Assembly: GCF_014697375.1 (NCBI RefSeq)
Contig: NZ_JACJRS010000013.1
Span: 1-64,000, forward strand
Direction: 5' to 3'
From: Phormidium sp. FACHB-1136
GTDB lineage: Bacteria > Cyanobacteriota > Cyanobacteriia > Phormidesmidales > Phormidesmidaceae
DNA: 64,000 nucleotides
The notes under the pieces were generated by a model, which worked only from the letters and a program-made list of their open reading frames with translations, was not told where the DNA came from and did no database searches. Positions within the stretch are counted from its first letter, which is position 1. Each line of letters begins with the position of its first letter. Both the position numbers and the translations under genes were made by a program. Shown here in pieces: positions 1 to 64,000 of this stretch.

Positions 1-24
1 GAAAGGCTTTACATCAGCCAGTTT

Positions 25-68
25 CGGACATGATGGGTCGATTGACTCAGCTCATGTCCGTTTTTCTT
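25..68 (+). terminator. Probable rho-independent terminator
   Basis: A 9-bp perfect inverted repeat (CGGACATGA at 25-33 and TCATGTCCG at 52-60, 18-nt loop) is followed directly by TTTTTCTT on the plus strand. It would end transcription of a plus-strand gene lying left of the window and coming towards the dpd operon. It overlaps the last codons of the small minus-strand frame ending at 47. The loop is longer than usual, so the call is moderate. Confidence 0.45.
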
Positions 69-235
69 GGCGTCCCGCTACCGGATACAGAACTTCCCAC
101 TGTCCAGAAATCCTGGACAAGATCCTTAATGTATTTTTCATGGTCTTGAAACTGTTTCAAATCTGAAGCATGTTTCTTTAATTCTGAATATTTCTGAGCT
201 TTTTGAGTTAAGTCTTGACATTGAGTTAGGAGCAC
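47..235 (-). CDS. Short hypothetical protein after dpdH
   Basis: A 62-residue charged, helical frame (Lys/Gln/Asp-rich, no membrane segment) starts with GTG inside the dpdH stop codon (TAGTG, 1-nt overlap), so it is probably translationally coupled to dpdH. Its last residues are encoded by the stem of the plus-strand hairpin at 25-60, which suggests the 3' end was truncated or altered by rearrangement. I do not recognise the family. By position it could be the dpdI slot, but nothing in the sequence proves that. It could also be a chance frame. Confidence 0.4.
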   Translation of the reverse strand: MLLTQCQDLTQKAQKYSELKKHASDLKQFQDHEKYIKDLVQDFWTVGSSVSGSGTPRKTDMS

Positions 236-3200
236 TATAATTCTCCTTTAATTGAGTTAGTTAACTGCTGTAGCTCCAACAATGATTGCTCAATTGTCTG
301 GTAACATTCCTCTAATTCATTTCCTCCTTCCACCTTCAAATTAGCTCGATAGCTTTGAACTGCGTCTCGAGACTTTTCGAGAAATCTGCGAGCAGTATTG
401 AGAAACTTAGACACAACTTCAACTGGTCGTTCTGATAGACTGCTGAGTAGAGGAAGTAACATAGCTACTTCGTTCATATTCTGCAACTTTTGCATTTTTC
501 CAAGATAATCCTTGAGTCTTACACCTTCAAATTCCTCCATGACCTGCCTTAAGTCATCTCGGTTTACACCGGTGAAAGCTCCAATAGCCGTTGTTTTTTC
601 TATAGCTTTCTGCAGACTCTCAACCACCTCGGATTGGGAGAATTCTTCACCTAGTTCTTCTATCACTCGCTGATAAATTCTCAAGTGCCGATCTCGCTCA
701 TCCAAAACCGCTTGTTCTAGTAGTTCATCCACACTCTTTCGAGCCTTGCTAATAGCGTCGAAAGGGGGATCCTCACTAATATTTGATACATTGGCTTGTG
801 GTTGCCAAGTTGACGCGACGGACTTCAACGGCCCAATTAATTGGGCCGCATCAATTACTTGTAAGACAGACCGATTACCTTTTGTACAGGGGATTCTGCT
901 TTCAAGCACTTCTCGCAGTTTGGGTTGATTTTTTTTCAAGCTACTGAATAGCTTTTGCCAAGTTTCAGTTCGACTCGATATATCGACTTTTTCTAGATCA
1001 GCAAAAACAGAATCAATTAGGTTTTCTAGCGATGTAGTTGTGCATCCAGCCATGCGACCTGTAATCGCTAAAAGTTCTACAACTGCTGGTACAGGATCCA
1101 AAACAGTACTCGATTTTGCCGAAATCTTAGGAATCTCGCTTAAGACGAAGTTGCTCCACTCCTCTAACTTTCTCGCGTAAGTACGGAAATAAGTCGCTCC
1201 GTTTTCAAACCGCCAATGCTTGTAGTAGTGATACAGGAGAATCGCTTGAAGGGCGAAGGTGGTATTCCCAATCTCGGACTCTTCGATAGGAAGAATCAAA
1301 TTAACTCCTCTTGGTAGATGTTTAAAGTTGTCAGATAAACTTGTGTTTCTACCCTTAAAGTCATTCCGAAAATGAATATTTGTTTTCGATTTGAAGAATT
1401 GAGGAACAAATTGCTTCTGTAGTAGCAACGAGGCAGCCCAATCAATTCTGGTATTGATAGCATCAAAAATCAGAGGGAAAAGAGCTTGAGCGACCAATTG
1501 AGGCAAGGGGGTGCCTGTCCGCCATTCATCTAAGGCTTGAAGCTGTTCAACCAACTTGCTGGGAAGACTGGTTGTGGTTGTTCCTGTCACTTCAACTGCT
1601 GGAGTAGTCGGAGTAACTGTGGTGATAACAGTAGAAGTAGCAGTGGCAGTCTTAGCTTGGGTTGCAGTCGTTGTACTAACTGGTTTTTGAACTTGAATGC
1701 CTAGTGGACATAAATCAAACGCTGTATGGACCTCAGGTGGAAGATCATGTAATTCATTACCGTCTGTCCAAAGGTTAAGTAGGGCTTCCCTACGGGAAGC
1801 ATTTTCAGGAGTATCTTTACTCTTAATATTTTGTGTGATTATCGTACTAAGAGGGCTTCCTTTAAAGTGAGCCAGTAACAAGGGGGAGGGAAAACGCCCT
1901 TCCTCAAGGTCAGACCGATGATACTCCAATGTGTACCTCAGTACATTCTTGATCAAAGTGCGAGGATTGAACATACCTGTATTCACGCGATCTCGCATTC
2001 GCTCAATGGCTTTAGCATTAAAGGGATATAGCCCAATGCCATCAATTTGTCCAAATCCAGCATGACAAGCAGGTCTATATTCACAATCTAGACAAGCATT
2101 TGGCACGGGATGGTAAGGTTGCCCAGTCTCTTCATCCGCATCTCTCAACCATGTCCGTATTTCGCCATCGCTAAGCCGAACTGCATTGAGATAGCGGGAT
2201 GCTAACTGTTGCACATCCGTTTGAGTTACTAAGGACTGTTCATTAACAGTTTCAATATTTAAATTCACATAGAAGTCTACGCGCGTGACTACGGTGTCCA
2301 AACCTCCGAAGTAACCATCTGTACAAGCCAAAGCCGTTCGCATTGCACAAAGAGGGTCTCCTGCAACTTGCTTGGGGCGCGCTAGTATAGCTTCTAAAAC
2401 CTCATGGTCAATTCCTTGAAATTTGGCAAAATCCTCAATCAGTAGAATTAGCTCTACGTCTTGTTTTGCTAAGACACGCCGCACATCTAGCATGAGTCGC
2501 TGCAGATCGTCGCGACCTAGATTAAGCACTTTCGCGATCGCTGCGTCTAAATGTCTGTTTAACCATTTGACGACCTCCTGTTTAGGAATAAAGTCGTTAT
2601 GCAGAGCAGTATAGAAGTCCCGAGCTTTTTCACTCGCCCTTTCTCTATTAAGAATTCCTTGGGGCAAATCTTCAATTGAAAAACCGCGTCGTTCCTCTAT
2701 ATCTTCAATAGTATTTTGAGTGCCTAAAACATGGGTGACCAAACGTTCAATGATTCCTTCAGGCTTTAGCCAAAACTGTTCAGTGAAATATGGATCGCGC
2801 AGTAAATCTGGCAGCCCTTTCGCAATTTCATACTCTACGTCTGAAAGGGAAGAAATATTATTTTTCCCACTCAGACCAACAGAAATAGCTAAATTTGCTA
2901 ACAGTTGTTCACGTGCTTCAGCTTCTGTTAAATTATTGGTGGCTTGCCGTAAACGGCTCCGGTACTCATCAAACTCGGAGCCTTCGATACCAGTCAAGAT
3001 TCGTTCAAGAATATCTCTCAGATTCGTCCCTACTTTTGGGATCAACAGAACTCGGTAATGAGGCTCTTTACAAATACTCTTGAGACGGGTGTATAGCCAG
3101 CGAATCAAATGTGATTTACCAGTACCAGAAGTACCTAGAATCGGTACAAAAACAAAATCCGGTGTTTCTAGAAAATCCTCTAAAAATCTTTCCTCATCAT

Positions 3201-3357
3201 ATGGGATACGAAATTTTGCCTCCGTCAGATTCTGGCGATACATTTTAGTGGGATAATGAGTCGCCAAGAAAATATGATCTTCAGGTTGAGTCGCCTCAAC
3301 ATCCATGACCTGGCGAACCATATCTGTTTTCCAGCATATATACTTTCTGAATGTCAT
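235..3357 (-). CDS. dpdH: DpdH-type P-loop ATPase of the dpd restriction module
   Basis: A 1040-residue protein. Near residue 80 is a Walker A motif (GTSGTGKSH), near 305 a Walker B-like stretch (LILLIEDF), and near 425 a Cys cluster (CLDCEYRPAC) that may bind metal. A Thr-rich low-complexity linker lies around residues 560-600, followed by a helical C-terminal half. No helicase motif series is visible, so it looks like a STAND/AAA-like regulator or effector ATPase. Size and position, last in a chain of 4-nt overlapping genes behind a RecQ-like and a SNF2-like helicase, fit DpdH of the 7-deazaguanine (dpd) DNA modification-restriction cluster. The gene overlaps dpdG by 4 nt. The dpd assignment rests on gene order, length and motifs rather than an alignment; the individual biochemical role of DpdH is unknown to me. 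Confidence 0.7.
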   Translation of the reverse strand: MTFRKYICWKTDMVRQVMDVEATQPEDHIFLATHYPTKMYRQNLTEAKFRIPYDEERFLEDFLETPDFVFVPILGTSGTGKSHLIRWLYTRLKSICKEPHYRVLLIPKVGTNLRDILERILTGIEGSEFDEYRSRLRQATNNLTEAEAREQLLANLAISVGLSGKNNISSLSDVEYEIAKGLPDLLRDPYFTEQFWLKPEGIIERLVTHVLGTQNTIEDIEERRGFSIEDLPQGILNRERASEKARDFYTALHNDFIPKQEVVKWLNRHLDAAIAKVLNLGRDDLQRLMLDVRRVLAKQDVELILLIEDFAKFQGIDHEVLEAILARPKQVAGDPLCAMRTALACTDGYFGGLDTVVTRVDFYVNLNIETVNEQSLVTQTDVQQLASRYLNAVRLSDGEIRTWLRDADEETGQPYHPVPNACLDCEYRPACHAGFGQIDGIGLYPFNAKAIERMRDRVNTGMFNPRTLIKNVLRYTLEYHRSDLEEGRFPSPLLLAHFKGSPLSTIITQNIKSKDTPENASRREALLNLWTDGNELHDLPPEVHTAFDLCPLGIQVQKPVSTTTATQAKTATATSTVITTVTPTTPAVEVTGTTTTSLPSKLVEQLQALDEWRTGTPLPQLVAQALFPLIFDAINTRIDWAASLLLQKQFVPQFFKSKTNIHFRNDFKGRNTSLSDNFKHLPRGVNLILPIEESEIGNTTFALQAILLYHYYKHWRFENGATYFRTYARKLEEWSNFVLSEIPKISAKSSTVLDPVPAVVELLAITGRMAGCTTTSLENLIDSVFADLEKVDISSRTETWQKLFSSLKKNQPKLREVLESRIPCTKGNRSVLQVIDAAQLIGPLKSVASTWQPQANVSNISEDPPFDAISKARKSVDELLEQAVLDERDRHLRIYQRVIEELGEEFSQSEVVESLQKAIEKTTAIGAFTGVNRDDLRQVMEEFEGVRLKDYLGKMQKLQNMNEVAMLLPLLSSLSERPVEVVSKFLNTARRFLEKSRDAVQSYRANLKVEGGNELEECYQTIEQSLLELQQLTNSIKGEL

Positions 3358-4277
3358 GACTGTCCTCCATTTGTTTTACTGCCAAGCCATGTGATATGAG
3401 AAATATCTGGATCTCCAAAGCCATCGGTTAATAGCAATATTGCTGCATCTGCAAGGTTTTCTAGCCTAATGCTTCCTTCATCTTCTAAACGACGTAAAGC
3501 AATTGACGTGACAGTCGAAAGATGATCTGGCTCTCTTAATTCGATCTGCTGTTCAATTTCATCACGGAACTTACCTGTCTCAAATATGGGACAATATTTT
3601 CCCAGTCGATTAATGAATTCTGCTAAAGGAAGTTGCTGGCCAACTTGGTTTTCAAATAGTCGTTTCAAATTATGCCTTAGATAAACTGTAGGGTCTGGAA
3701 CCAAGACTGCTTTCTTGGATAAGGAATTTCGCCAACAAAACCCTAAATAACAACTCCAATCCTCAAATTGTCCATAACGAGTATCATTAAGTTCAAGTAA
3801 TCCATCACCTACTTGTTGACGTAATTGTGTCTCTGTCTCTTCCCAGCTCCCAGGTACATTATAAAAATCTTGAGCTAAATACCAAGCTATAACTCTGACA
3901 AGATCGTGATTTTCGGAATTGTCTTGTGACAGGAAAAGACTTCCAATAATAGATGGCAATGAATCTTTTTTGTTGACTTCTGGATTAAGCCTGATATTTG
4001 AGTTATCCTCAATCAGAAGTCCCATATTTATACACTGCCTGATAACAGTTTTAATCATTTTATAGGGATCTTTCTTAATTTCCTCGTCTGGTATGTCATT
4101 AGGATTACTAGATACATCTTGTTTCTTTTTCTTTGAGCTTGTCAAAAGACTTATAGGAGACAGAGCTTGATAAAGCTTATCTCGGTTCTCTTGATGATCT
4201 TTAGCCTTGATAAGATACTTGTAGACTCCAATTACACGACTGGGAACTGTGTAAACACCTTCTTTTAAAACACTCAT
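3354..4277 (-). CDS. dpdG: DpdG-type protein of the dpd restriction module
   Basis: A 307-residue, probably cytoplasmic protein with no signal peptide or membrane helix. A Lys/Asp-rich linker (KKKKQD, around residues 50-56) separates a short N-terminal domain from the main helical domain. No catalytic motif can be recognised. It overlaps dpdF upstream and dpdH downstream by 4 nt each, so the three are one translational unit. A ~300-residue protein of unknown fold between the RecQ-like helicase and the large ATPase is what is expected of DpdG. Local base composition is AT-rich compared with dpdE, which hints at patchwork origin. Confidence 0.65.
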   Translation of the reverse strand: MSVLKEGVYTVPSRVIGVYKYLIKAKDHQENRDKLYQALSPISLLTSSKKKKQDVSSNPNDIPDEEIKKDPYKMIKTVIRQCINMGLLIEDNSNIRLNPEVNKKDSLPSIIGSLFLSQDNSENHDLVRVIAWYLAQDFYNVPGSWEETETQLRQQVGDGLLELNDTRYGQFEDWSCYLGFCWRNSLSKKAVLVPDPTVYLRHNLKRLFENQVGQQLPLAEFINRLGKYCPIFETGKFRDEIEQQIELREPDHLSTVTSIALRRLEDEGSIRLENLADAAILLLTDGFGDPDISHITWLGSKTNGGQS

Positions 4278-6811
4278 AGTCCTAGTTCCCCGCGAAGAAA
4301 TTCAAAGTAGAAGTTGCGACCATTGAAAACATCCTTGAGCTGGCGATGATTAGTAGTTGGATCAGGCGTGTTTTCTGGTAGAAGGACGATGCGAGGAACT
4401 TTCATCTCCGGTGCTAAAAGATATCGAACTGGCAGGGGATTGCCCTCAGTGTGAAAGATTAATGTTGGAATTTTGAGCATTTGAAGGGGACGATATTCTT
4501 CAAATAGAAAAATGGGGTTCTTTCCCGATTGGTTAGCAAAGGCTTTATTTAGTGCTGTGGGTGTAACGATATTTTGAATGCCTTGATTAATTAACCACTT
4601 AAAAAGGCGATCGCGGTTACGTTCTGATCGTTTATCTTCAAATATTGAGTAAAATATAAGTAGCAGTGATTCTCCATCCAACAATTTTCGAAGCGGTTCA
4701 CCTAAGTAAAAGCTTGGCTTATCCCATACAGGTGCTGGTAGTGGGATGCCTCCAGCAAAAGGTTCTGTTTTTTGCTCTCTACAAACCGTGCAACCACCAC
4801 ATGACCGCTCCACATGAATTCGGTTGCGGTAAGGTGACTCACGGGCGGGGATACTGTAGGCTTCTGAGAAGATTTCAGAGATACATCGTTGAGGTCGCAA
4901 TGCCTCTTGCATGAGGTTTAGACTGCGTTTAGTCCAATATTGGCGTTGACTACGGGCAGGTTCGATCAACTGCTTCCATGTGTCGGGGGCTAAGTGAGCA
5001 TCATTTAGAATCTTGACCGTGCGCAGGTTCCGATGCTGCTCAAGAGCCTTTTTATAGGGTTCCTCTGAATTAAAGTTTGTTCGTTGAGGAGGCGGTTCTG
5101 CGTCAATTTCAAGCAAACCAGCACGGCTCATCAACGTTAGCGTCCTAACGTTCCAGTCCTGATTACCTGTGCTCAACGGATCAAGGTCGCGATCGTAAGA
5201 CGGCAGTACGTTGATAGGTACTTGGAATCGACCATCGGGCAACCGGTACTTGCGAGCAAACATTTCCTCCCATCGACTTCTACCTTTCTCAGATGAGATA
5301 TAAGTAATTTTATTCAGGTCAAAAGCTACGTCGTAGTCTGCTTGGGTATACAGCGTCAGAGATAGAGCTGCCTTCCCATCTCTGCCCCCTCGTCCAACTT
5401 CTTGGTAGAAGCGATCTATGGTTTCAGGAATACACACATGAATAACAGCGCGAACATCCAATAAATCTACCCCTAACCCAAACGCTGAAGTTGCTACAAC
5501 AAAATCAATTTGCCCATTTCTCCAAGCCTCTAGAAGTTTCCAACGGTCATGCTGTTTCGATCTGCCAGTCATCTTGGCAACGCGCTTGAAGCCTGCACGC
5601 TGAAGCTCACTGTACCAGCGCTCTACATCTGCTACTTTGCTGCCATAGATGATCAGGGGACGTGGAAGATTATGCAGTGCTTCAATTAAACGCTGTCGTC
5701 TTTCTTCCCAGTTAGAACACCAAGTAAACCAATAGGCAGGCTCTGGTCGCAATTGAACAGATGAAACAACCTGAAAAGATCCTGACCGCCCAAACAGTGT
5801 TTCTAACGTGTCTAAGCAGGATTCAGTAACCGTTGCAGTTAGTAGTAGTGTTGGAAATGATGTTAGGCGCAGTAAATCTCTGCGAAATCCGGCGAGTTCC
5901 TGAAATTCAGGGCGGAACTCGTCTCCCCATTGCTCAACGATGTGAGCCTCGTCAATAATGAAATATCTGAGAAAACCCTGCCGTGCTGCTTGATAAACAC
6001 TGTGCGACAGCGACTCAATCAAGCCCTCTGGAGAAGTGAAAACAATCGACTGGGTTCCCTGACGAATGCGATCGCGAATTTCATCACGGCGTTCCTGTCC
6101 ATCTACAGAACTATCGCTATAGTAAGCAGTGGAATAGCTGATTCCAGTCTTCTCCCGGAACGCTCGTTCCTGGTCAATTGCTAGTGCGACTGTTGGGACA
6201 ACTACAATTGTGACTCCCACTGGATTTGATTTCATCAGGGCTGGTAAGTGGGCACACAGGCTTTTTCCAGAACCAGTTGGTAAGTTGACAACCAGGGTAG
6301 CTCCTGGAGGAGATGTGAGAATTGCTCGAACGGCTTCGCGTTGTCCTACACTCTGATAGGTTTCATGTCCTAGCAGAGACAAAAAGGGATCACCGGTTAC
6401 TGGAGAATAATTTCGGCGTTTTGCCTTGCTTTCCGATAGAGGAGGCTCTGGGGAAGCAGTCTTTGAATCTGGTAGCCATCCAGGCTTCCAGGGTTCAGCA
6501 GAGATGACTAAAAAGTCGCTCTCTTCCCGCAGTATGGCCATGCTGCTACGTTCCCAAGCTTCCCGTGCGGTTGGGAACGGTTTTTGTCGGGGAATTCGGA
6601 TACTGGGTGAGCCCCCCTCCTGAACTTCCATTTCTCGACGTAGTACATGCCGGACAAGAGCCGCAACGTCCCCCGTCCCTAATGTTTCTGGCTTCTGAAA
6701 AGCCCTTATCAGACGCCGATGACAGGACTCCGAGAAGTCTTGCTCATTAAGAACCCCCTTCGCACCATTCCTGAGCCAATCTGCTATAGCTTGAAACCCT
6801 AGTTCCATCAA
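4274..6811 (-). CDS. dpdF: DpdF-type RecQ-like ATP-dependent helicase
   Basis: An 845-residue superfamily 2 helicase. After a ~150-residue N-terminal extension come Walker A (LPTGSGKSLC, ~180), the DEAH box (IIDEAHIVEQW, ~287) and a helicase C domain with the RecQ-type motif VI region (YQEVGRGGRDG, ~465). A compact Cys cluster near 670 (SCGGCTVC) recalls the RecQ zinc subdomain. It should unwind or translocate on DNA during restriction of unmodified DNA. The gene overlaps dpdE and dpdG by 4 nt on either side. Length, RecQ similarity and neighbours match DpdF; a generic RecQ-like defence helicase is the alternative. Confidence 0.75.
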   Translation of the reverse strand: MMELGFQAIADWLRNGAKGVLNEQDFSESCHRRLIRAFQKPETLGTGDVAALVRHVLRREMEVQEGGSPSIRIPRQKPFPTAREAWERSSMAILREESDFLVISAEPWKPGWLPDSKTASPEPPLSESKAKRRNYSPVTGDPFLSLLGHETYQSVGQREAVRAILTSPPGATLVVNLPTGSGKSLCAHLPALMKSNPVGVTIVVVPTVALAIDQERAFREKTGISYSTAYYSDSSVDGQERRDEIRDRIRQGTQSIVFTSPEGLIESLSHSVYQAARQGFLRYFIIDEAHIVEQWGDEFRPEFQELAGFRRDLLRLTSFPTLLLTATVTESCLDTLETLFGRSGSFQVVSSVQLRPEPAYWFTWCSNWEERRQRLIEALHNLPRPLIIYGSKVADVERWYSELQRAGFKRVAKMTGRSKQHDRWKLLEAWRNGQIDFVVATSAFGLGVDLLDVRAVIHVCIPETIDRFYQEVGRGGRDGKAALSLTLYTQADYDVAFDLNKITYISSEKGRSRWEEMFARKYRLPDGRFQVPINVLPSYDRDLDPLSTGNQDWNVRTLTLMSRAGLLEIDAEPPPQRTNFNSEEPYKKALEQHRNLRTVKILNDAHLAPDTWKQLIEPARSQRQYWTKRSLNLMQEALRPQRCISEIFSEAYSIPARESPYRNRIHVERSCGGCTVCREQKTEPFAGGIPLPAPVWDKPSFYLGEPLRKLLDGESLLLIFYSIFEDKRSERNRDRLFKWLINQGIQNIVTPTALNKAFANQSGKNPIFLFEEYRPLQMLKIPTLIFHTEGNPLPVRYLLAPEMKVPRIVLLPENTPDPTTNHRQLKDVFNGRNFYFEFLRGELGL

Positions 6812-9800
6812 TCGTCATCCTCCCCAATGTGAGGTGGACGACCCGCCACGATATAGAATCCAATTGAGTCTAGGGAGACACGGGGGTCTACAATGCCATT
6901 TAGAAGAGCATTCCGAAGTAGCTGCTCTACTTCCACCTCTCTCGCTAGTTCCCGATCGTGGCCAAGTTCGGTCTGCTTTTCGAGCCTTAGGGTTAGCTGC
7001 TCTAACCGCTCATCTAGCTTACGAGTAGCCTTTTCGGCATAGCGTTGGCAGTAGCCCTGGAACTCCTCGCTGCGCCTCAAGCTTTCTTCCGAATGGGTTC
7101 GAGCATCGCGGCAAAGAGATTCCCAATCGTCTCGGCTGATAAATTCGTCGATGACCTCTAGCCTACTTTTAGCCAGGTTGTAATCCTGACGTGGTTTTCC
7201 CTTTTGTGAATAGGAACGGTTCAGAATTTCTAGCAAAGTAGTATCTTTGACGACCTGCATCCGAGTATCTAAATAGACAGTTCTAAAAAAGGGTGGAAAT
7301 AGTGCATCGGCACGACGCTGCAGGGCACGGAGATTGGCGTTCTGCCATTGAGTTTCGTCAAGTAACTGTTTAACCGGGGATAAATCGGCTTCTATAACGT
7401 AATCAAATCGAAAGCCCAGCCACTCCATACCTTCATTAGCTGGCCAGGTATCGATGTGCCGCCATAGGGCAAAGGCCCTGCCCCGGTCATCCCACTGGAC
7501 GTAGTCAGCGAAGGCGTCAATAACCCCTGCCCCTACCCTAAACAGCGCTTTACCAGGTTCACAATTTGCATGGCGACGATTATAGTTCCCTGATCGTTGC
7601 AACTCTTGGGGAGAGAGGAATTCAAGGATCTCATTGACCGGAATCTGCGTTTGGGAAACTGGCTTGTACCAGAAGAACTTCTGGCTGGAGGGATCGGTGT
7701 ACCAACGCTTGAATTGTAAGACTCGACACAGCCAACCCTCGGTCGCTTGCTGAATTTCTTTATGTCGGCCATCGTACTCATCCAGGGCATTGAAATATTC
7801 AGCCGCTCGGTCATCTAGGGCATCAATCTCGTCTAGGGCATGTTGTTCGTCGATGCTGACTTTTTCGGAAGCTATCTCTTCCTGAAGGATGTCAACGAGA
7901 CGATTACATCCATACTCCCCTTCTTGAAAGAGAACGGTCTCTAGCTCTGGCAGTTTGCTGTCCACATAAAACTGAAGACTGGCGATGGATTCCTTGAACA
8001 GGTTTAACCCTGACCCAAGCAGTACGACCCAAGCAGCGTGGGGATCATCTGCGGCTTCTGAACCTGAGAAGACCAAATATTTCATGGAGTGCATCAGGCC
8101 AATTCGATTCATTCGCCCATGCCGTTGCTCTATTCGGTTAGGCGACCAGGGCAGGTCGAAGTGAACCATGTAGTCGGCAAACTGGAGATTATGGCCTTCT
8201 TCGCCAGAAGCATCGCAGGCCATCACAAAACAGCGGGAATTATGTTTGAAATGTTGCTCGTTTTCCTCAACCACTTCGGACGATTGACCTGTCTGTAACG
8301 TCGCGACGGCTTCGTTGCCCAGCTTGGCTCGGAGTCGCCGCACAATTTCCCGACAAACGGGCGTATAGCAGGTAAAGATGACGAGCTTAGGAATGCTGAA
8401 GCCTCCTCCATCCCTGAGGGTGCAGACTAGCGTTTGGAGTTGGTGGATGCGATCGCACTCCTCCGATACTTCCTGTGTCAGCTCCAGCATCTGTTCTAGC
8501 AAAGCCTCCTCCCCATCAAAATGAGGAGTCTCAGTCAATATGCTGAGCGCTTCCTGCCCGAGGGTTTGGTTGATCTCCGCCAGGTTTTTATTGGTTGATC
8601 GGGCAGAGACAGCCCATTCCAACACTCTATGCCAGGAACCGCTAGCCAAAAACAGAACCTTGTAGAGTTGGGAGAGCCGTCTCCACTCATCACTTTCAGG
8701 TTCGGCTGATGAAAGGGCTCTAATGCGCCATTCATCCAGATACTCATGAAGGCTCTGGGCCTGGTCATAGGCGTCAAACTCCATCTGGAAAGTGGCATCG
8801 CCCTGGTCAACTAAAACATCCCGCACCGAGTCTCGCCGGTTGCGAAGCATTCGCCGGTGTAGTCGGTAGGTGTCGCTAATATGAGTACGGATAGTGCGTA
8901 CCGTACCGTCTATCTCCTGGCCTTCGGCAGAACCCGCTTCCAGTTGGGTCTTGAGTTGGTCGAGCCAGTTCCTGAGCCGCTGATCTCCCTCAAATAGAGC
9001 CTTAAGCTTTCCGATGCTCATTTTCAGCACAAAGGGGGAAGCGGTTGCTTTGAAGGAAAGCAGCACTCTCCCAATATCCTGCCTTAGACGAATCCGCTCC
9101 TTAAAGCCTTGCAAGTCATCAAGGCTATAGGTTTGAGGATCTAGAAAATGGAGCATCGCTAAAAAGGCCTGCTCGTGGTTGAGAGCTGGCGTCGCCGATA
9201 GCAGCAGCAATCCCTGTGCTCCATGGGCCAGTCGCCGACACCGGGAAAAGTGGTCCTGCTGGGTTGCATCTTCGGAAGCTGCCATCGCCGCGATGTGGTG
9301 AGCTTCATCAATGATGAGAAAGTCGGGAGGGCTTAAGGTAACGCGACCTAAGTCTTCTGCAGCAACAAGCTGTATCTCCTCGCTCAGGTAGAATTTGTCG
9401 GCTAATTCTTTTCGCCACTGCTCCTGAAGAGAACGGGGGACAATGACCAATGCTTTGCCAGTGGGATTGTCGAGCAAGAACTGCCGGAGAATGGACCCCG
9501 CCTCGATGGTTTTGCCCAGGCCAACTTCATCGGCTAGTAGGTATCGCTGAATAGGGTCTTCCAACACTCGGCGCACCACCTCCACCTGATGCGGGTAGAG
9601 GGTGATGTTAGCAGAGAAAAGCCCTGGCATTCCGTGGCTGATGGCCCGCTGTTCGGTTAGGTTACGGACAAAAGCCGAACGATGGGTATGGAAGAACGGA
9701 GTTTCGTGGCCTTTGAAGATGAGAACACTGGTGGGATCTTCAATCGGCACATGGCAGCGAACGTAGAGGTCTTGCTCGGTCGCGTAGCAGTATTTTCTAT

Positions 9801-10104
9801 CAGGGAGAGCAATTTCGTATCGCTGTTGGTATGGATCCCAATCGTCAACTCTGCCAATCTGCCAACGATCCTCATCTTCGAGCCAGAGATAGCAGCGGGT
9901 ATGCCGCCGTAGCTGCACTCGCTGCAACGATTGCAGGCTCACTTGGTGTGAGAAGCGATCTTTGACTGAAGTAAAGTACTCAACCGTACCAATGTCCCCA
10001 GATACAGCCAGGAGCTTGCCAACTCCGAGGCTATTGGATTGGGTAGATACGAAACAGGCAATTGGCAGATGGGAAGGTCGGGCGACCTCCAGAGAAGTCA
10101 TCAT
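6808..10104 (-). CDS. dpdE: DpdE-type SNF2/RapA-like helicase
   Basis: A 1098-residue SNF2-family protein. An N-terminal ~120-residue beta-rich region resembles the Tudor-like domains that precede RapA-type ATPases. It is followed by Walker A (ADEVGLGKTIEAG, ~195), the DEAH box (LIIDEAHH, ~268) and motif VI (RHGRMNRIGL, ~663). The last ~350 residues are helical and coiled-coil-like. It is the first gene of the overlapping dpd operon, so its promoter should lie in the ~50 bp before 10104 or further upstream around the gene remnant at 10152-10364. In dpd clusters the SNF2 protein DpdE belongs to the restriction set. Related helicases also occur in DISARM and BREX islands, but the dpdF-dpdG-dpdH neighbours argue for dpd. 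Confidence 0.75.
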   Translation of the reverse strand: MMTSLEVARPSHLPIACFVSTQSNSLGVGKLLAVSGDIGTVEYFTSVKDRFSHQVSLQSLQRVQLRRHTRCYLWLEDEDRWQIGRVDDWDPYQQRYEIALPDRKYCYATEQDLYVRCHVPIEDPTSVLIFKGHETPFFHTHRSAFVRNLTEQRAISHGMPGLFSANITLYPHQVEVVRRVLEDPIQRYLLADEVGLGKTIEAGSILRQFLLDNPTGKALVIVPRSLQEQWRKELADKFYLSEEIQLVAAEDLGRVTLSPPDFLIIDEAHHIAAMAASEDATQQDHFSRCRRLAHGAQGLLLLSATPALNHEQAFLAMLHFLDPQTYSLDDLQGFKERIRLRQDIGRVLLSFKATASPFVLKMSIGKLKALFEGDQRLRNWLDQLKTQLEAGSAEGQEIDGTVRTIRTHISDTYRLHRRMLRNRRDSVRDVLVDQGDATFQMEFDAYDQAQSLHEYLDEWRIRALSSAEPESDEWRRLSQLYKVLFLASGSWHRVLEWAVSARSTNKNLAEINQTLGQEALSILTETPHFDGEEALLEQMLELTQEVSEECDRIHQLQTLVCTLRDGGGFSIPKLVIFTCYTPVCREIVRRLRAKLGNEAVATLQTGQSSEVVEENEQHFKHNSRCFVMACDASGEEGHNLQFADYMVHFDLPWSPNRIEQRHGRMNRIGLMHSMKYLVFSGSEAADDPHAAWVVLLGSGLNLFKESIASLQFYVDSKLPELETVLFQEGEYGCNRLVDILQEEIASEKVSIDEQHALDEIDALDDRAAEYFNALDEYDGRHKEIQQATEGWLCRVLQFKRWYTDPSSQKFFWYKPVSQTQIPVNEILEFLSPQELQRSGNYNRRHANCEPGKALFRVGAGVIDAFADYVQWDDRGRAFALWRHIDTWPANEGMEWLGFRFDYVIEADLSPVKQLLDETQWQNANLRALQRRADALFPPFFRTVYLDTRMQVVKDTTLLEILNRSYSQKGKPRQDYNLAKSRLEVIDEFISRDDWESLCRDARTHSEESLRRSEEFQGYCQRYAEKATRKLDERLEQLTLRLEKQTELGHDRELAREVEVEQLLRNALLNGIVDPRVSLDSIGFYIVAGRPPHIGEDDD

Positions 10105-10151
10105 AACGCGCTAGTCCACAGGGAACGATGGTGTCACAGGTATTGAGATGG

Positions 10152-10364
10152 TCAAGGTCGATAGGTGAGGATTTGCTGCACCGCATTCTCAGACTGACGG
10201 CGCTTGCGGGGCTTTGGAATCGGCGTCACAAAGTCCGTAGGGCGGCGGGTCGTGATAACCTTCCCGGTCGGTTGGCGGGTCTCATCTAGATCCCAGTGTT
10301 GCCCTGGATAAGCATAGGGAGAATTGAGAATCGGATGCTCGAAAAATTGATCTGACATACTCAC
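10152..10364 (-). pseudogene. N-terminal fragment of a large restriction endonuclease (BPTD_3080-like)
   Basis: Seventy codons carry the characteristic opening of a family of very large type III-like restriction enzymes: FFEHPILNSPY, a HWDLDE element and FVTPIPKPRKR. The frame stops soon after that motif, 48 bp before dpdE, and no helicase or nuclease domain follows. Full-length members have about 1000 residues, so this is a decayed stump, perhaps left when the dpd genes replaced or deleted the rest. The family call is from memory of the conserved N-terminus. It could still make a short peptide. Confidence 0.55.
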
Positions 10365-10637
10365 AAACCCGATTGGGTCGCCCCTATACAGGGGTTATTC
10401 CCAGAACATCCCCACAGCAAAACTAGGCACTCGCAGCGCCTAACAACTATGGGTTTATCGAAACAACGATCAGGGGAACGACCAACTCACTGGTCTAGAA
10501 CGACCTCAGACTCAGTGAGATTCACTCCTTCTAGAGTACCCAATGCTACGGCGGAATACCACATTACAAAACTAAATATTCTGACCTTGAAATTACTGTC
10601 ATGCCTAGGTTTCAGGCTTCCACCACCAAGGAAAGCC

Positions 10638-10820
10638 CTACCCCACGACGGCATCATCATCCAGGTCTTTGAGCGCCTGTTCCAGGGCCATTCTCACCAC
10701 CATGGCCTTCTTGCGTTTGAGCCGGGTAGCCACGTCAGTAAGATGCTGGTGCAGAGATTCCGGCATATCCACGGTGAATCGGATAGTGCGCTCTGGGGTC
10801 GTGGTCTGTGGGGTGCTCAT
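10638..10820 (-). CDS. Ribbon-helix-helix DNA-binding protein
   Basis: A 60-residue protein starting at the second Met (MSTPQ; an in-frame ATG lies 15 nt upstream). The core TIRFTVDMPESLHQHLTDVA is a beta strand plus first helix of an RHH/CopG fold. It continues with KRKKAMVVRMALEQAL, the typical second helix, and ends in an acidic tail. Such proteins bind as dimers to short operators and act as plasmid copy-number, partition or antitoxin regulators. No toxin gene is adjacent, so a standalone regulator is likelier than a toxin-antitoxin pair. Confidence 0.7.
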   Translation of the reverse strand: MSTPQTTTPERTIRFTVDMPESLHQHLTDVATRLKRKKAMVVRMALEQALKDLDDDAVVG

Positions 10821-11040
10821 AGCGTTACCCATCATTCGATAGGTCTATCCTAGCCGCTGGCATCGCTAGAGCCATCCCTAGCACGACCGCGACTCCACCA
10901 TCCCAGATCGGCATTGATCAATACAAGCCCTATTGAGCCACTTTGAGCTACCTAACTCAATAGCCAAAACCCTTGTCAAACAACCAATTCAGCGATTTTT
11001 TTGAGGCTCTATTGACCCAATGAACCGATTGGCTCAACCC

Positions 11041-11580
11041 CTACAACCGCCCAATAGCGCTGACCTTCTCTTCCTCGGAGACCTCCAAATACCGCTGGAG
11101 TGCCGCCATCGATGACCAGCCCCCCAGGTCTTGAATCGTCCGCAGCCGTACTCCCGCCTTATCCAACCGAGTCGCCCAAGTGCGGCGGTTGCTGTGGGTG
11201 CTGTAGCCCCGTAACCCCAGACGGTCACAGGCTTTCCGCAGGGCTAAATCACAGGCTTGCCGGGTAATGGGCTGCTGGCCACCCCGCCCAGGAAACAGAT
11301 AGCCCCGGCTAGGGATCTGCGCGGCATCCAGGATTTCCCGCAGCTTGGGATGAATCGGCACCGACCGGGTACGCTTCGTCTTGGTGGTGGCCTTGCGAAA
11401 CACCAGAGTATCACCCACCAGATCCTCCGCCTTCAGTTGCCGCGCTTCACTCACCCGGCATCCGGTGTAGTAGCAGATCGAGAACAGAGATCTCATCTTG
11501 GGGCTAAGCTCCCCCATCACCTGCTCGAACTCTGCCTCAGACCAAATCTCCGCCTGATCATGACGGTCATGCTTGGGCAT
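11041..11580 (-). CDS. Small tyrosine recombinase / phage-type integrase
   Basis: A 179-residue catalytic domain of the XerC/D-lambda integrase superfamily. The active-site residues are visible: Arg42 in GCRVSEAR, Lys68 in the TKTKRTRSVP hairpin, His129 and Arg132 in HSNRRT, Trp155 in place of the second His (LGGWSS) and the nucleophile Tyr164 in LQRYLEV. The N-terminal core-binding domain is absent, as in the short cyanobacterial integrase group. It probably catalyses plasmid resolution or integration. It sits alone between the dpd island and the IetAS pair and may have helped assemble this region. No clear att core was found next to it. Confidence 0.85.
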   Translation of the reverse strand: MPKHDRHDQAEIWSEAEFEQVMGELSPKMRSLFSICYYTGCRVSEARQLKAEDLVGDTLVFRKATTKTKRTRSVPIHPKLREILDAAQIPSRGYLFPGRGGQQPITRQACDLALRKACDRLGLRGYSTHSNRRTWATRLDKAGVRLRTIQDLGGWSSMAALQRYLEVSEEEKVSAIGRL

Positions 11581-11765
11581 GGGCTAATTCCCAAAATGGA
11601 TCCAAATAGCAGCTTAAATCTAGACTTGCTAATTTTAGTATTTTAGCAAGTCAAGAATTACTAAATAGCAAGGGTTTCAGGAGAATCATGCAAAAACGGC
11701 CTCCGCTGTTGAGAATGGCCCCTCACTATTGACAGGGCGAGATGGCTGAATGATCCCCCCCATCT

Positions 11766-11841
11766 GGGTTAACGCTGTTAACTTCATTAACCAATCTGGG
11801 CATACAAGAGATAGCCCGGTCATTACCAGGACTGGGTTAAC
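11766..11841. promoter_or_regulatory. Repeated GTTAAC motifs upstream of a broken RHH gene
   Basis: GGGTTAAC (11766), GTTAAC (11777) and ATTAACC (11786) lie within 27 bp and form an imperfect palindrome. A further GGGTTAAC lies at 11834, 22 bp before the start of the RHH pseudogene. Spaced near-palindromic hexamers just before an RHH gene are what an autoregulatory operator of that protein looks like. Only the repeats are seen; binding is inferred. Confidence 0.35.
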
Positions 11842-11862
11842 CGCGTTTACGGAGTTATCAGG

Positions 11863-12202
11863 ATGCGTCTATCACTGATTGCTGGCCGGGTGCCCCAGTC
11901 CTATGTAGATCAACTCGACCAGGTAGTCCTATTTCGTACAGGCTAGAGAATAATCAGGCGACCCTAAAGACCTTACGGCAGTAGATTGCTGTTTTTGGCT
12001 GATTTTTCTCTGACCCGTAGATTAATGCACTACCCTCGACCAAATTGGAGCAGCCACCGGGACATGTCAGAGTGAGCTGGTGCGTGAAGCCATCGCCACC
12101 TACCTCGACAAGACGGAACCTGCCTCGGTGGAGAAGATGAGCCGTAAGCTCAGCCAGATTGAGAAGCAGGTCAAGACGCTGATGCTGCTCCAGGGAGATT
12201 AG
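11863..12202 (+). pseudogene. RHH (CopG-like) regulator split by a 113-bp insert
   Basis: The ATG at 11863 begins MRLSLIAGRVPQSYVDQLDQ and then runs into a stop at 11943. From 12035 a second piece reads LDQIGAATGTC, SELVREAIATYLDK and a helical tail ending at the TAG at 12200. Joining the two at the duplicated CTCGACCA restores one continuous RHH frame of about 75 codons with the usual ATG-(S/Q)SELVREAI second-helix motif. The gene was therefore intact before insertion of the element at 11922-12034. The 121-bp gain also shifts the frame, so the protein is inactivated. Confidence 0.7.
11922..12034. mobile_element. 113-bp MITE-like insert with 8-bp target duplications
   Basis: The segment is flanked by identical CTCGACCA copies (11914-11921 and 12035-12042), begins GGTAGT and ends ACTACC (6-bp inverted termini, weaker similarity beyond). 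It has no coding capacity. Removing it with one duplicate repairs the surrounding RHH gene. Eight-bp duplications are made by several IS families (for example IS1595, ISL3, IS6), so the mobilising transposase cannot be named from this alone. Confidence 0.6.
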
Positions 12203-12498
12203 AGGGGTATGTTTCGGCTACAAGCCTCATTGGCCAAGGGTTTTATGGAAACCTAGATTACTCAACCTCTCTCAGTCGCCGCCTAACCATCTACTAGACA
12301 ACGAAAGGAATGTCCACGTTGAAGATCATGGGTCAACCTGCGGAAGGTAGGTGCAAACATAACGATTGAGATAAGCCACTGCAGAGAATCTAGAACTCCC
12401 AACAAATAAACTATTAGCGGTCGGCTCCATCGATTTGTTAGACATCGTTTAACTTATGGCGTACTTGCAAGGTCTAGAATACACCCTTCCAGCAAAAA

Positions 12499-15090
12499 TC
12501 ATACTTGAATTTGCTGTTGTATTTGTAATGAGGCTTGAGCTTGGACAAAGGAACTGTAAATAGCAATTTCCGAATTGATAATTTCAAAGCTAACAGCTAG
12601 AGCATAAGGCACTTGAGCTGTTAAATCATTATTCCAGCCTTTATGGGCTACAACTGCTATACAGAAAGTATCTCGTAAGTCGAAAGATTTGACTACCGCC
12701 CAATCTTTCTGAATTGTCCCAGCTCCTCTAGAAGTATCTTTTACCCGTCGACTATGGTTTTTCTGCTGTCCAAGTGTCCAGTCGAATAATCCAGAGCCGT
12801 CTTCCTGATCCTCAGAGGCTTCATATTTTTCAAGAACCCTAGCTAAAAATCTATCTGGTGATTCTTCTTTTTGACTACATTCCCAATGTAACCAAGTAGA
12901 TAAATACTTACGTTTATTACGTCGTGTTCGACGTGGTTCAGCTTTATAAGAAAGTGTAATCTCAATAAGAATATCAAAAGCTTCTGCTGGAGATTTCAGT
13001 TCTTCTGGAATGATCACTTGATAAATATGTGCTTGTCGCGCTTGAATTAGACTGTCCCCATTAGTAATCAATGTCACACGATTAGGTGCATTACCAAGCG
13101 CACGCTCAAGATTCGGCAAACCGTATCCCATCATACGAATAGCTGAGGAAAGATCGGGTTCATCATTAGTCCATGCAGGTAATCTTGCTGATTGCACAAT
13201 CAAAGCTTTATAGAGCAAGCAACTTTCCTGTGGGAAATTAGATGCCAAGGCTGCTGCAATATGAGTCACTTTAGGTGCTGCAAAGGAAGTGCCAATATTA
13301 TCCGCTGCAACTGCTGGCGCTCCCCCAATCGTCGTCCTTACTAACTCGGGGCAAACATCCGCAGGTGTAGAAAAGCTAGGCGGATTCCCCTCATCCTTGA
13401 CTAGATCTCCGCCATACTCAACGACTTCAGGCTTTATCGAATCCCAAATACCATAGCCTGTGCAGGAAAATGCTGAAGGATAGTCTTGTAATGCCACAGA
13501 AGTAGTTGGTGGACGATTATAGGTACAATGAGCGATTGATCCTACAGTTAAAGCTTGAAAGCTTTGGGCAGGATTAGCGATCCGAGACGAATCCTTTAGT
13601 AAAAAATCTGGATATGCATAACCTTCCTCAAAATACTCTGTGAGAGCCTTGCGAGTAATACTTAGTCCTGGAAGTCGAACAGTAGGTAGGTTTCCTGCTG
13701 AGACAATAAAAAGAATGTCCTTTTGCCAAGCAAGGTAATCTATTTCAGCAGCCCAAGCACTCATGTAAGTTCTTCGACAAGGTGCTGAACTATTAATTGA
13801 GTGATTAAATATGCGAGTACCTGTTTGAGAATGATAGAAATCTACAATGTCATTTAAGACTTCTGGTATATATAATTTGGCTGGAAATTTGCAATCTTTT
13901 TCTAAAACTCTAGCGTTTTGAAGCCAACCGATTGCTGTTTGCCGACCAGTACGTGGAACTCCTTGAGGATATAAAACTGCTCCAGCGACTCGTGTGCCAT
14001 GCCCACCACCTGATACACGATCTACTTTTTGATCAGTCTCATTAGGAACCCATGATCGTGAGTTATTGTTATCTACAGCAACACGTAAGAAACGATGGCT
14101 TTCTTGGATACCACTGTCAATGATACAGACCTTTGGAGCTAATGGTGGTGGCGGATCAAGTGTAAAGGACGATTGATCACTTGTTGCTATAGTACGATCC
14201 GTTAATGGTTCAGCTATTTGATCTGGTTCGCTAACCTCAAAAACGTAGGGATAATTGGCAACTAAATCTTTCAAGCCCTTACCAGAAATCTCAATGCGAC
14301 TAGAAAAACTATCGGGCAAAAGTGCAAGATGCGAGCGATCATCATGATCACCAAGCAGAATCAATGTTCCATCAAGCTTTCTTACAAAGTCTTCAAAATC
14401 ATTTTCTCTATCAAGTTGTAGCCTTTCCCATTCCTGCAAAGTTTGGTCACGCCTATCAGTCCATCTAGCAATCTTACGAGCGTATCTCTCAGGGGTTTCA
14501 TTCTCTTGTTGGCGTGGATAGTCTGAAAATTTAGAATTTAGACCTACACAGGCAATGCTGATGTCAACTATGTAAATGTGGTCATCTAGAATCTGATCCC
14601 ATCGGGCAAGCAAATCCGGTGAAAGAATGTATTCCAGACGCTCGAACTTACCTTCTAGAATTTCCCAGATCTCAGCGACCTTCCCTCCACCATGTTCTTC
14701 AGAAATAAACTTCTCGATCTTTTCCTGGAGTTTAGTCAACTCAGCATCAACCGAAGCCCCAAGGATGTAACCATTTTCAAGTTCAAGAATAACTTCAATC
14801 CCAAAGCCCTTGAGGGCATCTGCATCAAAGGATTTTGGATCTACTTGAAGTAAGAATGAAGGAACATTTGGAATATCTGGCATTCCTTCTTGCTGACGTT
14901 TTTCAAGGGTATTTTTCCAATCAGAAATAACGGAGGATACAGAAGATTTGAGCCTTCCGCCATGACCACCTGCATTTTCTCGATTAGCATGAGAGCGCTC
15001 AGATCGTCGGGGAGGTCTTCCAGGGCGGGCGAAATCTGTTTTTGTCAGTCTCAAGGGAATATGCTTGAATTGTTCAGGTCGCTCAGACAT
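12499..15090 (-). CDS. ietS: Subtilisin-like (S8) protease, IetS-type defence effector
   Basis: An 863-residue S8 peptidase with an intact triad: Asp in VCIIDSGIQ (~321), His in GGGHGTRVAG (~363) and Ser in GTSFAAPKV (~600). A ~300-residue N-terminal extension and ~200-residue C-terminal extension flank the protease domain. There is no signal peptide, so it acts in the cytoplasm. The start overlaps the end of the AAA ATPase gene by 8 nt. A cytoplasmic subtilase coupled to an AAA ATPase is the architecture of IetAS, described first as a plasmid-stability/toxin-antitoxin pair and later as an anti-phage system. The ATPase would restrain or activate the protease. AT-rich composition separates it from the plasmid backbone. 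Confidence 0.75.
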   Translation of the reverse strand: MSERPEQFKHIPLRLTKTDFARPGRPPRRSERSHANRENAGGHGGRLKSSVSSVISDWKNTLEKRQQEGMPDIPNVPSFLLQVDPKSFDADALKGFGIEVILELENGYILGASVDAELTKLQEKIEKFISEEHGGGKVAEIWEILEGKFERLEYILSPDLLARWDQILDDHIYIVDISIACVGLNSKFSDYPRQQENETPERYARKIARWTDRRDQTLQEWERLQLDRENDFEDFVRKLDGTLILLGDHDDRSHLALLPDSFSSRIEISGKGLKDLVANYPYVFEVSEPDQIAEPLTDRTIATSDQSSFTLDPPPPLAPKVCIIDSGIQESHRFLRVAVDNNNSRSWVPNETDQKVDRVSGGGHGTRVAGAVLYPQGVPRTGRQTAIGWLQNARVLEKDCKFPAKLYIPEVLNDIVDFYHSQTGTRIFNHSINSSAPCRRTYMSAWAAEIDYLAWQKDILFIVSAGNLPTVRLPGLSITRKALTEYFEEGYAYPDFLLKDSSRIANPAQSFQALTVGSIAHCTYNRPPTTSVALQDYPSAFSCTGYGIWDSIKPEVVEYGGDLVKDEGNPPSFSTPADVCPELVRTTIGGAPAVAADNIGTSFAAPKVTHIAAALASNFPQESCLLYKALIVQSARLPAWTNDEPDLSSAIRMMGYGLPNLERALGNAPNRVTLITNGDSLIQARQAHIYQVIIPEELKSPAEAFDILIEITLSYKAEPRRTRRNKRKYLSTWLHWECSQKEESPDRFLARVLEKYEASEDQEDGSGLFDWTLGQQKNHSRRVKDTSRGAGTIQKDWAVVKSFDLRDTFCIAVVAHKGWNNDLTAQVPYALAVSFEIINSEIAIYSSFVQAQASLQIQQQIQV

Positions 15091-16129
15091 GAGAAGCTAA
15101 AACGTCTTGAATTGATTCTTCTAAATGTTCTTGAATAACTAACTCTTCTCGATCTAGAATGGCACGCTTTGCTGCATCCTGAGCAACCCTGACCACCTGT
15201 GCAGCCGAGAAATTGAGCATCTTTTGTATAATCGAATTCCAATCAATTGACCCAACCTCAACTGAAGAGAGTGTCTGTTTTAAGATAACCTCGATTTCTC
15301 TCTTTGTCGGCTTTGGTACTTCAATAGCATCATCAAATCTTCGCCATACAGCTTCATCTAGAAATTTAGTTAAATTAGTTGCAGCAACAATCAACCCATC
15401 TGAGACCTCATACTCGTCAAGTAGCTGAAGGAATGTATTAACCACACGTTTAATTTCGCCAACTTCCTGGCTATCTTCGCGGGATTTTGCTAATGCATCA
15501 CATTCATCAATGAAAAGTAAACACGGAAATGCAGAGGCATTCTCAAATACTTCACGCAGGTTAGTCGCAGTTTCTCCTAAATAGGAAGATACCATTGCAT
15601 CGAAGCGAACTTTGACCAAGGTTAAACCTGTATTCCAAGCAATACGCTCGGCTCCCATTGTTTTGCCGCACCCTGGAGAACCGTAAAGCAAGATCTTTTG
15701 GCGATAGCGCAACCCATGATGGGCGAGTCGATCACGAGCAGCATACTCCCGTTCAATACGTCGAAACCGTGTTTCGACAGCATCAGCAAGAATCATATGA
15801 TACCGTAAATTATCACGGGGAATTGTAACAATAAACGGATGGTTGAACCTATGTTGACTCGATAAGAGGGTGAGAGAGCGTGTATCGGATGTTTTAGATG
15901 CGGCTCTTTCTAAAGACGTTGAAGGGCTTTCTCGTACAGAATCTGATGATGAATTTTCAGATTTGGCAAGATAGATGCTTTTCCGCAGAATGCTTTCGAG
16001 TTGATTAGCAAGATTGGTATGTCCTAGCTTGCGTTCTTCCTCTACTACAATGGACAACATGCTTTGTATTGCCTGTGAGTCATCACTGGCAACAGCACGG
16101 AATAAACGCTTTAGCACCTCTCCCTTCAT
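15083..16129 (-). CDS. ietA: AAA ATPase, IetA-type partner of the subtilase
   Basis: A 348-residue AAA ATPase. A ~100-residue helical N-terminal domain and a Ser-rich linker precede Walker A (GSPGCGKTMGAE, ~150) and Walker B (LLFIDECDAL, ~208). These are followed by a sensor/arginine-finger region around VAATNLTKFLDEAVWRRFD. The domain is closest in style to the FtsH/spastin-like clade of AAA proteins. It is the upstream gene of the pair and overlaps the protease gene by 8 nt, so stoichiometric co-translation is likely. In IetAS, IetA is the ATPase needed together with IetS. The promoter should lie within the AT-rich stretch just upstream of 16129. Confidence 0.75.
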   Translation of the reverse strand: MKGEVLKRLFRAVASDDSQAIQSMLSIVVEEERKLGHTNLANQLESILRKSIYLAKSENSSSDSVRESPSTSLERAASKTSDTRSLTLLSSQHRFNHPFIVTIPRDNLRYHMILADAVETRFRRIEREYAARDRLAHHGLRYRQKILLYGSPGCGKTMGAERIAWNTGLTLVKVRFDAMVSSYLGETATNLREVFENASAFPCLLFIDECDALAKSREDSQEVGEIKRVVNTFLQLLDEYEVSDGLIVAATNLTKFLDEAVWRRFDDAIEVPKPTKREIEVILKQTLSSVEVGSIDWNSIIQKMLNFSAAQVVRVAQDAAKRAILDREELVIQEHLEESIQDVLASHV

Positions 16130-16700
16130 TCTTTAACCTGTCGCCTACAGCCATACGTTCCACTCTTACGATACCTAAATCTCTTGGAATATTATGAAAA
16201 ATTTACAAAATTAAGATGTGCTCTCCTATAGATTGAGCTGGCAAGGATGTCTAACTCTTTACCAGAGGGAAACTCTCCGCCTAATACTCTTGTACCCGTC
16301 ATCCCGCAAGTTAACGTTTATTTTTCTTGTGCGTTGCCTGAGTCAAGAGCTGAAAACCTTGCTTTCAAAGGATTTCAAAAACAGAGTAATCGGCCACTCC
16401 AAGCAGCGTCTTAACGATTCGCAATCATTCAGACAACAAGTTCCGAAAACTGTGATCACCATTTTCCAATGCTTTCGGACAGCGAAAAGAACTATTCACG
16501 TCCAGAGTTATTTGTCAACCTGCGGCATGTCGGTTATACGGAATCTCAAGTGGAAAAATTTAGTCTAAATGCCGAATATGGTATTTTACGTAGAAAGTCT
16601 AAGTATAAATTCTCAACGGCATGGGAACCCTGCGACTCGAAATTTCTTTATTGATAGCACGGGGTTAACCATGGATGCATCTCGCTCATACCCCACTAGG
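16130..16700. other. 571-bp stretch without a convincing gene
   Basis: AT-rich to about 16620, then GC-rich. The longest open frame (16218-16568, plus) has no recognisable motif, no good ribosome binding site and odd composition, so I do not call it. The end nearest 16130 must hold the ietA promoter. The stretch is probably a junction between the defence island and the plasmid backbone. Confidence 0.4.
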
Positions 16701-17033
16701 CTAAGAGTCTTCCCTCCCTCCCTTCCGCCACCACCCCCACAGCGACCTGTGCCCGCCACCAAACACCCCCACCCCAGAGGCTTTAGCCTCCGCCATCACC
16801 TGGTTAATCAGGTCAGCACTGGGGCAATTTTGGTGGAACTGGCGATAGCTCCAGGCCAGTCCTTCACTGACTAGCACCGACTGGGTGAACTTCTCCCCGG
16901 CGTAGACCTCTGCAATCAACCGACCATAGCGATCCGTATCCGTCACCAGCAGATCCACCTGGCCCCCGGCCTGGTCAATCATCTGCTGTAGCCGCTGGCC
17001 TGACTCCGCCCCTAGGGGTTGGTCACTCTCTGG
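16701..17033 (-). pseudogene. 3' exon of interrupted TolC-like/SNase-like gene
   Basis: This is the C-terminal half of a staphylococcal-nuclease-like (thermonuclease) domain. Reading begins PESDQPLGAESGQRL directly after the intron. It contains the catalytic Glu (GAESG) and the second catalytic Arg (TDRYGRLIAEV), and ends with the typical SNase tail (LAWSYRQFH, then GVGVFGG). Spliced to the exon at 20665-21366 it restores ..IDAPESDQ.., the canonical SNase signature with its first Arg. Both catalytic arginines and the glutamate therefore survive. Expression depends on splicing of a now damaged group II intron, hence pseudogene. Confidence 0.75.
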
Positions 17034-17039
17034 GTTAAC

Positions 17040-18097
17040 CTAAGCCGGGAGATCACCCTCCCGACTCGGCTTCAGAACCGTGCGTGAGACTTTCGCCTCA
17101 CACGGCTCCTCAACGTTAGGACTCGTGACATGAGCACTTCTACAAGAACCGTCCTGTGCGGTTTTACTGTCGTGGCAATGTCGGTGCAGTGCCTGAAGGT
17201 TATCCATTCCATTCGTTCCTCCCAAACTGGAAGGTAGAATGTGGTCGAATTCAATCAGGTCTCCTGCTTTGAAAAACAGCCTACAATGGGCGCACCGTCC
17301 CTGCTGCCGAACTAGAATGTGGAATTCTCGGCTGGCATATTTTGGGGCTTTAGTGATGCGTCTAGACCAGTAAACCCAGTCGCCGTCATAGGGGCTTCGC
17401 GTTCCCTGAACCTTGACATGTCTCATCACCCGAATCATTGAGGGTTTGAGCAGAACATGGTCATGGGTATCTGCGAACCGAATGGAGCCTTCTACCCTAC
17501 GCCAATATTTGTCATAAATCCAGGTCTTCCCTTTGTTTCGGTGCCGTCTGTTCGCCCAGCCCCAAAGCATATCAAAGATATCTTGGTTGAGCTGATGAAA
17601 ACATGTGGCACTGTTTTCGGTTCGGAAGTAGTAGCACTATCCTCGTATTAAGGAATTAAGCAAGTGGATTAAACTTGGCCAATTCAAGGTTGAAGTGCAA
17701 CACCTGCTCAAAGCCGCTTGTAGTCATGGATCGATCATCAGATCCATGAGAGGCTATAGAGCCTGGTGCGGCTGGGTCATACGTGTTCCCGACGGTGGCA
17801 ATCGTCGCGAGAGCTTGCAGCGGCTCTGAGACAGAGTGTTGCACTTCAGATTTGAATCTGCGCTTGATTGCCTCCCTGAACGGTGATTAACCACCACTCC
17901 CTTAAGACGCTGCTTGAACCGTTTGACCGACATCTGACTGGGTTGGATTAGCGTTTTGTAGCCCAGTGGTTCCCCGAGAGGAGTTTTACCACTGCGTCTA
18001 CTGGAAACCCGATACTGTCGAATGTTGAACCCCAATAAGTCAAATCCTGGAGTACCTTCTCCAGTCTCTAAGGTATGCGTAATCCTCGTTTTACTAG
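17040..18097 (-). pseudogene. RT/maturase 3' part: domain X and HNH endonuclease (decayed)
   Basis: After the MITE the frame resumes with SKTRITHTLE and GFDLLGFNIRQY, then maturase domain X (SVKRFKQRLKGVV). It loses frame near 17850-17920, recovers as SLIRG-stop-CYYFRTENSATCF (the TAG at 17637-17639 replaces the expected Trp of RGWCYY), and continues through MLWGWANRRHRNKG. The C-terminal HNH nuclease domain is intact: CAHC, IEFDHILP and LHRHCHD. The HNH segment would cut the second strand during retrohoming. The MITE, a frameshift and a nonsense codon mean no full maturase can be made. Confidence 0.75.
17075..17108 (-). ncRNA. Group II intron domain V
   Basis: Exactly 34 nt on the minus strand: GAGCCGUGUGAGGC, a GAAA tetraloop context and the complementary arm ending CGGUUC. 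It carries the AGC-type catalytic triad near its 5' side and a two-nucleotide bulge on the 3' arm. Domain V is the catalytic core of group II ribozymes, and its intact state implies the RNA itself may still be splicing-competent. Confidence 0.85.
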
Positions 18098-18227
18098 GGC
18101 GTGTCATCAAATAAGCTCAGACCCTCATTTTGCTGTCACCATCCCGGTTCAACAAGGGGCTTAAGCCCCTTGCCTAGACCACTAGAGTGGCAAAAAATCG
18201 CGAATTTCCTCCAATTGATGACACGCC
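18098..18227. mobile_element. 130-bp MITE with perfect 13-bp inverted ends
   Basis: The ends are GGCGTGTCATCAA (18098-18110) and TTGATGACACGCC (18215-18227), flanked by CTAG on both sides (18094-18097, 18228-18231). Removing the element and one CTAG restores the intron protein as ..GLRLKPSKTRITH.. in frame. A 4-bp YTAR duplication is typical of IS5-group insertion. The interior has a perfect 20-bp palindrome at 18153-18172 and no coding capacity. Its ends do not match those of the neighbouring IS at 18519-19439, so another transposase must have moved it. Confidence 0.82.
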
Positions 18228-18518
18228 CTAGGTTTTAGTCGAAGTCCATATTGGTTCAGCCATTGATCTGTTAGCTTGTGAGCTTTCTCAATTTCCTCCT
18301 GCTTAGCATGGAGAATGACCAGGTCATCGGCATAGCGAACAATGATAGGTGCATAAGGATTTTGTCGTTTGCCGTCTACATAACCCGTGGCTGGAAACGC
18401 CCGACGAAGGTCAGTTTCTAGGCCATGTAGTGTGATGTTGGCTAGCAAAGGCGAAATAACTCCGCCTTGTGGGGTGCCGGATTCTGTTGGAAACAGTGTG
18501 TTCCCATCTAAGAGGATA
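18228..18518 (-). pseudogene. RT middle part with YADD catalytic motif
   Basis: Between the IS and the MITE the reverse transcriptase continues as LLDGNTLFPTESGTPQGG and VISPLLANI (RT4 region), then APIIVRYADDLVILH (RT5, catalytic Asp pair intact), and ends LNQYGLRLKP where the MITE is inserted. It joins precisely to KSGVLEDI of the upstream piece. Catalytic residues are preserved, which suggests that inactivation by the insertions is recent. Confidence 0.8.
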
Positions 18519-19439
18519 TTTGAAAACCCGGAGAGGGAGTATGAAACGCTTCAGGCGAGCCTCCGTAGCATGACGCGAATCATGGCGATGTGAATGAACG
18601 CCTCTGAGGATTCGGGCAAGCGTTCGTAATCAACATTCAACCGCCGACACCAATGCAGCCATCCATAGGTGCGCTCCACCACCCATCGTCGGGGTAACAG
18701 GACAAAGCCTTTGGCTTTTTTGGGGCGTAGCACAACCTCCAACACGATAGCCAACCAGTCAATCACGGTCTTGAAGAAGTGCTTCCCTGAAAAGCCACCA
18801 TCGACCCAAACCAGACCCAGACGGGGCAGACGTTCCCGCTCATCGTGGACCGTCTGAAGGAGTTGCTTGGCCCCTTCCCGCTCCGGGACGCTGGCGGCAA
18901 CGACCTTCACCGCAATCAAAAGTCCCATCGTATCGACGAGGGTAAAGCGCTTACGACCCTTGATTTTTTTGCCTCCGTCATAGCCCACTGATTGACTGAC
19001 CATGACCGCACTGGGCACCGTCTGGGAGTCCAGGGCTCCGGCGCTCGGCGTCGGATGATGGTCTTCGGCGACCCGCACCCATTCCACCAGATGGTCATGC
19101 ACCCGCTTCCACGTCTGGTCATTTTTCCATTGCCGGAAGTAGTAATACACCGTGGAATAGGGCGGAAAGTCCTTCGGTAACAGCGACCAGGCGCAGCCCG
19201 TCGCCAGGACATACAAAATGGCGTTGAACACTTCATACAGGTCAACGGTGCGGGGCCGTCCTGTGGCTTTGGGGCCAGGGAGTAACGAGAAGAGTAACTC
19301 CCACTGGTCACGGGTCAGGTGGCTAGCATAATCTGATGACATGGCTTCCAAGGGGCTACAGTGCTTGTTACTCTGAGCCTAATACCGAGGAAGCCTTTTC
19401 TGTGATCCGGGTCTCTGTGTGCTAATTAATACTTTCTAA
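18519..19439 (-). mobile_element. IS5-family insertion sequence inside the intron
   Basis: A ~920-bp element carrying one full transposase. It lies in the palindromic site GAGGATATCCTC of the RT gene. The flanks GAGGATAT (18512-18519) and ATATCCTC (19440-19447) share ATA/ATAT, consistent with a 3-4 bp duplication, so the exact ends can move by a base or two. The inverted termini are short and imperfect (TTTGAAA against TTAGAAA). It is oriented as the intron. Confidence 0.7.
18551..19351 (-). CDS. IS5-family DDE transposase
   Basis: A full-length 266-residue transposase with N-terminal helix-turn-helix region (LTRDQWELLFSLLP) and the IS5-type core. The DDE residues are Asp108 (GALDSQTVPS), Asp184 (VWVDGGFSGK) and Glu226 (RRWVVERTYGWL). 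The Y-(2)-R-(3)-E arrangement around VERTYGW is typical of the IS4/IS5 superfamily, IS427-like subgroup. No frameshift is visible, so it may be active. It interrupts the group II intron reverse transcriptase. Confidence 0.92.
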   Translation of the reverse strand: MEAMSSDYASHLTRDQWELLFSLLPGPKATGRPRTVDLYEVFNAILYVLATGCAWSLLPKDFPPYSTVYYYFRQWKNDQTWKRVHDHLVEWVRVAEDHHPTPSAGALDSQTVPSAVMVSQSVGYDGGKKIKGRKRFTLVDTMGLLIAVKVVAASVPEREGAKQLLQTVHDERERLPRLGLVWVDGGFSGKHFFKTVIDWLAIVLEVVLRPKKAKGFVLLPRRWVVERTYGWLHWCRRLNVDYERLPESSEAFIHIAMIRVMLRRLA

Positions 19440-20089
19440 ATATCCTCTAACACACCACTCTTGAGCCAGCCTTTAATCACCCTGCGGACAGTCGGCGAAC
19501 AATCTAGCTTCTTCAGAAGTGCCGCATGGTCAATCCTATCAAAGCATTTCTCGATATCGGCATCGAGGACAAATTTACTTCGTTTATCGATACCCTTACG
19601 AATCGCTGAGATAGCATCATGGGCCGAACGCCCTGGACAAAATTCGTATGAGTTTGGCTCGAATTTCGCTTCCCATGCGGGTTCTAGCGCTAATTTAACT
19701 AGTGCCTGCTTGGCCCGATCCTCCATCACTGGAATTCCTAAAGCTCGTCGCTCTTGGGTTCCTGGCTTTGGAATATAAATCCGGCGTACAGGTCTAGCCT
19801 TTCCTTGCAACGACAATCGGTTCACTAGAGCTAATCGGGCTTTTGGCGGAAGGGACTTCACACCATCAATCCCGGCAGTTCGTTTTCCCTGGTTATCTTG
19901 GGTCACTCGCCTCACGGCTAACAGTTTGGCTGAGTGGGACTTGATTAGTAACCGTTGAAGTCGTCGGACTGTTTTGACATCTCCTCGACTAGAAGCTTGA
20001 TAGATTCGTTTTTGCAACTTGAATACTCGCTTTTCCGCCTGTTTCCAGGGAACGGTATTCCATTCATACACTGGCTGAACCGTGCTCAT
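19436..20089 (-). pseudogene. RT/maturase 5' part (RT0-RT3), cut by the IS
   Basis: The 217 codons read the N-terminal group II intron RT: the RT0 region (WKQAEKRVFKLQKRIYQA), AGIDGVKSL, RRIYIPKPGTQERRALGIP (RT1-2) and FVLDADIEKCFDRIDH (RT3, first catalytic Asp). The frame ends in LEDI followed by a stop supplied by the IS end. The start at 20089 lies in domain IV of the intron RNA, as is normal for intron ORFs. Confidence 0.85.
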
Positions 20090-20664
20090 GATGTGTTAAC
20101 TGCTACTAGCAACTCTATCTTTCCTAACGTCGGGGTTACGTCGGCTTATCTCTGGGCTTTCCCCAGAGCCTTTGCTTCTTAACCCATCCTGCTCTGATGA
20201 GGCTTGCAGTTGGTTACCTACTCAAGCCTATCGACCTTAGGTTGAGAGCCTCATCAGAGTTATCCCGTTCCTGGAGCTTGTTTGACGTCTCCTTAGGATC
20301 ATGTTCGATACCGGGTTCGAGGTAGTGAGTCTGAATGCGACGCTCTCATTCAGCCCTATATGAACCATGCTTTTTAGCCCAGCCCTTTAGCCTACGTAGG
20401 CTGTTCTGCATCACGACATCTCATCACATGTTCGCTTTCGCTGTCCATAGAAACTAGCTTGGAGGGATTCCCAGTTAGGCTCTGAGTGACCTCCGTTACA
20501 TCCCGCTTCACCAATTTGATAACCAATCGCCTCAGTGGGGATGTTGCTATCTGTACTCACCCTACAGGTTGGGGATTTCACCCAACGTCAAGCTCCAAGT
20601 TGTCAAGGTTCTAAACCTTGCCGTCCATCCCCCGTTTTCACGGTTTCGGACGAACGGGTCACAC

Positions 20665-21366
20665 GGCATCGATACAGGCAAACCGGACGCGCTGCTCCTG
20701 GCCCCCACGCTGGGCCGTGATGGTATCGCCGTCGGCCACCCGCACCACCGACCAGGTTTCTGCGCCATCGGGTACACCCTGAGCCATGGGCTGACTGATG
20801 GGGGGGTGGCGTAGAACCTCATCGCCCCCTGAGTGCCACGGTTCATGCAATGGGGCACTATCCCTAAACTCAGGACTACCACTATCGGAATCAACCCACG
20901 CATCGCCTACTGCTCCGGTTAACTGCTCCAACTCCGCCACAATCCGGGCCTGGGTAAAGCCCATCTCATCCCTGCGGGCCTCCAGGTCTGCCGTGCGCTG
21001 CCACACCGAAAGCATGGTGTTGGTATTGCCCTGGCCCATGCGATAGCCCACCTCCATCACCGCCTGCTGGTGGCGCTGGGTGACAATCTGCGTATCCAAC
21101 AACCCAAGCTGTCGGCCCACCTGCTCGTACTGCAACACCTGATCCACCACCTCGCGGGTAAGGGCGGTGGCCACCTCCTCACGGCGGCGCATCAAGTCAG
21201 CGGCCTGCACCTCCAGGTCGGCAATGGCTAAACGGTTGCGTTGCACATCGCCCCCGCCAAACAGGTTTTGCACCAGGCGTAGGGGCTCCAGGGTAAGATC
21301 GTCCGTCTCGGCGTAATCAATGCGGTCTGCGGCCACCGCTAGGCGTTGCTCCAGGATAGCCAGTTC
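20665..21366 (-). pseudogene. 5' exon: TolC-like coiled coil fused to SNase domain
   Basis: The frame is open from just after a TGA at 21367; the only usable start is GTG at 21334-21336. The first ~150 residues are helical with heptads and a TolC-style repeat (RLAIADLEVQAADLMRR; VMEVGYRMGQGNTNTMLSVW). This resembles the C-terminal half of an outer-membrane efflux protein that has lost its signal peptide and first half. A low-complexity linker then leads into an SNase-like domain (VVRVADGDTITA, RVRFACIDA) that is cut by the intron exactly after IDA. A TolC-like segment fused to a nuclease domain is unusual and may itself be the product of a deletion. Confidence 0.6.
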
Positions 21367-21388
21367 TCAGTTCTAACCAACGGCTAAC

Positions 21389-21601
21389 TCAGGCGGCATC
21401 GCTAGGCCAGTTGTCGAACTGTCCAGGCACAGTAGCGCAGTCGGGGATAGATTCGCGGTTGCACCACGCAAACCACCTGCTTTGGCACATAGACCTGTTG
21501 CCGCCGAAGCTCACCTGGCCGTCCTGCTTCACGGGTGCATCCCAGCAGTAATAGCTGATGTAAGGACTCTTGCGTTGAGGATTCCTAGGCCGTGTCTTCA
21601 A
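21389..21601 (-). CDS. Hypothetical small Cys/Trp-rich protein
   Basis: A 70-residue frame beginning MKTRPRNPQRKSPY, with four cysteines and five tryptophans, ending just upstream of the truncated TolC-like exon. I recognise no family and see no strong ribosome binding site. The composition is compatible with a zinc-binding small protein or with the remnant of a larger gene lost when the TolC-like 5' end was removed. It could be non-coding. Confidence 0.25.
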   Translation of the reverse strand: MKTRPRNPQRKSPYISYYCWDAPVKQDGQVSFGGNRSMCQSRWFAWCNRESIPDCATVPGQFDNWPSDAA

Positions 21602-22107
21602 CCCAACCCTTGATTAGTTTGCTTACCATCGCTGGATGACTCAGTTCAGAAAAACTGATTAAAAAAGGGGAACTTAAGATATTATTTTACGTCGCCGCTG
21701 AGAACAAATAGATGAATTTCGATGTGAGTTATGGCGTATCGAAGACTAGCTTTTCTCACTTATGCCAATAATTTATTCTAGTCTATTGAAGAACGATGCC
21801 CTGTTTAGTTAGAAAAGGGGGATGAGTGATTTAAGTTCACATCAAAAACTTGATTAAAATCAAGCAACGTTACAGAATCAACCCTGATAGGGGCTGTCAT
21901 GTATAGGCTTTAGACATCGCTTTGAGTCAGTTTAGTCGGTAATTGTTCGGTTCGTTTGTTTTTCTCCGTTGTCAGAAAATATTGTTATAGTGAAGCCATC
22001 CTAGGCGATCTTTGTGGAGCACGTTATGCCCTAGTGGGCACGCGAGTGGTGTGAACTGACTGAATCAGGAGATTAAAACCCTCAGTCAAACTCAACCCCT
22101 TGAAATC
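21602..22107. other. AT-rich upstream region of the transfer operon
   Basis: About 500 bp without a credible gene, clearly richer in A+T than either flank. It lies directly before the plus-strand run of transfer genes and should contain their promoter(s). No clear sigma-70 box pair, operator palindrome or terminator could be chosen with confidence. Confidence 0.4.
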
Positions 22108-22653
22108 ATGAAAATGCTTTATTTCTTTCCGTTGATGGACAAGACGATTGGACGAATCACTCGTCCTCCCAATCCATCGCTTCTTCCCATTGCCCTGGTG
22201 GCTCTGGTGTTCGATGCGGTCATCCATGGCCCTGCTCTACTGATGGTGCTGGCCGTGGCTGGCATAACTGGGCTGACCTGGATGAAGGAGGTAGCTCCTT
22301 TGTCGCCTGTGCCTCGGCGTGTGTCCCAGGGGATAGGCCGCAAAGCGGGTCAGACCTTGGGCCTTGGGCTGCTCTGGCTGATCACGATCTTGGCCTATCC
22401 GGCCCAGGCGCAGTTCTTCGGTGGGGCAGAAACCTGGATGACCAGCGTCTTTGGGGCGGCGGCGGGGGAGGCCATTCCCCTGGTGTTCAACGTGCTGCGG
22501 GGCTTGTTTTTGCTCTATGTCGGTATCTCGCTGGTGCGGGTGATTAACAGCGCCCGTAATGATGAGGACTGGCAAACCATTGCCCGCACGCCGCTGATTA
22601 TCATCATTGCCGTCACCGCTGGCGATATTTTGACGACGCTGATCACCGGCTAG
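22108..22653 (+). CDS. VirB2/TraA-like pilin precursor
   Basis: A 181-residue protein. A long N-terminal region with two hydrophobic stretches ends in a signal-peptidase-like site (YPAQAQ-FF, ~101). After it comes a ~75-residue mature part with two hydrophobic helices (PLVFNVLRGLFLLYVG; TPLIIIIAVTAGDILTTL) separated by a short polar loop (NSARNDEDW). That is the layout of conjugative pilins. The long leader is unusual. It is the first gene of the transfer run, immediately before VirB3- and VirB4-like genes, where a pilin gene is expected. Confidence 0.65.
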   Translation: MKMLYFFPLMDKTIGRITRPPNPSLLPIALVALVFDAVIHGPALLMVLAVAGITGLTWMKEVAPLSPVPRRVSQGIGRKAGQTLGLGLLWLITILAYPAQAQFFGGAETWMTSVFGAAAGEAIPLVFNVLRGLFLLYVGISLVRVINSARNDEDWQTIARTPLIIIIAVTAGDILTTLITG

Positions 22654-22723
22654 GACAGGCTGGGCGTCGATTCTCCAATACAGGGTGTTGGTTTTACCGT
22701 TCTTTTCGCACGGTGAATGGCGG

Positions 22724-23059
22724 ATGGCCGCTCAATTTCGTTCCGTGAACACCATTCTGGGGGCGCAACCTCGGCTTGGCCCCATCCCGGCAGACCAGAT
22801 CATGCCCTGGTTTTGCATTACGGGGGCGTCCTACCTGTTGGGCCGGGGGCTTAACCTGACCTGGATTTCGACGGGATTTATTGCCGCCTGGGGCATGTCT
22901 ACCTGGTGGATTCTCACCGGGGGGCGGAGCTGGACATTCACCGCAAAATTTGTGCCGACTCCGACCTGGAGTCGTGGCTATGCCCGCTACCTAAGGTTTA
23001 CCCACGATGAAACAGCCTATCGGCAAACACCGCCTCAAGCTGGGCGGTCAATTCGTTAG
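22724..23059 (+). CDS. VirB3/TraL-like inner-membrane protein
   Basis: A 111-residue protein from the ATG at 22724 (a GTG 39 nt upstream is in frame but lacks a better ribosome site). Two adjacent hydrophobic segments (PWFCITGASYLLGRGL; WISTGFIAAWGMSTWWIL) lie near the N-terminus, followed by a basic cytoplasmic tail. Size, topology and position between pilin and VirB4 fit VirB3/TraL, which couples VirB4 to the membrane. It overlaps the VirB4 gene by 53 nt, an unusually long overlap that resembles the VirB3-VirB4 fusions seen in other systems. Confidence 0.65.
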   Translation: MAAQFRSVNTILGAQPRLGPIPADQIMPWFCITGASYLLGRGLNLTWISTGFIAAWGMSTWWILTGGRSWTFTAKFVPTPTWSRGYARYLRFTHDETAYRQTPPQAGRSIR

Positions 23060-25820
23060 TACGTTGACGCCCTTTGAAGATGCCCTCCACCTGGCGGCGA
23101 TGCTGCGCATTGAGTTGCGGGGACGACAGGTGGGAGCCTACGTGTTAACGAAAGGTAAGAACCGCGAACACCTCTGTGTGGTGTTTGGCTTCGATTGCCG
23201 AGGACTCCACAACACCCTGACCGATGAGCAGGTAGAAACGGTCTTGGGCCAGTTGGAATCGGGGCTGAAGGACTTACCCCACGGTGAGCGACTGACGATT
23301 CATCTGGGGTCGTTCTCGTCGGACAGTCAACGCCAGCAGGATCTTGCGAATTTGGCGGGTCGTGCGCCCAGTGCGGCCCTCAAGTTTCTCATCACCGCTG
23401 AACGGGCCAGGGTTCAACACCTGACCCAGCAAGGCTTGCGTAAACCGAAGTTCCTGCGGTTGTACGTCACCTATACCGTCCAGGGCGGTGCCGAAGGTGC
23501 CCAAGACGTGATTGAACGGGTGATTCGCAAAGCGGAAACCCTGTGGAAGTCGTTTACGGGAGAGGTGCAACAGGCCAAAAATCAGCGCTTGCAAACGGTG
23601 CTGACCAAGGCATTTACCGATGGCTTTTTGCGATGGGAGCAGGTGCTTTCCACCAAGATGGGTCTGACCGTGAAGCCGTTGGGGGACGACGAACTCTGGA
23701 ACCTGCTGTGGCAGCGCTTTAACGCCAGTGACCCCATCGAGATTCCCCAGCTCATCACCCTGAAGGAGGACGGTTTGCATGAGCGGGTGACATCGGAGAC
23801 CCACAGCACCACGCTGCTAACGCGGGCCGGGGTGCCCACTGCCGGGAAAGCCTGGGTCAAGGTGAAGGGGCAGTATGTGGCCCCGCTGACGTTTCTGGAA
23901 AAGCCGGGGGGCTGGGCCAGCGCATCGGCCCAACTGCGCTACCTGTGGGAGATTCTGGCCCGCGAGACGGTGGCCGATACCGAAATTTTTTGCCAGCTCA
24001 CGCGGGCCAACGAAACCCTGGTGAAAACCACCGTGCAGCGGATGCTGAAGCAGTCGAACCTGACGGCCACGTTGGCCGAAGATAGCCATTCGGTGGATGT
24101 GGCCGCTGAGCTAAAGATGAAGCGCTCGATTGAGGCCCAGGAGGAACTGTTTGAGGGGGCGATGCCGCTCCATACGGCGGTGGTGTTTTTGGTGCATCGG
24201 CCCACCCTAGAGCAGTTAGATGAAGCCTGCCGCTATCTCCAAAGCAACTTCCGCCGTCCGGCCTGGGTGGAGCGTGAAATGGACTACGCCTGGAAAGTGT
24301 GGCTGCAAACCCTGCCCATTGTCTGGGAATCGCTGATGGCCACGCCCTTTGGACGGCGACAGCTCTATCTGACCAGCGAGGTGCCGGGGCTGATGCCGCT
24401 GGTTGTGACCCAGCCCTGCGACCGGAGCGGCTTTGAACTAATCGCCGAAGAAGGGGGCCAACCCATCCATCTGGATTTGTTCAACCAGCACCAAAACCTG
24501 GGCCTGTTTGCCACCACCCGCGCCGGGAAGTCTGTCCTGGTTTCTGGCATTTTGACCCAAGCCTTGGCCCACCGCTTCCCGGTCGTGGCCCTCGATTTTC
24601 CCAAACCCGATGGTTCCTCAACCTTCACCGACTACACCCAACTGGTGGGTGGCGCGTACTTCGACATCTCCCGCGAGTCTAACAACCTGTTTGAGCTACC
24701 GGATTTGCGTCATCTGCCGGGGGACGAGCGCAAAGAACGCCTCGACGACTTCCAGTCCTTCCTAGAGTCGGCCCTGCTGACGATGATTGTGGGTTCTGGC
24801 ACCCATAGCTCGGTGATGACCCAAACCATCCGCTCCATTCTGGTCTTGGCCCTCAAAGCCTTCTTGGCCGATGCCTCGATTCAGCGACGCTACCTGGAGG
24901 CCATGGAAGAGCGGCTGGGTTCAACGGCCTGGAGCCAGATGCCGACCCTGGCGGACTTTCTCGGCTTTTGCACCCCCGACAAGCTGGATCTCAACCAAGT
25001 TGGCGGCAACATTGAGGCGGCGCTGAACATGATTGAATTGCGGCTGCGGTTCTGGCTGGCGAGTCGGGTGGGGCGGGCGATTTCGACCCCCTCTAGCTTT
25101 CCGACCGATGCCCAACTGCTGGTCTTTGCCCTGCGCAACCTCTCCAACGAAGAAGATGCCGCCGTGCTGGCCCTCTCCGCCTATGCCGCTGCCCTGCGAC
25201 GAGCCCTGGAAGCCCCAGCCTCTATTTTCTTTATTGATGAAGCCCCCATCCTGTTTGAGTTTGACGAAATTGGAGCCTTGATTGGCCGACTCTGCGCCAA
25301 CGGAGCCAAAGCGGGCATGCGGGTGATCATCTCCGCCCAAGATCCCGATACCGTCCATCAATCGCCCGCCAGCGCCAAGATATTCCAGAACTTGACCACC
25401 CGCCTGATTGGCCGCATCCAGCCCATGGCGGTGGATAGCTTTGAGCGCATCCTCAAATATCCCAAGCCGATCATCAGCCGCAACGCCAGCGAGAGCTTTT
25501 TTCCCAAGCGCGAGGGGATCTACAGCCAATGGCTCCTCGACAACAACGGCCTCTACACCTACTGCCGTTACTATCCCGCCTTTGTCCAACTGGCGGCGGT
25601 GGCCAACAACCCCGATGAGCAAGCCACACGGGATTTAGTCCTACGCCATGCCCCGGATCCATTCACGGGCCTAGCCGAATTTGCCCGCCTGCTGGTGCTG
25701 TCGATTCAGTCGGGGGAACCGCTTTCGGTGATTACAGAGCGCTGGTTCGCCGAGCGCAATCCTCACCCCGAAGTGCCCTTGTCGTCCTTTAACTCCCTAC
25801 CCACTGGAGGTCATTCATGA
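23007..25820 (+). CDS. virB4: VirB4/TraC-type conjugation ATPase
   Basis: A 937-residue T4SS ATPase. The N-terminal ~450 residues form the membrane/pilus-assembly domain. The C-terminal RecA-like domain has Walker A (FATTRAGKSVLVSG, ~500) and Walker B (IFFIDEAPILFEFDEIG, ~742), and the arginine-finger segment follows (TTRLIGRIQP). It energises pilus biogenesis at the inner membrane. The 3' end overlaps the next gene by 4 nt (ATGA). VirB4 is the one universal T4SS ATPase, and no VirB11 homologue is encoded nearby, as in F-like and cyanobacterial (MPF_C) systems. Confidence 0.92.
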   Translation: MKQPIGKHRLKLGGQFVSTLTPFEDALHLAAMLRIELRGRQVGAYVLTKGKNREHLCVVFGFDCRGLHNTLTDEQVETVLGQLESGLKDLPHGERLTIHLGSFSSDSQRQQDLANLAGRAPSAALKFLITAERARVQHLTQQGLRKPKFLRLYVTYTVQGGAEGAQDVIERVIRKAETLWKSFTGEVQQAKNQRLQTVLTKAFTDGFLRWEQVLSTKMGLTVKPLGDDELWNLLWQRFNASDPIEIPQLITLKEDGLHERVTSETHSTTLLTRAGVPTAGKAWVKVKGQYVAPLTFLEKPGGWASASAQLRYLWEILARETVADTEIFCQLTRANETLVKTTVQRMLKQSNLTATLAEDSHSVDVAAELKMKRSIEAQEELFEGAMPLHTAVVFLVHRPTLEQLDEACRYLQSNFRRPAWVEREMDYAWKVWLQTLPIVWESLMATPFGRRQLYLTSEVPGLMPLVVTQPCDRSGFELIAEEGGQPIHLDLFNQHQNLGLFATTRAGKSVLVSGILTQALAHRFPVVALDFPKPDGSSTFTDYTQLVGGAYFDISRESNNLFELPDLRHLPGDERKERLDDFQSFLESALLTMIVGSGTHSSVMTQTIRSILVLALKAFLADASIQRRYLEAMEERLGSTAWSQMPTLADFLGFCTPDKLDLNQVGGNIEAALNMIELRLRFWLASRVGRAISTPSSFPTDAQLLVFALRNLSNEEDAAVLALSAYAAALRRALEAPASIFFIDEAPILFEFDEIGALIGRLCANGAKAGMRVIISAQDPDTVHQSPASAKIFQNLTTRLIGRIQPMAVDSFERILKYPKPIISRNASESFFPKREGIYSQWLLDNNGLYTYCRYYPAFVQLAAVANNPDEQATRDLVLRHAPDPFTGLAEFARLLVLSIQSGEPLSVITERWFAERNPHPEVPLSSFNSLPTGGHS

Positions 25821-26539
25821 AGACTCGTCGTCGTATCGCCCTCACCTCTATCCTGGTCACGACCTTGATGGCTGCCCCTATCAGACCTGTGGCCGCATCC
25901 CAGGTGGACAACACCTTCACCGATATTTTTAGCCTCTTCCGCCAGTCCTTTGAATCCACCAAAGCCTATGTTGAGCAAACTATCGCCGACTGGATCGCCC
26001 CCCTGCCCGGTGATCTTCAGGGCGTGATCCAAACCACCCTAGGCGACTTGGGCCTGATGGATCCGAACCAGGTACGAGCGGCCATCACCGAAGAACTCAC
26101 GACCACATTGGAGCGGGACTTGGTGCAGTCCGATAGCCTCTATGCCAGCCTTGAACTGGCCAACGAAGTTGACCGCCAGATGACCCGTGCCCAGGTGGAT
26201 GCGGTGCTGGGTCAGGGGGGACAAGCCGCCACCCGCGACAAGATTACCTGGATCGAAGACACCATCGGTCAGGTGCAACAACATGCCGACACGGCCCAGA
26301 CCGCTGTGTCTACCCAGGCGGCGATCAAGCAGATGGCGCAGCAAAACGCCCGCCAGTCAGAAATTCTGGGGGCGGTGCAATCAGAACTGCTGCAATCTCG
26401 ACAGGACGCTCAGTTGACCAACCTCAACCTGGCCAATATGTCGCAAAACCTGGATCAGGAGGCCCGCGCCCGTCGCCTGCAAGCCTTGGGCAATGCCCTC
26501 GACACCCTACAAATTAGCGCCCAGGCCCGCTTGTTCTAG
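25817..26539 (+). CDS. VirB5/TrbJ-like periplasmic T4SS protein
   Basis: A 240-residue exported protein. It has a clear signal peptide (MKTRRRIALTSILVTTLMAA, cleavage near VAAS-QV) followed by an all-helical, Gln/Ala-rich body with long coiled coils (IKQMAQQNARQSEILGAVQS). VirB5 and TrbJ proteins are exported helical pilus-tip or assembly factors and sit after VirB4, as here. Sequence similarity is not obvious, so the name rests on topology and order. It is translationally coupled to virB4 by a 4-nt overlap. Confidence 0.6.
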   Translation: MKTRRRIALTSILVTTLMAAPIRPVAASQVDNTFTDIFSLFRQSFESTKAYVEQTIADWIAPLPGDLQGVIQTTLGDLGLMDPNQVRAAITEELTTTLERDLVQSDSLYASLELANEVDRQMTRAQVDAVLGQGGQAATRDKITWIEDTIGQVQQHADTAQTAVSTQAAIKQMAQQNARQSEILGAVQSELLQSRQDAQLTNLNLANMSQNLDQEARARRLQALGNALDTLQISAQARLF

Positions 26540-26552
26540 ACGTTGGTTCGTC

Positions 26553-27677
26553 ATGACACCACTTTGGATGGGAACCACCATGCCGCTGCTTTGGCCCACA
26601 CCGCCCCTCGCCCAACTGCCCCGCGACACCGCCGACATTCTGGAAGGCGGGCAAGTCGCGTCGGAGGCGGTGGCCGAAAGCTGGAACCAGCTCTGGGACA
26701 GCGTACTCCAGGGTGGCCTTTACTTTGCCCTGGCGCGGGTTGGGGTGCTGTTTGCCGTGGCGACCCTGCTGCTGTTTATGACCCAGTGGACGCGGCAGAT
26801 GGTGGAAGGGGAAAGCAGCCGTGCCTATGCTGATTTCATCTGGCCGCTGTTGGTGATTGTGCTGCTGTCGAACAACGGTGAGCGCCTAGCGGCCATCACC
26901 CTCGACATCCGCAACTACATCAACCAGGTCAACCAGGACGTCTTGGCCTACACCGCAGCCGATATTGGCTTGCAAGAAGCCTACCAGGCCGCCGTCCTAG
27001 AGGGTTCGGTCGAGCAGACCATCATCCAACGACGCAACCAGTGCTACGAACTGCAAAACCCCGAAGAACGGGCAACCTGCATTGAGCTAGCGGCCATTGA
27101 AGCCCGCGAATTTATCGAAGCCTACCGCGCCAGAACTGGCAATCCCAATGCCCTCTCGCGGGCGCTGGAGGCGGCTCAGGCCGGGGATAACCCCCTAGAT
27201 TCGGGGCTGCGGTTTGGCGGGGCACTGATGGGTTCAGGCTTTCAGACCGTTACCCGAGGGCTGCTGATGGCCCTACATATTGCTTTCCAGTGGCTGATTG
27301 AAGCGTCGTTGTTGCTGACCGCGACCCTGGGGCCGCTGGCTGTGGGCGGTTCCTTGCTGCCAGTGGGAGCCAAACCCCTCTTCGCCTGGTTGACGGGGTT
27401 CTTTTCCTTGGCCATCGCCAAACTCAGCTTCAACATTCTGTCGGGCCTGGTCTCCCTGGCGGTGCTGAATGCCGGGGATTCTCACCCGCTGATTGCGCCC
27501 TTTTTCCTGGGCCTGCTGGCTCCGATTCTCTCGTTGGCCCTGGCCTCCGGTGGCGGCATGACGGTTTTTGGAGCCTTAACCAGTGCCGCTGGTGTGATTG
27601 CCGGGACAGGGGCCATGGGTGGCATTGCTCGTTCCCCTGGCTACTCCGCCAGACGGCGAGCCTATCGTCGCCGTTGA
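26553..27677 (+). CDS. VirB6/TrbL-like polytopic membrane protein
   Basis: A 374-residue membrane protein from the ATG at 26553; the longer in-frame start at 26493 would overlap the previous gene by 47 nt. It has a signal-like N-terminus and a periplasmic segment with paired Cys (CYELQNPEERATC). At least five hydrophobic helices are clustered in residues ~40-90 and ~230-350, and the tail is Gly/Arg-rich. VirB6/TrbL/TraG-N proteins form the inner-membrane channel. Position after the VirB5-like gene agrees. Confidence 0.7.
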   Translation: MTPLWMGTTMPLLWPTPPLAQLPRDTADILEGGQVASEAVAESWNQLWDSVLQGGLYFALARVGVLFAVATLLLFMTQWTRQMVEGESSRAYADFIWPLLVIVLLSNNGERLAAITLDIRNYINQVNQDVLAYTAADIGLQEAYQAAVLEGSVEQTIIQRRNQCYELQNPEERATCIELAAIEAREFIEAYRARTGNPNALSRALEAAQAGDNPLDSGLRFGGALMGSGFQTVTRGLLMALHIAFQWLIEASLLLTATLGPLAVGGSLLPVGAKPLFAWLTGFFSLAIAKLSFNILSGLVSLAVLNAGDSHPLIAPFFLGLLAPILSLALASGGGMTVFGALTSAAGVIAGTGAMGGIARSPGYSARRRAYRRR

Positions 27678-27718
27678 CTCCACTGACCCTACTCATTGCA
27701 CGGATAAGGATAGATGCC

Positions 27719-28453
27719 ATGGTGCAGTTGATTGAGAAACGCAACACCCACTACCTCCCGCTGTTTGTTCTAGGCAGCGTGGGCCTGCAAGTGGTGATCC
27801 TAATGGGTCTGTTTTTTCAGGCCAGCGCCTTGAGCCGCCTCAGCCGCCAGGACGTGCCCACTCTGGTACAGATGCGCGATGGACAGGCCATTCGAGTTAG
27901 CCCTTTGGGATCTCGGGAGCGTACCCCAGAGACCATCCGGCGCTTCGTGAATGACACCCTGGTGCTGATGTTCAACTGGAGCGGTAGCCTGCCTGCCACC
28001 ACCGCAGAAGAGGCCACTCAACCCAGGGCTGACCCCGGCCTGCCGATTGAGGTGGAGCGGGGCAAGCGCAACATTGCCACCGCCAGTTGGCAGGCCAGCT
28101 TTGCCCTATCCGAAGACTTCCGCCAGGACTTTTTGAAGCGAGTCGCCGAACTCACGCCACCGGGAGTTTTCACAGGCACCAGCCAGGTGGTGATGGTGAT
28201 TAACCACGTCGGCAACCCTGAGTCCGTGGGCGAGGGCCGCTGGAAAGTCGCGGTGGTGGCCCATTTGTATGTTTTCAACGACGCCAATGCCCTAGGACAG
28301 GCGATTCCCTTTAACCGTGAGGTGTTCGTCGAGGCCGTCACCGCACCCGCCGTGCCCGATGGCGAGACCCCCTTAGAGCAGGCCATCTATCGCATTCGCC
28401 AAACGGGCCTGCAAATCTATGCCATCCGTGAACTGGAACGAGAGGACTTGTAA
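27719..28453 (+). CDS. TraE/VirB8-like inner-membrane assembly protein
   Basis: A 244-residue bitopic protein started at the ATG 27719, which has a GGATAAGGA ribosome site; an in-frame start 45 nt upstream is less likely. A single N-terminal membrane helix (YLPLFVLGSVGLQVVILMGL) precedes a ~200-residue periplasmic domain with FVNDTLVLMFNWSG and an NTF2-like pattern of alternating strands. TraE/VirB8 proteins link the inner-membrane complex to the VirB9-VirB10 core. The stop overlaps the start of the VirB10-like gene (TAATG). Confidence 0.65.
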   Translation: MVQLIEKRNTHYLPLFVLGSVGLQVVILMGLFFQASALSRLSRQDVPTLVQMRDGQAIRVSPLGSRERTPETIRRFVNDTLVLMFNWSGSLPATTAEEATQPRADPGLPIEVERGKRNIATASWQASFALSEDFRQDFLKRVAELTPPGVFTGTSQVVMVINHVGNPESVGEGRWKVAVVAHLYVFNDANALGQAIPFNREVFVEAVTAPAVPDGETPLEQAIYRIRQTGLQIYAIRELEREDL

Positions 28454-29973
28454 TGACTACGCCTAATAATCCGTGGGATGACCAAGCCATGGCCGACCTG
28501 GTCGGACTCCACTCCCCGGCACCAACCCTGGATTCTGAACAAGCGGAGGTTGTGCCACCGCCCGATCCCCCCTTGGACGGGGAACCCCTGCTGGATCGTG
28601 AGGATATGGAGCAGCCTGCCGTAGGGGTGGGTCAGCCCAGGCTATCCCTGGCGGCGAACCCCTTCACCAAGCTGGGGGTTGTGGCCGCTGGGACGGGCCT
28701 CGTCATTGGTGCCCTGGCCGTGTTTACCAGCGGGGTGATGAGCGGTGGCGACGTGCCTACCGAGGAAACCCGGCAGGCAGATTTCCCGGAGCCGATGGTC
28801 ACAGAACCCGAAGTGAGTGCCACCGATGACCGGGGCCAACTGCTGACCGATTTAGCGATGGGACGCCAGCAGGCCGAACTGGAAGCCTTGACTCGCGAAG
28901 AACCCCCAGATCAGGAGGTGCCTGCCGTTCAGGAAATCTCCGCGCCTGCGCCATCGCCGCCACCCCGGCCACCCCAGCCGATAGCGGCCCGACCCATCCC
29001 GGCCCCGCCACCGCCGCGACCGACTCCAGCACCATCGGTGGTTGCCCCCCGGCCTGCGATGCCGCCACCGATGGCCCGACCCGCTGCGGCTACCGTTGAT
29101 CCTACGGAGCAATGGCTAGCGCTGTCTCAGTTAGGCAGCTACGGCCAGAGTCTGGCTTTACCCCAGACGGTGGCTGCACCTGCTTCTTCATCTAGGACAG
29201 CCGAGGCCCAGATCGCCATCGAAGATCCCTCGCCTATCGCTACACCCGTGGCGCAACGCCTTACTCCACCCCCAATCCCATCCCCATCCCGCGACATTAA
29301 CCATGCCGAGGAATCGGCCATTCTCCAGGAGCTACCGATAGCCGCCGCTTCGCCGTTGCCGTTGCTGACGGGTACCCAAGCGCCAGCCGTCCTTGAAACA
29401 CCCTTGATCTGGGCCGCAGAGACAGACAGCCCTCAAGTGATTGTGCAGTTGACGGAACCCCTGTTGACGGCTGCTGGAGAGGTGGGTTTACCCGCTGAAA
29501 CACCCCTGGTGGTGCAGGTAGAGGCGGTGGCGGATAGCGGGTTGGCGCAACTGGCGGTGGTCTCCTTCATCCAGTCGGGGCAAGAGATTCCACTATCGGC
29601 GGACACCCTGCACCTGCGCGGGGTAGAGGGCACCCCCCTAATGGCCCAGAAGTATGACGACCCAGGCCGAGACATCGCCCGCATGGATGCCACGATGGCG
29701 GCCATGGCCGGACTGTCGCGGGCGGCAGCGCTGGTGAATCGGCCCCGCACCTCCTCGGTGGTCACGTCTGCGGGCGGTAGCGCTATCACCCAGGACACCG
29801 GAGAGGCCAATCTTCTGGCGGGCGTCCTCGAAGGCGCGTTTGAGCAGGTATCGGGACAGATGGCCACCCGCAATCAGGCCGCCCTGGATGAGATTTTGAA
29901 TCGCCCCGTGGTCTGGTATTTGCCACCCGGCACCGAGGTGGAAGTGTACGTCAATCAAACGGTAGCGCTATGA
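28453..29973 (+). CDS. VirB10/TraB-like T4SS core protein
   Basis: A 506-residue protein with a cytoplasmic N-terminus, one membrane helix (~74-96, LGVVAAGTGLVIGALAVF) and a long Pro/Ala-rich periplasmic linker (APSPPPRPPQP) as in VirB10/TraB/TrbI. The C-terminal beta domain ends in the characteristic short hydrophobic tail (PPGTEVEVYVNQTVAL). VirB10 spans both membranes and transmits energy to the outer-membrane pore. It overlaps the next gene by 4 nt. The Pro-rich linker shows a strong repeat bias typical of this family. Confidence 0.78.
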   Translation: MTTPNNPWDDQAMADLVGLHSPAPTLDSEQAEVVPPPDPPLDGEPLLDREDMEQPAVGVGQPRLSLAANPFTKLGVVAAGTGLVIGALAVFTSGVMSGGDVPTEETRQADFPEPMVTEPEVSATDDRGQLLTDLAMGRQQAELEALTREEPPDQEVPAVQEISAPAPSPPPRPPQPIAARPIPAPPPPRPTPAPSVVAPRPAMPPPMARPAAATVDPTEQWLALSQLGSYGQSLALPQTVAAPASSSRTAEAQIAIEDPSPIATPVAQRLTPPPIPSPSRDINHAEESAILQELPIAAASPLPLLTGTQAPAVLETPLIWAAETDSPQVIVQLTEPLLTAAGEVGLPAETPLVVQVEAVADSGLAQLAVVSFIQSGQEIPLSADTLHLRGVEGTPLMAQKYDDPGRDIARMDATMAAMAGLSRAAALVNRPRTSSVVTSAGGSAITQDTGEANLLAGVLEGAFEQVSGQMATRNQAALDEILNRPVVWYLPPGTEVEVYVNQTVAL

Positions 29974-30695
29974 AAATCCTTTGGACACCCTGGATGGTGA
30001 TAGGGGCGCTTGCTCTGGCGGGTATCGCCGCTCCATCGGCCCCAGCTCAGTCCGTCTATTCTGTTGCGGCCAGTCATGCTCAAGGGTTAACGGGCCGTCA
30101 GTCCCCGGTTATTCACCTGTGGTCAGGCTATGGCACCAACCTCAGCTTTATCCCCACCAACGAACGTATTGTGCGGGTCTGGCTGGATGATCCGTCCCGC
30201 GTCGCCCTTGATTTTGATGAACCGCTCTGTCCAGCAGCGGCCTCAGACTGTGTTTCGGGGTCGCCCTCGGTGATTCATCTGCGACGCATTGAGGGGCTGA
30301 CTTTTGAGAACCTGCCCAGGGCTAGCGGCACCCTGTTGACGGTAATGACCGAGACCTCTGGAGGAGAGCGACGCCTCTACAAATTTCGGATTGCCTTTGG
30401 TAGTGGCACACCGGACTATCACACCGTCGTGGTTAACCCGTCCTCCCCGATTCATCCGCTGCTGGGGCCAGGGTACGTGCGCCGAGGGCTCCAGGTCGCT
30501 GAGGCCAGGGGCTTCATTCATCCCAACCAAGACCTGTGGAACCGACTGCAAACCTTTTTGCGGCTCACCCAGGACGGTCTCACCGTACCTGCGGCGGCTG
30601 AGCAGGCCGGGGTGTCCTCTGAACTTCTGATTCGATTGGCCGAGTGGGGGGCGAGTGCCCGCGATGACCCGCCCTTGAGATCCACCGCTCGCTAG
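29970..30695 (+). CDS. VirB9/TraK-like outer-membrane core protein
   Basis: A 241-residue exported protein: signal peptide (MVIGALALAGIAAPSAPAQS) followed by a beta-rich domain. It contains LWSGYGTNLSFIPTNERIVR and WLDDPSRVALDFD, reminiscent of the TraK/secretin-N or VirB9 N-domain, and a helical C-terminus with a small HTH-like segment. It follows VirB10 rather than preceding it, the reverse of the classical virB order. It should form the outer-membrane ring with the VirB10-like protein. Confidence 0.65.
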   Translation: MKILWTPWMVIGALALAGIAAPSAPAQSVYSVAASHAQGLTGRQSPVIHLWSGYGTNLSFIPTNERIVRVWLDDPSRVALDFDEPLCPAAASDCVSGSPSVIHLRRIEGLTFENLPRASGTLLTVMTETSGGERRLYKFRIAFGSGTPDYHTVVVNPSSPIHPLLGPGYVRRGLQVAEARGFIHPNQDLWNRLQTFLRLTQDGLTVPAAAEQAGVSSELLIRLAEWGASARDDPPLRSTAR

Positions 30696-30717
30696 TGTCT
30701 TCACCCAGGTGACAGCT

Positions 30718-32427
30718 ATGACCCCATATGTCTTGAGACGCAGGCGATGGTGGCCTGTAGTTGGGATTCTTGTTTTCATTTTGGCCCTTATGCTGCATGG
30801 CGGGCGCTTGTCTTCGGCCCAGGCCAGCCTTCAGCCCGGTGCTCCGGTGCCTGTCCTGCAAGACCCCTTATTGGGCACGAAGCCCGACTGGGTGCAGATT
30901 ACCCTTCGCACCCTCCCGGCGGTGCTGGAATCCGGTTCCTTTGAGGCTCCAGCGAATCTGATTCGCCTGCTGGGCTACGACCCCTCGCGGAGGTGGCAAG
31001 CGGGACAAACCGCTGACCAGTACATGCAGCTCGGCGATTTTCAGGATAGTTTCCAGCTTCAGCGCTTCTCGCTGGCTGAGATTGCGGCCCTGGTGGGGCT
31101 GGATTGGCCTGCCCTGCGGCTGGTGGATGTGGCCCTAGTGGCGTGGCAGACCCTCGGCGATCTCGTCCAGGCGTTACCAGATTTAGCGAATCGTCCGGTG
31201 GCGTCGGTGCCCCCCATTGATGACCTGCTTCAGGGTCAAGTGGATCCGCAAACCACTATTGCCGAAGTGCTTCAGGATGAAACCTTGGCGGAACTCCGAC
31301 TGGGCGAACTCAACCTAGAGCAGTACGGTCTGACCGATATTCCAGGGTTGATGGAGGCTCCGCTGGAACGCTTCCGCGACTGGCAACAGTCCGTGATTGA
31401 CCAGGTGCCGGGGTTGGCGGATGTCCCCTTTACTAACTTTCCCAATCCCATCGTGGAACAGGGCGTGGTGGTGGGCCGGGTGGACGTGGTGTTTGGCGCA
31501 GCGGAAGGCAACCGGGCGAACACCATCAGCGGCAGCTATGTGGAGGGCTTTAATGTGCCCTGCGAGGCCAACTGCGCCCACCTGGAAATCGGACAACCCA
31601 CCTTGGTGGAGGGCACCCAGTGGGTGTCTGGCCGCTATCAACAGGTGCGCGGAGGACGAGGAGCCCTAGCCACGGCCAACGGCGGGCTAGAACCCACGGG
31701 TCGCCACCCCTTTGGTAATGCCTTTAAGGTGGTGGTGCTCGACACCGATGAAGCTTCCGGTACGGCTGAAACCGGGTTGTATTTCCGCCTTTGTACCCGC
31801 AACCTGTTTGCAGACTTGGGCTGCACCCCCTACTTTATCGGCCCCATTCCCTGGTTGCCCGTGCAGGAAGAGGGCATGGTCTTCTTGGGGCAAATCAAAG
31901 AAGGGCTTTCCACCACGGATTCAGCGGTTGCCGCCACGGCCAAAGGTATTGACCCACAGACTGGCCAACCCAAAGCGGCATCGGAACCCGCCCCAGATCC
32001 CCGCCATTCAGGATCTCCGGGGGCGACGGGACGGCTGATCCACCCCGCACCGGGCTATGGCGTTACCAGTAGCTTTGGCTATCGCACCCACCCAATTCAT
32101 GGGGATCGCCGTCTCCATAGCGGCACCGATTTTGGCACCCCTACTGGCACCCTCATTCGAGCAGCGGACGGCGGACAAGTCACCTTTGCGGGGATTAGCG
32201 GCTCCCTCACCAGTGGCTACGGCAGGCTCGTCATCCTCAACCACGGCAATGGTTTAGAGACCTACTACGCCCACCTGCAAGGCTTTTTTGTCCAAGCGGG
32301 CGACATCATCGCCCAAGGTGCTCCGGTCGGTCGTGCCAACAGCACTGGCTGGTCAACGGGGCCGCATTTGCACTTTGAGGTTCGCCAGGGTGGCCAGCCT
32401 CAGAATCCCATGAACTATCTCAGCTAA
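30718..32427 (+). CDS. M23-family peptidoglycan endopeptidase (VirB1-like role)
   Basis: A 569-residue protein started at the ATG 30718; a GTG 9 nt earlier is possible. It has an N-terminal signal anchor (VVGILVFILALMLHGG), a ~400-residue domain of unknown fold with several Cys pairs, and a C-terminal LytM/M23 domain. That domain carries zinc ligands in LHSGTDFGTP and GPHLHFEVR plus YYAHLQG. It hydrolyses peptide cross-links in the cell wall so the transfer channel can be built, replacing the lytic transglycosylase VirB1. Position within the transfer operon supports the role. Confidence 0.85.
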   Translation: MTPYVLRRRRWWPVVGILVFILALMLHGGRLSSAQASLQPGAPVPVLQDPLLGTKPDWVQITLRTLPAVLESGSFEAPANLIRLLGYDPSRRWQAGQTADQYMQLGDFQDSFQLQRFSLAEIAALVGLDWPALRLVDVALVAWQTLGDLVQALPDLANRPVASVPPIDDLLQGQVDPQTTIAEVLQDETLAELRLGELNLEQYGLTDIPGLMEAPLERFRDWQQSVIDQVPGLADVPFTNFPNPIVEQGVVVGRVDVVFGAAEGNRANTISGSYVEGFNVPCEANCAHLEIGQPTLVEGTQWVSGRYQQVRGGRGALATANGGLEPTGRHPFGNAFKVVVLDTDEASGTAETGLYFRLCTRNLFADLGCTPYFIGPIPWLPVQEEGMVFLGQIKEGLSTTDSAVAATAKGIDPQTGQPKAASEPAPDPRHSGSPGATGRLIHPAPGYGVTSSFGYRTHPIHGDRRLHSGTDFGTPTGTLIRAADGGQVTFAGISGSLTSGYGRLVILNHGNGLETYYAHLQGFFVQAGDIIAQGAPVGRANSTGWSTGPHLHFEVRQGGQPQNPMNYLS

Positions 32428-32438
32428 GGAGTGAAGTG

Positions 32439-32957
32439 ATGCCATTGAACCGCACGGTCGTTGCTGGGTTAGCGGGACTCTGTCTCCTGTTGGTTGGGCT
32501 CATTTCCGCCGTGGGCCTCAACCTCGCACGGGCCTCGGATCCGATTCCAGCAGCGGCCTATGACTGTTTGCCGCCTCAAACCCAGATCACCAAACTCTGG
32601 GGGCTGGTGGAAACCGACGCGGGCCGCTATGCCCTGATTGGGGCTGGGGAAGGCGAGACCTATCAAGAAGTGCTGATTTACCTGGATCCCCAATCTACCT
32701 GTCGGTTGCTGCTGCCGGAGGATGACCCGGTGCTGAGTCACTACATTCCTCTGGACTTGGCCCGCGAGTTAGCCCTCCATCGCTACACCCAAGTCCTGCA
32801 AGAGCAGGGCGGACGCGACGCCTATCAACAGCAGCTCACCGAGTATTTGATGGCCGCGCCCGAAGGCACCCGCAGCCAGTTTCCCCCGGAATACCTTTGG
32901 GCACTGGAGCAACTGGGCCTGGAACTGCCGCCCAATCACTATGAGGTACTGCCCTAA
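32439..32957 (+). CDS. Exported hypothetical protein of the transfer operon
   Basis: A 172-residue protein from the ATG 32439 with AAGGA at 32426-32430; a GTG 3 nt earlier is the alternative. The N-terminal signal peptide (VVAGLAGLCLLLVGLISAVG) precedes a small acidic domain with two Cys (YDCLPP; STCRLL) that could form a disulfide. No family recognised. It overlaps the coupling-protein gene by 1 nt (TAATG) and so is part of the conjugation operon, perhaps a lipoprotein-less VirB7-like or entry-exclusion factor; this is speculation. Confidence 0.6.
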   Translation: MPLNRTVVAGLAGLCLLLVGLISAVGLNLARASDPIPAAAYDCLPPQTQITKLWGLVETDAGRYALIGAGEGETYQEVLIYLDPQSTCRLLLPEDDPVLSHYIPLDLARELALHRYTQVLQEQGGRDAYQQQLTEYLMAAPEGTRSQFPPEYLWALEQLGLELPPNHYEVLP

Positions 32958-34687
32958 TGCGTTACTACACCGAACATTCCCCCACCTTGGGGCAGATCGA
33001 CTCGACCGCGACTCAGTCCGTGGCGCAACTTATGACCTCCCTCCAGTCCCGCCAGGGGCTGACCCTGCTGGGCTGCGCCGTGGTGATAGCCGCCTTCTCG
33101 CTGATGGGCCAAGGCAAGAAAGGTAAGCTGGCCACCAGTCGCTTTGGGGGAAGCCCTGAGAAAGGCGCGGCCCGTAAACGAGCAGTACGCCAGATGCAGG
33201 AGCGCAAACGCAATGCGGTTTCCCTCTACATCGGCCAGCCCACCCGCAAGAAAGATGGGAAACCCCTGTATCTGCCCGACCTCCAGCGGGGCGTTGCCGT
33301 GTGTGGTGGGCCAGGTTCCGGCAAAACCTTCAGCATCATCGACCCGCTGATTCGCTCGGCCCTCGACCAAGGACTGCCGGTGATGATGTACGACTTCAAA
33401 TATCCGACCCAAAGTGCCCGCCACGCCGCCTATGCCGCCAAGCTGGGCTACGACGTGCGCGTGCTGGCCCCTGGCTTTCCCGAATCTGAGGTGTGCAACC
33501 CCATCGACTTTCTGCGCAGCGAATCCGATGCCGAGATGGCCCGCCAAATTGCCACGGTGCTGAACAAAAACTTTCGGCTGATGACCCAAAGCACCGAAGA
33601 CGGGTTCTTTTCCGCCGCAGGCGACCAGCTCACCGAAGCCCTGCTGATGCTGGCCAAGTCCACCCCGCACCCCGACATCATGACCGCCCAGGCCGTGTTG
33701 AGCCTAACCAACCTGGGCAACCGGGTGGCAGCGGCCCAGGGGATGAATAGCTGGATTCGGGTGTCCTTCAACCAACTGATTGGGGTCAAGGACGCCGAGA
33801 AAACCGCCAGCGGCATTGTGGGCAGCGCCAGCGAGACCTTCACCCGGTTCATGAAAGAAGGGGTGCTGGGGGCGTTCTGTGGGCATACCTCCATTCCCCT
33901 CGATTTAACCGGAAAACAACTGCTGATTCTGGGGATGGATCGGGAGCGGCGGGACGTGGTAGGGCCACTGGTGGCCACGGTGCTGCACATGCTGGTGACG
34001 CGCAATGTGGCCCAGCGGCGGTCAGATCCGCTGATTGTTGCCATTGACGAGCTACCCACCCTCTACCTACCCACCCTGGTGCAATGGCTGAACGAAAACC
34101 GAGAGGACGGGCTGGCGATCATCCTCGGCTTTCAAAACCTGGTGCAGCTCGAAAAAACCTACGGTCGTGAACTGGCCCGCGCCATCCTGGGAGCCTGTGC
34201 CACCAAAGCGGTCTTCAACCCCCAGGAATACGAAGCGGCCCGCATGTTCTCAGACTTTTTGGGGGATGAAGAAATCCAGCACAAGCAAAAGTCCCGCAAC
34301 CGGGGCGGCGGCAAAACCAGCACCACCATTTCCGACCAGGAACGCACCCGCAAACTGTTTGAACCCAGTCAGTTCCTCCGCCTGCCACCGGGCAAATGCA
34401 TCCTGATTAACCCCGGCTTTACCTCCCGTGGAGAAGCGGCCATCCCGATCCAGCAGACCATCAAAATTCCCCAGGCCGACGTGCAAGCCAGTGCAGGCAG
34501 CGAAGCTCTGTGGCCCAAAATCCAGGCTCGCTTGGTGCGCCGCAGCCCCCAGCAAAAACCGACAACCGACGACCTGGAACAACGCCGCCAGATGGTGGAA
34601 GCGTTGCTGCCGGAACCCCAAGCCCCAGTCAACTCCGCCTATCCCGACCCCGCTGGCCTGATCGACAAATACAGCAGTTTGCTTTAG
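32957..34687 (+). CDS. virD4: VirD4/TraG-type coupling ATPase (T4CP)
   Basis: A 576-residue type IV coupling protein. A hydrophobic N-terminal segment (GLTLLGCAVVIAAFSLMG) anchors it. Walker A (CGGPGSGKTFSII) is at ~115-127 and Walker B (LIVAIDELPTLYLP) at ~357-370, and the TraG/TraD signature regions follow (FQNLVQLEKTYG; CATKAVFNPQE). It docks the relaxase-DNA complex on the channel. Only one membrane helix is visible instead of two, as in shorter T4CPs. It follows the T4SS genes and precedes the lead-region genes. Confidence 0.9.
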   Translation: MRYYTEHSPTLGQIDSTATQSVAQLMTSLQSRQGLTLLGCAVVIAAFSLMGQGKKGKLATSRFGGSPEKGAARKRAVRQMQERKRNAVSLYIGQPTRKKDGKPLYLPDLQRGVAVCGGPGSGKTFSIIDPLIRSALDQGLPVMMYDFKYPTQSARHAAYAAKLGYDVRVLAPGFPESEVCNPIDFLRSESDAEMARQIATVLNKNFRLMTQSTEDGFFSAAGDQLTEALLMLAKSTPHPDIMTAQAVLSLTNLGNRVAAAQGMNSWIRVSFNQLIGVKDAEKTASGIVGSASETFTRFMKEGVLGAFCGHTSIPLDLTGKQLLILGMDRERRDVVGPLVATVLHMLVTRNVAQRRSDPLIVAIDELPTLYLPTLVQWLNENREDGLAIILGFQNLVQLEKTYGRELARAILGACATKAVFNPQEYEAARMFSDFLGDEEIQHKQKSRNRGGGKTSTTISDQERTRKLFEPSQFLRLPPGKCILINPGFTSRGEAAIPIQQTIKIPQADVQASAGSEALWPKIQARLVRRSPQQKPTTDDLEQRRQMVEALLPEPQAPVNSAYPDPAGLIDKYSSLL

Positions 34688-34697
34688 GAGACCTCTG

Positions 34698-35099
34698 ATG
34701 ACGACCACGATTCAAGCCCCGGACTCAGTGCTGGCCCAGATTCTACGAGCCAAGCTACCCGATGCCACCGTGACCGCCCTATTGGTCTATCCCACCCTCG
34801 CCGCCGACCTGGTGCCCGTGCTGGAACAGCCGCCCCTCAGCCCAGACTATGTGCTGCGCGAACTGGAGGTGCGCTTCGACGATGTGACGGTGTTGCTCTG
34901 GCGGGATGGCCAGCTTCAGGCCCAGTGCCCCGATGTGGACATGGACTATACGCCAACCCTGGTGGAGTGGCTAATCGACGGCGATACCGCCTACCTCACC
35001 GTTCACGGATTGGAGGTGATTAACCGCATCAAAACCTTGCCCCTGATGGATTTGGAAAGTCTAGACCCCCTTAAGGAGGAACCATGCAATCCCTTGTAA
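34698..35099 (+). CDS. Hypothetical small acidic protein
   Basis: A 133-residue acidic protein with an AGGAG site just before its ATG. No motif recognised. A beta-strand-rich stretch (LEVRFDDVTVLLWRDGQLQ) is followed by a short helix. It lies between the coupling-protein gene and the repeat-rich protein and overlaps the latter by 16 nt, so it belongs to the same transcript. A cytoplasmic accessory of conjugation is plausible only by location. Confidence 0.6.
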   Translation: MTTTIQAPDSVLAQILRAKLPDATVTALLVYPTLAADLVPVLEQPPLSPDYVLRELEVRFDDVTVLLWRDGQLQAQCPDVDMDYTPTLVEWLIDGDTAYLTVHGLEVINRIKTLPLMDLESLDPLKEEPCNPL

Positions 35100-37099
35100 A
35101 CCCTGGCGAAGCCAAACAAATTGAGCAGGACTATGCTCACACTACCCTGGCCTCTAGCGAGATGGCCGCTGCCACTGCCCAAGCCACCGCTGAAGCGATT
35201 CAGGCGTTTATTCAGAGTCTCCGGGAACGCCTCCGAGCGGCCCAACCATCGGAACAAGACCCCGAAACGGAGGCCCAGGCACCCCAGGCGGATGACCTGA
35301 TGGACGATCCCCCAGCCCTAGCGGAACCCATCGAAATCAAGATGGGCCGCGAGATTGTTTATCGTGAGGGCTATGCCCACAAGGATCCCGTTAATAAGCT
35401 CAATGCCAACACGCTGAAGCTGCTCCGAGCGGCGGTTGATGCGCCCCAGCCAGCGGGCGCAGAGGCCACAACGGAGGTGAAAGGCACCATCAACATCAAG
35501 GCGGGCGATGAGCTGGTTTACCGGATGGGCAAGGGGGCTGTTGAGACGAATCGCTTCGCGCCTATTCCAGAATCCTCGGTCGAAGCGGTCGATCTAGCGG
35601 TTAATCAAGAGGTACTGACGACAGAGACCGATCAACCTAGTCAGGCCGATGAGCCGTCCCCTGCGGTTGTTCAGGCAGCATCAGCGGTCGAGACATCTGC
35701 CCTGCCGGATGAATCTGAACCAGTAATGCCGGAGCCTATGTCCGCCGTGGAGGCTATGCCTGAAGCCGACGTTGCCCCACCCGATCTGCCCATAGAGGTG
35801 CCTCAACCTGCTAGTGAGACAGTGTCTGCCGTCCCGCTGGCTTCCACACCAGCCGTCCCAGAGTCAGCGCCGCAGATCCCGGATGAAGTCACAGATCAGG
35901 TTGCTGCACCTCAGACTCCCTTGGTCAGCAGTCAGGCCGATGAGCCCTTACCTTCGGTTGTTCAGGAAGTATCAGTGGCAGAGGATCCCATTCGGCTGGA
36001 TGAGCCTGGACTTCCGACCCCCCCGGCTGAGGCTACGTCCGCTGTGGAGACCGTGCCTGAATCCGATGTTGCCCCGCCTGTTCTGACTACAGAAGTCGCC
36101 CAACCTGCTAGTGAGACCGTGCCCGCCGTTCCGCTGGCTTCCACACCAGCCGCCCCAGAACCAGCGCCTCAGACGCCGGATGAAGTCACGGCTGAGGTTG
36201 CCGAACCGCCCCCTGTGGCCAGTGCGCCCAAACCCACCCGAGGATCTGCCCAGCCCTTGGCGATGGCTGCTCCCAAAGTGGTCTCCATTCTGGACGTGCT
36301 GGAACGCCAAGCCCAGTCCGTGGCGGATTCTAAAACCCGCCAATGGATGCAGCACACCACTCGACTGATGCAGCGGTCATCCCAGCAGTTGACGGAACGG
36401 GTAGTGGCCCTGGCGGCGAATATTCGCAGTCGGCAGGTGGCCTCGACGGCGGTGGACTTGCTCCAAGCCTATGGCACCACCTACCGCCCCGGTCGTGGTT
36501 TTTACGTCGCTGAGAACTACGTGATTAAGGCCAAGGGCCGCATGGTCACGGTTTCAGACCGGGAAGGCGTGGAACTGATGACCGCCCGCAAAACCCGCTG
36601 GGGGCTGGACATCCTCAAAAACGACATGGTGCCGTCCCAAGAGGCTGACTTTATGAAAGCCCGCCAGCAGGTTCAGATTCAAGGGGTGGCGGGGTTGTCT
36701 CCCGATCCGCCCATGCGGGTACGGCAGTTGGGCAACCTGGCTCCCGCTGGAGATCGGGGCATCACCCGCGATCTCACCGCCCTGGCCCTGGCAAAGACCG
36801 CCCGCAAACTGCTGGAGGTCACGGGCAGTCGGCCCAACGTGAAGGGCAAGCGGGTGTTCCAAGGGGGTAGCCAGTACCGGATTGAGGAGACCCCCAACAG
36901 CCTGAAAATTCAGGCCGGGGAACGGGGCCAGATTCTCAGCATCGACAACGGCAAAATCAAGACCGACCTTACCTCCAAGGATGTGGCCTATTTCCGTTTC
37001 ATTGACCGGGAGCTGAGCCAGGACTTGCAGCTCCACGCCGCTGCTAAGGTGATGCCCCTCACCCGTCAGCCCCGCCCTGCCATGGCCATGGGTGAGTAG
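35084..37099 (+). CDS. Large repeat-containing lead-region protein
   Basis: A 671-residue protein with a strong ribosome site (AAGGAGGAACC). From the N-terminus: a helical segment, two copies of a short motif (IKMGREIVYR ~87, IKAGDELVYR ~144), and an acidic Pro/Ala/Glu-rich linker containing a 97-codon tandem duplication (35642-36223). A helical region follows (~390-450). The C-terminal ~200 residues carry two related beta modules (RGFYVAENYVIKAKG; FQGGSQYRIEETPNSLKIQ then GKIKTDLTSKDVAYFRFID). The last is shared with three neighbouring genes. Function unknown. Location and the primase, relaxase and helicase neighbours suggest a role in processing transferred DNA. Confidence 0.65.
   Translation: MQSLVNPGEAKQIEQDYAHTTLASSEMAAATAQATAEAIQAFIQSLRERLRAAQPSEQDPETEAQAPQADDLMDDPPALAEPIEIKMGREIVYREGYAHKDPVNKLNANTLKLLRAAVDAPQPAGAEATTEVKGTINIKAGDELVYRMGKGAVETNRFAPIPESSVEAVDLAVNQEVLTTETDQPSQADEPSPAVVQAASAVETSALPDESEPVMPEPMSAVEAMPEADVAPPDLPIEVPQPASETVSAVPLASTPAVPESAPQIPDEVTDQVAAPQTPLVSSQADEPLPSVVQEVSVAEDPIRLDEPGLPTPPAEATSAVETVPESDVAPPVLTTEVAQPASETVPAVPLASTPAAPEPAPQTPDEVTAEVAEPPPVASAPKPTRGSAQPLAMAAPKVVSILDVLERQAQSVADSKTRQWMQHTTRLMQRSSQQLTERVVALAANIRSRQVASTAVDLLQAYGTTYRPGRGFYVAENYVIKAKGRMVTVSDREGVELMTARKTRWGLDILKNDMVPSQEADFMKARQQVQIQGVAGLSPDPPMRVRQLGNLAPAGDRGITRDLTALALAKTARKLLEVTGSRPNVKGKRVFQGGSQYRIEETPNSLKIQAGERGQILSIDNGKIKTDLTSKDVAYFRFIDRELSQDLQLHAAAKVMPLTRQPRPAMAMGE
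35642..36223 (+). repeat. Two tandem copies of a 291-bp coding repeat
   Basis: The copies start at 35642 and 35933 (both CAGGCCGATGAGCC). Each encodes a 97-residue acidic Pro/Ala-rich unit that includes VPLASTPA and PDEVT. The period is an exact multiple of three, so the frame is kept. The repeats are diverged, so the duplication is not very recent. Confidence 0.75.
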
Positions 37100-37101
37100 C
37101 G

Positions 37102-40100
37102 ATGGCGACGGCCCAACAGCAGATGGTGAACCACTTCACGGCCCAATTCCTGGGGGGTGAAGGGTTTGCCACGATTACCGCCGCTCGGCACCAGGCGGCG
37201 CAGGTGTTGGGGATGCCCGTCTCCCCCGGTACGGCCCTGGCTAAACAGGTGGATGAAGCGGTAGAGGGGGCGGTGGTGCGAGCTGCCCAGGCCATTCTCC
37301 AAACCTCGGCCACAACCCACGACGCCTATGAAAGATTGGTGGAATTGCACCAGCGCCAGCCCGCCCTCAAGGTACGCTCGTCCACCAGCGTGTTGCAGCA
37401 AGCCTACAGCACACCGATTCCCATCGCCTACCTCGCCTCGGCCTTGGCGGGCATCACCCCATCCACCACCGTCTACGAACCCGCCGCTGGCCATGGAGCC
37501 TTGCTGGTGGGAACCGACCCCACCCAAGTGACCGTCAATGAACTCAATGCTGACCGGGCCGCTGATCTGCGGGCTCAAGGCTACACCGTCACCGAGTGGG
37601 ATGCGGCGGAGTATCGGCCTGAACGTCCTCATGATGTGGTGATCACCAATCCGCCCTTTGGGGCGGTGCGCGATGCCCAGGGCCAACGACAGCGGTTTCG
37701 ATTACCCGGCGATGGCTTGAGGACAACCCAGATTGATCAGCGGATTGCGCTCCATGCCCTAGGGGCGATGAAAGACGATGGCCGCGCCGTGTTGATTCTG
37801 GGGGGTAAGCCAGGGATAGCGGAGGATCTGCGGTCTGAGCGCTATAACACCCTGGAAAGTCGAGGTTTCTTCTATGCCCTCTACCAGCAGTATGTCGTTA
37901 CCCAGCACGTTTCCCTGTGGGGAGACCTGTTCCATAAGCAGGGGGCAGGCTTCCCCGTTGATGTGATTGTGATTGAGGGCCGAGGACGGTCTGCCCGCCC
38001 GCTACCCGCCGCTGAGGTTCCCGCCATCTATCGGTCGTTTGCTGATCTCAAGGAGTTGATTCCCCATGCCCCTATCCACCCTACCCGTGTCGCCCTGGAC
38101 GTACCCGTTCATGGGCCGTCAGTATCCCAGCTTCCCCCACCTCTGGACACAGGAAACCCTGGGCCTGCTGTTCATCGTCAAGGTGCCGCCCGACCTGGAG
38201 TACCTGAGCGAATCGACCTACCTGGATCTGATGCAAACTCGGCTGGATGGCCTGATTCAGGACTGGGTCGCCGAGACCACGCAGGCGGAGACGCAGCAGT
38301 TGTTGGCCAGCACCCTCAGTTCGCTGGACTCGGCTCAGGAGGTACCGCTGTTGGAACCGGACGAGGATCCGGGCTTCGCCCTGGAGCAGTGGCGGCAGCA
38401 GTGGGCCGAGACCTTGATTCTGCACAACTGGCGGTTTCAGGAACGCCTGCGCCACTACGGAGTCCGCTTCCCCGTCCGGCCCGTCTCGACCGACTACCCC
38501 GACTATCGGGATTGGATCAGCCTCCACGACGAAACCACGCTGGAGGCATGGCTGGCCGAACTGACGCTGTAACCTTTCCCCCGGAACGCACCATGAATAC
38601 CCCTCTTGAAACTGGCGAGGCTGCGGCTCCGTCGGCAGACACCTATGATGTTCAGCCTCGGCAGGTGGCCTATGTGCCCAAAAGCCGGGGCTTTTCAACG
38701 CAAACTCTGATTCCCTTCAATATGGCCAGCGCGGCCCAGCAAGCCCTAGAGCGCTTCGAGCAGCAGCAGGGCGACATTGATGAATACCTGGCCACTCGCC
38801 TCGGCTATGGATCCGTGGCTGAACTGCACCAGTATTTCAGTGCGGAACAGGTGGATGCCTCGGCCTTGGCTATCAGCAATCTGGAGCGCGGGGCGGGGTT
38901 TATCACGGGCGACCAAACGGGTATCGGCAAGGGCCGCATCTGCGCCAGCATCATGCGCTATGCCCAACAGCAGGGAAAAATTGCCCTGTTCATCACCAAG
39001 GACAAGCCCCTCTACGCCGACATGATGCGCGATGTGGGCGATATCGGGATGCGGCGATTTACGCCCTTTATCACCGATAGCAGCACCGAAATTCCCCTCG
39101 CCAATGGGGCCGCCCTGAAGACTGCCGGGGCCGCCAAACAGCAGGCGGAAATGCAGGGGATGATTCAGCGGGGCAACCTAGGCCGCTACAGCGCCGTCTT
39201 CACCACCTACAGCCAGCTTCAGACCGTCGGCAAGAAGGAACCCCTGCGGCGTACCTTTCTCCGACGCATGGCCCCCAACGCTATTTTGATTCTCGATGAA
39301 GCCCACCAGGCCGGGGGCAGCAAGGGCGGATGGAAAGAAGCGGGGCCACCCGACCGGGCTGATTTCGTCCGAGAGTTGATCGACCTGTCGTCGGGGGTGT
39401 TCTATTCCTCCGCCACCTATGCCAAACGGGCCGATGTGATGGATCTCTATGCCCGCCGTACCGACTTGCGCCTAGGGGTCAGCAGCATGACGGCGCTGGA
39501 GAATATCCTTACCCGTGGGGGTGTGCCGCTTCAGCAGATTGTGGCCAGTAAGTTTGTGGCCTCTGGGCAAATGCTGCGGCGAGAGCGCTCCTACGAGGGC
39601 ATTTCGTTTCATGCGAAAACTGTGCCCGTGGATCGAGAGGTGGCGGACGACTTTTCAGCGGCAATGCGGGCGATTAAGGACTTCGACCGGGCCAAGCAGA
39701 AGGCGGTGAAGGCGATTAGCAAGGAGGTGAAAGCCGAGGCCAAAGCCCTGGGAGAGGATGGGGCGATTGGCGATGTGGGAGCCAAGAGCACTAACTTCAC
39801 CTCCTTAATGCACAACTGCATCGAGCAGGGGCTGCTGGCCCAGAAGGCGGACGCCACGGTGCAGGAAGCCATAGCTGCCCTGGAACACGGTGAAAAGCCC
39901 GTGATTACAGTGGCCAACACCATGGGCAGCTTTATCCAAGCCTACGCCGAGTCCCAGGATTTGAGCCCTGGGGACGGGATGAACCTGTCCTTTGGGGATT
40001 TGCTGGAACGCTACCTGGAGCGCTCTCGGGATGTGGTGGTCAAAGACTATCGAGGCCAAGCCACCCGCTTTCGTCTCAGTGATGAACAACTGGGAGAAGA

Positions 40101-43100
40101 GGCGGTGCTGGCCTACGAAGAAGCCCTGGACAGCATCCGCGAGGCCGACTTTACGGGCATTCCCATCAGCCCCATTGACTACATCGAACAGCAGCTAGAG
40201 CGGGCGGGCTACCGGGTCAGCGAAGTGACCGGGCGCAAGTCAGGGATTGAGTACGGGGCCGATGGATCCATGGCCTACAGGATGCGGCTGGGGGAAGCAA
40301 CCACCGCCAAGGGCAAAATTGACGCCGTGGCCCGGTTCAATGCGGGGGAGGCCGATGTTATCCTCCTGAACTGCTCCGGCTCGACCGGGATTTCCCTCCA
40401 CGCCTCCGAGAAATTTGCCGACCAGCGACCCCGGCACATGATCGTCGCCCAGGCCGAGCGGGACATCAACGTGTTTATGCAAATGCTGGGGCGGGTACAT
40501 CGCACCGGACAAGTGGCCCTGCCCCACTACACCCTGCTGATGGGCGACCTTCCGGCAGAAAAAAGACCGGGGGCGATCCTCTGTCGCAAGATGGCCAGCC
40601 TCAATGCCAACACCACAGCGGCGCGGGAGACGGATATTTCCCTCAACACCGTGGTGGATTTTATGAACCCCTACGGCGAGCAGGTGGTGATGGAACTGCT
40701 GACCGACGACCCCGAACTGAATGCCAAGCTCGACTTCCCCGCCGCCCAAGCGGAGAACGATGCCTCGGACATTGCCCTGATTAAGCGCGTGACGGGCCGC
40801 ATTCCGCTGCTGCCCATCGCTGAACAGGAAACGGTCTATCGCCTGATTGAATCGGAATACCGAGAATTGGTGGATCAGGCGCGGGCGATGGGCGAAAACA
40901 TCCTGGAGGCGGATCAGCTTGACCTGGAGGCTCGTCCCCTGGCCCGGATGGAGGTGATGGCCGACGACAGCGAGACCGCCAGCGAGTTTACGGGGCCAGT
41001 CTATCTGGAACTGGTGGAGGCCAAGAGTGATCGCAAGCCCCTGACCCAGCTTCAGGCGATTAACGTGGTGCGAGAATCGGTGGGGTTGACGGCGGTGAAA
41101 ACGGTGGAGGCCCACGACGCTGAAGCCCTGACTACCCAGGCGAGACAGCAGGCCGCCGCCGCCCTTACCCAGCTCGAAGCGGACACCGAGCGCTACCGAC
41201 AGGCGACCATCGCCCAAAAGCCGGACAGCAAAGCCATCGAGAAACTCAACGACCGTGTAGAGCAGCAGGTGAGGCAGGTGGCGAGCGTGTTGGAAACCTT
41301 TGTGCCGGGGACGCCCCTACGGTTGGTGACGCCAGCCAGCAAGACCATTCTCTACGGCGTGGTGGCGGGGGCCGATACCAAGAAACGTTCCGGTAGTCCG
41401 GCGGCTCCCAATCGCTGGAAGTTGAGAATCTTGGTGGCAGATGCGGCCCGACAGATTACGGTGCCCTTCTCCAAGTTCAACACGGGGCGAGCGGGGGCGG
41501 TGGATGCCACCGTGCAAACCGAAGATTGGTTTGGCAACAACGTCTATGCCCTGTTCGATAAGCAACAGGAGGTCGGACGAGTCAACCGCCAGATTTTCAC
41601 GGGCAACCTGATCAAGGCGTTTGAAAAGTACTCCAACGGCAAGCTGGTGAACTACACCGACTACCGGGGCGAGGTTTGCCAAGGGCTGATTATGCCCAAG
41701 GACTTTGACATTGAGTCGGAACTGACCAAGGAACCCGTGGCCTTCAAGGAACCTAGCCAGGTGTTGGTCTTCCTCACCGACCTGACGAACCGCAAAGGAG
41801 CGGTCAAGAACCTCGACGAGCGATTACGCCTAATGCCCCAGCAGGTAGAGGCGGGCTTTATCCTGCAAGTGCCTCGGTCGAAGGAGTCAGGCGGTCGATA
41901 CTACCTGGATGAGGCATTAATTGCAGCGGCGGGGTCGGATTTCTATTCCGTGGCCGACCGCATGGAGGTGGTCATCCCGCCAGAGCGCATCGAGCAGGTG
42001 CTAGGGGTGGTGATGCACCAGCGAAATGAGACCCTAGCCGCCTTCGAGTTTAAGGAAGTGGCACGACAGTTGATGGGGGTCTCGCTGCCGACCTTAGAAA
42101 CGGTGACGGTGGAACCTGTGAAGCCTCCAATGAACCCTCAGCCAGCGGTGTCTACCGCAGAAATCCCTGCGATGCCAGCCCCCGGTGTCGCAGAGACTCC
42201 CGATTCTGAACCTGAACCTGTGACGGCGACACCGTCTCCAATCCCGCCAGACCTGAGCGCAGCCCAGCCTGGTGATAGTCCCACGCTCCTAGATTCACCC
42301 CCGTTGCCTCCCATGGGCCAGCTCGAAAAGCGAATTCTGCGGTTCCTGCGCAAGGCTGGATTAGAGCAGGAGGTGATGGGAACCCAGGAGTTTCATCGCC
42401 GCATCGAGAATGAACCCTTTATTCCGCTGGTGGTCGAGCGCCAGGGAAATGAGTTGTACCTCACCCACTACCTCACTCAAAACGGCGATATGTTCATCGA
42501 CTCGGAGATGGTGTTTCGAGTGCGGGGTGAGGGGCACCTGGAATTTAAGGAGACAGCCGTGCAGAGTCTGCGGGGTGGAGAATCTCGACAGCCTGACCGT
42601 GCCTTTGCCCAGATTTTCTCCAAAAACATTGTGCAGCAAGGGTTTGCCGAGGCCGCTCAGGCTCAGGCCCAAGCCCAGGCCCAGGCAGAACCTCCGGTTG
42701 AGGCGGTTGAACCCGTGGATGAGCGGGCTTCGATGCGGGCCGACCTCTGCCAGTATTTGGACGTGCAAGCCCAGCACCCAGGGGCCATCGTCCTGGTGCA
42801 GTCACCGGATCTGAGGTTCTATGAGGCATTCCTGGAGGGCGTGCAGCCCTTGACGGAACACCTGGAGCTGATCGCCACCCGCGTAGCCTCTGGGGTGCCA
42901 GCCCTGGGACAGGTACTCGCAGCAGGGTTTCCGACAGAACGTCTGCCCCAGTATTTAGAAACCTTGACCCAGCATGGAACGGTGGTGGTCGCCGAGGGAG
43001 CCGGAACCCTCTCGGTGCATCCCCATCAACCCTTGGCCCCAGCCCTGGAAGCCTCTGCTCAAGAGCTAATTGACACGGTGGATCCGCCTCAGCCGCCAGA

Positions 43101-43197
43101 TGTGCAGTCCCCAATCCCTGCGGTTGAAGCACCTGATGTGCAGATTCCAGCGCTACCTACCCCGGAAGCCTCGGCCCCAGCGGCGGTTGACTCCTAG
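37102..43197 (+). CDS. Methyltransferase/strawberry-notch helicase giant frame
   Basis: A 2031-codon frame with three parts. Residues 1-~320 form an N6-adenine-type methyltransferase (YEPAAGHGALLVG ~124; VVITNPPFGAV ~181). Residues ~325-495 are Gly/Arg/Pro-rich and look non-coding in this frame, because another gene (38066-38572) is encoded there. From the ATG at 38593 a strawberry-notch-type SF2 helicase follows, with Walker A (GDQTGIGKGR ~605), DEAH box (LILDEAHQAGG ~730) and motif VI (MLGRVHRTGQV ~1130). A Pro-rich tail ends at an amber codon. SNO-like helicases with methyltransferase domains are common on mobile elements. Whether one fused protein or separate methyltransferase and helicase (38593-43197) are made cannot be decided here. 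The amber codon looks mutational, and the frame continues to 43935. Confidence 0.75.
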   Translation: MATAQQQMVNHFTAQFLGGEGFATITAARHQAAQVLGMPVSPGTALAKQVDEAVEGAVVRAAQAILQTSATTHDAYERLVELHQRQPALKVRSSTSVLQQAYSTPIPIAYLASALAGITPSTTVYEPAAGHGALLVGTDPTQVTVNELNADRAADLRAQGYTVTEWDAAEYRPERPHDVVITNPPFGAVRDAQGQRQRFRLPGDGLRTTQIDQRIALHALGAMKDDGRAVLILGGKPGIAEDLRSERYNTLESRGFFYALYQQYVVTQHVSLWGDLFHKQGAGFPVDVIVIEGRGRSARPLPAAEVPAIYRSFADLKELIPHAPIHPTRVALDVPVHGPSVSQLPPPLDTGNPGPAVHRQGAARPGVPERIDLPGSDANSAGWPDSGLGRRDHAGGDAAVVGQHPQFAGLGSGGTAVGTGRGSGLRPGAVAAAVGRDLDSAQLAVSGTPAPLRSPLPRPARLDRLPRLSGLDQPPRRNHAGGMAGRTDAVTFPPERTMNTPLETGEAAAPSADTYDVQPRQVAYVPKSRGFSTQTLIPFNMASAAQQALERFEQQQGDIDEYLATRLGYGSVAELHQYFSAEQVDASALAISNLERGAGFITGDQTGIGKGRICASIMRYAQQQGKIALFITKDKPLYADMMRDVGDIGMRRFTPFITDSSTEIPLANGAALKTAGAAKQQAEMQGMIQRGNLGRYSAVFTTYSQLQTVGKKEPLRRTFLRRMAPNAILILDEAHQAGGSKGGWKEAGPPDRADFVRELIDLSSGVFYSSATYAKRADVMDLYARRTDLRLGVSSMTALENILTRGGVPLQQIVASKFVASGQMLRRERSYEGISFHAKTVPVDREVADDFSAAMRAIKDFDRAKQKAVKAISKEVKAEAKALGEDGAIGDVGAKSTNFTSLMHNCIEQGLLAQKADATVQEAIAALEHGEKPVITVANTMGSFIQAYAESQDLSPGDGMNLSFGDLLERYLERSRDVVVKDYRGQATRFRLSDEQLGEEAVLAYEEALDSIREADFTGIPISPIDYIEQQLERAGYRVSEVTGRKSGIEYGADGSMAYRMRLGEATTAKGKIDAVARFNAGEADVILLNCSGSTGISLHASEKFADQRPRHMIVAQAERDINVFMQMLGRVHRTGQVALPHYTLLMGDLPAEKRPGAILCRKMASLNANTTAARETDISLNTVVDFMNPYGEQVVMELLTDDPELNAKLDFPAAQAENDASDIALIKRVTGRIPLLPIAEQETVYRLIESEYRELVDQARAMGENILEADQLDLEARPLARMEVMADDSETASEFTGPVYLELVEAKSDRKPLTQLQAINVVRESVGLTAVKTVEAHDAEALTTQARQQAAAALTQLEADTERYRQATIAQKPDSKAIEKLNDRVEQQVRQVASVLETFVPGTPLRLVTPASKTILYGVVAGADTKKRSGSPAAPNRWKLRILVADAARQITVPFSKFNTGRAGAVDATVQTEDWFGNNVYALFDKQQEVGRVNRQIFTGNLIKAFEKYSNGKLVNYTDYRGEVCQGLIMPKDFDIESELTKEPVAFKEPSQVLVFLTDLTNRKGAVKNLDERLRLMPQQVEAGFILQVPRSKESGGRYYLDEALIAAAGSDFYSVADRMEVVIPPERIEQVLGVVMHQRNETLAAFEFKEVARQLMGVSLPTLETVTVEPVKPPMNPQPAVSTAEIPAMPAPGVAETPDSEPEPVTATPSPIPPDLSAAQPGDSPTLLDSPPLPPMGQLEKRILRFLRKAGLEQEVMGTQEFHRRIENEPFIPLVVERQGNELYLTHYLTQNGDMFIDSEMVFRVRGEGHLEFKETAVQSLRGGESRQPDRAFAQIFSKNIVQQGFAEAAQAQAQAQAQAEPPVEAVEPVDERASMRADLCQYLDVQAQHPGAIVLVQSPDLRFYEAFLEGVQPLTEHLELIATRVASGVPALGQVLAAGFPTERLPQYLETLTQHGTVVVAEGAGTLSVHPHQPLAPALEASAQELIDTVDPPQPPDVQSPIPAVEAPDVQIPALPTPEASAPAAVDS
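38066..38572 (+). CDS. Hypothetical protein encoded in an alternative frame
   Basis: A 168-residue frame lying wholly inside the giant frame but shifted by +1. Its codons show the strong G/C third-position bias of the region (most of the first 40 codons end in G or C). The protein has normal composition with Trp, Tyr and acidic residues (YLSESTYLDLMQTRLDGLIQ; FALEQWRQQWAETLILHNWR). The overlapping frame by contrast reads Gly/Arg/Pro/Ala. It ends 20 bp before the ATG of the helicase. I do not recognise the family. It is probably a genuine middle gene of a methyltransferase-X-helicase operon. Confidence 0.65.
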   Translation: MPLSTLPVSPWTYPFMGRQYPSFPHLWTQETLGLLFIVKVPPDLEYLSESTYLDLMQTRLDGLIQDWVAETTQAETQQLLASTLSSLDSAQEVPLLEPDEDPGFALEQWRQQWAETLILHNWRFQERLRHYGVRFPVRPVSTDYPDYRDWISLHDETTLEAWLAELTL

Positions 43198-43362
43198 TCC
43201 CCAATCCCTGCGGTTGAGGAACCTGAATTTCAGATCCAATCGCTGTTTGACCTGGGGCATCTCAACGGAGCATCCCCTAACGGCCAGAGTTCTGATCCAA
43301 CACCATCTACTCCCCAGCCTGACACGATAGCCCACGATCCACCGACTCCCGTTGCGCCCCCC

Positions 43363-43935
43363 ATGCCACCGTCCCCCCTCCCAGCGGCTCCAACTTTTGA
43401 CCCGGTAGCACCACCGACCGATGCCGTGCCCGTGACGACGCCGGATCCGGGACGCGGTACGGCCCTAGAGACCCTGCGCGATTGGTATCGAGCCGCCCGC
43501 GATTTAGGCCACGACCCGCTTCACCTAGAACACATTAAGCAGTTGGGACTTTCTGCCAAACACATGAATGGCAACGGCTTGGCCCTGACCCCCACCCTAG
43601 AGCAGGCCATGGCCCAAGACTTGGCCCACTACCAGACCTTGCAGCGCCGGGGAGCCTACGTGGCCCAAGCCTCCCAAGCTATCCTGTCGGCCCTTGGGCA
43701 GACCCAAGGCTCCGAAACCCAGTTTCGCGGCAAGGTGTACGAACTGAAGCAAACCGCCGACCGCCTCACCGTTCGCCGGGTGACGCCTCAACCCCAAACC
43801 ATTCTGGAAATGGCCCAGGGCAAAATTCAGCGCACCGTGGTGACGGTGGAAGACTGCCAGCGATTTCAGCGCTTTGTGCAGCGCCTCGCCGCCGACCGCG
43901 TGCCCACCCCCACTGTTGTAGGACTGGAACGATGA
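43363..43935 (+). CDS. C-terminal part of the helicase protein, cut off by an amber codon
   Basis: Reading is open from 43198, in the same frame as the giant upstream ORF and directly after its TAG; the first good start is the ATG at 43363. It encodes a Pro-rich linker, a helical domain (DWYRAARDLGHDPLHLEHIK), and a C-terminal module (GKVYELKQTADRLTVRR, TILEMAQGKI, TVEDCQRFQRFVQRL) that also ends the neighbouring proteins. It was almost certainly the end of the upstream protein before a CAG-to-TAG change. Suppression or reinitiation could still produce it. It overlaps the next gene by 4 nt. Confidence 0.65.
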   Translation: MPPSPLPAAPTFDPVAPPTDAVPVTTPDPGRGTALETLRDWYRAARDLGHDPLHLEHIKQLGLSAKHMNGNGLALTPTLEQAMAQDLAHYQTLQRRGAYVAQASQAILSALGQTQGSETQFRGKVYELKQTADRLTVRRVTPQPQTILEMAQGKIQRTVVTVEDCQRFQRFVQRLAADRVPTPTVVGLER

Positions 43936-44258
43936 CGACCCTACCCCCCTTACCCGCCCCCTTACCCGCCGACTACCGCCCCCAGTCCATCGTGATTCTG
44001 TGTGATGGGCAAAAGGCTGTGCATGTAGAAGGTGACGACATGCATCTCGATGTGGAGTGGACGGCGGAGCGCAACCCCGAACGCCTGGAGGTGTTTTGGG
44101 ATGGGGTGCTGGTCTATGCCCAGGTGAATCAGCAGATCACGGTCAACCGTTTGGAACGAGTGACGGGGAACGTTCACCCCATGGCCTGGATTTTTCAATC
44201 ATTAGAGGGCCAATCAGAGAGCCAATGCGATGAGACCCGACCTGCGCACCACGGTTGA
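43932..44258 (+). CDS. Hypothetical small protein before the primase-like gene
   Basis: A 108-residue protein coupled to the preceding gene by ATGA. After a Pro-rich start it has an acidic beta-rich segment (HLDVEWTAERNPERLEVFWD, then GVLVYAQVNQQITVNRLERV). Its LVY-x(n)-NRL pattern recalls the IKxGxELVYR motif of the protein at 35084-37099. It overlaps the next gene by 29 nt. No known function. Confidence 0.55.
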   Translation: MTTLPPLPAPLPADYRPQSIVILCDGQKAVHVEGDDMHLDVEWTAERNPERLEVFWDGVLVYAQVNQQITVNRLERVTGNVHPMAWIFQSLEGQSESQCDETRPAHHG

Positions 44259-45750
44259 TTGGTTGCGGGCACAAGGGCTTCCTCCTTTGCCTGTGGCCCC
44301 GGCCCAAGATCCAACGCGCTACCCCGCCCGTCATCGAGATGGCCGTCCAAAGTGCCTCCCAGACGGAACTTTCGTCCCCGCCTTCACCGGAAAGAACCCC
44401 AGCTTTTTAGACAGCCGTGGGATTCCCCATCTGATCCGACATACCCCGTATCAGCATCGCCTGCCAACGGAGACCGAGCTTCAGACCTGGTTCGCACACC
44501 CCGATAACGGCATCGGCACCCTGGGCGGCTGGCAGAGCCTGGTTTGGATTGATGTGGATGTGAAGCTATTTGAGTCGCCGATGGCTTGCGAGCAGCGGAT
44601 GGCCACTTGGCTGCACCAGTACCCGCTCTTGCGGCAGACCTTTACCGAACGCACCCACAGCGGCGGCTGGCGACTAGCGGTACGAGTCCAAGACAAGACC
44701 TTCACCAATTTCTCGCTGGATGGGGTCGGTGGACACCATGGGGGGGAGGCTTTGGGCCAGGGACGCTTTACGGTATTGGCTCCCACCCTTGGCCCCAGCG
44801 GGAACGCCTATGTCAATCTCCAGCGGGTACCGCCGATTTGGGTGGAGCGGTTGGAGTCCATCGGGCTCTATCCGGTGAGTGGTCGCCGCCATCGACACCC
44901 CTCCGGCCAGCCCCGACATCTAAGGGAGCCACACCCGGCCCAACCCGGCGTCTTGCGCTTAGAAGATCTGGCAACGGCGAAGGCCCAAGCGGTACTGCAT
45001 GGGGAGAGTCCCCTAGCGTCCCGTTCCCACTCCCTGACCTACGCTCTGCGAGAGTTCTACGGCTGGGAGAACTGGGCCACCCAGAACCGGGTGCCCATGA
45101 GCGGCAAGGCAGAAGACCTGGCGCGAGCCGCAGGGGCCGCATTGGGAATTGACGCTGAGCGCGTGGAGCGGATTCTGGAGAGCATTCCTGACCCGGCCCG
45201 TTGCACCCCAGCAGCGGTTTTTGTCGGGGGCGAAGCGAGCGCCTGGAAGCGGGTGTGGAAACTCGACCGAGGCCTCTATCGAGCGCTGTGTCCGACCGCC
45301 ATACGGGCGTCTATTCGGGCCGCAGCCCAACGAAACTATCAGGTTTTGGCAGATGGCCAATCTTGGCACCGCCCAAGTGCAGCCATTCAGGTGTCAGACG
45401 CCCATGAGCCTGTCCCCTCAGCGGCTCAGCGTCAAACGTTTGTGCGTCAGGCCCGAGAAATTTTGGCGTCTACCCATCAACTAGGGGTAGGGACGGTGAC
45501 GAGCGACCGCGCAACGGGACAAACCAGGATGGCAGTGCAGGGGCAAACCTATCGCATCGCCGCTGAAGGCCAACATCTGACTGTCCAGGCCCGTGGCCGA
45601 GGTGCCATTTTGCAGGCGCAGGGGGAGAGGATCACCTCAGACAGCTTGACCTTGGCGGATCTGCATCGATTTGACGCAGAGGTGCGGCGACTTCAGAATC
45701 ATCGCGCTCTGGCAACCCAGCTTTCTTCATCCCCATCCTTAGAGCGGTGA
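44230..45750 (+). CDS. Primase-polymerase-like protein (AEP fold)
   Basis: A 506-residue protein whose N-terminal half resembles bifunctional primase/polymerase domains: conserved substrate-loop region (LPPLPVAP; FTGKNPSFLD), LVWIDVDVKLFE with the metal-binding Asp pair (~103), and HSGGWRLAVR (~143, the sGGxH-like element with His shifted). A small HTH-like helical region follows. The last ~70 residues form the module shared with neighbouring genes (QGQTYRIAAEGQHLTVQARG, LTLADLHRFDAEVRRL). It may prime complementary-strand synthesis of transferred DNA. Exact catalytic competence is uncertain. Confidence 0.65.
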   Translation: MRPDLRTTVDWLRAQGLPPLPVAPAQDPTRYPARHRDGRPKCLPDGTFVPAFTGKNPSFLDSRGIPHLIRHTPYQHRLPTETELQTWFAHPDNGIGTLGGWQSLVWIDVDVKLFESPMACEQRMATWLHQYPLLRQTFTERTHSGGWRLAVRVQDKTFTNFSLDGVGGHHGGEALGQGRFTVLAPTLGPSGNAYVNLQRVPPIWVERLESIGLYPVSGRRHRHPSGQPRHLREPHPAQPGVLRLEDLATAKAQAVLHGESPLASRSHSLTYALREFYGWENWATQNRVPMSGKAEDLARAAGAALGIDAERVERILESIPDPARCTPAAVFVGGEASAWKRVWKLDRGLYRALCPTAIRASIRAAAQRNYQVLADGQSWHRPSAAIQVSDAHEPVPSAAQRQTFVRQAREILASTHQLGVGTVTSDRATGQTRMAVQGQTYRIAAEGQHLTVQARGRGAILQAQGERITSDSLTLADLHRFDAEVRRLQNHRALATQLSSSPSLER

Positions 45751-45806
45751 TGATGGTTGGGATGGGGCGTGGAAGTCTGCTGGTCACTGAGGGAGCGGGG
45801 GCGTCA

Positions 45807-46187
45807 TCATGCCTGCTGCTGTGGCGGTTGATGGGTCTGAATAGCTGGCCGCCGAAGATCCTGGTGTAGCTCCTGACGAATCAGGGCAAACCGCTGCACA
45901 TCGGCTTGGGTGAGCCAAGCGTCAATCTCGTAGACCGTCTGCCCACCTTGTCGCTGCGTCCGCAGGGTCAGAATCGTTTCCGGCAGGTGGTGGGCATCGC
46001 CCCGGAACTCGATATTCAGATCCCGGCCCCGCTCCACAATGGTGTAGAACTGCTTACCCTCAAAGACCCGCTGCCCCCGGCGTTGGCCCTGGCAAAAGCG
46101 CTCTAGCAGCAGCACCGCCGTCCCCGCAATCTGTTCCTGGGTCTGGCGGTCAACGGCGATGGGGGTTCTGGGGTGGGGTGGGGTCAC
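45807..46187 (-). CDS. Hypothetical protein with the shared lead-region module
   Basis: A 126-residue protein, third gene of the minus-strand parM-led operon, overlapping the preceding gene by 4 nt. Most of it is the module seen in the plus-strand transfer genes: FEGKQFYTIVERGRDLNIEF, ETILTLRTQ, AWLTQADVQRFALIRQEL. It is thus a nearly free-standing copy of the module and the best one for structural prediction. Function unknown. Convergent with the primase-like gene 57 bp away. Confidence 0.6.
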   Translation of the reverse strand: MTPPHPRTPIAVDRQTQEQIAGTAVLLLERFCQGQRRGQRVFEGKQFYTIVERGRDLNIEFRGDAHHLPETILTLRTQRQGGQTVYEIDAWLTQADVQRFALIRQELHQDLRRPAIQTHQPPQQQA

Positions 46188-46672
46188 GTCAGGTCATGGA
46201 TGAACGGATTGAGGCCCGCCATGATAGCGGCATCATCGCCTAGGAAGTCCCGCAGCGATGGATCCACTGGCCCTGGCTCAGGGAAGGATTGGGGCTGTTC
46301 GATGAGGGACGTGGTCGGCGTACCCTGGGGCGAGGGCATCTGGGGATGCGGTGGCCCCGTCCTTTGGGGCGCGACGGTGGGCAACGGTACTGGATGGGCG
46401 AGGGCGTCGAACTCCGGCAGAAACCGAGACTGAATCTCCCGAATCTGGTCGGTTAACTGCTGAATGGAGCGCATCGCCTGCCGCCGAATGTCCTGCGGGG
46501 GAGCCTGGGTCGCGGCCATGGCAAACGGCCCATAGCAGCTATTCAGGGCTGACCGCATCCGGGCATGGAGGTCGTAGCGAGATTGTCCTCGGCAGTAGCG
46601 AATCACCGCCACATCGAGCGCCTGTCGGCTGGAATACTGCACGCGGGCGACGGATTGAGAAGCGTGGGTCAT
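46184..46672 (-). CDS. Candidate ParR-like adaptor of the ParM system
   Basis: A 162-residue protein started at the ATG at 46672 (MTHASQSVARVQYSS); in-frame sequence further upstream overlaps parM and has non-coding composition. A basic helical N-terminal half (ARVQYSSRQALDVAVIRYCR; DIRRQAMRSIQQLTDQIREI) is followed by a Pro-rich acidic tail. In ParMRC systems parR follows parM and encodes a small DNA-binding adaptor that binds parC repeats and the actin filament. Position and size fit; the RHH fold is not evident, so the call is an inference. Confidence 0.5.
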   Translation of the reverse strand: MTHASQSVARVQYSSRQALDVAVIRYCRGQSRYDLHARMRSALNSCYGPFAMAATQAPPQDIRRQAMRSIQQLTDQIREIQSRFLPEFDALAHPVPLPTVAPQRTGPPHPQMPSPQGTPTTSLIEQPQSFPEPGPVDPSLRDFLGDDAAIMAGLNPFIHDLT

Positions 46673-46716
46673 GGTGCTGAGTCCTAATTTTGGGGGTGAC
46701 TGGAGCGCGAGCGGCC

Positions 46717-47853
46717 CTAGTGCGTCTGGGCTGGCTTGGCGCTGTACATAAAGGTTTTGAACAGTCCATACACATCGGCCCAACGAACGCTCGTGATCAA
46801 GTCCGGTGTGTCCGTGCCCTCTGGGCCGCGCAACACATCGGTCATCTCCTGGCGCAGCGCCTCGGCCCAAGTGACCTGCTGCCCCATCCCACGCTGGTCA
46901 AAAAACTGCTCCAGCTCCGCCCGAATGACGTAGGCCGCACCCCCGCCCACAATTACCTCCACCTCCGCCGAGGGCAGCCACTCCACTAGAAACTGCGTCA
47001 CCCGCTCCAGGTAAAACTCACGGGCATAGGCACAGGCTTTGGAGAGGTCAAGGGCTTCTCGACGGCCTGGGACATGGAACGTGGGATGGGCCTGCAACAC
47101 CGCCGCCAGCAGCGCCGGGTCATCGGGGGCGACCCCCGGCAATTCGGTGGCGCATTGTTTGAGATACTCCACAAACCCTGGCCCCTGGGAGGTGCTATTG
47201 GTTTCCTGGGGTGTACTGCCCTTCTCGAAGGTGAGAATGGAGAGGTTGCGGTGGCCCAACATCAGGACAACCACCGTGGAATCGCGAATGCTCACCCCAG
47301 CCCGCGCCAACTGCAACCCCTTGGCCAGGTAAAGCCCCGCCCCCTCAGGCTGCATCTCCAGGCGTTCCAGTTGCCCAGCCCAAGCCCGTCCCCGAAAGCG
47401 GAAATCGGCCATTGCCCCTAAAACCTGAGCCTTCAGATCCTGACGGTCTTGCCAGTATTCCTCCAGCGGCAGCAGCAACCCCAGTTGAGCCGTGAACTCG
47501 CCGCTAGCCGAGGGGGCCGCGTCCTGCGTGGCTAACGTCTTTTCCGCAATCACCCCCAGCGTTGCCAGGATTTTGTAGACCGCTCGGTCACGCTTGGGCA
47601 GCGCCAACCCCGAGTCTCCCTTTTGGGCCATGGCCAACGTCCCAATGGCATAGGCGCTGTGGCCCACCATCACATAGGCGCTGTCCTCCGGTTCCTGGGT
47701 GGTGAGTCCGCCCAGCCTTAGTCGGTCGAGGCGAGTGGGGTTGAGTCGAGCCACCTGGGGGTCGAGGTGCAGCAGCCGGGGCTGGCCCTGCCAGTAGAGG
47801 CACTTGGTGGCCGAGCTGCCCATGTCGATGTAGGTCTGGATGAGCGGGGGCAT
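46717..47853 (-). CDS. parM: ParM/StbA-like actin-family plasmid segregation ATPase
   Basis: A 378-residue actin-like protein. Phosphate-1 loop YIDMGSSATKCLYW (~8-21), phosphate-2/core TVVVLMLGHRNLSIL (~190), adenosine motif VEVIVGGGAAYVI (~297). ParM polymers push sister plasmids apart. It is the first gene of a minus-strand operon with the candidate adaptor and a module protein. Its start is 104 bp from an array of 11-bp repeats, the arrangement of parC-parM-parR. It has diverged from R1 ParM, so an Alp-type actin is the alternative name. Confidence 0.75.
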   Translation of the reverse strand: MPPLIQTYIDMGSSATKCLYWQGQPRLLHLDPQVARLNPTRLDRLRLGGLTTQEPEDSAYVMVGHSAYAIGTLAMAQKGDSGLALPKRDRAVYKILATLGVIAEKTLATQDAAPSASGEFTAQLGLLLPLEEYWQDRQDLKAQVLGAMADFRFRGRAWAGQLERLEMQPEGAGLYLAKGLQLARAGVSIRDSTVVVLMLGHRNLSILTFEKGSTPQETNSTSQGPGFVEYLKQCATELPGVAPDDPALLAAVLQAHPTFHVPGRREALDLSKACAYAREFYLERVTQFLVEWLPSAEVEVIVGGGAAYVIRAELEQFFDQRGMGQQVTWAEALRQEMTDVLRGPEGTDTPDLITSVRWADVYGLFKTFMYSAKPAQTH

Positions 47854-47956
47854 GATTGGAATCCCAATAACAGCATTTCATCAACGTCTTGAAGAGACCA
47901 GAGGGCGCTTCCTGAAGTAGATGAATTATTTGTATTGTGAAGGGTCATTTTTATTC

Positions 47957-48303
47957 ACGACTTAATCACGACTGAATTGTTATCTTCAGCAAAATTCATC
48001 ATGATCTTGATGTCCGGTAATGTCGATTCACGACTGGATAACGACTGGATAACAACTCCCCTATAGTGAACCTAGGGAAAATCTGAATTCAGCCCATCAT
48101 TCACGATTGGATAACGACTTATTGACGACTTCATCACGACTCAATCACGGCTGGACTGGCCTGAACCAGGGTATAGCCTGAGATTTATCCATCATTCACG
48201 ACTTGATAACGACTTGATAACGGCTGGAAGGTATTGAGTCTGAAGAGCACTTGAGATTTATCCATCATTCACGACTTGATAACGACTTCATCACGACTTG
48301 GCA
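47957..48303. repeat. parC-like centromere: clustered 11-bp direct repeats
   Basis: About 16 copies of an 11-bp unit (ACGACTTGATA and variants such as ACGACTTCATC, ACGACTGGATA) lie head to tail in five clusters that start at 47957, 48030, 48103, 48198 and 48271. Clusters hold three units (the third holds five), separated by ~40-bp spacers. Several spacers end in ATCCATCATTC or similar. Start-to-start distances are 73, 73, 95 and 73 bp; the odd one equals 73 plus two units. The array lies just upstream of parM and must also contain its promoter. Eleven-bp direct repeats upstream of parM are the hallmark of R1-type parC. A replication-iteron role is less likely, since the rep gene is 5 kb away. 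Confidence 0.75.
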
Positions 48304-48465
48304 ATGCCGATGGGGGCAGCATTTTAATCAAGACATTGATGAATAAGAACAAGTATTTCAGCCTTATCAACGAAACCCATTCGATAGGTTCTGTGGGCTA
48401 AAACAGAAGGGATTCATGCCTGTCTTCTGGTCGGGAAAGGTGGTCTGTTAGCGACCGGATGGGTT

Positions 48466-48530
48466 GGGCTGGGGGCTACGCCACTCCACGTTGTTTCGTG
48501 GCTTCGCGGTTCACACACCACGCCCAGCCC
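48466..48530. other. Possible oriT hairpin region
   Basis: GGGCTGGG (48466-48473) and CCCAGCCC (48523-48530) form an 8-bp inverted repeat that encloses a smaller hairpin (CCACG-ttgttt-CGTGG, 48486-48501). The structure lies 57 bp before the accessory RHH gene and ~430 bp before the MobF relaxase, where oriT of MobF plasmids is usually found. No known nic sequence is recognisable. A terminator is the alternative, but no U-run follows. Confidence 0.4.
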
Positions 48531-48586
48531 TGGGCCAGGGGATGGCTGAAACCTAGGCCAGTCAAGGGTTTCCGAAATGGGAGCTA

Positions 48587-48949
48587 ATGGCCAGTCATTT
48601 ACGAATCACGGACACAATCGCGGAAAAGCCCATGGGTAAAGGATTTAGCGTTTCATTGCCCCTCGAAGAGGCGGCCTTTGTTGAAAAAGAGGCCAAACGG
48701 CTGGGCCTTCCCGCCGCCAGCATCATTCGCCTGCTGATGCGCGATGGTCAACAACGCCACGACCTAGAACGCCAGGTGGATGACCTGAAGGCACGGCTGG
48801 AGCGGCTGCAAGTGCAGTTCCAAGGCATCCAGATGTTGCTAGAGACGATTGCCCTAGAGCAAGCCAATGCCCGAGGGCCACAGGCGCTGGACAATCGCAG
48901 GGCACTGATTCAAGAAATCCGCAAGCGCCAGGGCTGGGTCGAGGGCTAG
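48587..48949 (+). CDS. RHH relaxosome accessory protein (TrwA/MobC-like)
   Basis: A 120-residue protein. The N-terminal part MGKGFSVSLPLEEAAFVEKE plus RLGLPAASIIRLLMRDG fits an RHH domain. It is followed by a long coiled coil (HDLERQVDDLKARLERLQVQ) for oligomerisation. Such proteins bind oriT and assist the relaxase. It is 10 bp upstream of the relaxase gene and directly follows the putative oriT, so the assignment is well supported by context. Confidence 0.7.
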   Translation: MASHLRITDTIAEKPMGKGFSVSLPLEEAAFVEKEAKRLGLPAASIIRLLMRDGQQRHDLERQVDDLKARLERLQVQFQGIQMLLETIALEQANARGPQALDNRRALIQEIRKRQGWVEG

Positions 48950-48959
48950 GGGAAGAATC

Positions 48960-51638
48960 ATGCTCAGCCTGACGGTGATCAGCGCTAACCAGGGCGAAAC
49001 CTACTACACCGCCGAGAACTACTACACCCCCGACGAAAACCAGGCCCACTCCGGTTGGTGGGGCCAAGGGGCCAAACGCCTCGGTCTCGTTGGTCAGGTG
49101 CAGGGCAGCGCCTTCAAAAACCTGCTCCACGGCTCCCATCCCCAGGGCGATAGCACCCTCTCAGGCCGCAAGATTGATCCAGAGCGCCATAGGGCGGGGT
49201 TGGATCTGACCTTCAGTGCGCCCAAAAGCATCAGCCTAGCGGCCCTGGTCGGCGAAAATACCGCCATCGAGCAGGCCCATCACACCGCCGTGACGCGCAC
49301 CCTGGCCATCCTGGAAGAACGCTACGCCCAAACGCGGGTACGGACGCCGGAAGGCCGACAGGCGGTGGGGACGGGCAATCTGATTGTGGCCCAGTTCCAC
49401 CACGACACCTCCCGCGAAAAGGATCCCCAACTGCACACCCATTGCGTGGTGATCAACGCCACCCAGTTGGCCAATGGCCGCTGGCAGTCGCTCCACAACG
49501 ACATTCTCTTTCAGCAGCAAAAGCTGTTGGGGATGATTTACCAGAACGAGCTGGCGGTGGAAGTGCAGCGCCTGGGCTATGCCATTGAACCCAGGGCCAA
49601 CGGCCAGTTTGAACTCAAAGGCTATCGGCCCGACGACCTCCAAACCTTCTCCAAACGGCGGGAGCAGATTCTGGCAGCGGTCGAAGAGAACGCCACCGCC
49701 CAGGCGCGAGAGCTAGCCACCCTGATGACCCGCGCCCCCAAGGGGAAAGAAATTCCCAGGGAAGACCTACGTACCTACTGGCAGCACCAGGCCCAGGTGC
49801 TCAACCTGACCCATCCTCAACCCCAGGCGGTGCCATGGCAGAGCCAGCCCCAGCGAGCTACCCAGGCCGGACTCGCCCACTGTTCCGAGCGGGAGGCCGT
49901 GTTCAAGCGAGAGCAGGTAGAGCGCTTTGCCCTAGAAAACCACCTGGGGCAACAAGCCTTTGACGAGATGCAGCGGAGCCTAGACGGCAACCCTGAGGTG
50001 ATTCATACCCACGACCAACGGCTCACCACGCAGACCGCCGTGCTGAGGGAACTGGAGACAATTCGTACCGTGTTAGATGGCCGGGGAGCGGTAGGAGCCA
50101 TCGCCACTCCCGGTTTGGTGGACGAATACTTGACCGACCAGGGACTCACCGAAGGCCAGCGGCAGGGCGTCAGGCTAGCGGCCACCACCCACGACCGTTT
50201 CATCGCTTGGCAGGGCGTTGCTGGGGCCGGAAAAAGCTATGCCCTGAACCAGGTTCGCCGGATGGCCGAAGCCCAGGGCTACACCGTCCGAGGCTTTGCC
50301 CCCAGTGCCGAGGCCGCGAAATCCTTAGGGGACTCAGCCCAGATTCAGTCGGTGACAACGGTGGCCGCATTGCTCTGTGCTCCACCCGCCGCGCCGAATC
50401 TCCATCAGCCTGAAGTGTGGGTAGTGGATGAAGCAGGGCTCTTGAGTGCCAAAGATGCGCTGACCCTGGTGAACAAGGCCCAGGCGCAGCAGGCCCGCGT
50501 GATTCTGGTGGGCGATACCCGCCAACTCTCGGCGGTGGAGGCAGGCAACCCGTTCAAAAGCTTGCAGCAGGCGGGCATGGCCACGGCCCACCTCACCCAG
50601 TCCTTGCGGCAGAAGAACCAGCGCATCAAGGTAGGCGTTGACCTGATTGCCGCCGGGGAGATTGCGGCGGGGGTGCGGCAACTCCAGCCCTATATCCATC
50701 AGGTCAGCAGCCAGGAGGCTAGGGCAGCGGCGATGGCCCGCGACTACCTGGCCCTCACCCCAGCCGAGCGTCAGAACACCTTGCTCTTGGCCAGCACCAA
50801 CCAAGAACGACTCGCCATCACTCAACGAGTGCGCGATGGCCTCAAGGTCGAAGGAACCCTGGGCCAAAGCCTGACCGTCCAGCGGCTGAAAGCCCGCGAC
50901 TTGACCGAAATCCAGGCCAGCTATGCCCACTCGTTTCAGCCGGGGGATGTGCTGATTCCCCAAGCCAGCTACCGACGCCTGGGGCTAGACAAAGGGCAGC
51001 GCTACGAGGTACTGGCGATAGATCGCCACCGTAATACGCTGATGCTGCGAGGGGACTCTGGAGCTGCATTGCAGGTGGATCCAGTTCAAATCCGGCGCAA
51101 GTCGGTCTATGGGGTGGAGGCGTTAGACATTGCGGTGGGAGATCGCCTGCGGTGGACGCGCAACGACCCGACCCTAGGGCGACGCAATGGCCAAGAGTTT
51201 GAAGTCGTGGGGCTAGAAGCAGGGCGAGTGCTGATTCGAGGCCATCGGGGCGACGTGAGCCATTTTGAGCGCTCAGAACTGACCCACTTGGACTATGCCC
51301 TAGTTAGCACCACCTACGCCGCTCAGGGCAAATCGGCAGAGCGCGTGATTGGGGCGCTGGATCGCCAGGTGGCGCGGGAGAGCTTTTATGTGACGGTGAG
51401 CCGGGTGAAGCGGGAACTGCGGCTGTATGCCTCAGAGGACGTGGAGCGTCTGATAGAGCGGGTAGAAAAATCCAGGGCCAAGGAAAATCCTGGAGACGTG
51501 GTCGGCTGTCCACCCCGACCTGCTCAGTCGCCAGAACGAGCAGCACAGGTGGATAGAGGCTTTCCGCTGGGCAAGGCTAATCCCAACCTGCAACCGATTC
51601 CCGCTCGAAGCGCTAGACAGGATGAGCGAGAACGCTAG
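48960..51638 (+). CDS. MobF-family relaxase-helicase (TrwC/TraI-like)
   Basis: An 892-residue two-domain conjugative relaxase. The N-terminal TrwC domain has the catalytic tyrosines (GETYYTAENYYTPDEN, residues 15-22). The three-His metal motif is FHHDTSREKDPQLHTHCVV (~146-164) and the family LTFSAPKSISLAAL segment is at ~83. A RecD-like SF1 helicase follows with Walker A (GVAGAGKSYAL, ~420) and Walker B (VWVVDEAGLL, ~487). It nicks oriT, stays bound to the 5' end and unwinds the plasmid during transfer. Shorter than TraI of F (lacks its C-terminal part) and close in length to TrwC of R388. Confidence 0.93.
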   Translation: MLSLTVISANQGETYYTAENYYTPDENQAHSGWWGQGAKRLGLVGQVQGSAFKNLLHGSHPQGDSTLSGRKIDPERHRAGLDLTFSAPKSISLAALVGENTAIEQAHHTAVTRTLAILEERYAQTRVRTPEGRQAVGTGNLIVAQFHHDTSREKDPQLHTHCVVINATQLANGRWQSLHNDILFQQQKLLGMIYQNELAVEVQRLGYAIEPRANGQFELKGYRPDDLQTFSKRREQILAAVEENATAQARELATLMTRAPKGKEIPREDLRTYWQHQAQVLNLTHPQPQAVPWQSQPQRATQAGLAHCSEREAVFKREQVERFALENHLGQQAFDEMQRSLDGNPEVIHTHDQRLTTQTAVLRELETIRTVLDGRGAVGAIATPGLVDEYLTDQGLTEGQRQGVRLAATTHDRFIAWQGVAGAGKSYALNQVRRMAEAQGYTVRGFAPSAEAAKSLGDSAQIQSVTTVAALLCAPPAAPNLHQPEVWVVDEAGLLSAKDALTLVNKAQAQQARVILVGDTRQLSAVEAGNPFKSLQQAGMATAHLTQSLRQKNQRIKVGVDLIAAGEIAAGVRQLQPYIHQVSSQEARAAAMARDYLALTPAERQNTLLLASTNQERLAITQRVRDGLKVEGTLGQSLTVQRLKARDLTEIQASYAHSFQPGDVLIPQASYRRLGLDKGQRYEVLAIDRHRNTLMLRGDSGAALQVDPVQIRRKSVYGVEALDIAVGDRLRWTRNDPTLGRRNGQEFEVVGLEAGRVLIRGHRGDVSHFERSELTHLDYALVSTTYAAQGKSAERVIGALDRQVARESFYVTVSRVKRELRLYASEDVERLIERVEKSRAKENPGDVVGCPPRPAQSPERAAQVDRGFPLGKANPNLQPIPARSARQDERER

Positions 51639-51688
51639 GGACATCCCGTGAAGCGGCATGAGCCATCCCCCATCTAGAGCCTGTGGGT

Positions 51689-52321
51689 CTATACCGAGTG
51701 CCCCACCCAGACCACCCGGCCCATCAGACTGGCCTGACTCGGCAGCGTGATGGAGAAGGTCTCATAGGCGGCATTGTCGCTGAGGACACGAATCGTCTGG
51801 TCAGCCACATATTGCAATCGCTTCACCACAATGCGGTCATCGAGCTTGAGCAGATAAATACCATGGGTGACGGTGTCCCAGTCCCGGTCTGTGGTGTTAA
51901 CGAGGACGAGGGATCCAACGGGCAGGGATGGTTCCATACTGTCATCGATGATCTGAGTAAGCATCAGATGCTCAAACGCATCCGGGAACTTGGCCTGTAA
52001 CCATCCCGTCTCAAACGCCAACGGCTCCTGATAGATGTACTGTTGGGCATCCCCTTGGTCTGGCGTGGTCACCCCCGTCATCGATAGACCCGTGGCCAAC
52101 CACTCGACACTGACCTTAGCCGTGCGGGCGATAGCGAGCAATGCGGGTCGAGTGGGTTCGCTTTGGCCATTGAGATACTGGCGCAGGACGGTGTCCGAAA
52201 AGCCACATTCTCGGGCAAAGCCTCGAACGCTGTTGTTCCCGACTGCCTGCTTGAGCCGAGCGGGAAATTGGTCGATGGCGGTGGAATCCACCTGGGCCTC
52301 ATAGGGGGATGGGCTGACCAT
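51689..52321 (-). CDS. HTH-S24 (LexA/CI-like) repressor
   Basis: A 210-residue protein from the ATG at 52321; a TTG 30 nt upstream would add ten residues. The N-terminal XRE-type helix-turn-helix (SVRGFARECGFSDTVLRQYL) is followed by a linker and an S24 peptidase-like domain with Ser128 (IDDSMEPSLPVGS) and Lys167 (DDRIVVKRLQ) as the dyad. No clear Ala-Gly cleavage site is seen in the linker, so self-cleavage is uncertain. It probably represses plasmid functions and derepresses on DNA damage. It is divergent from the Ner-like gene and convergent with the relaxase gene. Confidence 0.8.
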   Translation of the reverse strand: MVSPSPYEAQVDSTAIDQFPARLKQAVGNNSVRGFARECGFSDTVLRQYLNGQSEPTRPALLAIARTAKVSVEWLATGLSMTGVTTPDQGDAQQYIYQEPLAFETGWLQAKFPDAFEHLMLTQIIDDSMEPSLPVGSLVLVNTTDRDWDTVTHGIYLLKLDDRIVVKRLQYVADQTIRVLSDNAAYETFSITLPSQASLMGRVVWVGHSV

Positions 52322-52420
52322 AGAGTCTACACTATTAATCTCGGAAAACAACTATAACGCTTGACACGCAATATATTTATTGTTAGCGTCATCCATATCT
52401 TGATAGAACCAAACTATCCT
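52322..52420. promoter_or_regulatory. Divergent control region between two repressor genes
   Basis: Ninety-nine bp of AT-rich DNA separate the S24 repressor start from the Ner-like gene start. It contains a TTGACA box (52361), an AATATATT core palindrome (52370-52377) and the near-palindrome CAATATATTTATTG. A CI/Cro-like switch is the natural reading, but no -10 element could be paired with confidence. Confidence 0.4.
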
Positions 52421-52642
52421 ATGCATGTCGAAGACATTAAAGCGGCGCTGCGCAAGCGAGGTTGGACGCTGACGCGAATTGCCCAAGAACTCAACGTAGA
52501 CACCTCCGCCGTGTCCCATACCCTGAATCGTCAACGCTCCCGCCGTGTTGAGCAAGCAGTTGCGAGTAAACTGGGCTTGCCCCCCCATGAGGTCTGGCCC
52601 CAGCGGTATCAGAAAGGGCGTCAATCTCGGCTTACCCCCTGA
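52421..52642 (+). CDS. Ner/Sfs-type HTH regulator
   Basis: A 73-residue protein from the ATG at 52421 (MHVEDIKAALRKRGWTLTRI). Sequence upstream in frame lies in the divergent promoter region. The core WTLTRIAQELNVDTSAVSHT is a lambda-repressor-like helix-turn-helix. The following RSRRVEQAVASKLGLPPHEV and VWPQRY tail match the Ner family of phage and plasmid repressors. With the divergent S24 protein it forms a likely two-repressor switch. Confidence 0.75.
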   Translation: MHVEDIKAALRKRGWTLTRIAQELNVDTSAVSHTLNRQRSRRVEQAVASKLGLPPHEVWPQRYQKGRQSRLTP

Positions 52643-52937
52643 GGCAGATAGGTGAAGACCGTGCTGTCATGGATGGGCCGAATCAGAGTGTTCAGTCCCA
52701 TCTGCCCCGTTGGTCTCAATCCCCAACCACCGTTGAGCCGCGAGCTAATCCCAATCTTTTGTTGCGCGTCAGGAGGCCGATACCCACTCACCGCCCGGAT
52801 ACCACGAATCTTTAGCGTTCGCTTGCCCGCTTTGGGTGCCTATACTATGATCCGGCAATGATCTATGCCGTGCTGGGCTGACCCCCTGGTAATGGTGTGA
52901 ATCTGTGTTAAGCGTCCTGACCAGACCCTTGATACAC

Positions 52938-53075
52938 AAAAGAGCCGATAGCACTTGCCACCGACTCTTTTAAAAGCGAAAACCCGAGAGGACCAGTCCC
53001 GAGTCGCGCACCAAATACCTTGTGCGCTTATCGTAACACTGGCTCTCTCTCGGGGCAATACCCATTGCTCTTTTT
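52938..53075 (+). promoter_or_regulatory. Attenuator-like leader of the replication gene
   Basis: The ~120 bp before the gene hold several pairings. One is AAAAGAGCCG/CGACTCTTTT (52938-52971). Another is a long-range pair CCCGAGAG (52983-52990) with CTCTCGGG (53047-53054) enclosing GCGCAC/GTGCGC (53006-53027). A third is a terminator stem starting at 53053. The long-range pair and the terminator compete for bases 53053-53054, the logic of transcription attenuation. The region also includes a tiny frame MIYAVLG at 52858. Structure inferred by eye only. Confidence 0.5.
53053..53075 (+). terminator. Intrinsic terminator just before the rep start
   Basis: GGGCAAT-ACCC-ATTGCTC forms a 7-bp stem (one G-U) and runs straight into TTTTTT, followed at once by the ribosome site AGGAGAGAG and the ATG at 53093. 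A terminator placed between leader and start codon makes sense only as a regulated attenuator. Confidence 0.6.
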
Positions 53076-53092
53076 TAGGAGAGAGAAGCCCC

Positions 53093-54751
53093 ATGACCGC
53101 CTCTATCGGTCTGGGTGAGACGCCTCGTAGAACGTCTCACCATGCCGAACCCCTCCCCGCTGACCCCACTGGCCAGCGCTTGTGTGAAATTTTTGGCCAC
53201 TACCTCTGGAACGTCATCAATGCCGAGATGCCAGAGGATGCCACCGCCAAGGTGGATTGGACGACGGTGACGGGCTATCCCCTGCGGCCCCGTGTCCTGT
53301 GGGATCAGTGGCAGGATGCCAACCAACTGATTGGCGTCCGGTTCACCCACGAGACCCGGTACGCCCTGATCGACCTTGATGCTGGGGGAGCCTACTCTAC
53401 CGCTGAAGGGGTGGCCCAGATTAGAGCTGCCCTAGAAACCATCGGCATCACCCGCACCCTGCTGATTCGCTCAAGCTGGAGCGGTGGGCTGCATTTGTAC
53501 CTTCCCTTTGCCGAACAGGTCAACACCTTTGACCTAGCCGTCGCGCTGAAAGAATGCCTCAAAGCCCAGGGGTTTCAGATCAAAGCCGGACAGCTCGAAG
53601 TCTTCCCCAACGTCAAAGCCTACGGGGTGACCACCTTTATCGAATACAACGCCCATCGTCTGCCCCTGCAACCGGGCAGCGGGTCTTGTTTGCTGGATGA
53701 CGCCCTCAACCACCAGCTTGGCAACCTGGCCCGATTCTTCTGGCTGTGGGATGGTGCGGCTGCCCAGCAAGACCTGGACACCTTGCGCCACGCCATGAAA
53801 ATTGGCCGCGACAACCACCGAAAACGCCCCAAGCGCCGCAGCCACCCCGTCGATACCTGGCGGCACGACCTGGACTTAGAAATCACCGAAGGCTGGACAG
53901 CCCACGGCCAGACCAACCACCTGCTAAAAACCATCGCCTGCTATGGCCGCGTCTTTGAAGGGCTATCGGGCCAAGAGCTGATTGACTACACCCTCCGCAT
54001 CGCCATCAACTGCCCCGGCTACGAGCAATACTGCCGCCACCAGCACGAGATCGAGCGCAAAGTAACCGCCTGGGCCAAATCCGTCGAGAACTACTACTGG
54101 CCCCTAGGCACTACCCCCAGTCGTGACACCAGCCCTCCCCAAAACAACCTAGTGCCCTTCAACCAAAGCCAGTCCGAAGACGCCCAGCACCGCATCCGCA
54201 CCGCCTACCGCGAGCTAGAGCAAGCAGGCACCCTTCCCGACCAAATTACGGCCCGCGCCAAGGTCATCACCCAGATCGCCCACGTTAGCCAGCAGACCCT
54301 CTACAAGCACCTGAGCCTCTGGCACCCCTATCACCAACAGGGTGTAATTAACGATGGAGCAAGCCTTTCCGGCGATGACAAGGCCATTTTAGCGGCACCC
54401 TGCCAAGCGCCAGAACCGCTGGAGAATAAAGGATTACACCCTATAGCCCCCACTATGAAGAGTGGGGCGCTCCCGGAGGGTGGGGCGGGGTCGGATCCAA
54501 ATTCTTTTACTCCGGAAAGGGGGGTGCGGGGGGATGAACTGAGTTTTCCACAGCCTCCTGACCCTGCTCATCTCAGCTTTTTGGAAGACGTTGCTGATAT
54601 CTGCCATCGGCAGGCGGAACGATTGGGCTGGACGGCGGTGCAGATGGGGCAGTTTATTGCTGACCAGTTTGAGGGTAAGCGTCGCTGGCAGTTGAGTGAT
54701 GATGAGTTAATGACGTTGCTGTACCGATTACAGGCGTTGGAGGTTGACTGA
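53093..54751 (+). CDS. Plasmid replication protein with primase-like domain
   Basis: A 552-residue protein begun at ATG 53093, which has AGGAGAGAG 8 bp upstream; in-frame sequence further upstream is the structured leader. The N-terminal half looks like an archaeo-eukaryotic primase domain: RYALIDLDAGG (~90, metal-binding Asp pair) and SSWSGGLHLYLPF (~130), then GQLEVFPNVKAYG. A helical middle (PriCT-like or winged-helix) and a disordered linker lead to a conserved C-terminal helix pair (WTAVQMGQFIADQFEG). Its own repressor-like neighbours and attenuated leader suggest it is the replication initiator/primase. Alternatively it is an accessory primase. Confidence 0.65.
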   Translation: MTASIGLGETPRRTSHHAEPLPADPTGQRLCEIFGHYLWNVINAEMPEDATAKVDWTTVTGYPLRPRVLWDQWQDANQLIGVRFTHETRYALIDLDAGGAYSTAEGVAQIRAALETIGITRTLLIRSSWSGGLHLYLPFAEQVNTFDLAVALKECLKAQGFQIKAGQLEVFPNVKAYGVTTFIEYNAHRLPLQPGSGSCLLDDALNHQLGNLARFFWLWDGAAAQQDLDTLRHAMKIGRDNHRKRPKRRSHPVDTWRHDLDLEITEGWTAHGQTNHLLKTIACYGRVFEGLSGQELIDYTLRIAINCPGYEQYCRHQHEIERKVTAWAKSVENYYWPLGTTPSRDTSPPQNNLVPFNQSQSEDAQHRIRTAYRELEQAGTLPDQITARAKVITQIAHVSQQTLYKHLSLWHPYHQQGVINDGASLSGDDKAILAAPCQAPEPLENKGLHPIAPTMKSGALPEGGAGSDPNSFTPERGVRGDELSFPQPPDPAHLSFLEDVADICHRQAERLGWTAVQMGQFIADQFEGKRRWQLSDDELMTLLYRLQALEVD

Positions 54752-54754
54752 TCC

Positions 54755-55129
54755 ATGCCGATGATCCGCGCCCGATACCCCAAGGATTGGGACATGATTG
54801 CGTTCCAAGTGAAGGCCGAGGCCCAGTGGTGCTGTGAGCAATGCCGTCGTCCCTGTCGCTGTCCTGGTGAGTCGGTGGAGGATTTTCTGAAGCGGTGTCA
54901 GCCATGGCAGAGAAGCTTTACCCCGGTGGAGTACCAGGCTGCGCCCCGGCGCTGGTTGCTGACAGTGGCCCACCTGGATCAGCGGCCAGAGAACTGTGAG
55001 CGAGAGAACCTGAAGGCGCTGTGCGTGGGGTGTCATCTTAGGCATGACCGCCAGTTTAGGAACAAGCAGCAACACCTCAAGCGGGAATGGTTTGGGCAGA
55101 TGAATTGGTTGGTGTTGGATGAGCGCTAG
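54755..55129 (+). CDS. HNH-like endonuclease
   Basis: A 124-residue protein starting 4 bp after the rep gene. Zinc-binding pairs CCEQC and CVGCH bracket the core LLTVAHLDQRPENCERENLK, which fits an HNH beta-beta-alpha fold (H in AHLDQ, N in ERENL, H in CVGCH). It would be a nicking or homing-type nuclease, possibly a mobile passenger or part of replication control. The match to the core is good but the substrate is unknown. Confidence 0.75.
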   Translation: MPMIRARYPKDWDMIAFQVKAEAQWCCEQCRRPCRCPGESVEDFLKRCQPWQRSFTPVEYQAAPRRWLLTVAHLDQRPENCERENLKALCVGCHLRHDRQFRNKQQHLKREWFGQMNWLVLDER

Positions 55130-55221
55130 GGCGAGTGGTGGGTCGGTCTCTAGGAAATTGCAAAACTCAGTGGCTATGGCCCGATAGAGGACTGTAAGCA
55201 GTTCACCATTGAGGAGCCACC

Positions 55222-55767
55222 ATGGCAACCACGCTACAGCAGTTGGCCCAATTTCTAGATCATCGCCAATGGCGCTACCGAGTGGATCCTGCTGAATCCC
55301 GCATTTTGACCGGGGTGAAGGCGGAGTATGTGGATCCCTTTGTGATTGTGCTGCGGCTGTCGGAGCAGGGCGAGTTTTTGCAGTTCCAGGCTCCCCAGAT
55401 TTTGATGGTGCCGGATTCGGTTTATAAGGGGCCACTGCTGCAAACCATGGCCCACATCCAGTACCAAGTGAAGATGCTGCGGCTGGAGTATGACCCCACC
55501 GATGGCGAAATTCGGGCCTCGATTGAGCTGCCCTTGGAGGACGCCCCCCTAACAGAACGGCAGTTTAACCGTTGTTTGGAGGGGTTGGTTCACCTGGTAG
55601 ACCAGGAGGCGATGCCCCGGCTGAAGGCGGTGCTGGCCACGGGGGAAGACCCTGGCCGTAAGGCGTTGGCCCAGCGGTTGATGGCGGATATGCCCACTGA
55701 GTTGATGGGCCTGCTGGAGGAAATGGTGGATCTCCACCAACGACAACGCTTGGCCGATGAACGGTAG
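55222..55767 (+). CDS. YbjN-like hypothetical protein
   Basis: A 181-residue soluble protein with the fold pattern of YbjN/type III secretion chaperone-like domains common in cyanobacteria: N-terminal LQQLAQFLDHRQWRYRVD, beta strands (AEYVDPFVIVLRLSEQG; FLQFQAPQIL), then MLRLEYDPTDGEIRASIELP. The C-terminal tail is helical. The opening (short helix, then a basic-acidic strand with evaluation-type sheet) is characteristic. Molecular role unknown. A good start with GAGGAGCCACC precedes the ATG. Confidence 0.65.
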   Translation: MATTLQQLAQFLDHRQWRYRVDPAESRILTGVKAEYVDPFVIVLRLSEQGEFLQFQAPQILMVPDSVYKGPLLQTMAHIQYQVKMLRLEYDPTDGEIRASIELPLEDAPLTERQFNRCLEGLVHLVDQEAMPRLKAVLATGEDPGRKALAQRLMADMPTELMGLLEEMVDLHQRQRLADER

Positions 55768-55816
55768 CCCCGCCGATTTGCGACCCCCAGACCACCCTTG
55801 CGATGAGGACACGCCC

Positions 55817-55993
55817 ATGTACCCCGTTTATCCGTCTGGACAACATGTTTTGTTGAAAGTGAGCGAAACCGAGGCGATTGACCCCCAAACGGGGGAGCAT
55901 TTTCACCTGACGCGGAAGGATGTCGGTGGGGTTGGCTCTGGCTTTTGGTGGCTACCGCTGCTGGGCTTTTTGCTGGTGCTGCTGATTGGCTAG
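55817..55993 (+). CDS. Small single-pass membrane protein
   Basis: A 58-residue protein from the ATG 55817 (MYPVYPSGQHVLL); another in-frame ATG at 55757 would overlap the preceding gene by 11 nt. A short acidic soluble part precedes one C-terminal membrane helix (WWLPLLGFLLVLLIG). No family recognised. It may be a tail-anchored regulator co-transcribed with the YbjN-like gene. Confidence 0.5.
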   Translation: MYPVYPSGQHVLLKVSETEAIDPQTGEHFHLTRKDVGGVGSGFWWLPLLGFLLVLLIG

Positions 55994-55996
55994 ACC

Positions 55997-56018
55997 CGTA
56001 GGGTGGGCACCGCCCACC
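55997..56018. repeat. Cyanobacterial short intergenic palindrome (copy 1)
   Basis: CGTAGGGTGGGCACCGCCCACC forms a hairpin of the GTAGGGTGGGC type that is dispersed in many cyanobacterial genomes. Related degenerate copies lie at 57076-57091, 57629-57655 and 61440-61461, all between genes of this 6-kb segment. Confidence 0.6.
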
Positions 56019-56103
56019 ATCGCGGATGGAAGCCTGATGGCTTGACCCAATTCATGGGGGCGAGAAAACCTTGCCCCTCCCCCCCTCGCATGGAGTATGG
56101 CCG

Positions 56104-57060
56104 ATGCCTCGTCAATTTGCGACCGCTCGTAAACCGTCGCCTCGTTCGTCCGTTAGTCGATTTTATCGGGTGGCCAAGACCCAGCCTGGAAACTGGGCCT
56201 CCCGTCGATCTGCGGCCCGTCGTGGGGTAGACCGCGATGAGGTAGACCGTCCCCTGTTGTCTGGGGCGTCACGGTCTGCGGATCCGGTGGCCCAGCCCCA
56301 GCGGGGAACTTGGCGATCTTGGGTATGGCCTCCGGGTGTGGTGGCCATGCTGGGAGCAATGGCGGTGTTCTCGCACCAGGGCGATTTGCGGCAGCCACCC
56401 ACAACCGCTGGAACGGGCGGACGGGCGGCGTCCTCTGCACCTTCTCGGCCTGCGTCCCCCTCTCCCGCTGCACCGAGGCGAACGGTTCCTCCGGTGGCGG
56501 CGGCCCCTACCGAGCTTTCGGCGGAGCAGGTTTACCGCAAGGCAAGGTCGGCGACGGTGACGGTGATGACGCCCACGGGCACGGGGTCTGGGGTGTTTGT
56601 GAATTCATCGGGGCTGTTGCTCACCAATGAGCATGTGGTGGAGCAGTTCCCGGTGGTGCGGATTAAAACCTCCACCGGGAGCCGGGTGCTGGCGCGGGTG
56701 GTGCGGGTCGATGAGGAAAGCGATCTGGCGGTGCTGCGGGTGGCAAGGATGCCGGATGCCGCCACCTGTTTGGCCATTGGCCGGGAGCCTGTGCAACGGG
56801 GGCAAACGGTGTATGCCTTGGGCAGTCCGTTGCAGATTGAGCAGGTGTTTACCCAGGGTATTGTCAGCGCCTATTCTCCAGAGGCCATTCTGCACACGGC
56901 TGCCATTGCACCGGGCAATTCGGGGGGGCCGCTGATGAATGACCGGGGCCACATTGTGGGAATTAACCGGGCGGTGCTGCGGCGCTACGACAGTATGGCC
57001 GTTGCGGTGCCCACGTCGGCCATTCGCCAAATGGAGATTCCGGCAAGCTGTCGAGATTGA
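56104..57060 (+). CDS. Membrane-anchored trypsin-like serine protease
   Basis: A 318-residue protein from the ATG 56104; a start at 56071 is also in frame. After a basic, disordered cytoplasmic N-terminus comes a weak membrane anchor (VWPPGVVAMLGAMAVFS). A Pro/Ala-rich linker and a trypsin-like S1 domain follow, with triad His (LLLTNEHVVE), Asp (DEESDLAVLRV) and Ser (IAPGNSGGPLM). The sequence is HtrA/DegP-like but without a PDZ domain, typical of short cyanobacterial periplasmic proteases. It would cleave misfolded or signalling proteins in the periplasm. Confidence 0.82.
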   Translation: MPRQFATARKPSPRSSVSRFYRVAKTQPGNWASRRSAARRGVDRDEVDRPLLSGASRSADPVAQPQRGTWRSWVWPPGVVAMLGAMAVFSHQGDLRQPPTTAGTGGRAASSAPSRPASPSPAAPRRTVPPVAAAPTELSAEQVYRKARSATVTVMTPTGTGSGVFVNSSGLLLTNEHVVEQFPVVRIKTSTGSRVLARVVRVDEESDLAVLRVARMPDAATCLAIGREPVQRGQTVYALGSPLQIEQVFTQGIVSAYSPEAILHTAAIAPGNSGGPLMNDRGHIVGINRAVLRRYDSMAVAVPTSAIRQMEIPASCRD

Positions 57061-57188
57061 CGTTTGCCCAACTTCCGTAGGGTGGGCGGTGCTCTCGGAA
57101 TTTGCAAACTTTTGGGGCGTTGGCCGGATAGGGAAATAGCGGCCCATAGACCGCTGACTGTGCAACTTAGTTTTGGAGAAATGGAACG

Positions 57189-57614
57189 ATGGCTTGGAGT
57201 AACTGGATTGAGTGCAAGTTTGATGCGAAGGGCAACCTGGATACGTCGCGGTTGGGGCAGGTGCCGAATGGGGCTGGGGTGTATGCCATTGCGACGAAGA
57301 CGGGCTGGCGCTACAACACGCATTATGTGGGCCGTTCTGGGCGCAGTATGCGGGGGCGGTTGCAACGGCACTTGGGGGGCAGTGGTAATAAGGTGATTGC
57401 GGGGCTGTTGCGAAATAAGCAGGAACGCCCCAGCGACCCGACCCAGGCGGTGTATGTGGCCTATTTGGAGACGCGGGAACACAAGCTGGTGGAGGCGGCG
57501 TATTTGGATGCCCATGACCGCCCGGTTGCGAACCTGATTCGGGCGCGGTTGCCGGAGGGGCTGCCGGAGGGGCTGCGGGAGGATGCGGTGATGAAGTCGC
57601 CGTTGGAGGATTAG
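57189..57614 (+). CDS. GIY-YIG nuclease-superfamily protein
   Basis: A 141-residue protein. GAGVYAIATK (GIY equivalent), THYVGRSGRSMRGRLQRHL (YIG equivalent plus catalytic Arg and downstream His), EHKLVEAAYLD (metal-binding Glu) and a final Asn (VANLIRA) appear in the right order for a stand-alone GIY-YIG domain. Such proteins cut DNA as repair, restriction or homing enzymes. Isolated here between dispersed repeats, its role is open. Confidence 0.7.
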   Translation: MAWSNWIECKFDAKGNLDTSRLGQVPNGAGVYAIATKTGWRYNTHYVGRSGRSMRGRLQRHLGGSGNKVIAGLLRNKQERPSDPTQAVYVAYLETREHKLVEAAYLDAHDRPVANLIRARLPEGLPEGLREDAVMKSPLED

Positions 57615-57628
57615 GCGTAACCCCAACG

Positions 57629-57655
57629 GTCGGGTGGGCACACGGCCCACCCGAC
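57629..57655. repeat. Perfect 11-bp intergenic hairpin (repeat family copy 3)
   Basis: GTCGGGTGGGC, a 5-nt loop ACACG, and GCCCACCCGAC form a perfect hairpin just after the GIY-YIG gene. It belongs to the GGGTGGGC family seen at 55997, 57076 and 61440. It may also act as a transcript 3'-end stabiliser; no U-run follows. Confidence 0.6.
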
Positions 57656-57776
57656 TGAGATAAGTTTTGAGACATTTTGGTGGGGTTGGCGAGATAGCTT
57701 GGCGGTGGGGGGATGCTAGGGCTGTGCCCCACGGGTTGGCTTGGGTAGTTTTGGAGCTTTTTGCGAGGTGGGACGG

Positions 57777-60700
57777 ATGGATGAGGCGAGAGAGCAGCAA
57801 TATGTGACGCTGGCTCAAAAGCTCCTGGGGCGCTTCTGGGGGAAGAAGCGAGCCCAAACCCTGATGGAACAAGCTTATGAGTGGCTAACCCAAGCTCAGT
57901 TAGGGATCGACCCGGCGGCAAATTTGGAGCGGGCGATCACGGCCTACGGGAAATCGGCGGAGATTATGCGACGGTTGGGACTGAATTCTGATCTCTCCTT
58001 GATCCTAAATAACCAGGGCACTACAAGGCTAACCCAAGCCGAGTTGGGGATTGAGCCGATGCAAAACTTGGAGTGGGCAATCGCCTCCTATAGGGAATCA
58101 GCGGAAATCAGGAAGCGGTTGGGCTTAGAGCTTTCACTCTCCCACACCTTGAATAATCAGGGTAATGCAAGGCTTGCCCAAGCTCAGTTAGGTATCGACC
58201 CGGTGGCGAATTTGGAGCGGGCGATCACGGCCCACGGGAAAGCAGCGGAAATCAGGAAACGGTTAGGGGCAGAGCGTGACCTCTCCGATACTTTGAATAA
58301 CCAGGGCACTGCAAGACTGACCCAAGCTCAGTTAGGCATCAACCCAATAGAGAATCTAGAGTGGGCAATCGCTGCTTACAGAGAATCAGCAGAGATTAGG
58401 CGATGGTTGAGATTAGAGCGTGACTTATCTCAGACTTTGAATAACCAGGGCACTGCAAGACTGACCCAAGCTCAGTTAGGCATCAACCCAATAGAGAATG
58501 TAGAGTGGGCAATCGTGCTCTATTCAGAATCGAGCCAGATTATGCGACGCTTAGGCTTAGAGCACGACCTTTCCAAATCATTGAATAATCAAGGCAAGGC
58601 GTGGCAGACCCAAGCCGAGTTAGGAGTTGAGCCAGCCCAAAATCTGGAGCGGGCGATTTTGGCCCACAACGAATCGGTGGAAATTACGGAGCGGTTAGGA
58701 CTATATCTAATCCTCAGCGATACCTTAAATAACAAGGCCAATGCCCATTGCACCCAAGCCGAGTTAGGGATCGAGCCAGCCCAGAATTTAGAGCGGGCAA
58801 TCTTGGCGTACGGGGAATCGGTGGAGATTATGCGACGGTTGGGGTTAGAGCGCATCCTCTCCGCCACCTTGGCGAACCAGGCCACTGCGCGGTGGAACCA
58901 AGCTCAGCTAGGGATTGATCCAGCGTTGAATTTGGAGCGGGCGATCTTGGCCTACGAGGAATCGGCGGAGGTTATGCAACGGTTGGGGTTAGAGAGCGAC
59001 CTCTCTAGTATCTTGATGAACCAGGCTAATGCGCGGCAGACCCAAGCGGAGTTAGGGATCGACCCGGCGCTGAATTTGGAGCTGGCGATCACCGTCTACG
59101 GGGAATCGGCGGAGATTAGCCGACGGTTGGGGTTAGAGCGCACCCTCTCCCGTACCTTGATGAACCAAGCCATTGCATGGAAGACCCAAGCAGAGTTAGG
59201 GATCGACCCGGCGCTGAATTTGGAGCGGGCGATCACCGTCTACGAGGAATCGGCGGAGGTTATGCAACGGTTGGGGTTAGAGAGCGACCTCTCTAGTATC
59301 TTGATGAACCAGGCTAATGCGCGGCAGACCCAAGCGGAGTTAGGGATCGACCCGGCGCTGAATTTGGAGCTGGCGATCACCGTCTACGGGGAATCGGCGG
59401 AGATTAGCCGACGGTTGGGGTTAGAGCGCATCCTGGCGGGGACGCTGCATAACCTGGGTAATACTTACAAAACCCAGGCGAATCAAGCTGATGTCGATGA
59501 AATCACCCGTGAGCAAGCCTTACCCAACGCTCTGCAATGCTACCGCGAAGCGCTCACCTACTTCGACCCAGTGGTGCTGCCCGTAGACACCCTTAGATCG
59601 GCTCGTGCCCTCGGCGATCTGCACTTTAGCCAAGGTCACTGGCACGCCGCCCTAGCCGAAGGCTACCAAGTGGCCATCGCCGCTGTAGAACAAACCCGCA
59701 CCTGGGCCACCGACGATAAGCGCCGCCAAGAACTGATGGAAAACGCCATTGGGGTTTATGCCAACGCCCTGCAATGCCACATCAACCTTGGCCAATTCGA
59801 CCAAGCCATCCTGCTCACCGAACGCGCCCGTTCCCGCCATCTGGTAGAACTGATGGCCAGCAACGATGCCTACAAGAGCGGCAACATTGCCCCCGAAGTC
59901 TTGAACTATCTAGAACAATACGAAGCCCTGCAACAGCGCATCAACGCCGAACGCCAGCGCCAGCAACAGGGCGACACCAAAGCCCTCAGCACCAGCACCG
60001 AACGCGCCGCATCCCTCGATAGCCTAAAAATGACCCGCGCCGAAATTGACCACCTCGATGCCGAAAAAGACCGCATTTGGAAGCACCTACGCCAACTCGA
60101 CCCCGTCCTAGCCGGACAGCTCGAAGTGCGCCCCCCCGACTTTGACACCCTGCGGCAACTCATCGACCGCCCCACCACCGCCCTGCTCAGCTTCTACTCC
60201 ACCAACGACCACACCTACATCTTTGTGCTGCGGCAAGACCGCATCGACCTCCACACCTGCACCGATCAGGGCTATCGCCAACTGCAAACCTGGATTCTGC
60301 AAAACTGGCTAACCCCCTACCAGCAAAACTTCTCCACCTGGAGAGAAGCCATGCCCCAGCAGTTGACCGAACTCTCCCAGCGCCTCCAACTCGATACCCT
60401 GATCCAAACCCACCTGCAAGGCATTGATGAACTCATCCTCATCCCCCACATCGCCCTGCATTTAATTCCCTTTGCGGCTCTGCCCGTGGAAGAGGGGGCG
60501 AGGGTTCTGGGCGACGCCTTTAAACTGCGCCTCGTCCCCAGTGCTCAGGTTTTGAACTATTGCCAACAGCGCCCCACCCCCACCCAGCTCGACTCCATCG
60601 CCCTGGTCGAAGATGCCACCGATGACCTCATCTGCACCCGCTACGAATGCGACGCGATTGATCAACTCCAGCCCGCCCCCACGCGCCACCGCCTGCGGGG

Positions 60701-61439
60701 TTCCGCCGAAGCCACCATCGCCGCCTATCGCCACCTGCTCCAAGACCAGGGCGTTCAGGCGCTCCATTCCAGCCACCACGCCAGCTCTGTCTTGGGCACA
60801 CCCCTAGACTCGGCCCTGCTTTTGGGGGATGGCCTGATCACCCTGGGCCAGTTGATGAGCCCTGGCTGGCGGATGCCCGACCTGGTGGAGGTGTTTCTCT
60901 CCTGTTGCGAAACCGCCCTAGGCAAGCCCAACCTCACCGACGATATCCTCACCCTCAGCGCCGGATTTCTCAGCGCCGGGGCGCGTAGCGTCATCAGCAC
61001 CCTCTGGTCGGTGGATGAATTGGCCACCACGATTTTCTGCATCCGCTACTACCACCACCGCCATCCCGACGCAGACACCTGGAACGACCGCCCCACCGCC
61101 CTGTACCTGGCCCAGCAAGACCTCCGCACCCTCCCCGGCAGCGCCCTGGCGGATCCTACCCAGTTCAAACCCCTCATGGATTTTTACCAGCAGCACCTCG
61201 CCGACGAATATCCCCGTCTGCTAGAACAAGCTGCCAACCTGAAAAGCCAAGAAAAAGCTGCCAAACAGGCTGGGGATCGGGCCAAGGCCAAAGACCTGAA
61301 AGAAAAACGGGAGGCTCTGGACTTGAAAGTGCAGCAAAATAAACGCCTCCGCGAAGGCTTGCCCACCCTTTGCCAAACGCCCACCCCCTTTGCCTCCCCC
61401 TTCTATTGGGCTGCCTTTACCTGCCAAGGTCTGCGCTAG
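57777..61439 (+). CDS. TPR-CHAT cysteine protease
   Basis: A 1220-residue protein starting at ATG 57777 (MDEAREQQYVTLAQ) with a GAGGTGGGA ribosome site. Residues ~38-565 are eleven 48-residue TPR-like repeats (consensus QAxLGIDPxxNLExAI and SAEIxRRLGL), then a conventional TPR/helical region (FDQAILLTERARSRHLVELM) and a C-terminal CHAT domain (~790-1220). The CHAT catalytic His is in ALHSSHHASSVLG and the Cys in VFLSCCETALG, ending in PFYWAAFTCQG. A charged coiled coil is inserted near the end (AKAKDLKEKREALD). CHAT proteases are caspase-like and are often switched on by a sensor arm. The next two genes encode a possible sigma-like and a DUF1822 protein, suggesting a signalling cassette. Confidence 0.88.
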   Translation: MDEAREQQYVTLAQKLLGRFWGKKRAQTLMEQAYEWLTQAQLGIDPAANLERAITAYGKSAEIMRRLGLNSDLSLILNNQGTTRLTQAELGIEPMQNLEWAIASYRESAEIRKRLGLELSLSHTLNNQGNARLAQAQLGIDPVANLERAITAHGKAAEIRKRLGAERDLSDTLNNQGTARLTQAQLGINPIENLEWAIAAYRESAEIRRWLRLERDLSQTLNNQGTARLTQAQLGINPIENVEWAIVLYSESSQIMRRLGLEHDLSKSLNNQGKAWQTQAELGVEPAQNLERAILAHNESVEITERLGLYLILSDTLNNKANAHCTQAELGIEPAQNLERAILAYGESVEIMRRLGLERILSATLANQATARWNQAQLGIDPALNLERAILAYEESAEVMQRLGLESDLSSILMNQANARQTQAELGIDPALNLELAITVYGESAEISRRLGLERTLSRTLMNQAIAWKTQAELGIDPALNLERAITVYEESAEVMQRLGLESDLSSILMNQANARQTQAELGIDPALNLELAITVYGESAEISRRLGLERILAGTLHNLGNTYKTQANQADVDEITREQALPNALQCYREALTYFDPVVLPVDTLRSARALGDLHFSQGHWHAALAEGYQVAIAAVEQTRTWATDDKRRQELMENAIGVYANALQCHINLGQFDQAILLTERARSRHLVELMASNDAYKSGNIAPEVLNYLEQYEALQQRINAERQRQQQGDTKALSTSTERAASLDSLKMTRAEIDHLDAEKDRIWKHLRQLDPVLAGQLEVRPPDFDTLRQLIDRPTTALLSFYSTNDHTYIFVLRQDRIDLHTCTDQGYRQLQTWILQNWLTPYQQNFSTWREAMPQQLTELSQRLQLDTLIQTHLQGIDELILIPHIALHLIPFAALPVEEGARVLGDAFKLRLVPSAQVLNYCQQRPTPTQLDSIALVEDATDDLICTRYECDAIDQLQPAPTRHRLRGSAEATIAAYRHLLQDQGVQALHSSHHASSVLGTPLDSALLLGDGLITLGQLMSPGWRMPDLVEVFLSCCETALGKPNLTDDILTLSAGFLSAGARSVISTLWSVDELATTIFCIRYYHHRHPDADTWNDRPTALYLAQQDLRTLPGSALADPTQFKPLMDFYQQHLADEYPRLLEQAANLKSQEKAAKQAGDRAKAKDLKEKREALDLKVQQNKRLREGLPTLCQTPTPFASPFYWAAFTCQGLR
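57888..59471 (+). repeat. Eleven 144-bp tandem repeats encoding TPR-like units
   Basis: Eleven in-frame 144-bp units begin near 57888. Units near the 3' end are the most alike: 58952-59142 and 59240-59430 are identical over 191 bp, two units apart. This shows recent two-unit duplication and implies that repeat number varies between strains. Confidence 0.8.
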
Positions 61440-61558
61440 CCGTAGGGCACCCGCCCACCTACCCAAATTTGCAAAACCCCCCTGATAGATCGGTGGGTGC
61501 AGCAAACCCCGATAGTTCCCTGAGTTCTATGTTCCTGTCCCAAAGCTTGGAGTGATCC

Positions 61559-62758
61559 ATGCCCATCACCATCCAAAACCCCGCCCAACCCGACGGCATC
61601 GACCTGTGGGCTAACGTCCTCAACCGCATGATGCCCTACAAACACAACGACCAAGACCTCGATCAGCGGCTCATTGCCCTGGTGGAGGCCATTGTCCAGA
61701 TTCCGCCCGATGAGGTGGAACAGCGAGAAGCGGCCATTGATCGCTTCCTGGGGATGATCTACTGTCTACCGAATCTCTATTTTCCAGGCAAGAAGGAGAC
61801 TCCAAGGGAGCAGTTTTTGCGACGACAGTTTCCTGAATGGGATCGCGAGGCTGTGCGGGATCGCATCCTTACCGAGGTGGTCATCCCCAAGGCAAAAGCC
61901 AAGATCCACGAGTTTTACCCCACGGGCAAATATCTAGCGCCCACCCTAGGCAACTGGGTCAACCGCAAGTTGCGGCTTTACTATAAGTGCCTCGATGCCT
62001 ACCAAAACCGCCGACCCGATGCCGCTCTAGATAACGACCAAGACGGAGCCAACGAACGTCTGGAGTGGGAGATCTTTGCCGCCAACCCCACCCTCAGCGA
62101 CTTAGAGGACATCATTGCCCAAGATCAAGCCAAACAGCGTCCTGAGGGCATGTCTGCCCCCCTGTTTGCCGAGGTGGCCCAAGGAATCGCCAACGTGCTG
62201 GGGCAAACCCCCACCCAGCGGTTTATCACCTATGTTAAGGACGATCCCCAGGGGGTGCTGCGGGCCAAGTCGCCGCCCAACTATCCTGCCTGCACCTACC
62301 AGGTGTTGATCCAGCGAATTTTCCTGAACCAGGACGACAAAACCGCCGTTGCCAAGGAGTTCAGCATTCCCTACCAGAATCTCAATCCCCACTACAACCG
62401 CCATGTCTGCCCCGCCTTTATCCAGCGGCTGATTCTGGAAGAGGGCTTTTTTGACCCCCAAGACTATGACAAACTGCGGCACTATATTGACCAAGATCCC
62501 TTGGGTTTGCTGCAAAATTGCTACAAGCCCCAAATGCCCAAGGTCAATGCCCAATTCCTCGCCCAGCAACGGCTACGGATTTATCGAGAGGCTGATCCTG
62601 TTCCCTTTGAGGACATCTGGAACAGTCTGATTCAACAACAGGCGATGGCCCCCTCTCGCCTAGATTGTGACCAACTAGAGAAGTTTTGGGTAAAAACGGC
62701 CTTTCCTCTGGTGGCTCAGGAGGCACTGCGTGTACTGGCTTACGACCTGGAGGTTTAA
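61559..62758 (+). CDS. Hypothetical protein, possible sigma-region-2-like segment
   Basis: A 399-residue all-helical, soluble protein. The segment FYPTGKYLAPTLGNWVNRKL plus RLYYKCLDAYQ (~120-150) resembles the sigma-70 region-2 pattern (glycine-led helix, then WVN-R-L) seen in cyanobacterial sigma-like proteins of DUF1822/CHAT clusters. The C-terminal part repeats SIPYQNLNPHYNRHVCPAF-like helices but no clear sigma-4 HTH is visible. It lies 119 bp after the CHAT gene and 5 bp before the DUF1822 gene, so all three are probably coexpressed. The sigma resemblance is an inference by eye and could be wrong; a non-DNA-binding adaptor is possible. Confidence 0.5.
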   Translation: MPITIQNPAQPDGIDLWANVLNRMMPYKHNDQDLDQRLIALVEAIVQIPPDEVEQREAAIDRFLGMIYCLPNLYFPGKKETPREQFLRRQFPEWDREAVRDRILTEVVIPKAKAKIHEFYPTGKYLAPTLGNWVNRKLRLYYKCLDAYQNRRPDAALDNDQDGANERLEWEIFAANPTLSDLEDIIAQDQAKQRPEGMSAPLFAEVAQGIANVLGQTPTQRFITYVKDDPQGVLRAKSPPNYPACTYQVLIQRIFLNQDDKTAVAKEFSIPYQNLNPHYNRHVCPAFIQRLILEEGFFDPQDYDKLRHYIDQDPLGLLQNCYKPQMPKVNAQFLAQQRLRIYREADPVPFEDIWNSLIQQQAMAPSRLDCDQLEKFWVKTAFPLVAQEALRVLAYDLEV

Positions 62759-62763
62759 TCACC

Positions 62764-63603
62764 ATGACAATTACCGTGGAACAATTTGACAACGCAATTT
62801 CCCTTGAGCTGCCCCAGGATGCCCAGGAATGGGCGCGGTTATTTGCCGCCAAGCAAGGCGATGTAGCCACTGGGAAACAGGTCTACCTCAATACCCTGGC
62901 CGTCTATGCCCTGCACCACTACCTAGCCCAGCAAAGCATTGAGTCTGACCTAGAGCAAAGCCAGAGCTGGTATCCCCATGCCCTCTCGGCTCCCAATGCC
63001 GCCGATTTGCTCGTACCTGGGGTAGGACGGGTGGAATGTCGTCCGGTGTTGCTGCAAGCGGCCACCGCCTTTGAAATCCCAGATACCGCCTGGGATGATC
63101 GGGTGGCCTATGTGGCGATTGGCATTGAAGAGCGGTTGGATCGGGTTTATTTATTGGGCTATTTGCCCGTGCGCTCTCCCGACAACCTGATGCAGTCCAT
63201 CCCGTTTACCCAACTGTTGCCCATGGCCGACTTGCCCGACCATCTCCACTTTTTGCAAGAGGGACTAACCTGGCTAGAAAGTGATGACGAGGTTGCCGTC
63301 CAGGTGCGGGAACTGCAAGAAGTCTATTCCCTGACCCATTTTGTGGCCCAGTTAGAAACGGCCTACAACGAAACGGAAGACGTTTTTCAGGATTCACGCA
63401 TTGCCGATTGTCTATCGGGTGCGGCCAGCGAAATGGGATTGACGGCCAGAGAAGCGGTGCTAAAAAGCCCAGCTACCTTTGGGCTCAAAGCGGAAGACGA
63501 CCTCTCCGAGGAAGACATGGAGGATATGGTGGGGATCCTGGCCGAAGATGTCTTGGATAAATTGAGGCAAATCTGGGGTAATCGTCGCCGTCGAGTTACT
63601 TGA
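62764..63603 (+). CDS. DUF1822 family protein
   Basis: A 279-residue protein from the ATG at 62764. DUF1822 hallmarks are present: QVYLNTLAVYALHHYLAQQ, then SQSWYPHALSAPNAADLLVP and GVGRVECRPVL, and a second domain (VAYVAIGIEERLDRVYLLGYL). The C-terminal ~70 residues are acidic and helical. DUF1822 is almost confined to cyanobacteria and repeatedly neighbours CHAT and sigma-like genes. Its function is unknown. A start 78 nt upstream overlaps the previous gene and is disfavoured. Confidence 0.85.
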   Translation: MTITVEQFDNAISLELPQDAQEWARLFAAKQGDVATGKQVYLNTLAVYALHHYLAQQSIESDLEQSQSWYPHALSAPNAADLLVPGVGRVECRPVLLQAATAFEIPDTAWDDRVAYVAIGIEERLDRVYLLGYLPVRSPDNLMQSIPFTQLLPMADLPDHLHFLQEGLTWLESDDEVAVQVRELQEVYSLTHFVAQLETAYNETEDVFQDSRIADCLSGAASEMGLTAREAVLKSPATFGLKAEDDLSEEDMEDMVGILAEDVLDKLRQIWGNRRRRVT

Positions 63604-63694
63604 GTCCTTCGGTGTCCGGTTGATCCGGCTGTCATCACCTTTCAGCGCCCGAGAGACAGGCCATAACCGCATGATCTGTCTCTCCACCGTTCGT

Positions 63695-64000
63695 TTACGG
63701 CTCTGGCAAGTCTTGCAGCGGTGGATGCCAACCGCCCTGGATCCAGTAGGTTCTGGCATGGAGGATGGCTCCGTCATCATGGCGGTCATCATTCATATCC
63801 AAGCAGTGGCAGGTTGCTCGTCCCTTGGGGGTAGTGCCCTCGATGCGTAGCCCTGCCTTTGCCCAGCGAAAATGCTCTGTCCAGGTATCCAGTCGAGGGT
63901 TGAAGAGCCTCTCGCTGGACTGTGTGAGGGGATCGATCCATTGGGTGAAGTTATATCGGCGAAGATTGCAGCGCCGACAGGCCAAGGCCAGATTATCGAG
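63695..64000 (-). CDS. HNH endonuclease, 5' end beyond the window
   Basis: The C-terminal ~100 residues of a cyanobacterial HNH family: LDNLALACRRCNLRR (zinc Cys pair and Asn), DPLTQSSERLFNPRLDTW, TEHFRWAKAGLRIEGTTPKG and RATCHCLDMN. The N-terminal half with the first Cys pair and catalytic His lies beyond 64000. The family is frequent in cyanobacterial genomes and is either a restriction-like nuclease or a domesticated homing enzyme. It is convergent with the DUF1822 gene. Confidence 0.8.
   Translation of the reverse strand, partial: LDNLALACRRCNLRRYNFTQWIDPLTQSSERLFNPRLDTWTEHFRWAKAGLRIEGTTPKGRATCHCLDMNDDRHDDGAILHARTYWIQGGWHPPLQDLPEP

Follow-up and report, generated by a model that had tools for sequence, protein, structure and literature searches.

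The window, a 64,000-nucleotide stretch covering positions 1–64,000 on the forward strand of contig NZ_JACJRS010000013.1 (C35) of Phormidium sp. FACHB-1136, contains a cassette of three genes in the same orientation (57777–63603, +) encoding a TPR-CHAT protease, a sigma-like protein and a DUF1822 protein. The cassette is best read as a probable transcription switch set off by the protease, similar in its working to Craspase but without CRISPR. The three families are linked far above chance, and the set is kept together in many cyanobacteria. It is very probable that the genes of the cassette act as one unit. Features of the cassette and of the adjoining HNH gene are listed in Table 1.

TABLE 1. 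Predicted features of the cassette and of the adjoining HNH gene (positions in the window).
Feature	Position	Strand	Basis and remarks
TPR-CHAT protease gene, 1220 aa	57777..61439	+	ATG 57777, stop 61439; Pfam CHAT E 6e-33
Repeat arm, putative sensor	57891..59474	+	11 in-register 48-aa repeats, aa 39-566
CHAT (caspase-like) domain	60393..61430	+	aa 873-1218, Pfam CHAT
Predicted catalytic His1001	60777..60779	+	Motif HSSHH, invariant in clade, aligned to Csx29 histidine; numbered from ATG at 57777
Predicted catalytic Cys1044	60906..60908	+	Motif LSCCET, invariant in clade, aligned to Csx29 cysteine; numbered from ATG at 57777
Divergent sigma-70/ECF-like protein, 399 aa	61559..62758	+	Family profile against host sigma factors; DUF1822 adjacency
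Sigma region-2-like helices, aa 96-150	61844..62008	+	Model helices, conserved columns, profile match; W133 near-invariant
Sigma region-4-like HTH, aa 219-296	62213..62446	+	Best-modelled part, pLDDT 93-97; Pfam matches of relatives
DUF1822 protein, short form, 279 aa	62764..63603	+	PF08852 E 3e-33, profile positions 1-156 of 370 only
DUF1822 N-terminal alpha/beta domain	62803..63234	+	Common to both subtypes; restriction-endonuclease-like in model
DUF1822 helical C-terminal tail	63235..63573	+	Alignment and subtype table; only in TPR-CHAT cassettes, replaces beta domain of EACC2 subtype
HNH endonuclease gene, possible fourth component	63695..64000 (to 64141 on C35)	-	Pfam HNH E 7e-16; converges on DUF1822

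Genomic Setting

The window encodes TrbI, the coupling protein TrwB and the relaxase TrwC, with genes of a type IV secretion system (T4SS); judging from its predicted genes, it is a conjugative element loaded with defence genes. DpdH, DpdG, DpdF, and DpdE are encoded at 235–10104 (-), and DpdA farther along the same contig (C35 73702–75828, -), where the next open reading frames appear QueC- and QueD-like by eye. These genes are assigned to a 7-deazapurine DNA modification system riding the conjugative element. The IetAS defence pair, comprising the subtilase IetS and the ATPase IetA, is located at 12499–16129 (-). At the closest related cassette (L017), DISARM genes for DrmA and DrmB occupy positions 2–4469 of that locus, about 4.5 kb upstream of the cassette. 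A similar small gene, recognized by eye, lies near the cassette both in the window (55222–55767) and in L017 (15771–16058). A short array of divergent 47-nt repeats, with spacing mostly 73, is located before the relaxase gene (48011–48298) and is classed as iteron-like, not CRISPR; no CRISPR-like array was found among the direct repeats of the 64-kb window.

The Dpd, IetAS, and T4SS genes of the window, together with the DISARM genes beside L017, support a role of the cassette in defence, short of proof, and we regard this role as likely. Control of a housekeeping, developmental or envelope response is an alternative of low probability. Its precedent is the CHAT protein HetF of Anabaena, which has an N-terminal CHAT domain, a transmembrane segment and divisome localization, with HetZ and PatU3 as partners (PMC8406250, PMC12288457), and which is thought to limit PatU3, the inhibitor of the regulator HetZ, in heterocyst development (PMC12288457). 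The EACC2-type cassettes described below, which have CHASE2 or periplasmic-binding sensors and one of which adjoins S-layer and secretion genes, are also consistent with such a function. However, TPR-CHAT cassettes are patchily distributed and several relatives are plasmid-borne, with full gene sets on plasmids of Nostoc species; moreover, defence genes surround the cassette in the window and its closest relative, and an HNH nuclease is linked to it.

TPR-CHAT Protease

A reading made from the sequence only had proposed a CHAT protease with an 11-repeat arm. Both parts were recovered: the arm consists of exactly 11 repeats, each 48 aa apart, and TRF returned the corresponding 144-bp period. 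The DNA identity of repeats 8 and 10 (92%) and of repeats 9 and 11 (85%) indicates recent expansion of the arm. NCBIfam matches of the arm to aminoglycoside acetyltransferase were rejected as compositional, covering tiny stretches with scores far under the cut-off.

Among solved structures, the CHAT profile significantly matches only Csx29/TPR-CHAT of type III-E CRISPR (E 1e-7). With the curated Csx29 model the window CHAT scores 55 bits against a cut-off of 300 bits, and only two CHAT proteins of this genome match that model, both encoded on this contig and both far under the cut-off. The window CHAT domain is nearer to Csx29 than are two other TPR-CHAT proteins tested from the same genome. 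It is matched by the TPR-CHAT profile and not by the EACC2-CHAT profile, and CHAT proteins of the same clade are present in other TPR-CHAT cassettes. A second TPR-CHAT protein of this clade, 56% identical in the CHAT domain, is encoded at C35 67009–70989 (L013:11010–14990); it has no sigma-like or DUF1822 neighbours, and a HEPN gene lies downstream.

Sigma-Like Protein

The sequence-only reading had also regarded the middle protein as possibly sigma-like. For the family this view is upheld, while the window protein alone gave no Pfam or NCBIfam match, sigma families included. The family profile matches the small sigma factors (ECF/SigF) of the same genome at 93.3%, collinear over 185 columns comprising sigma2, linker and sigma4; in controls, no shuffled or reversed template exceeded 1.7%, and none of 22 unrelated real families exceeded 9%. 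Pfam Sigma70_r4_2 or HTH matches were obtained for some relatives, with region-4 matches in 2 of 34. The linker motif SLDAPI, kept in short relatives, resembles one in a host sigma factor. Other DUF1822 loci carry a second upstream family, which matches at 72% in the profile–profile comparison, has a best SigF/FliA hit of E 4e-12 and contains Sigma70_r4 in 21 of 30 members; by these matches it clearly belongs to sigma-70.

An unrelated fold of the middle protein had been named as evidence that would count against its sigma character. A fold search with a weak model (pTM 0.34) returned three ECF sigma factors as the best PDB matches, none of them significant (best E 0.15), and a PDB search with profile A6 found no sigma chain. 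The profile match with its controls, the SLDAPI motif, the second sigma-70 family and the nonsignificant fold matches together led us to call the protein sigma-like, which is highly likely; the missing sigma-family match of the window protein, its poor model and the A6 result speak against this. Most relatives are short, at about 231 aa, and have no counterpart of the extra C-terminal region that the model shows after the HTH of the window protein. An internal HTH duplication in the window protein, suspected by eye, was dropped as BLAST gave nothing.

DUF1822 Protein

As the earlier reading had stated, the DUF1822 gene follows the sigma-like gene, with 5 bp between the stop codon of the latter and the ATG of the former, and its assignment to PF08852 is confirmed. 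The structure model of the protein (pLDDT 84) matches phage proteins in BFVD, one of which carries a restriction-endonuclease annotation, with E values of 2.6e-5 to 1.6e-4 and prob 1.0; in the PDB, weak matches to DpnI, PvuII, NhoI, and HincII were found (E 0.07 or worse). Residues D81, E91, and C92 show little or no variation among the aligned proteins, resembling a D-X9-E-x pattern. The catalytic D...(D/E)xK signature of PD-(D/E)XK enzymes is, however, absent, with R, S or C at the lysine position among DUF1822 members. Since the lysine is not kept, the modelled N-terminal domain is probably an inactive fold serving as a binding module, or an altered nuclease. A PHROGs search with the protein returned nothing. 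By sequence it has no detectable similarity to solved chains, and thus none to Csx30 or to an anti-sigma factor.

These findings bear on the possibility that DUF1822 is itself the effector, with a nuclease-like or DNA-binding N-terminal domain that stays silent until CHAT cuts the tail, the sigma-like protein controlling only expression. The BFVD and PDB matches and the conserved D81, E91, and C92 favour such an effector, but the residues at the lysine position make activity doubtful. Furthermore, a sigma-like gene nearly always adjoins DUF1822, and the C-terminal domain swaps with the protease, as expected for an adaptor. We consider the effector role unlikely.

Conserved Linkage and Two Subtypes

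Conserved linkage of the three families, for which a survey of cyanobacterial genomes had been suggested, was found. In the first survey DUF1822 directly follows the relative of the middle protein in all seven cases (7/7), and in a scan that yielded 57 named loci it is the next gene in 55 of the 56 with a middle gene called. In about 60 further cyanobacterial stretches, selected mainly by their DUF1822 genes, a sigma-like open reading frame is located upstream of nearly every DUF1822 gene and a CHAT protease lies beside many. In most loci the CHAT protease comes next after the pair. Near-identical loci of closely related strains inflate these counts; removal of identical rows left 82 pairs over all loci.

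Two subtypes are distinguished by the protease. Full-length DUF1822 with a C-terminal beta domain pairs with EACC2-CHAT (60 loci), and the short helix-tailed form pairs with TPR-CHAT of the same clade as in the window (24 loci with the protease downstream, plus the window with the protease upstream); among these loci no mixed combination of DUF1822 tail and protease occurs. The sigma-like family, unlike the DUF1822 tail, is the same across both subtypes. Trees built for the two partners of the protease, the sigma-like protein and DUF1822, require three changes of protease type, although a single origin is also compatible. Two more DUF1822 loci of this genome (L014 and L015, on contigs C27 and C231 of G000) encode a different protein of 454–463 aa upstream of DUF1822, and other CHAT genes adjoin them.

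The sigma-like protein could instead be the substrate of the protease, with DUF1822 as a scaffold or co-sensor. The three-gene linkage fits this arrangement equally well, and the extra region after the HTH of the window protein could be the removable part; yet the short relatives lack that region, and it is the DUF1822 tail, not the sigma-like family, that changes between protease subtypes. This makes the arrangement distinctly improbable.

In the window the CHAT gene is located upstream of the sigma-like gene with a 119-bp gap, in contrast to its downstream position in most relatives, and the second CHAT protein of the contig lacks such a pair. Both observations could mean that the CHAT gene is a chance neighbour of the pair. 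This is very improbable, given that the nearest of the full-length relatives, L017, shares this gene order and that the window DUF1822 is the short form specific to TPR-CHAT cassettes. The window and L017 are sisters in the trees, and in L017 two small genes, XisH- and XisI-like by eye, lie between CHAT and the pair.

HNH Gene and Candidate Promoter

Most of the TPR-CHAT relatives surveyed, about 25 loci with duplicates counted, carry an HNH gene a short distance ahead of the sigma-like gene; this upstream gene was absent from every EACC2 locus scanned. The window HNH gene differs from it in both clade and orientation. In L127–L148 the conserved HNH gene is accompanied by a two-block promoter and, among the loci listed, lies 34–126 bp upstream of the sigma-like gene. 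The putative promoter, GCGTMAWTTTTT-N9-CTGWTA, is located upstream of the HNH–sigma–DUF–CHAT operon and is kept between Nostoc and Microcoleus relatives. Of the 12 other genomes or records searched, 11 have a single exact copy of it; the one without is G433, whose Cylindrospermum locus (L129) lacks the HNH gene. The motif was not found in the window cassette. With two mismatches the counts were near those of the reversed-pattern control, and we propose no wider regulon. In the EACC2-type loci L160, L165, L171, and L173 a similar block, TCATAATTTT...CTGATA, with about the same spacing is located upstream of the sigma-like gene, which suggests self-regulation there too. The HNH nuclease, the conserved promoter, the truncation of DUF1822 and the defence-element context were not part of the sequence-only reading.

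Comparison With Known Systems

Neighbourhoods of a caspase (EACC2), an ECF sigma factor and DUF1822 have been reported, and protease-to-transcription signalling was proposed for them (Kaur, Iyer, Burroughs, Aravind 2021; PMC8195603). Like those systems, the window pairs sigma-like and DUF1822 genes beside a caspase-fold protease. Unlike them, the protease is a TPR-CHAT protein with the CHAT domain at its C terminus and no N-terminal EACC2 domain, DUF1822 lacks the C-terminal beta domain, and most TPR-CHAT relatives add an HNH nuclease. DUF1822 was described in that study as a TPR protein, whereas the model obtained here consists of an alpha/beta domain and a helical tail. No description of the TPR-CHAT subtype was found in the openly accessible papers searched. 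By predicted domain content, the cassette stands near the EACC2-caspase/ECF/DUF1822 systems.

In Craspase, the N-terminal domain of Csx30 binds CASP-sigma and its C-terminal domain is recognized and cut (Strecker 2022, PMC10028731). The cassette resembles this type III-E system (Csx29, Csx30, CASP-sigma) in the neighbours of its TPR-CHAT protease, an ECF-like sigma and one further protein, in the similarity of the CHAT domain to Csx29 with an aligned His/Cys pair, and perhaps in a self-regulated promoter in relatives. It differs in having DUF1822 in place of Csx30; no similarity to Csx30 or Csx31 was detected. Since the Csx29 score is under the cut-off, the window contains no array and no Csx30 was detected, the cassette may work like Craspase without being a member of it. 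The proposal of Craspase logic without CRISPR is partly supported, by the conserved linkage, the sigma-like family and the nearness of CHAT to Csx29. The idea was partly preceded by PMC8195603.

The HetF–PatU3–HetZ system shares with the cassette a cyanobacterial CHAT protein, thought in that case to limit the inhibitor of a transcription regulator; the partners in the window are instead a sigma-like/DUF1822 pair. The proposed logic, with a sigma factor set free by cleavage of its inhibitor, also recalls RseA/RpoE and RsiW/SigW. There the sigma factor is released from a membrane anti-sigma by regulated intramembrane proteolysis with no CHAT protease, in contrast to the CHAT protease of the cassette.

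Proposed Mechanism

The half of DUF1822 that is common to the subtypes should bind the sigma-like protein, and the half that varies with the protease should be read by the protease; together with the precedent of Csx30, this leads to the following model, whose steps beyond gene anatomy we infer. The repeat arm would sense a cue, probably an invader product, and activate the CHAT His/Cys site. DUF1822 would act as an adaptor or anti-sigma, its constant N-terminal domain holding the sigma-like protein and its variable C-terminal tail being the part recognized and cut by CHAT. Cutting of the tail would free the sigma-like factor, which could then switch on the promoter of its own cassette; in most relatives the HNH nuclease would be turned on as well.

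The role of DUF1822 as the inhibitor cleaved by the protease is tentative, falling a little short of an even chance. The same holds for the model as a whole, a mobile-element, non-CRISPR sigma switch run by the CHAT protease with DUF1822 cleaved, which we consider slightly less probable than its negation. Against it stand the lack of sequence similarity of DUF1822 to Csx30 or an anti-sigma, its fold hinting at a nuclease-like domain, the missing promoter motif of relatives in the window cassette, and the upstream position of CHAT. It is doubtful that the cassette is related to Craspase, or a forerunner of it, as a CRISPR-free system in which the arm of a Csx29-like protease senses an invader directly, DUF1822 is cleaved, and release of a dedicated sigma leads to production of the HNH nuclease and the cassette. 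Such a system would amount to a widespread protease-to-transcription immune pathway of cyanobacteria, belonging to a pool from which type III-E CRISPR could have taken its protease/sigma module.

Implications

If the model is correct, the release of a sigma factor by proteolysis would be a general immune output that needs no CRISPR. DUF1822, a family without an assigned function, would become a testable substrate or anti-sigma, and the gene sets on Nostoc plasmids make such testing practical. These cassettes would also be a possible evolutionary source for Craspase.
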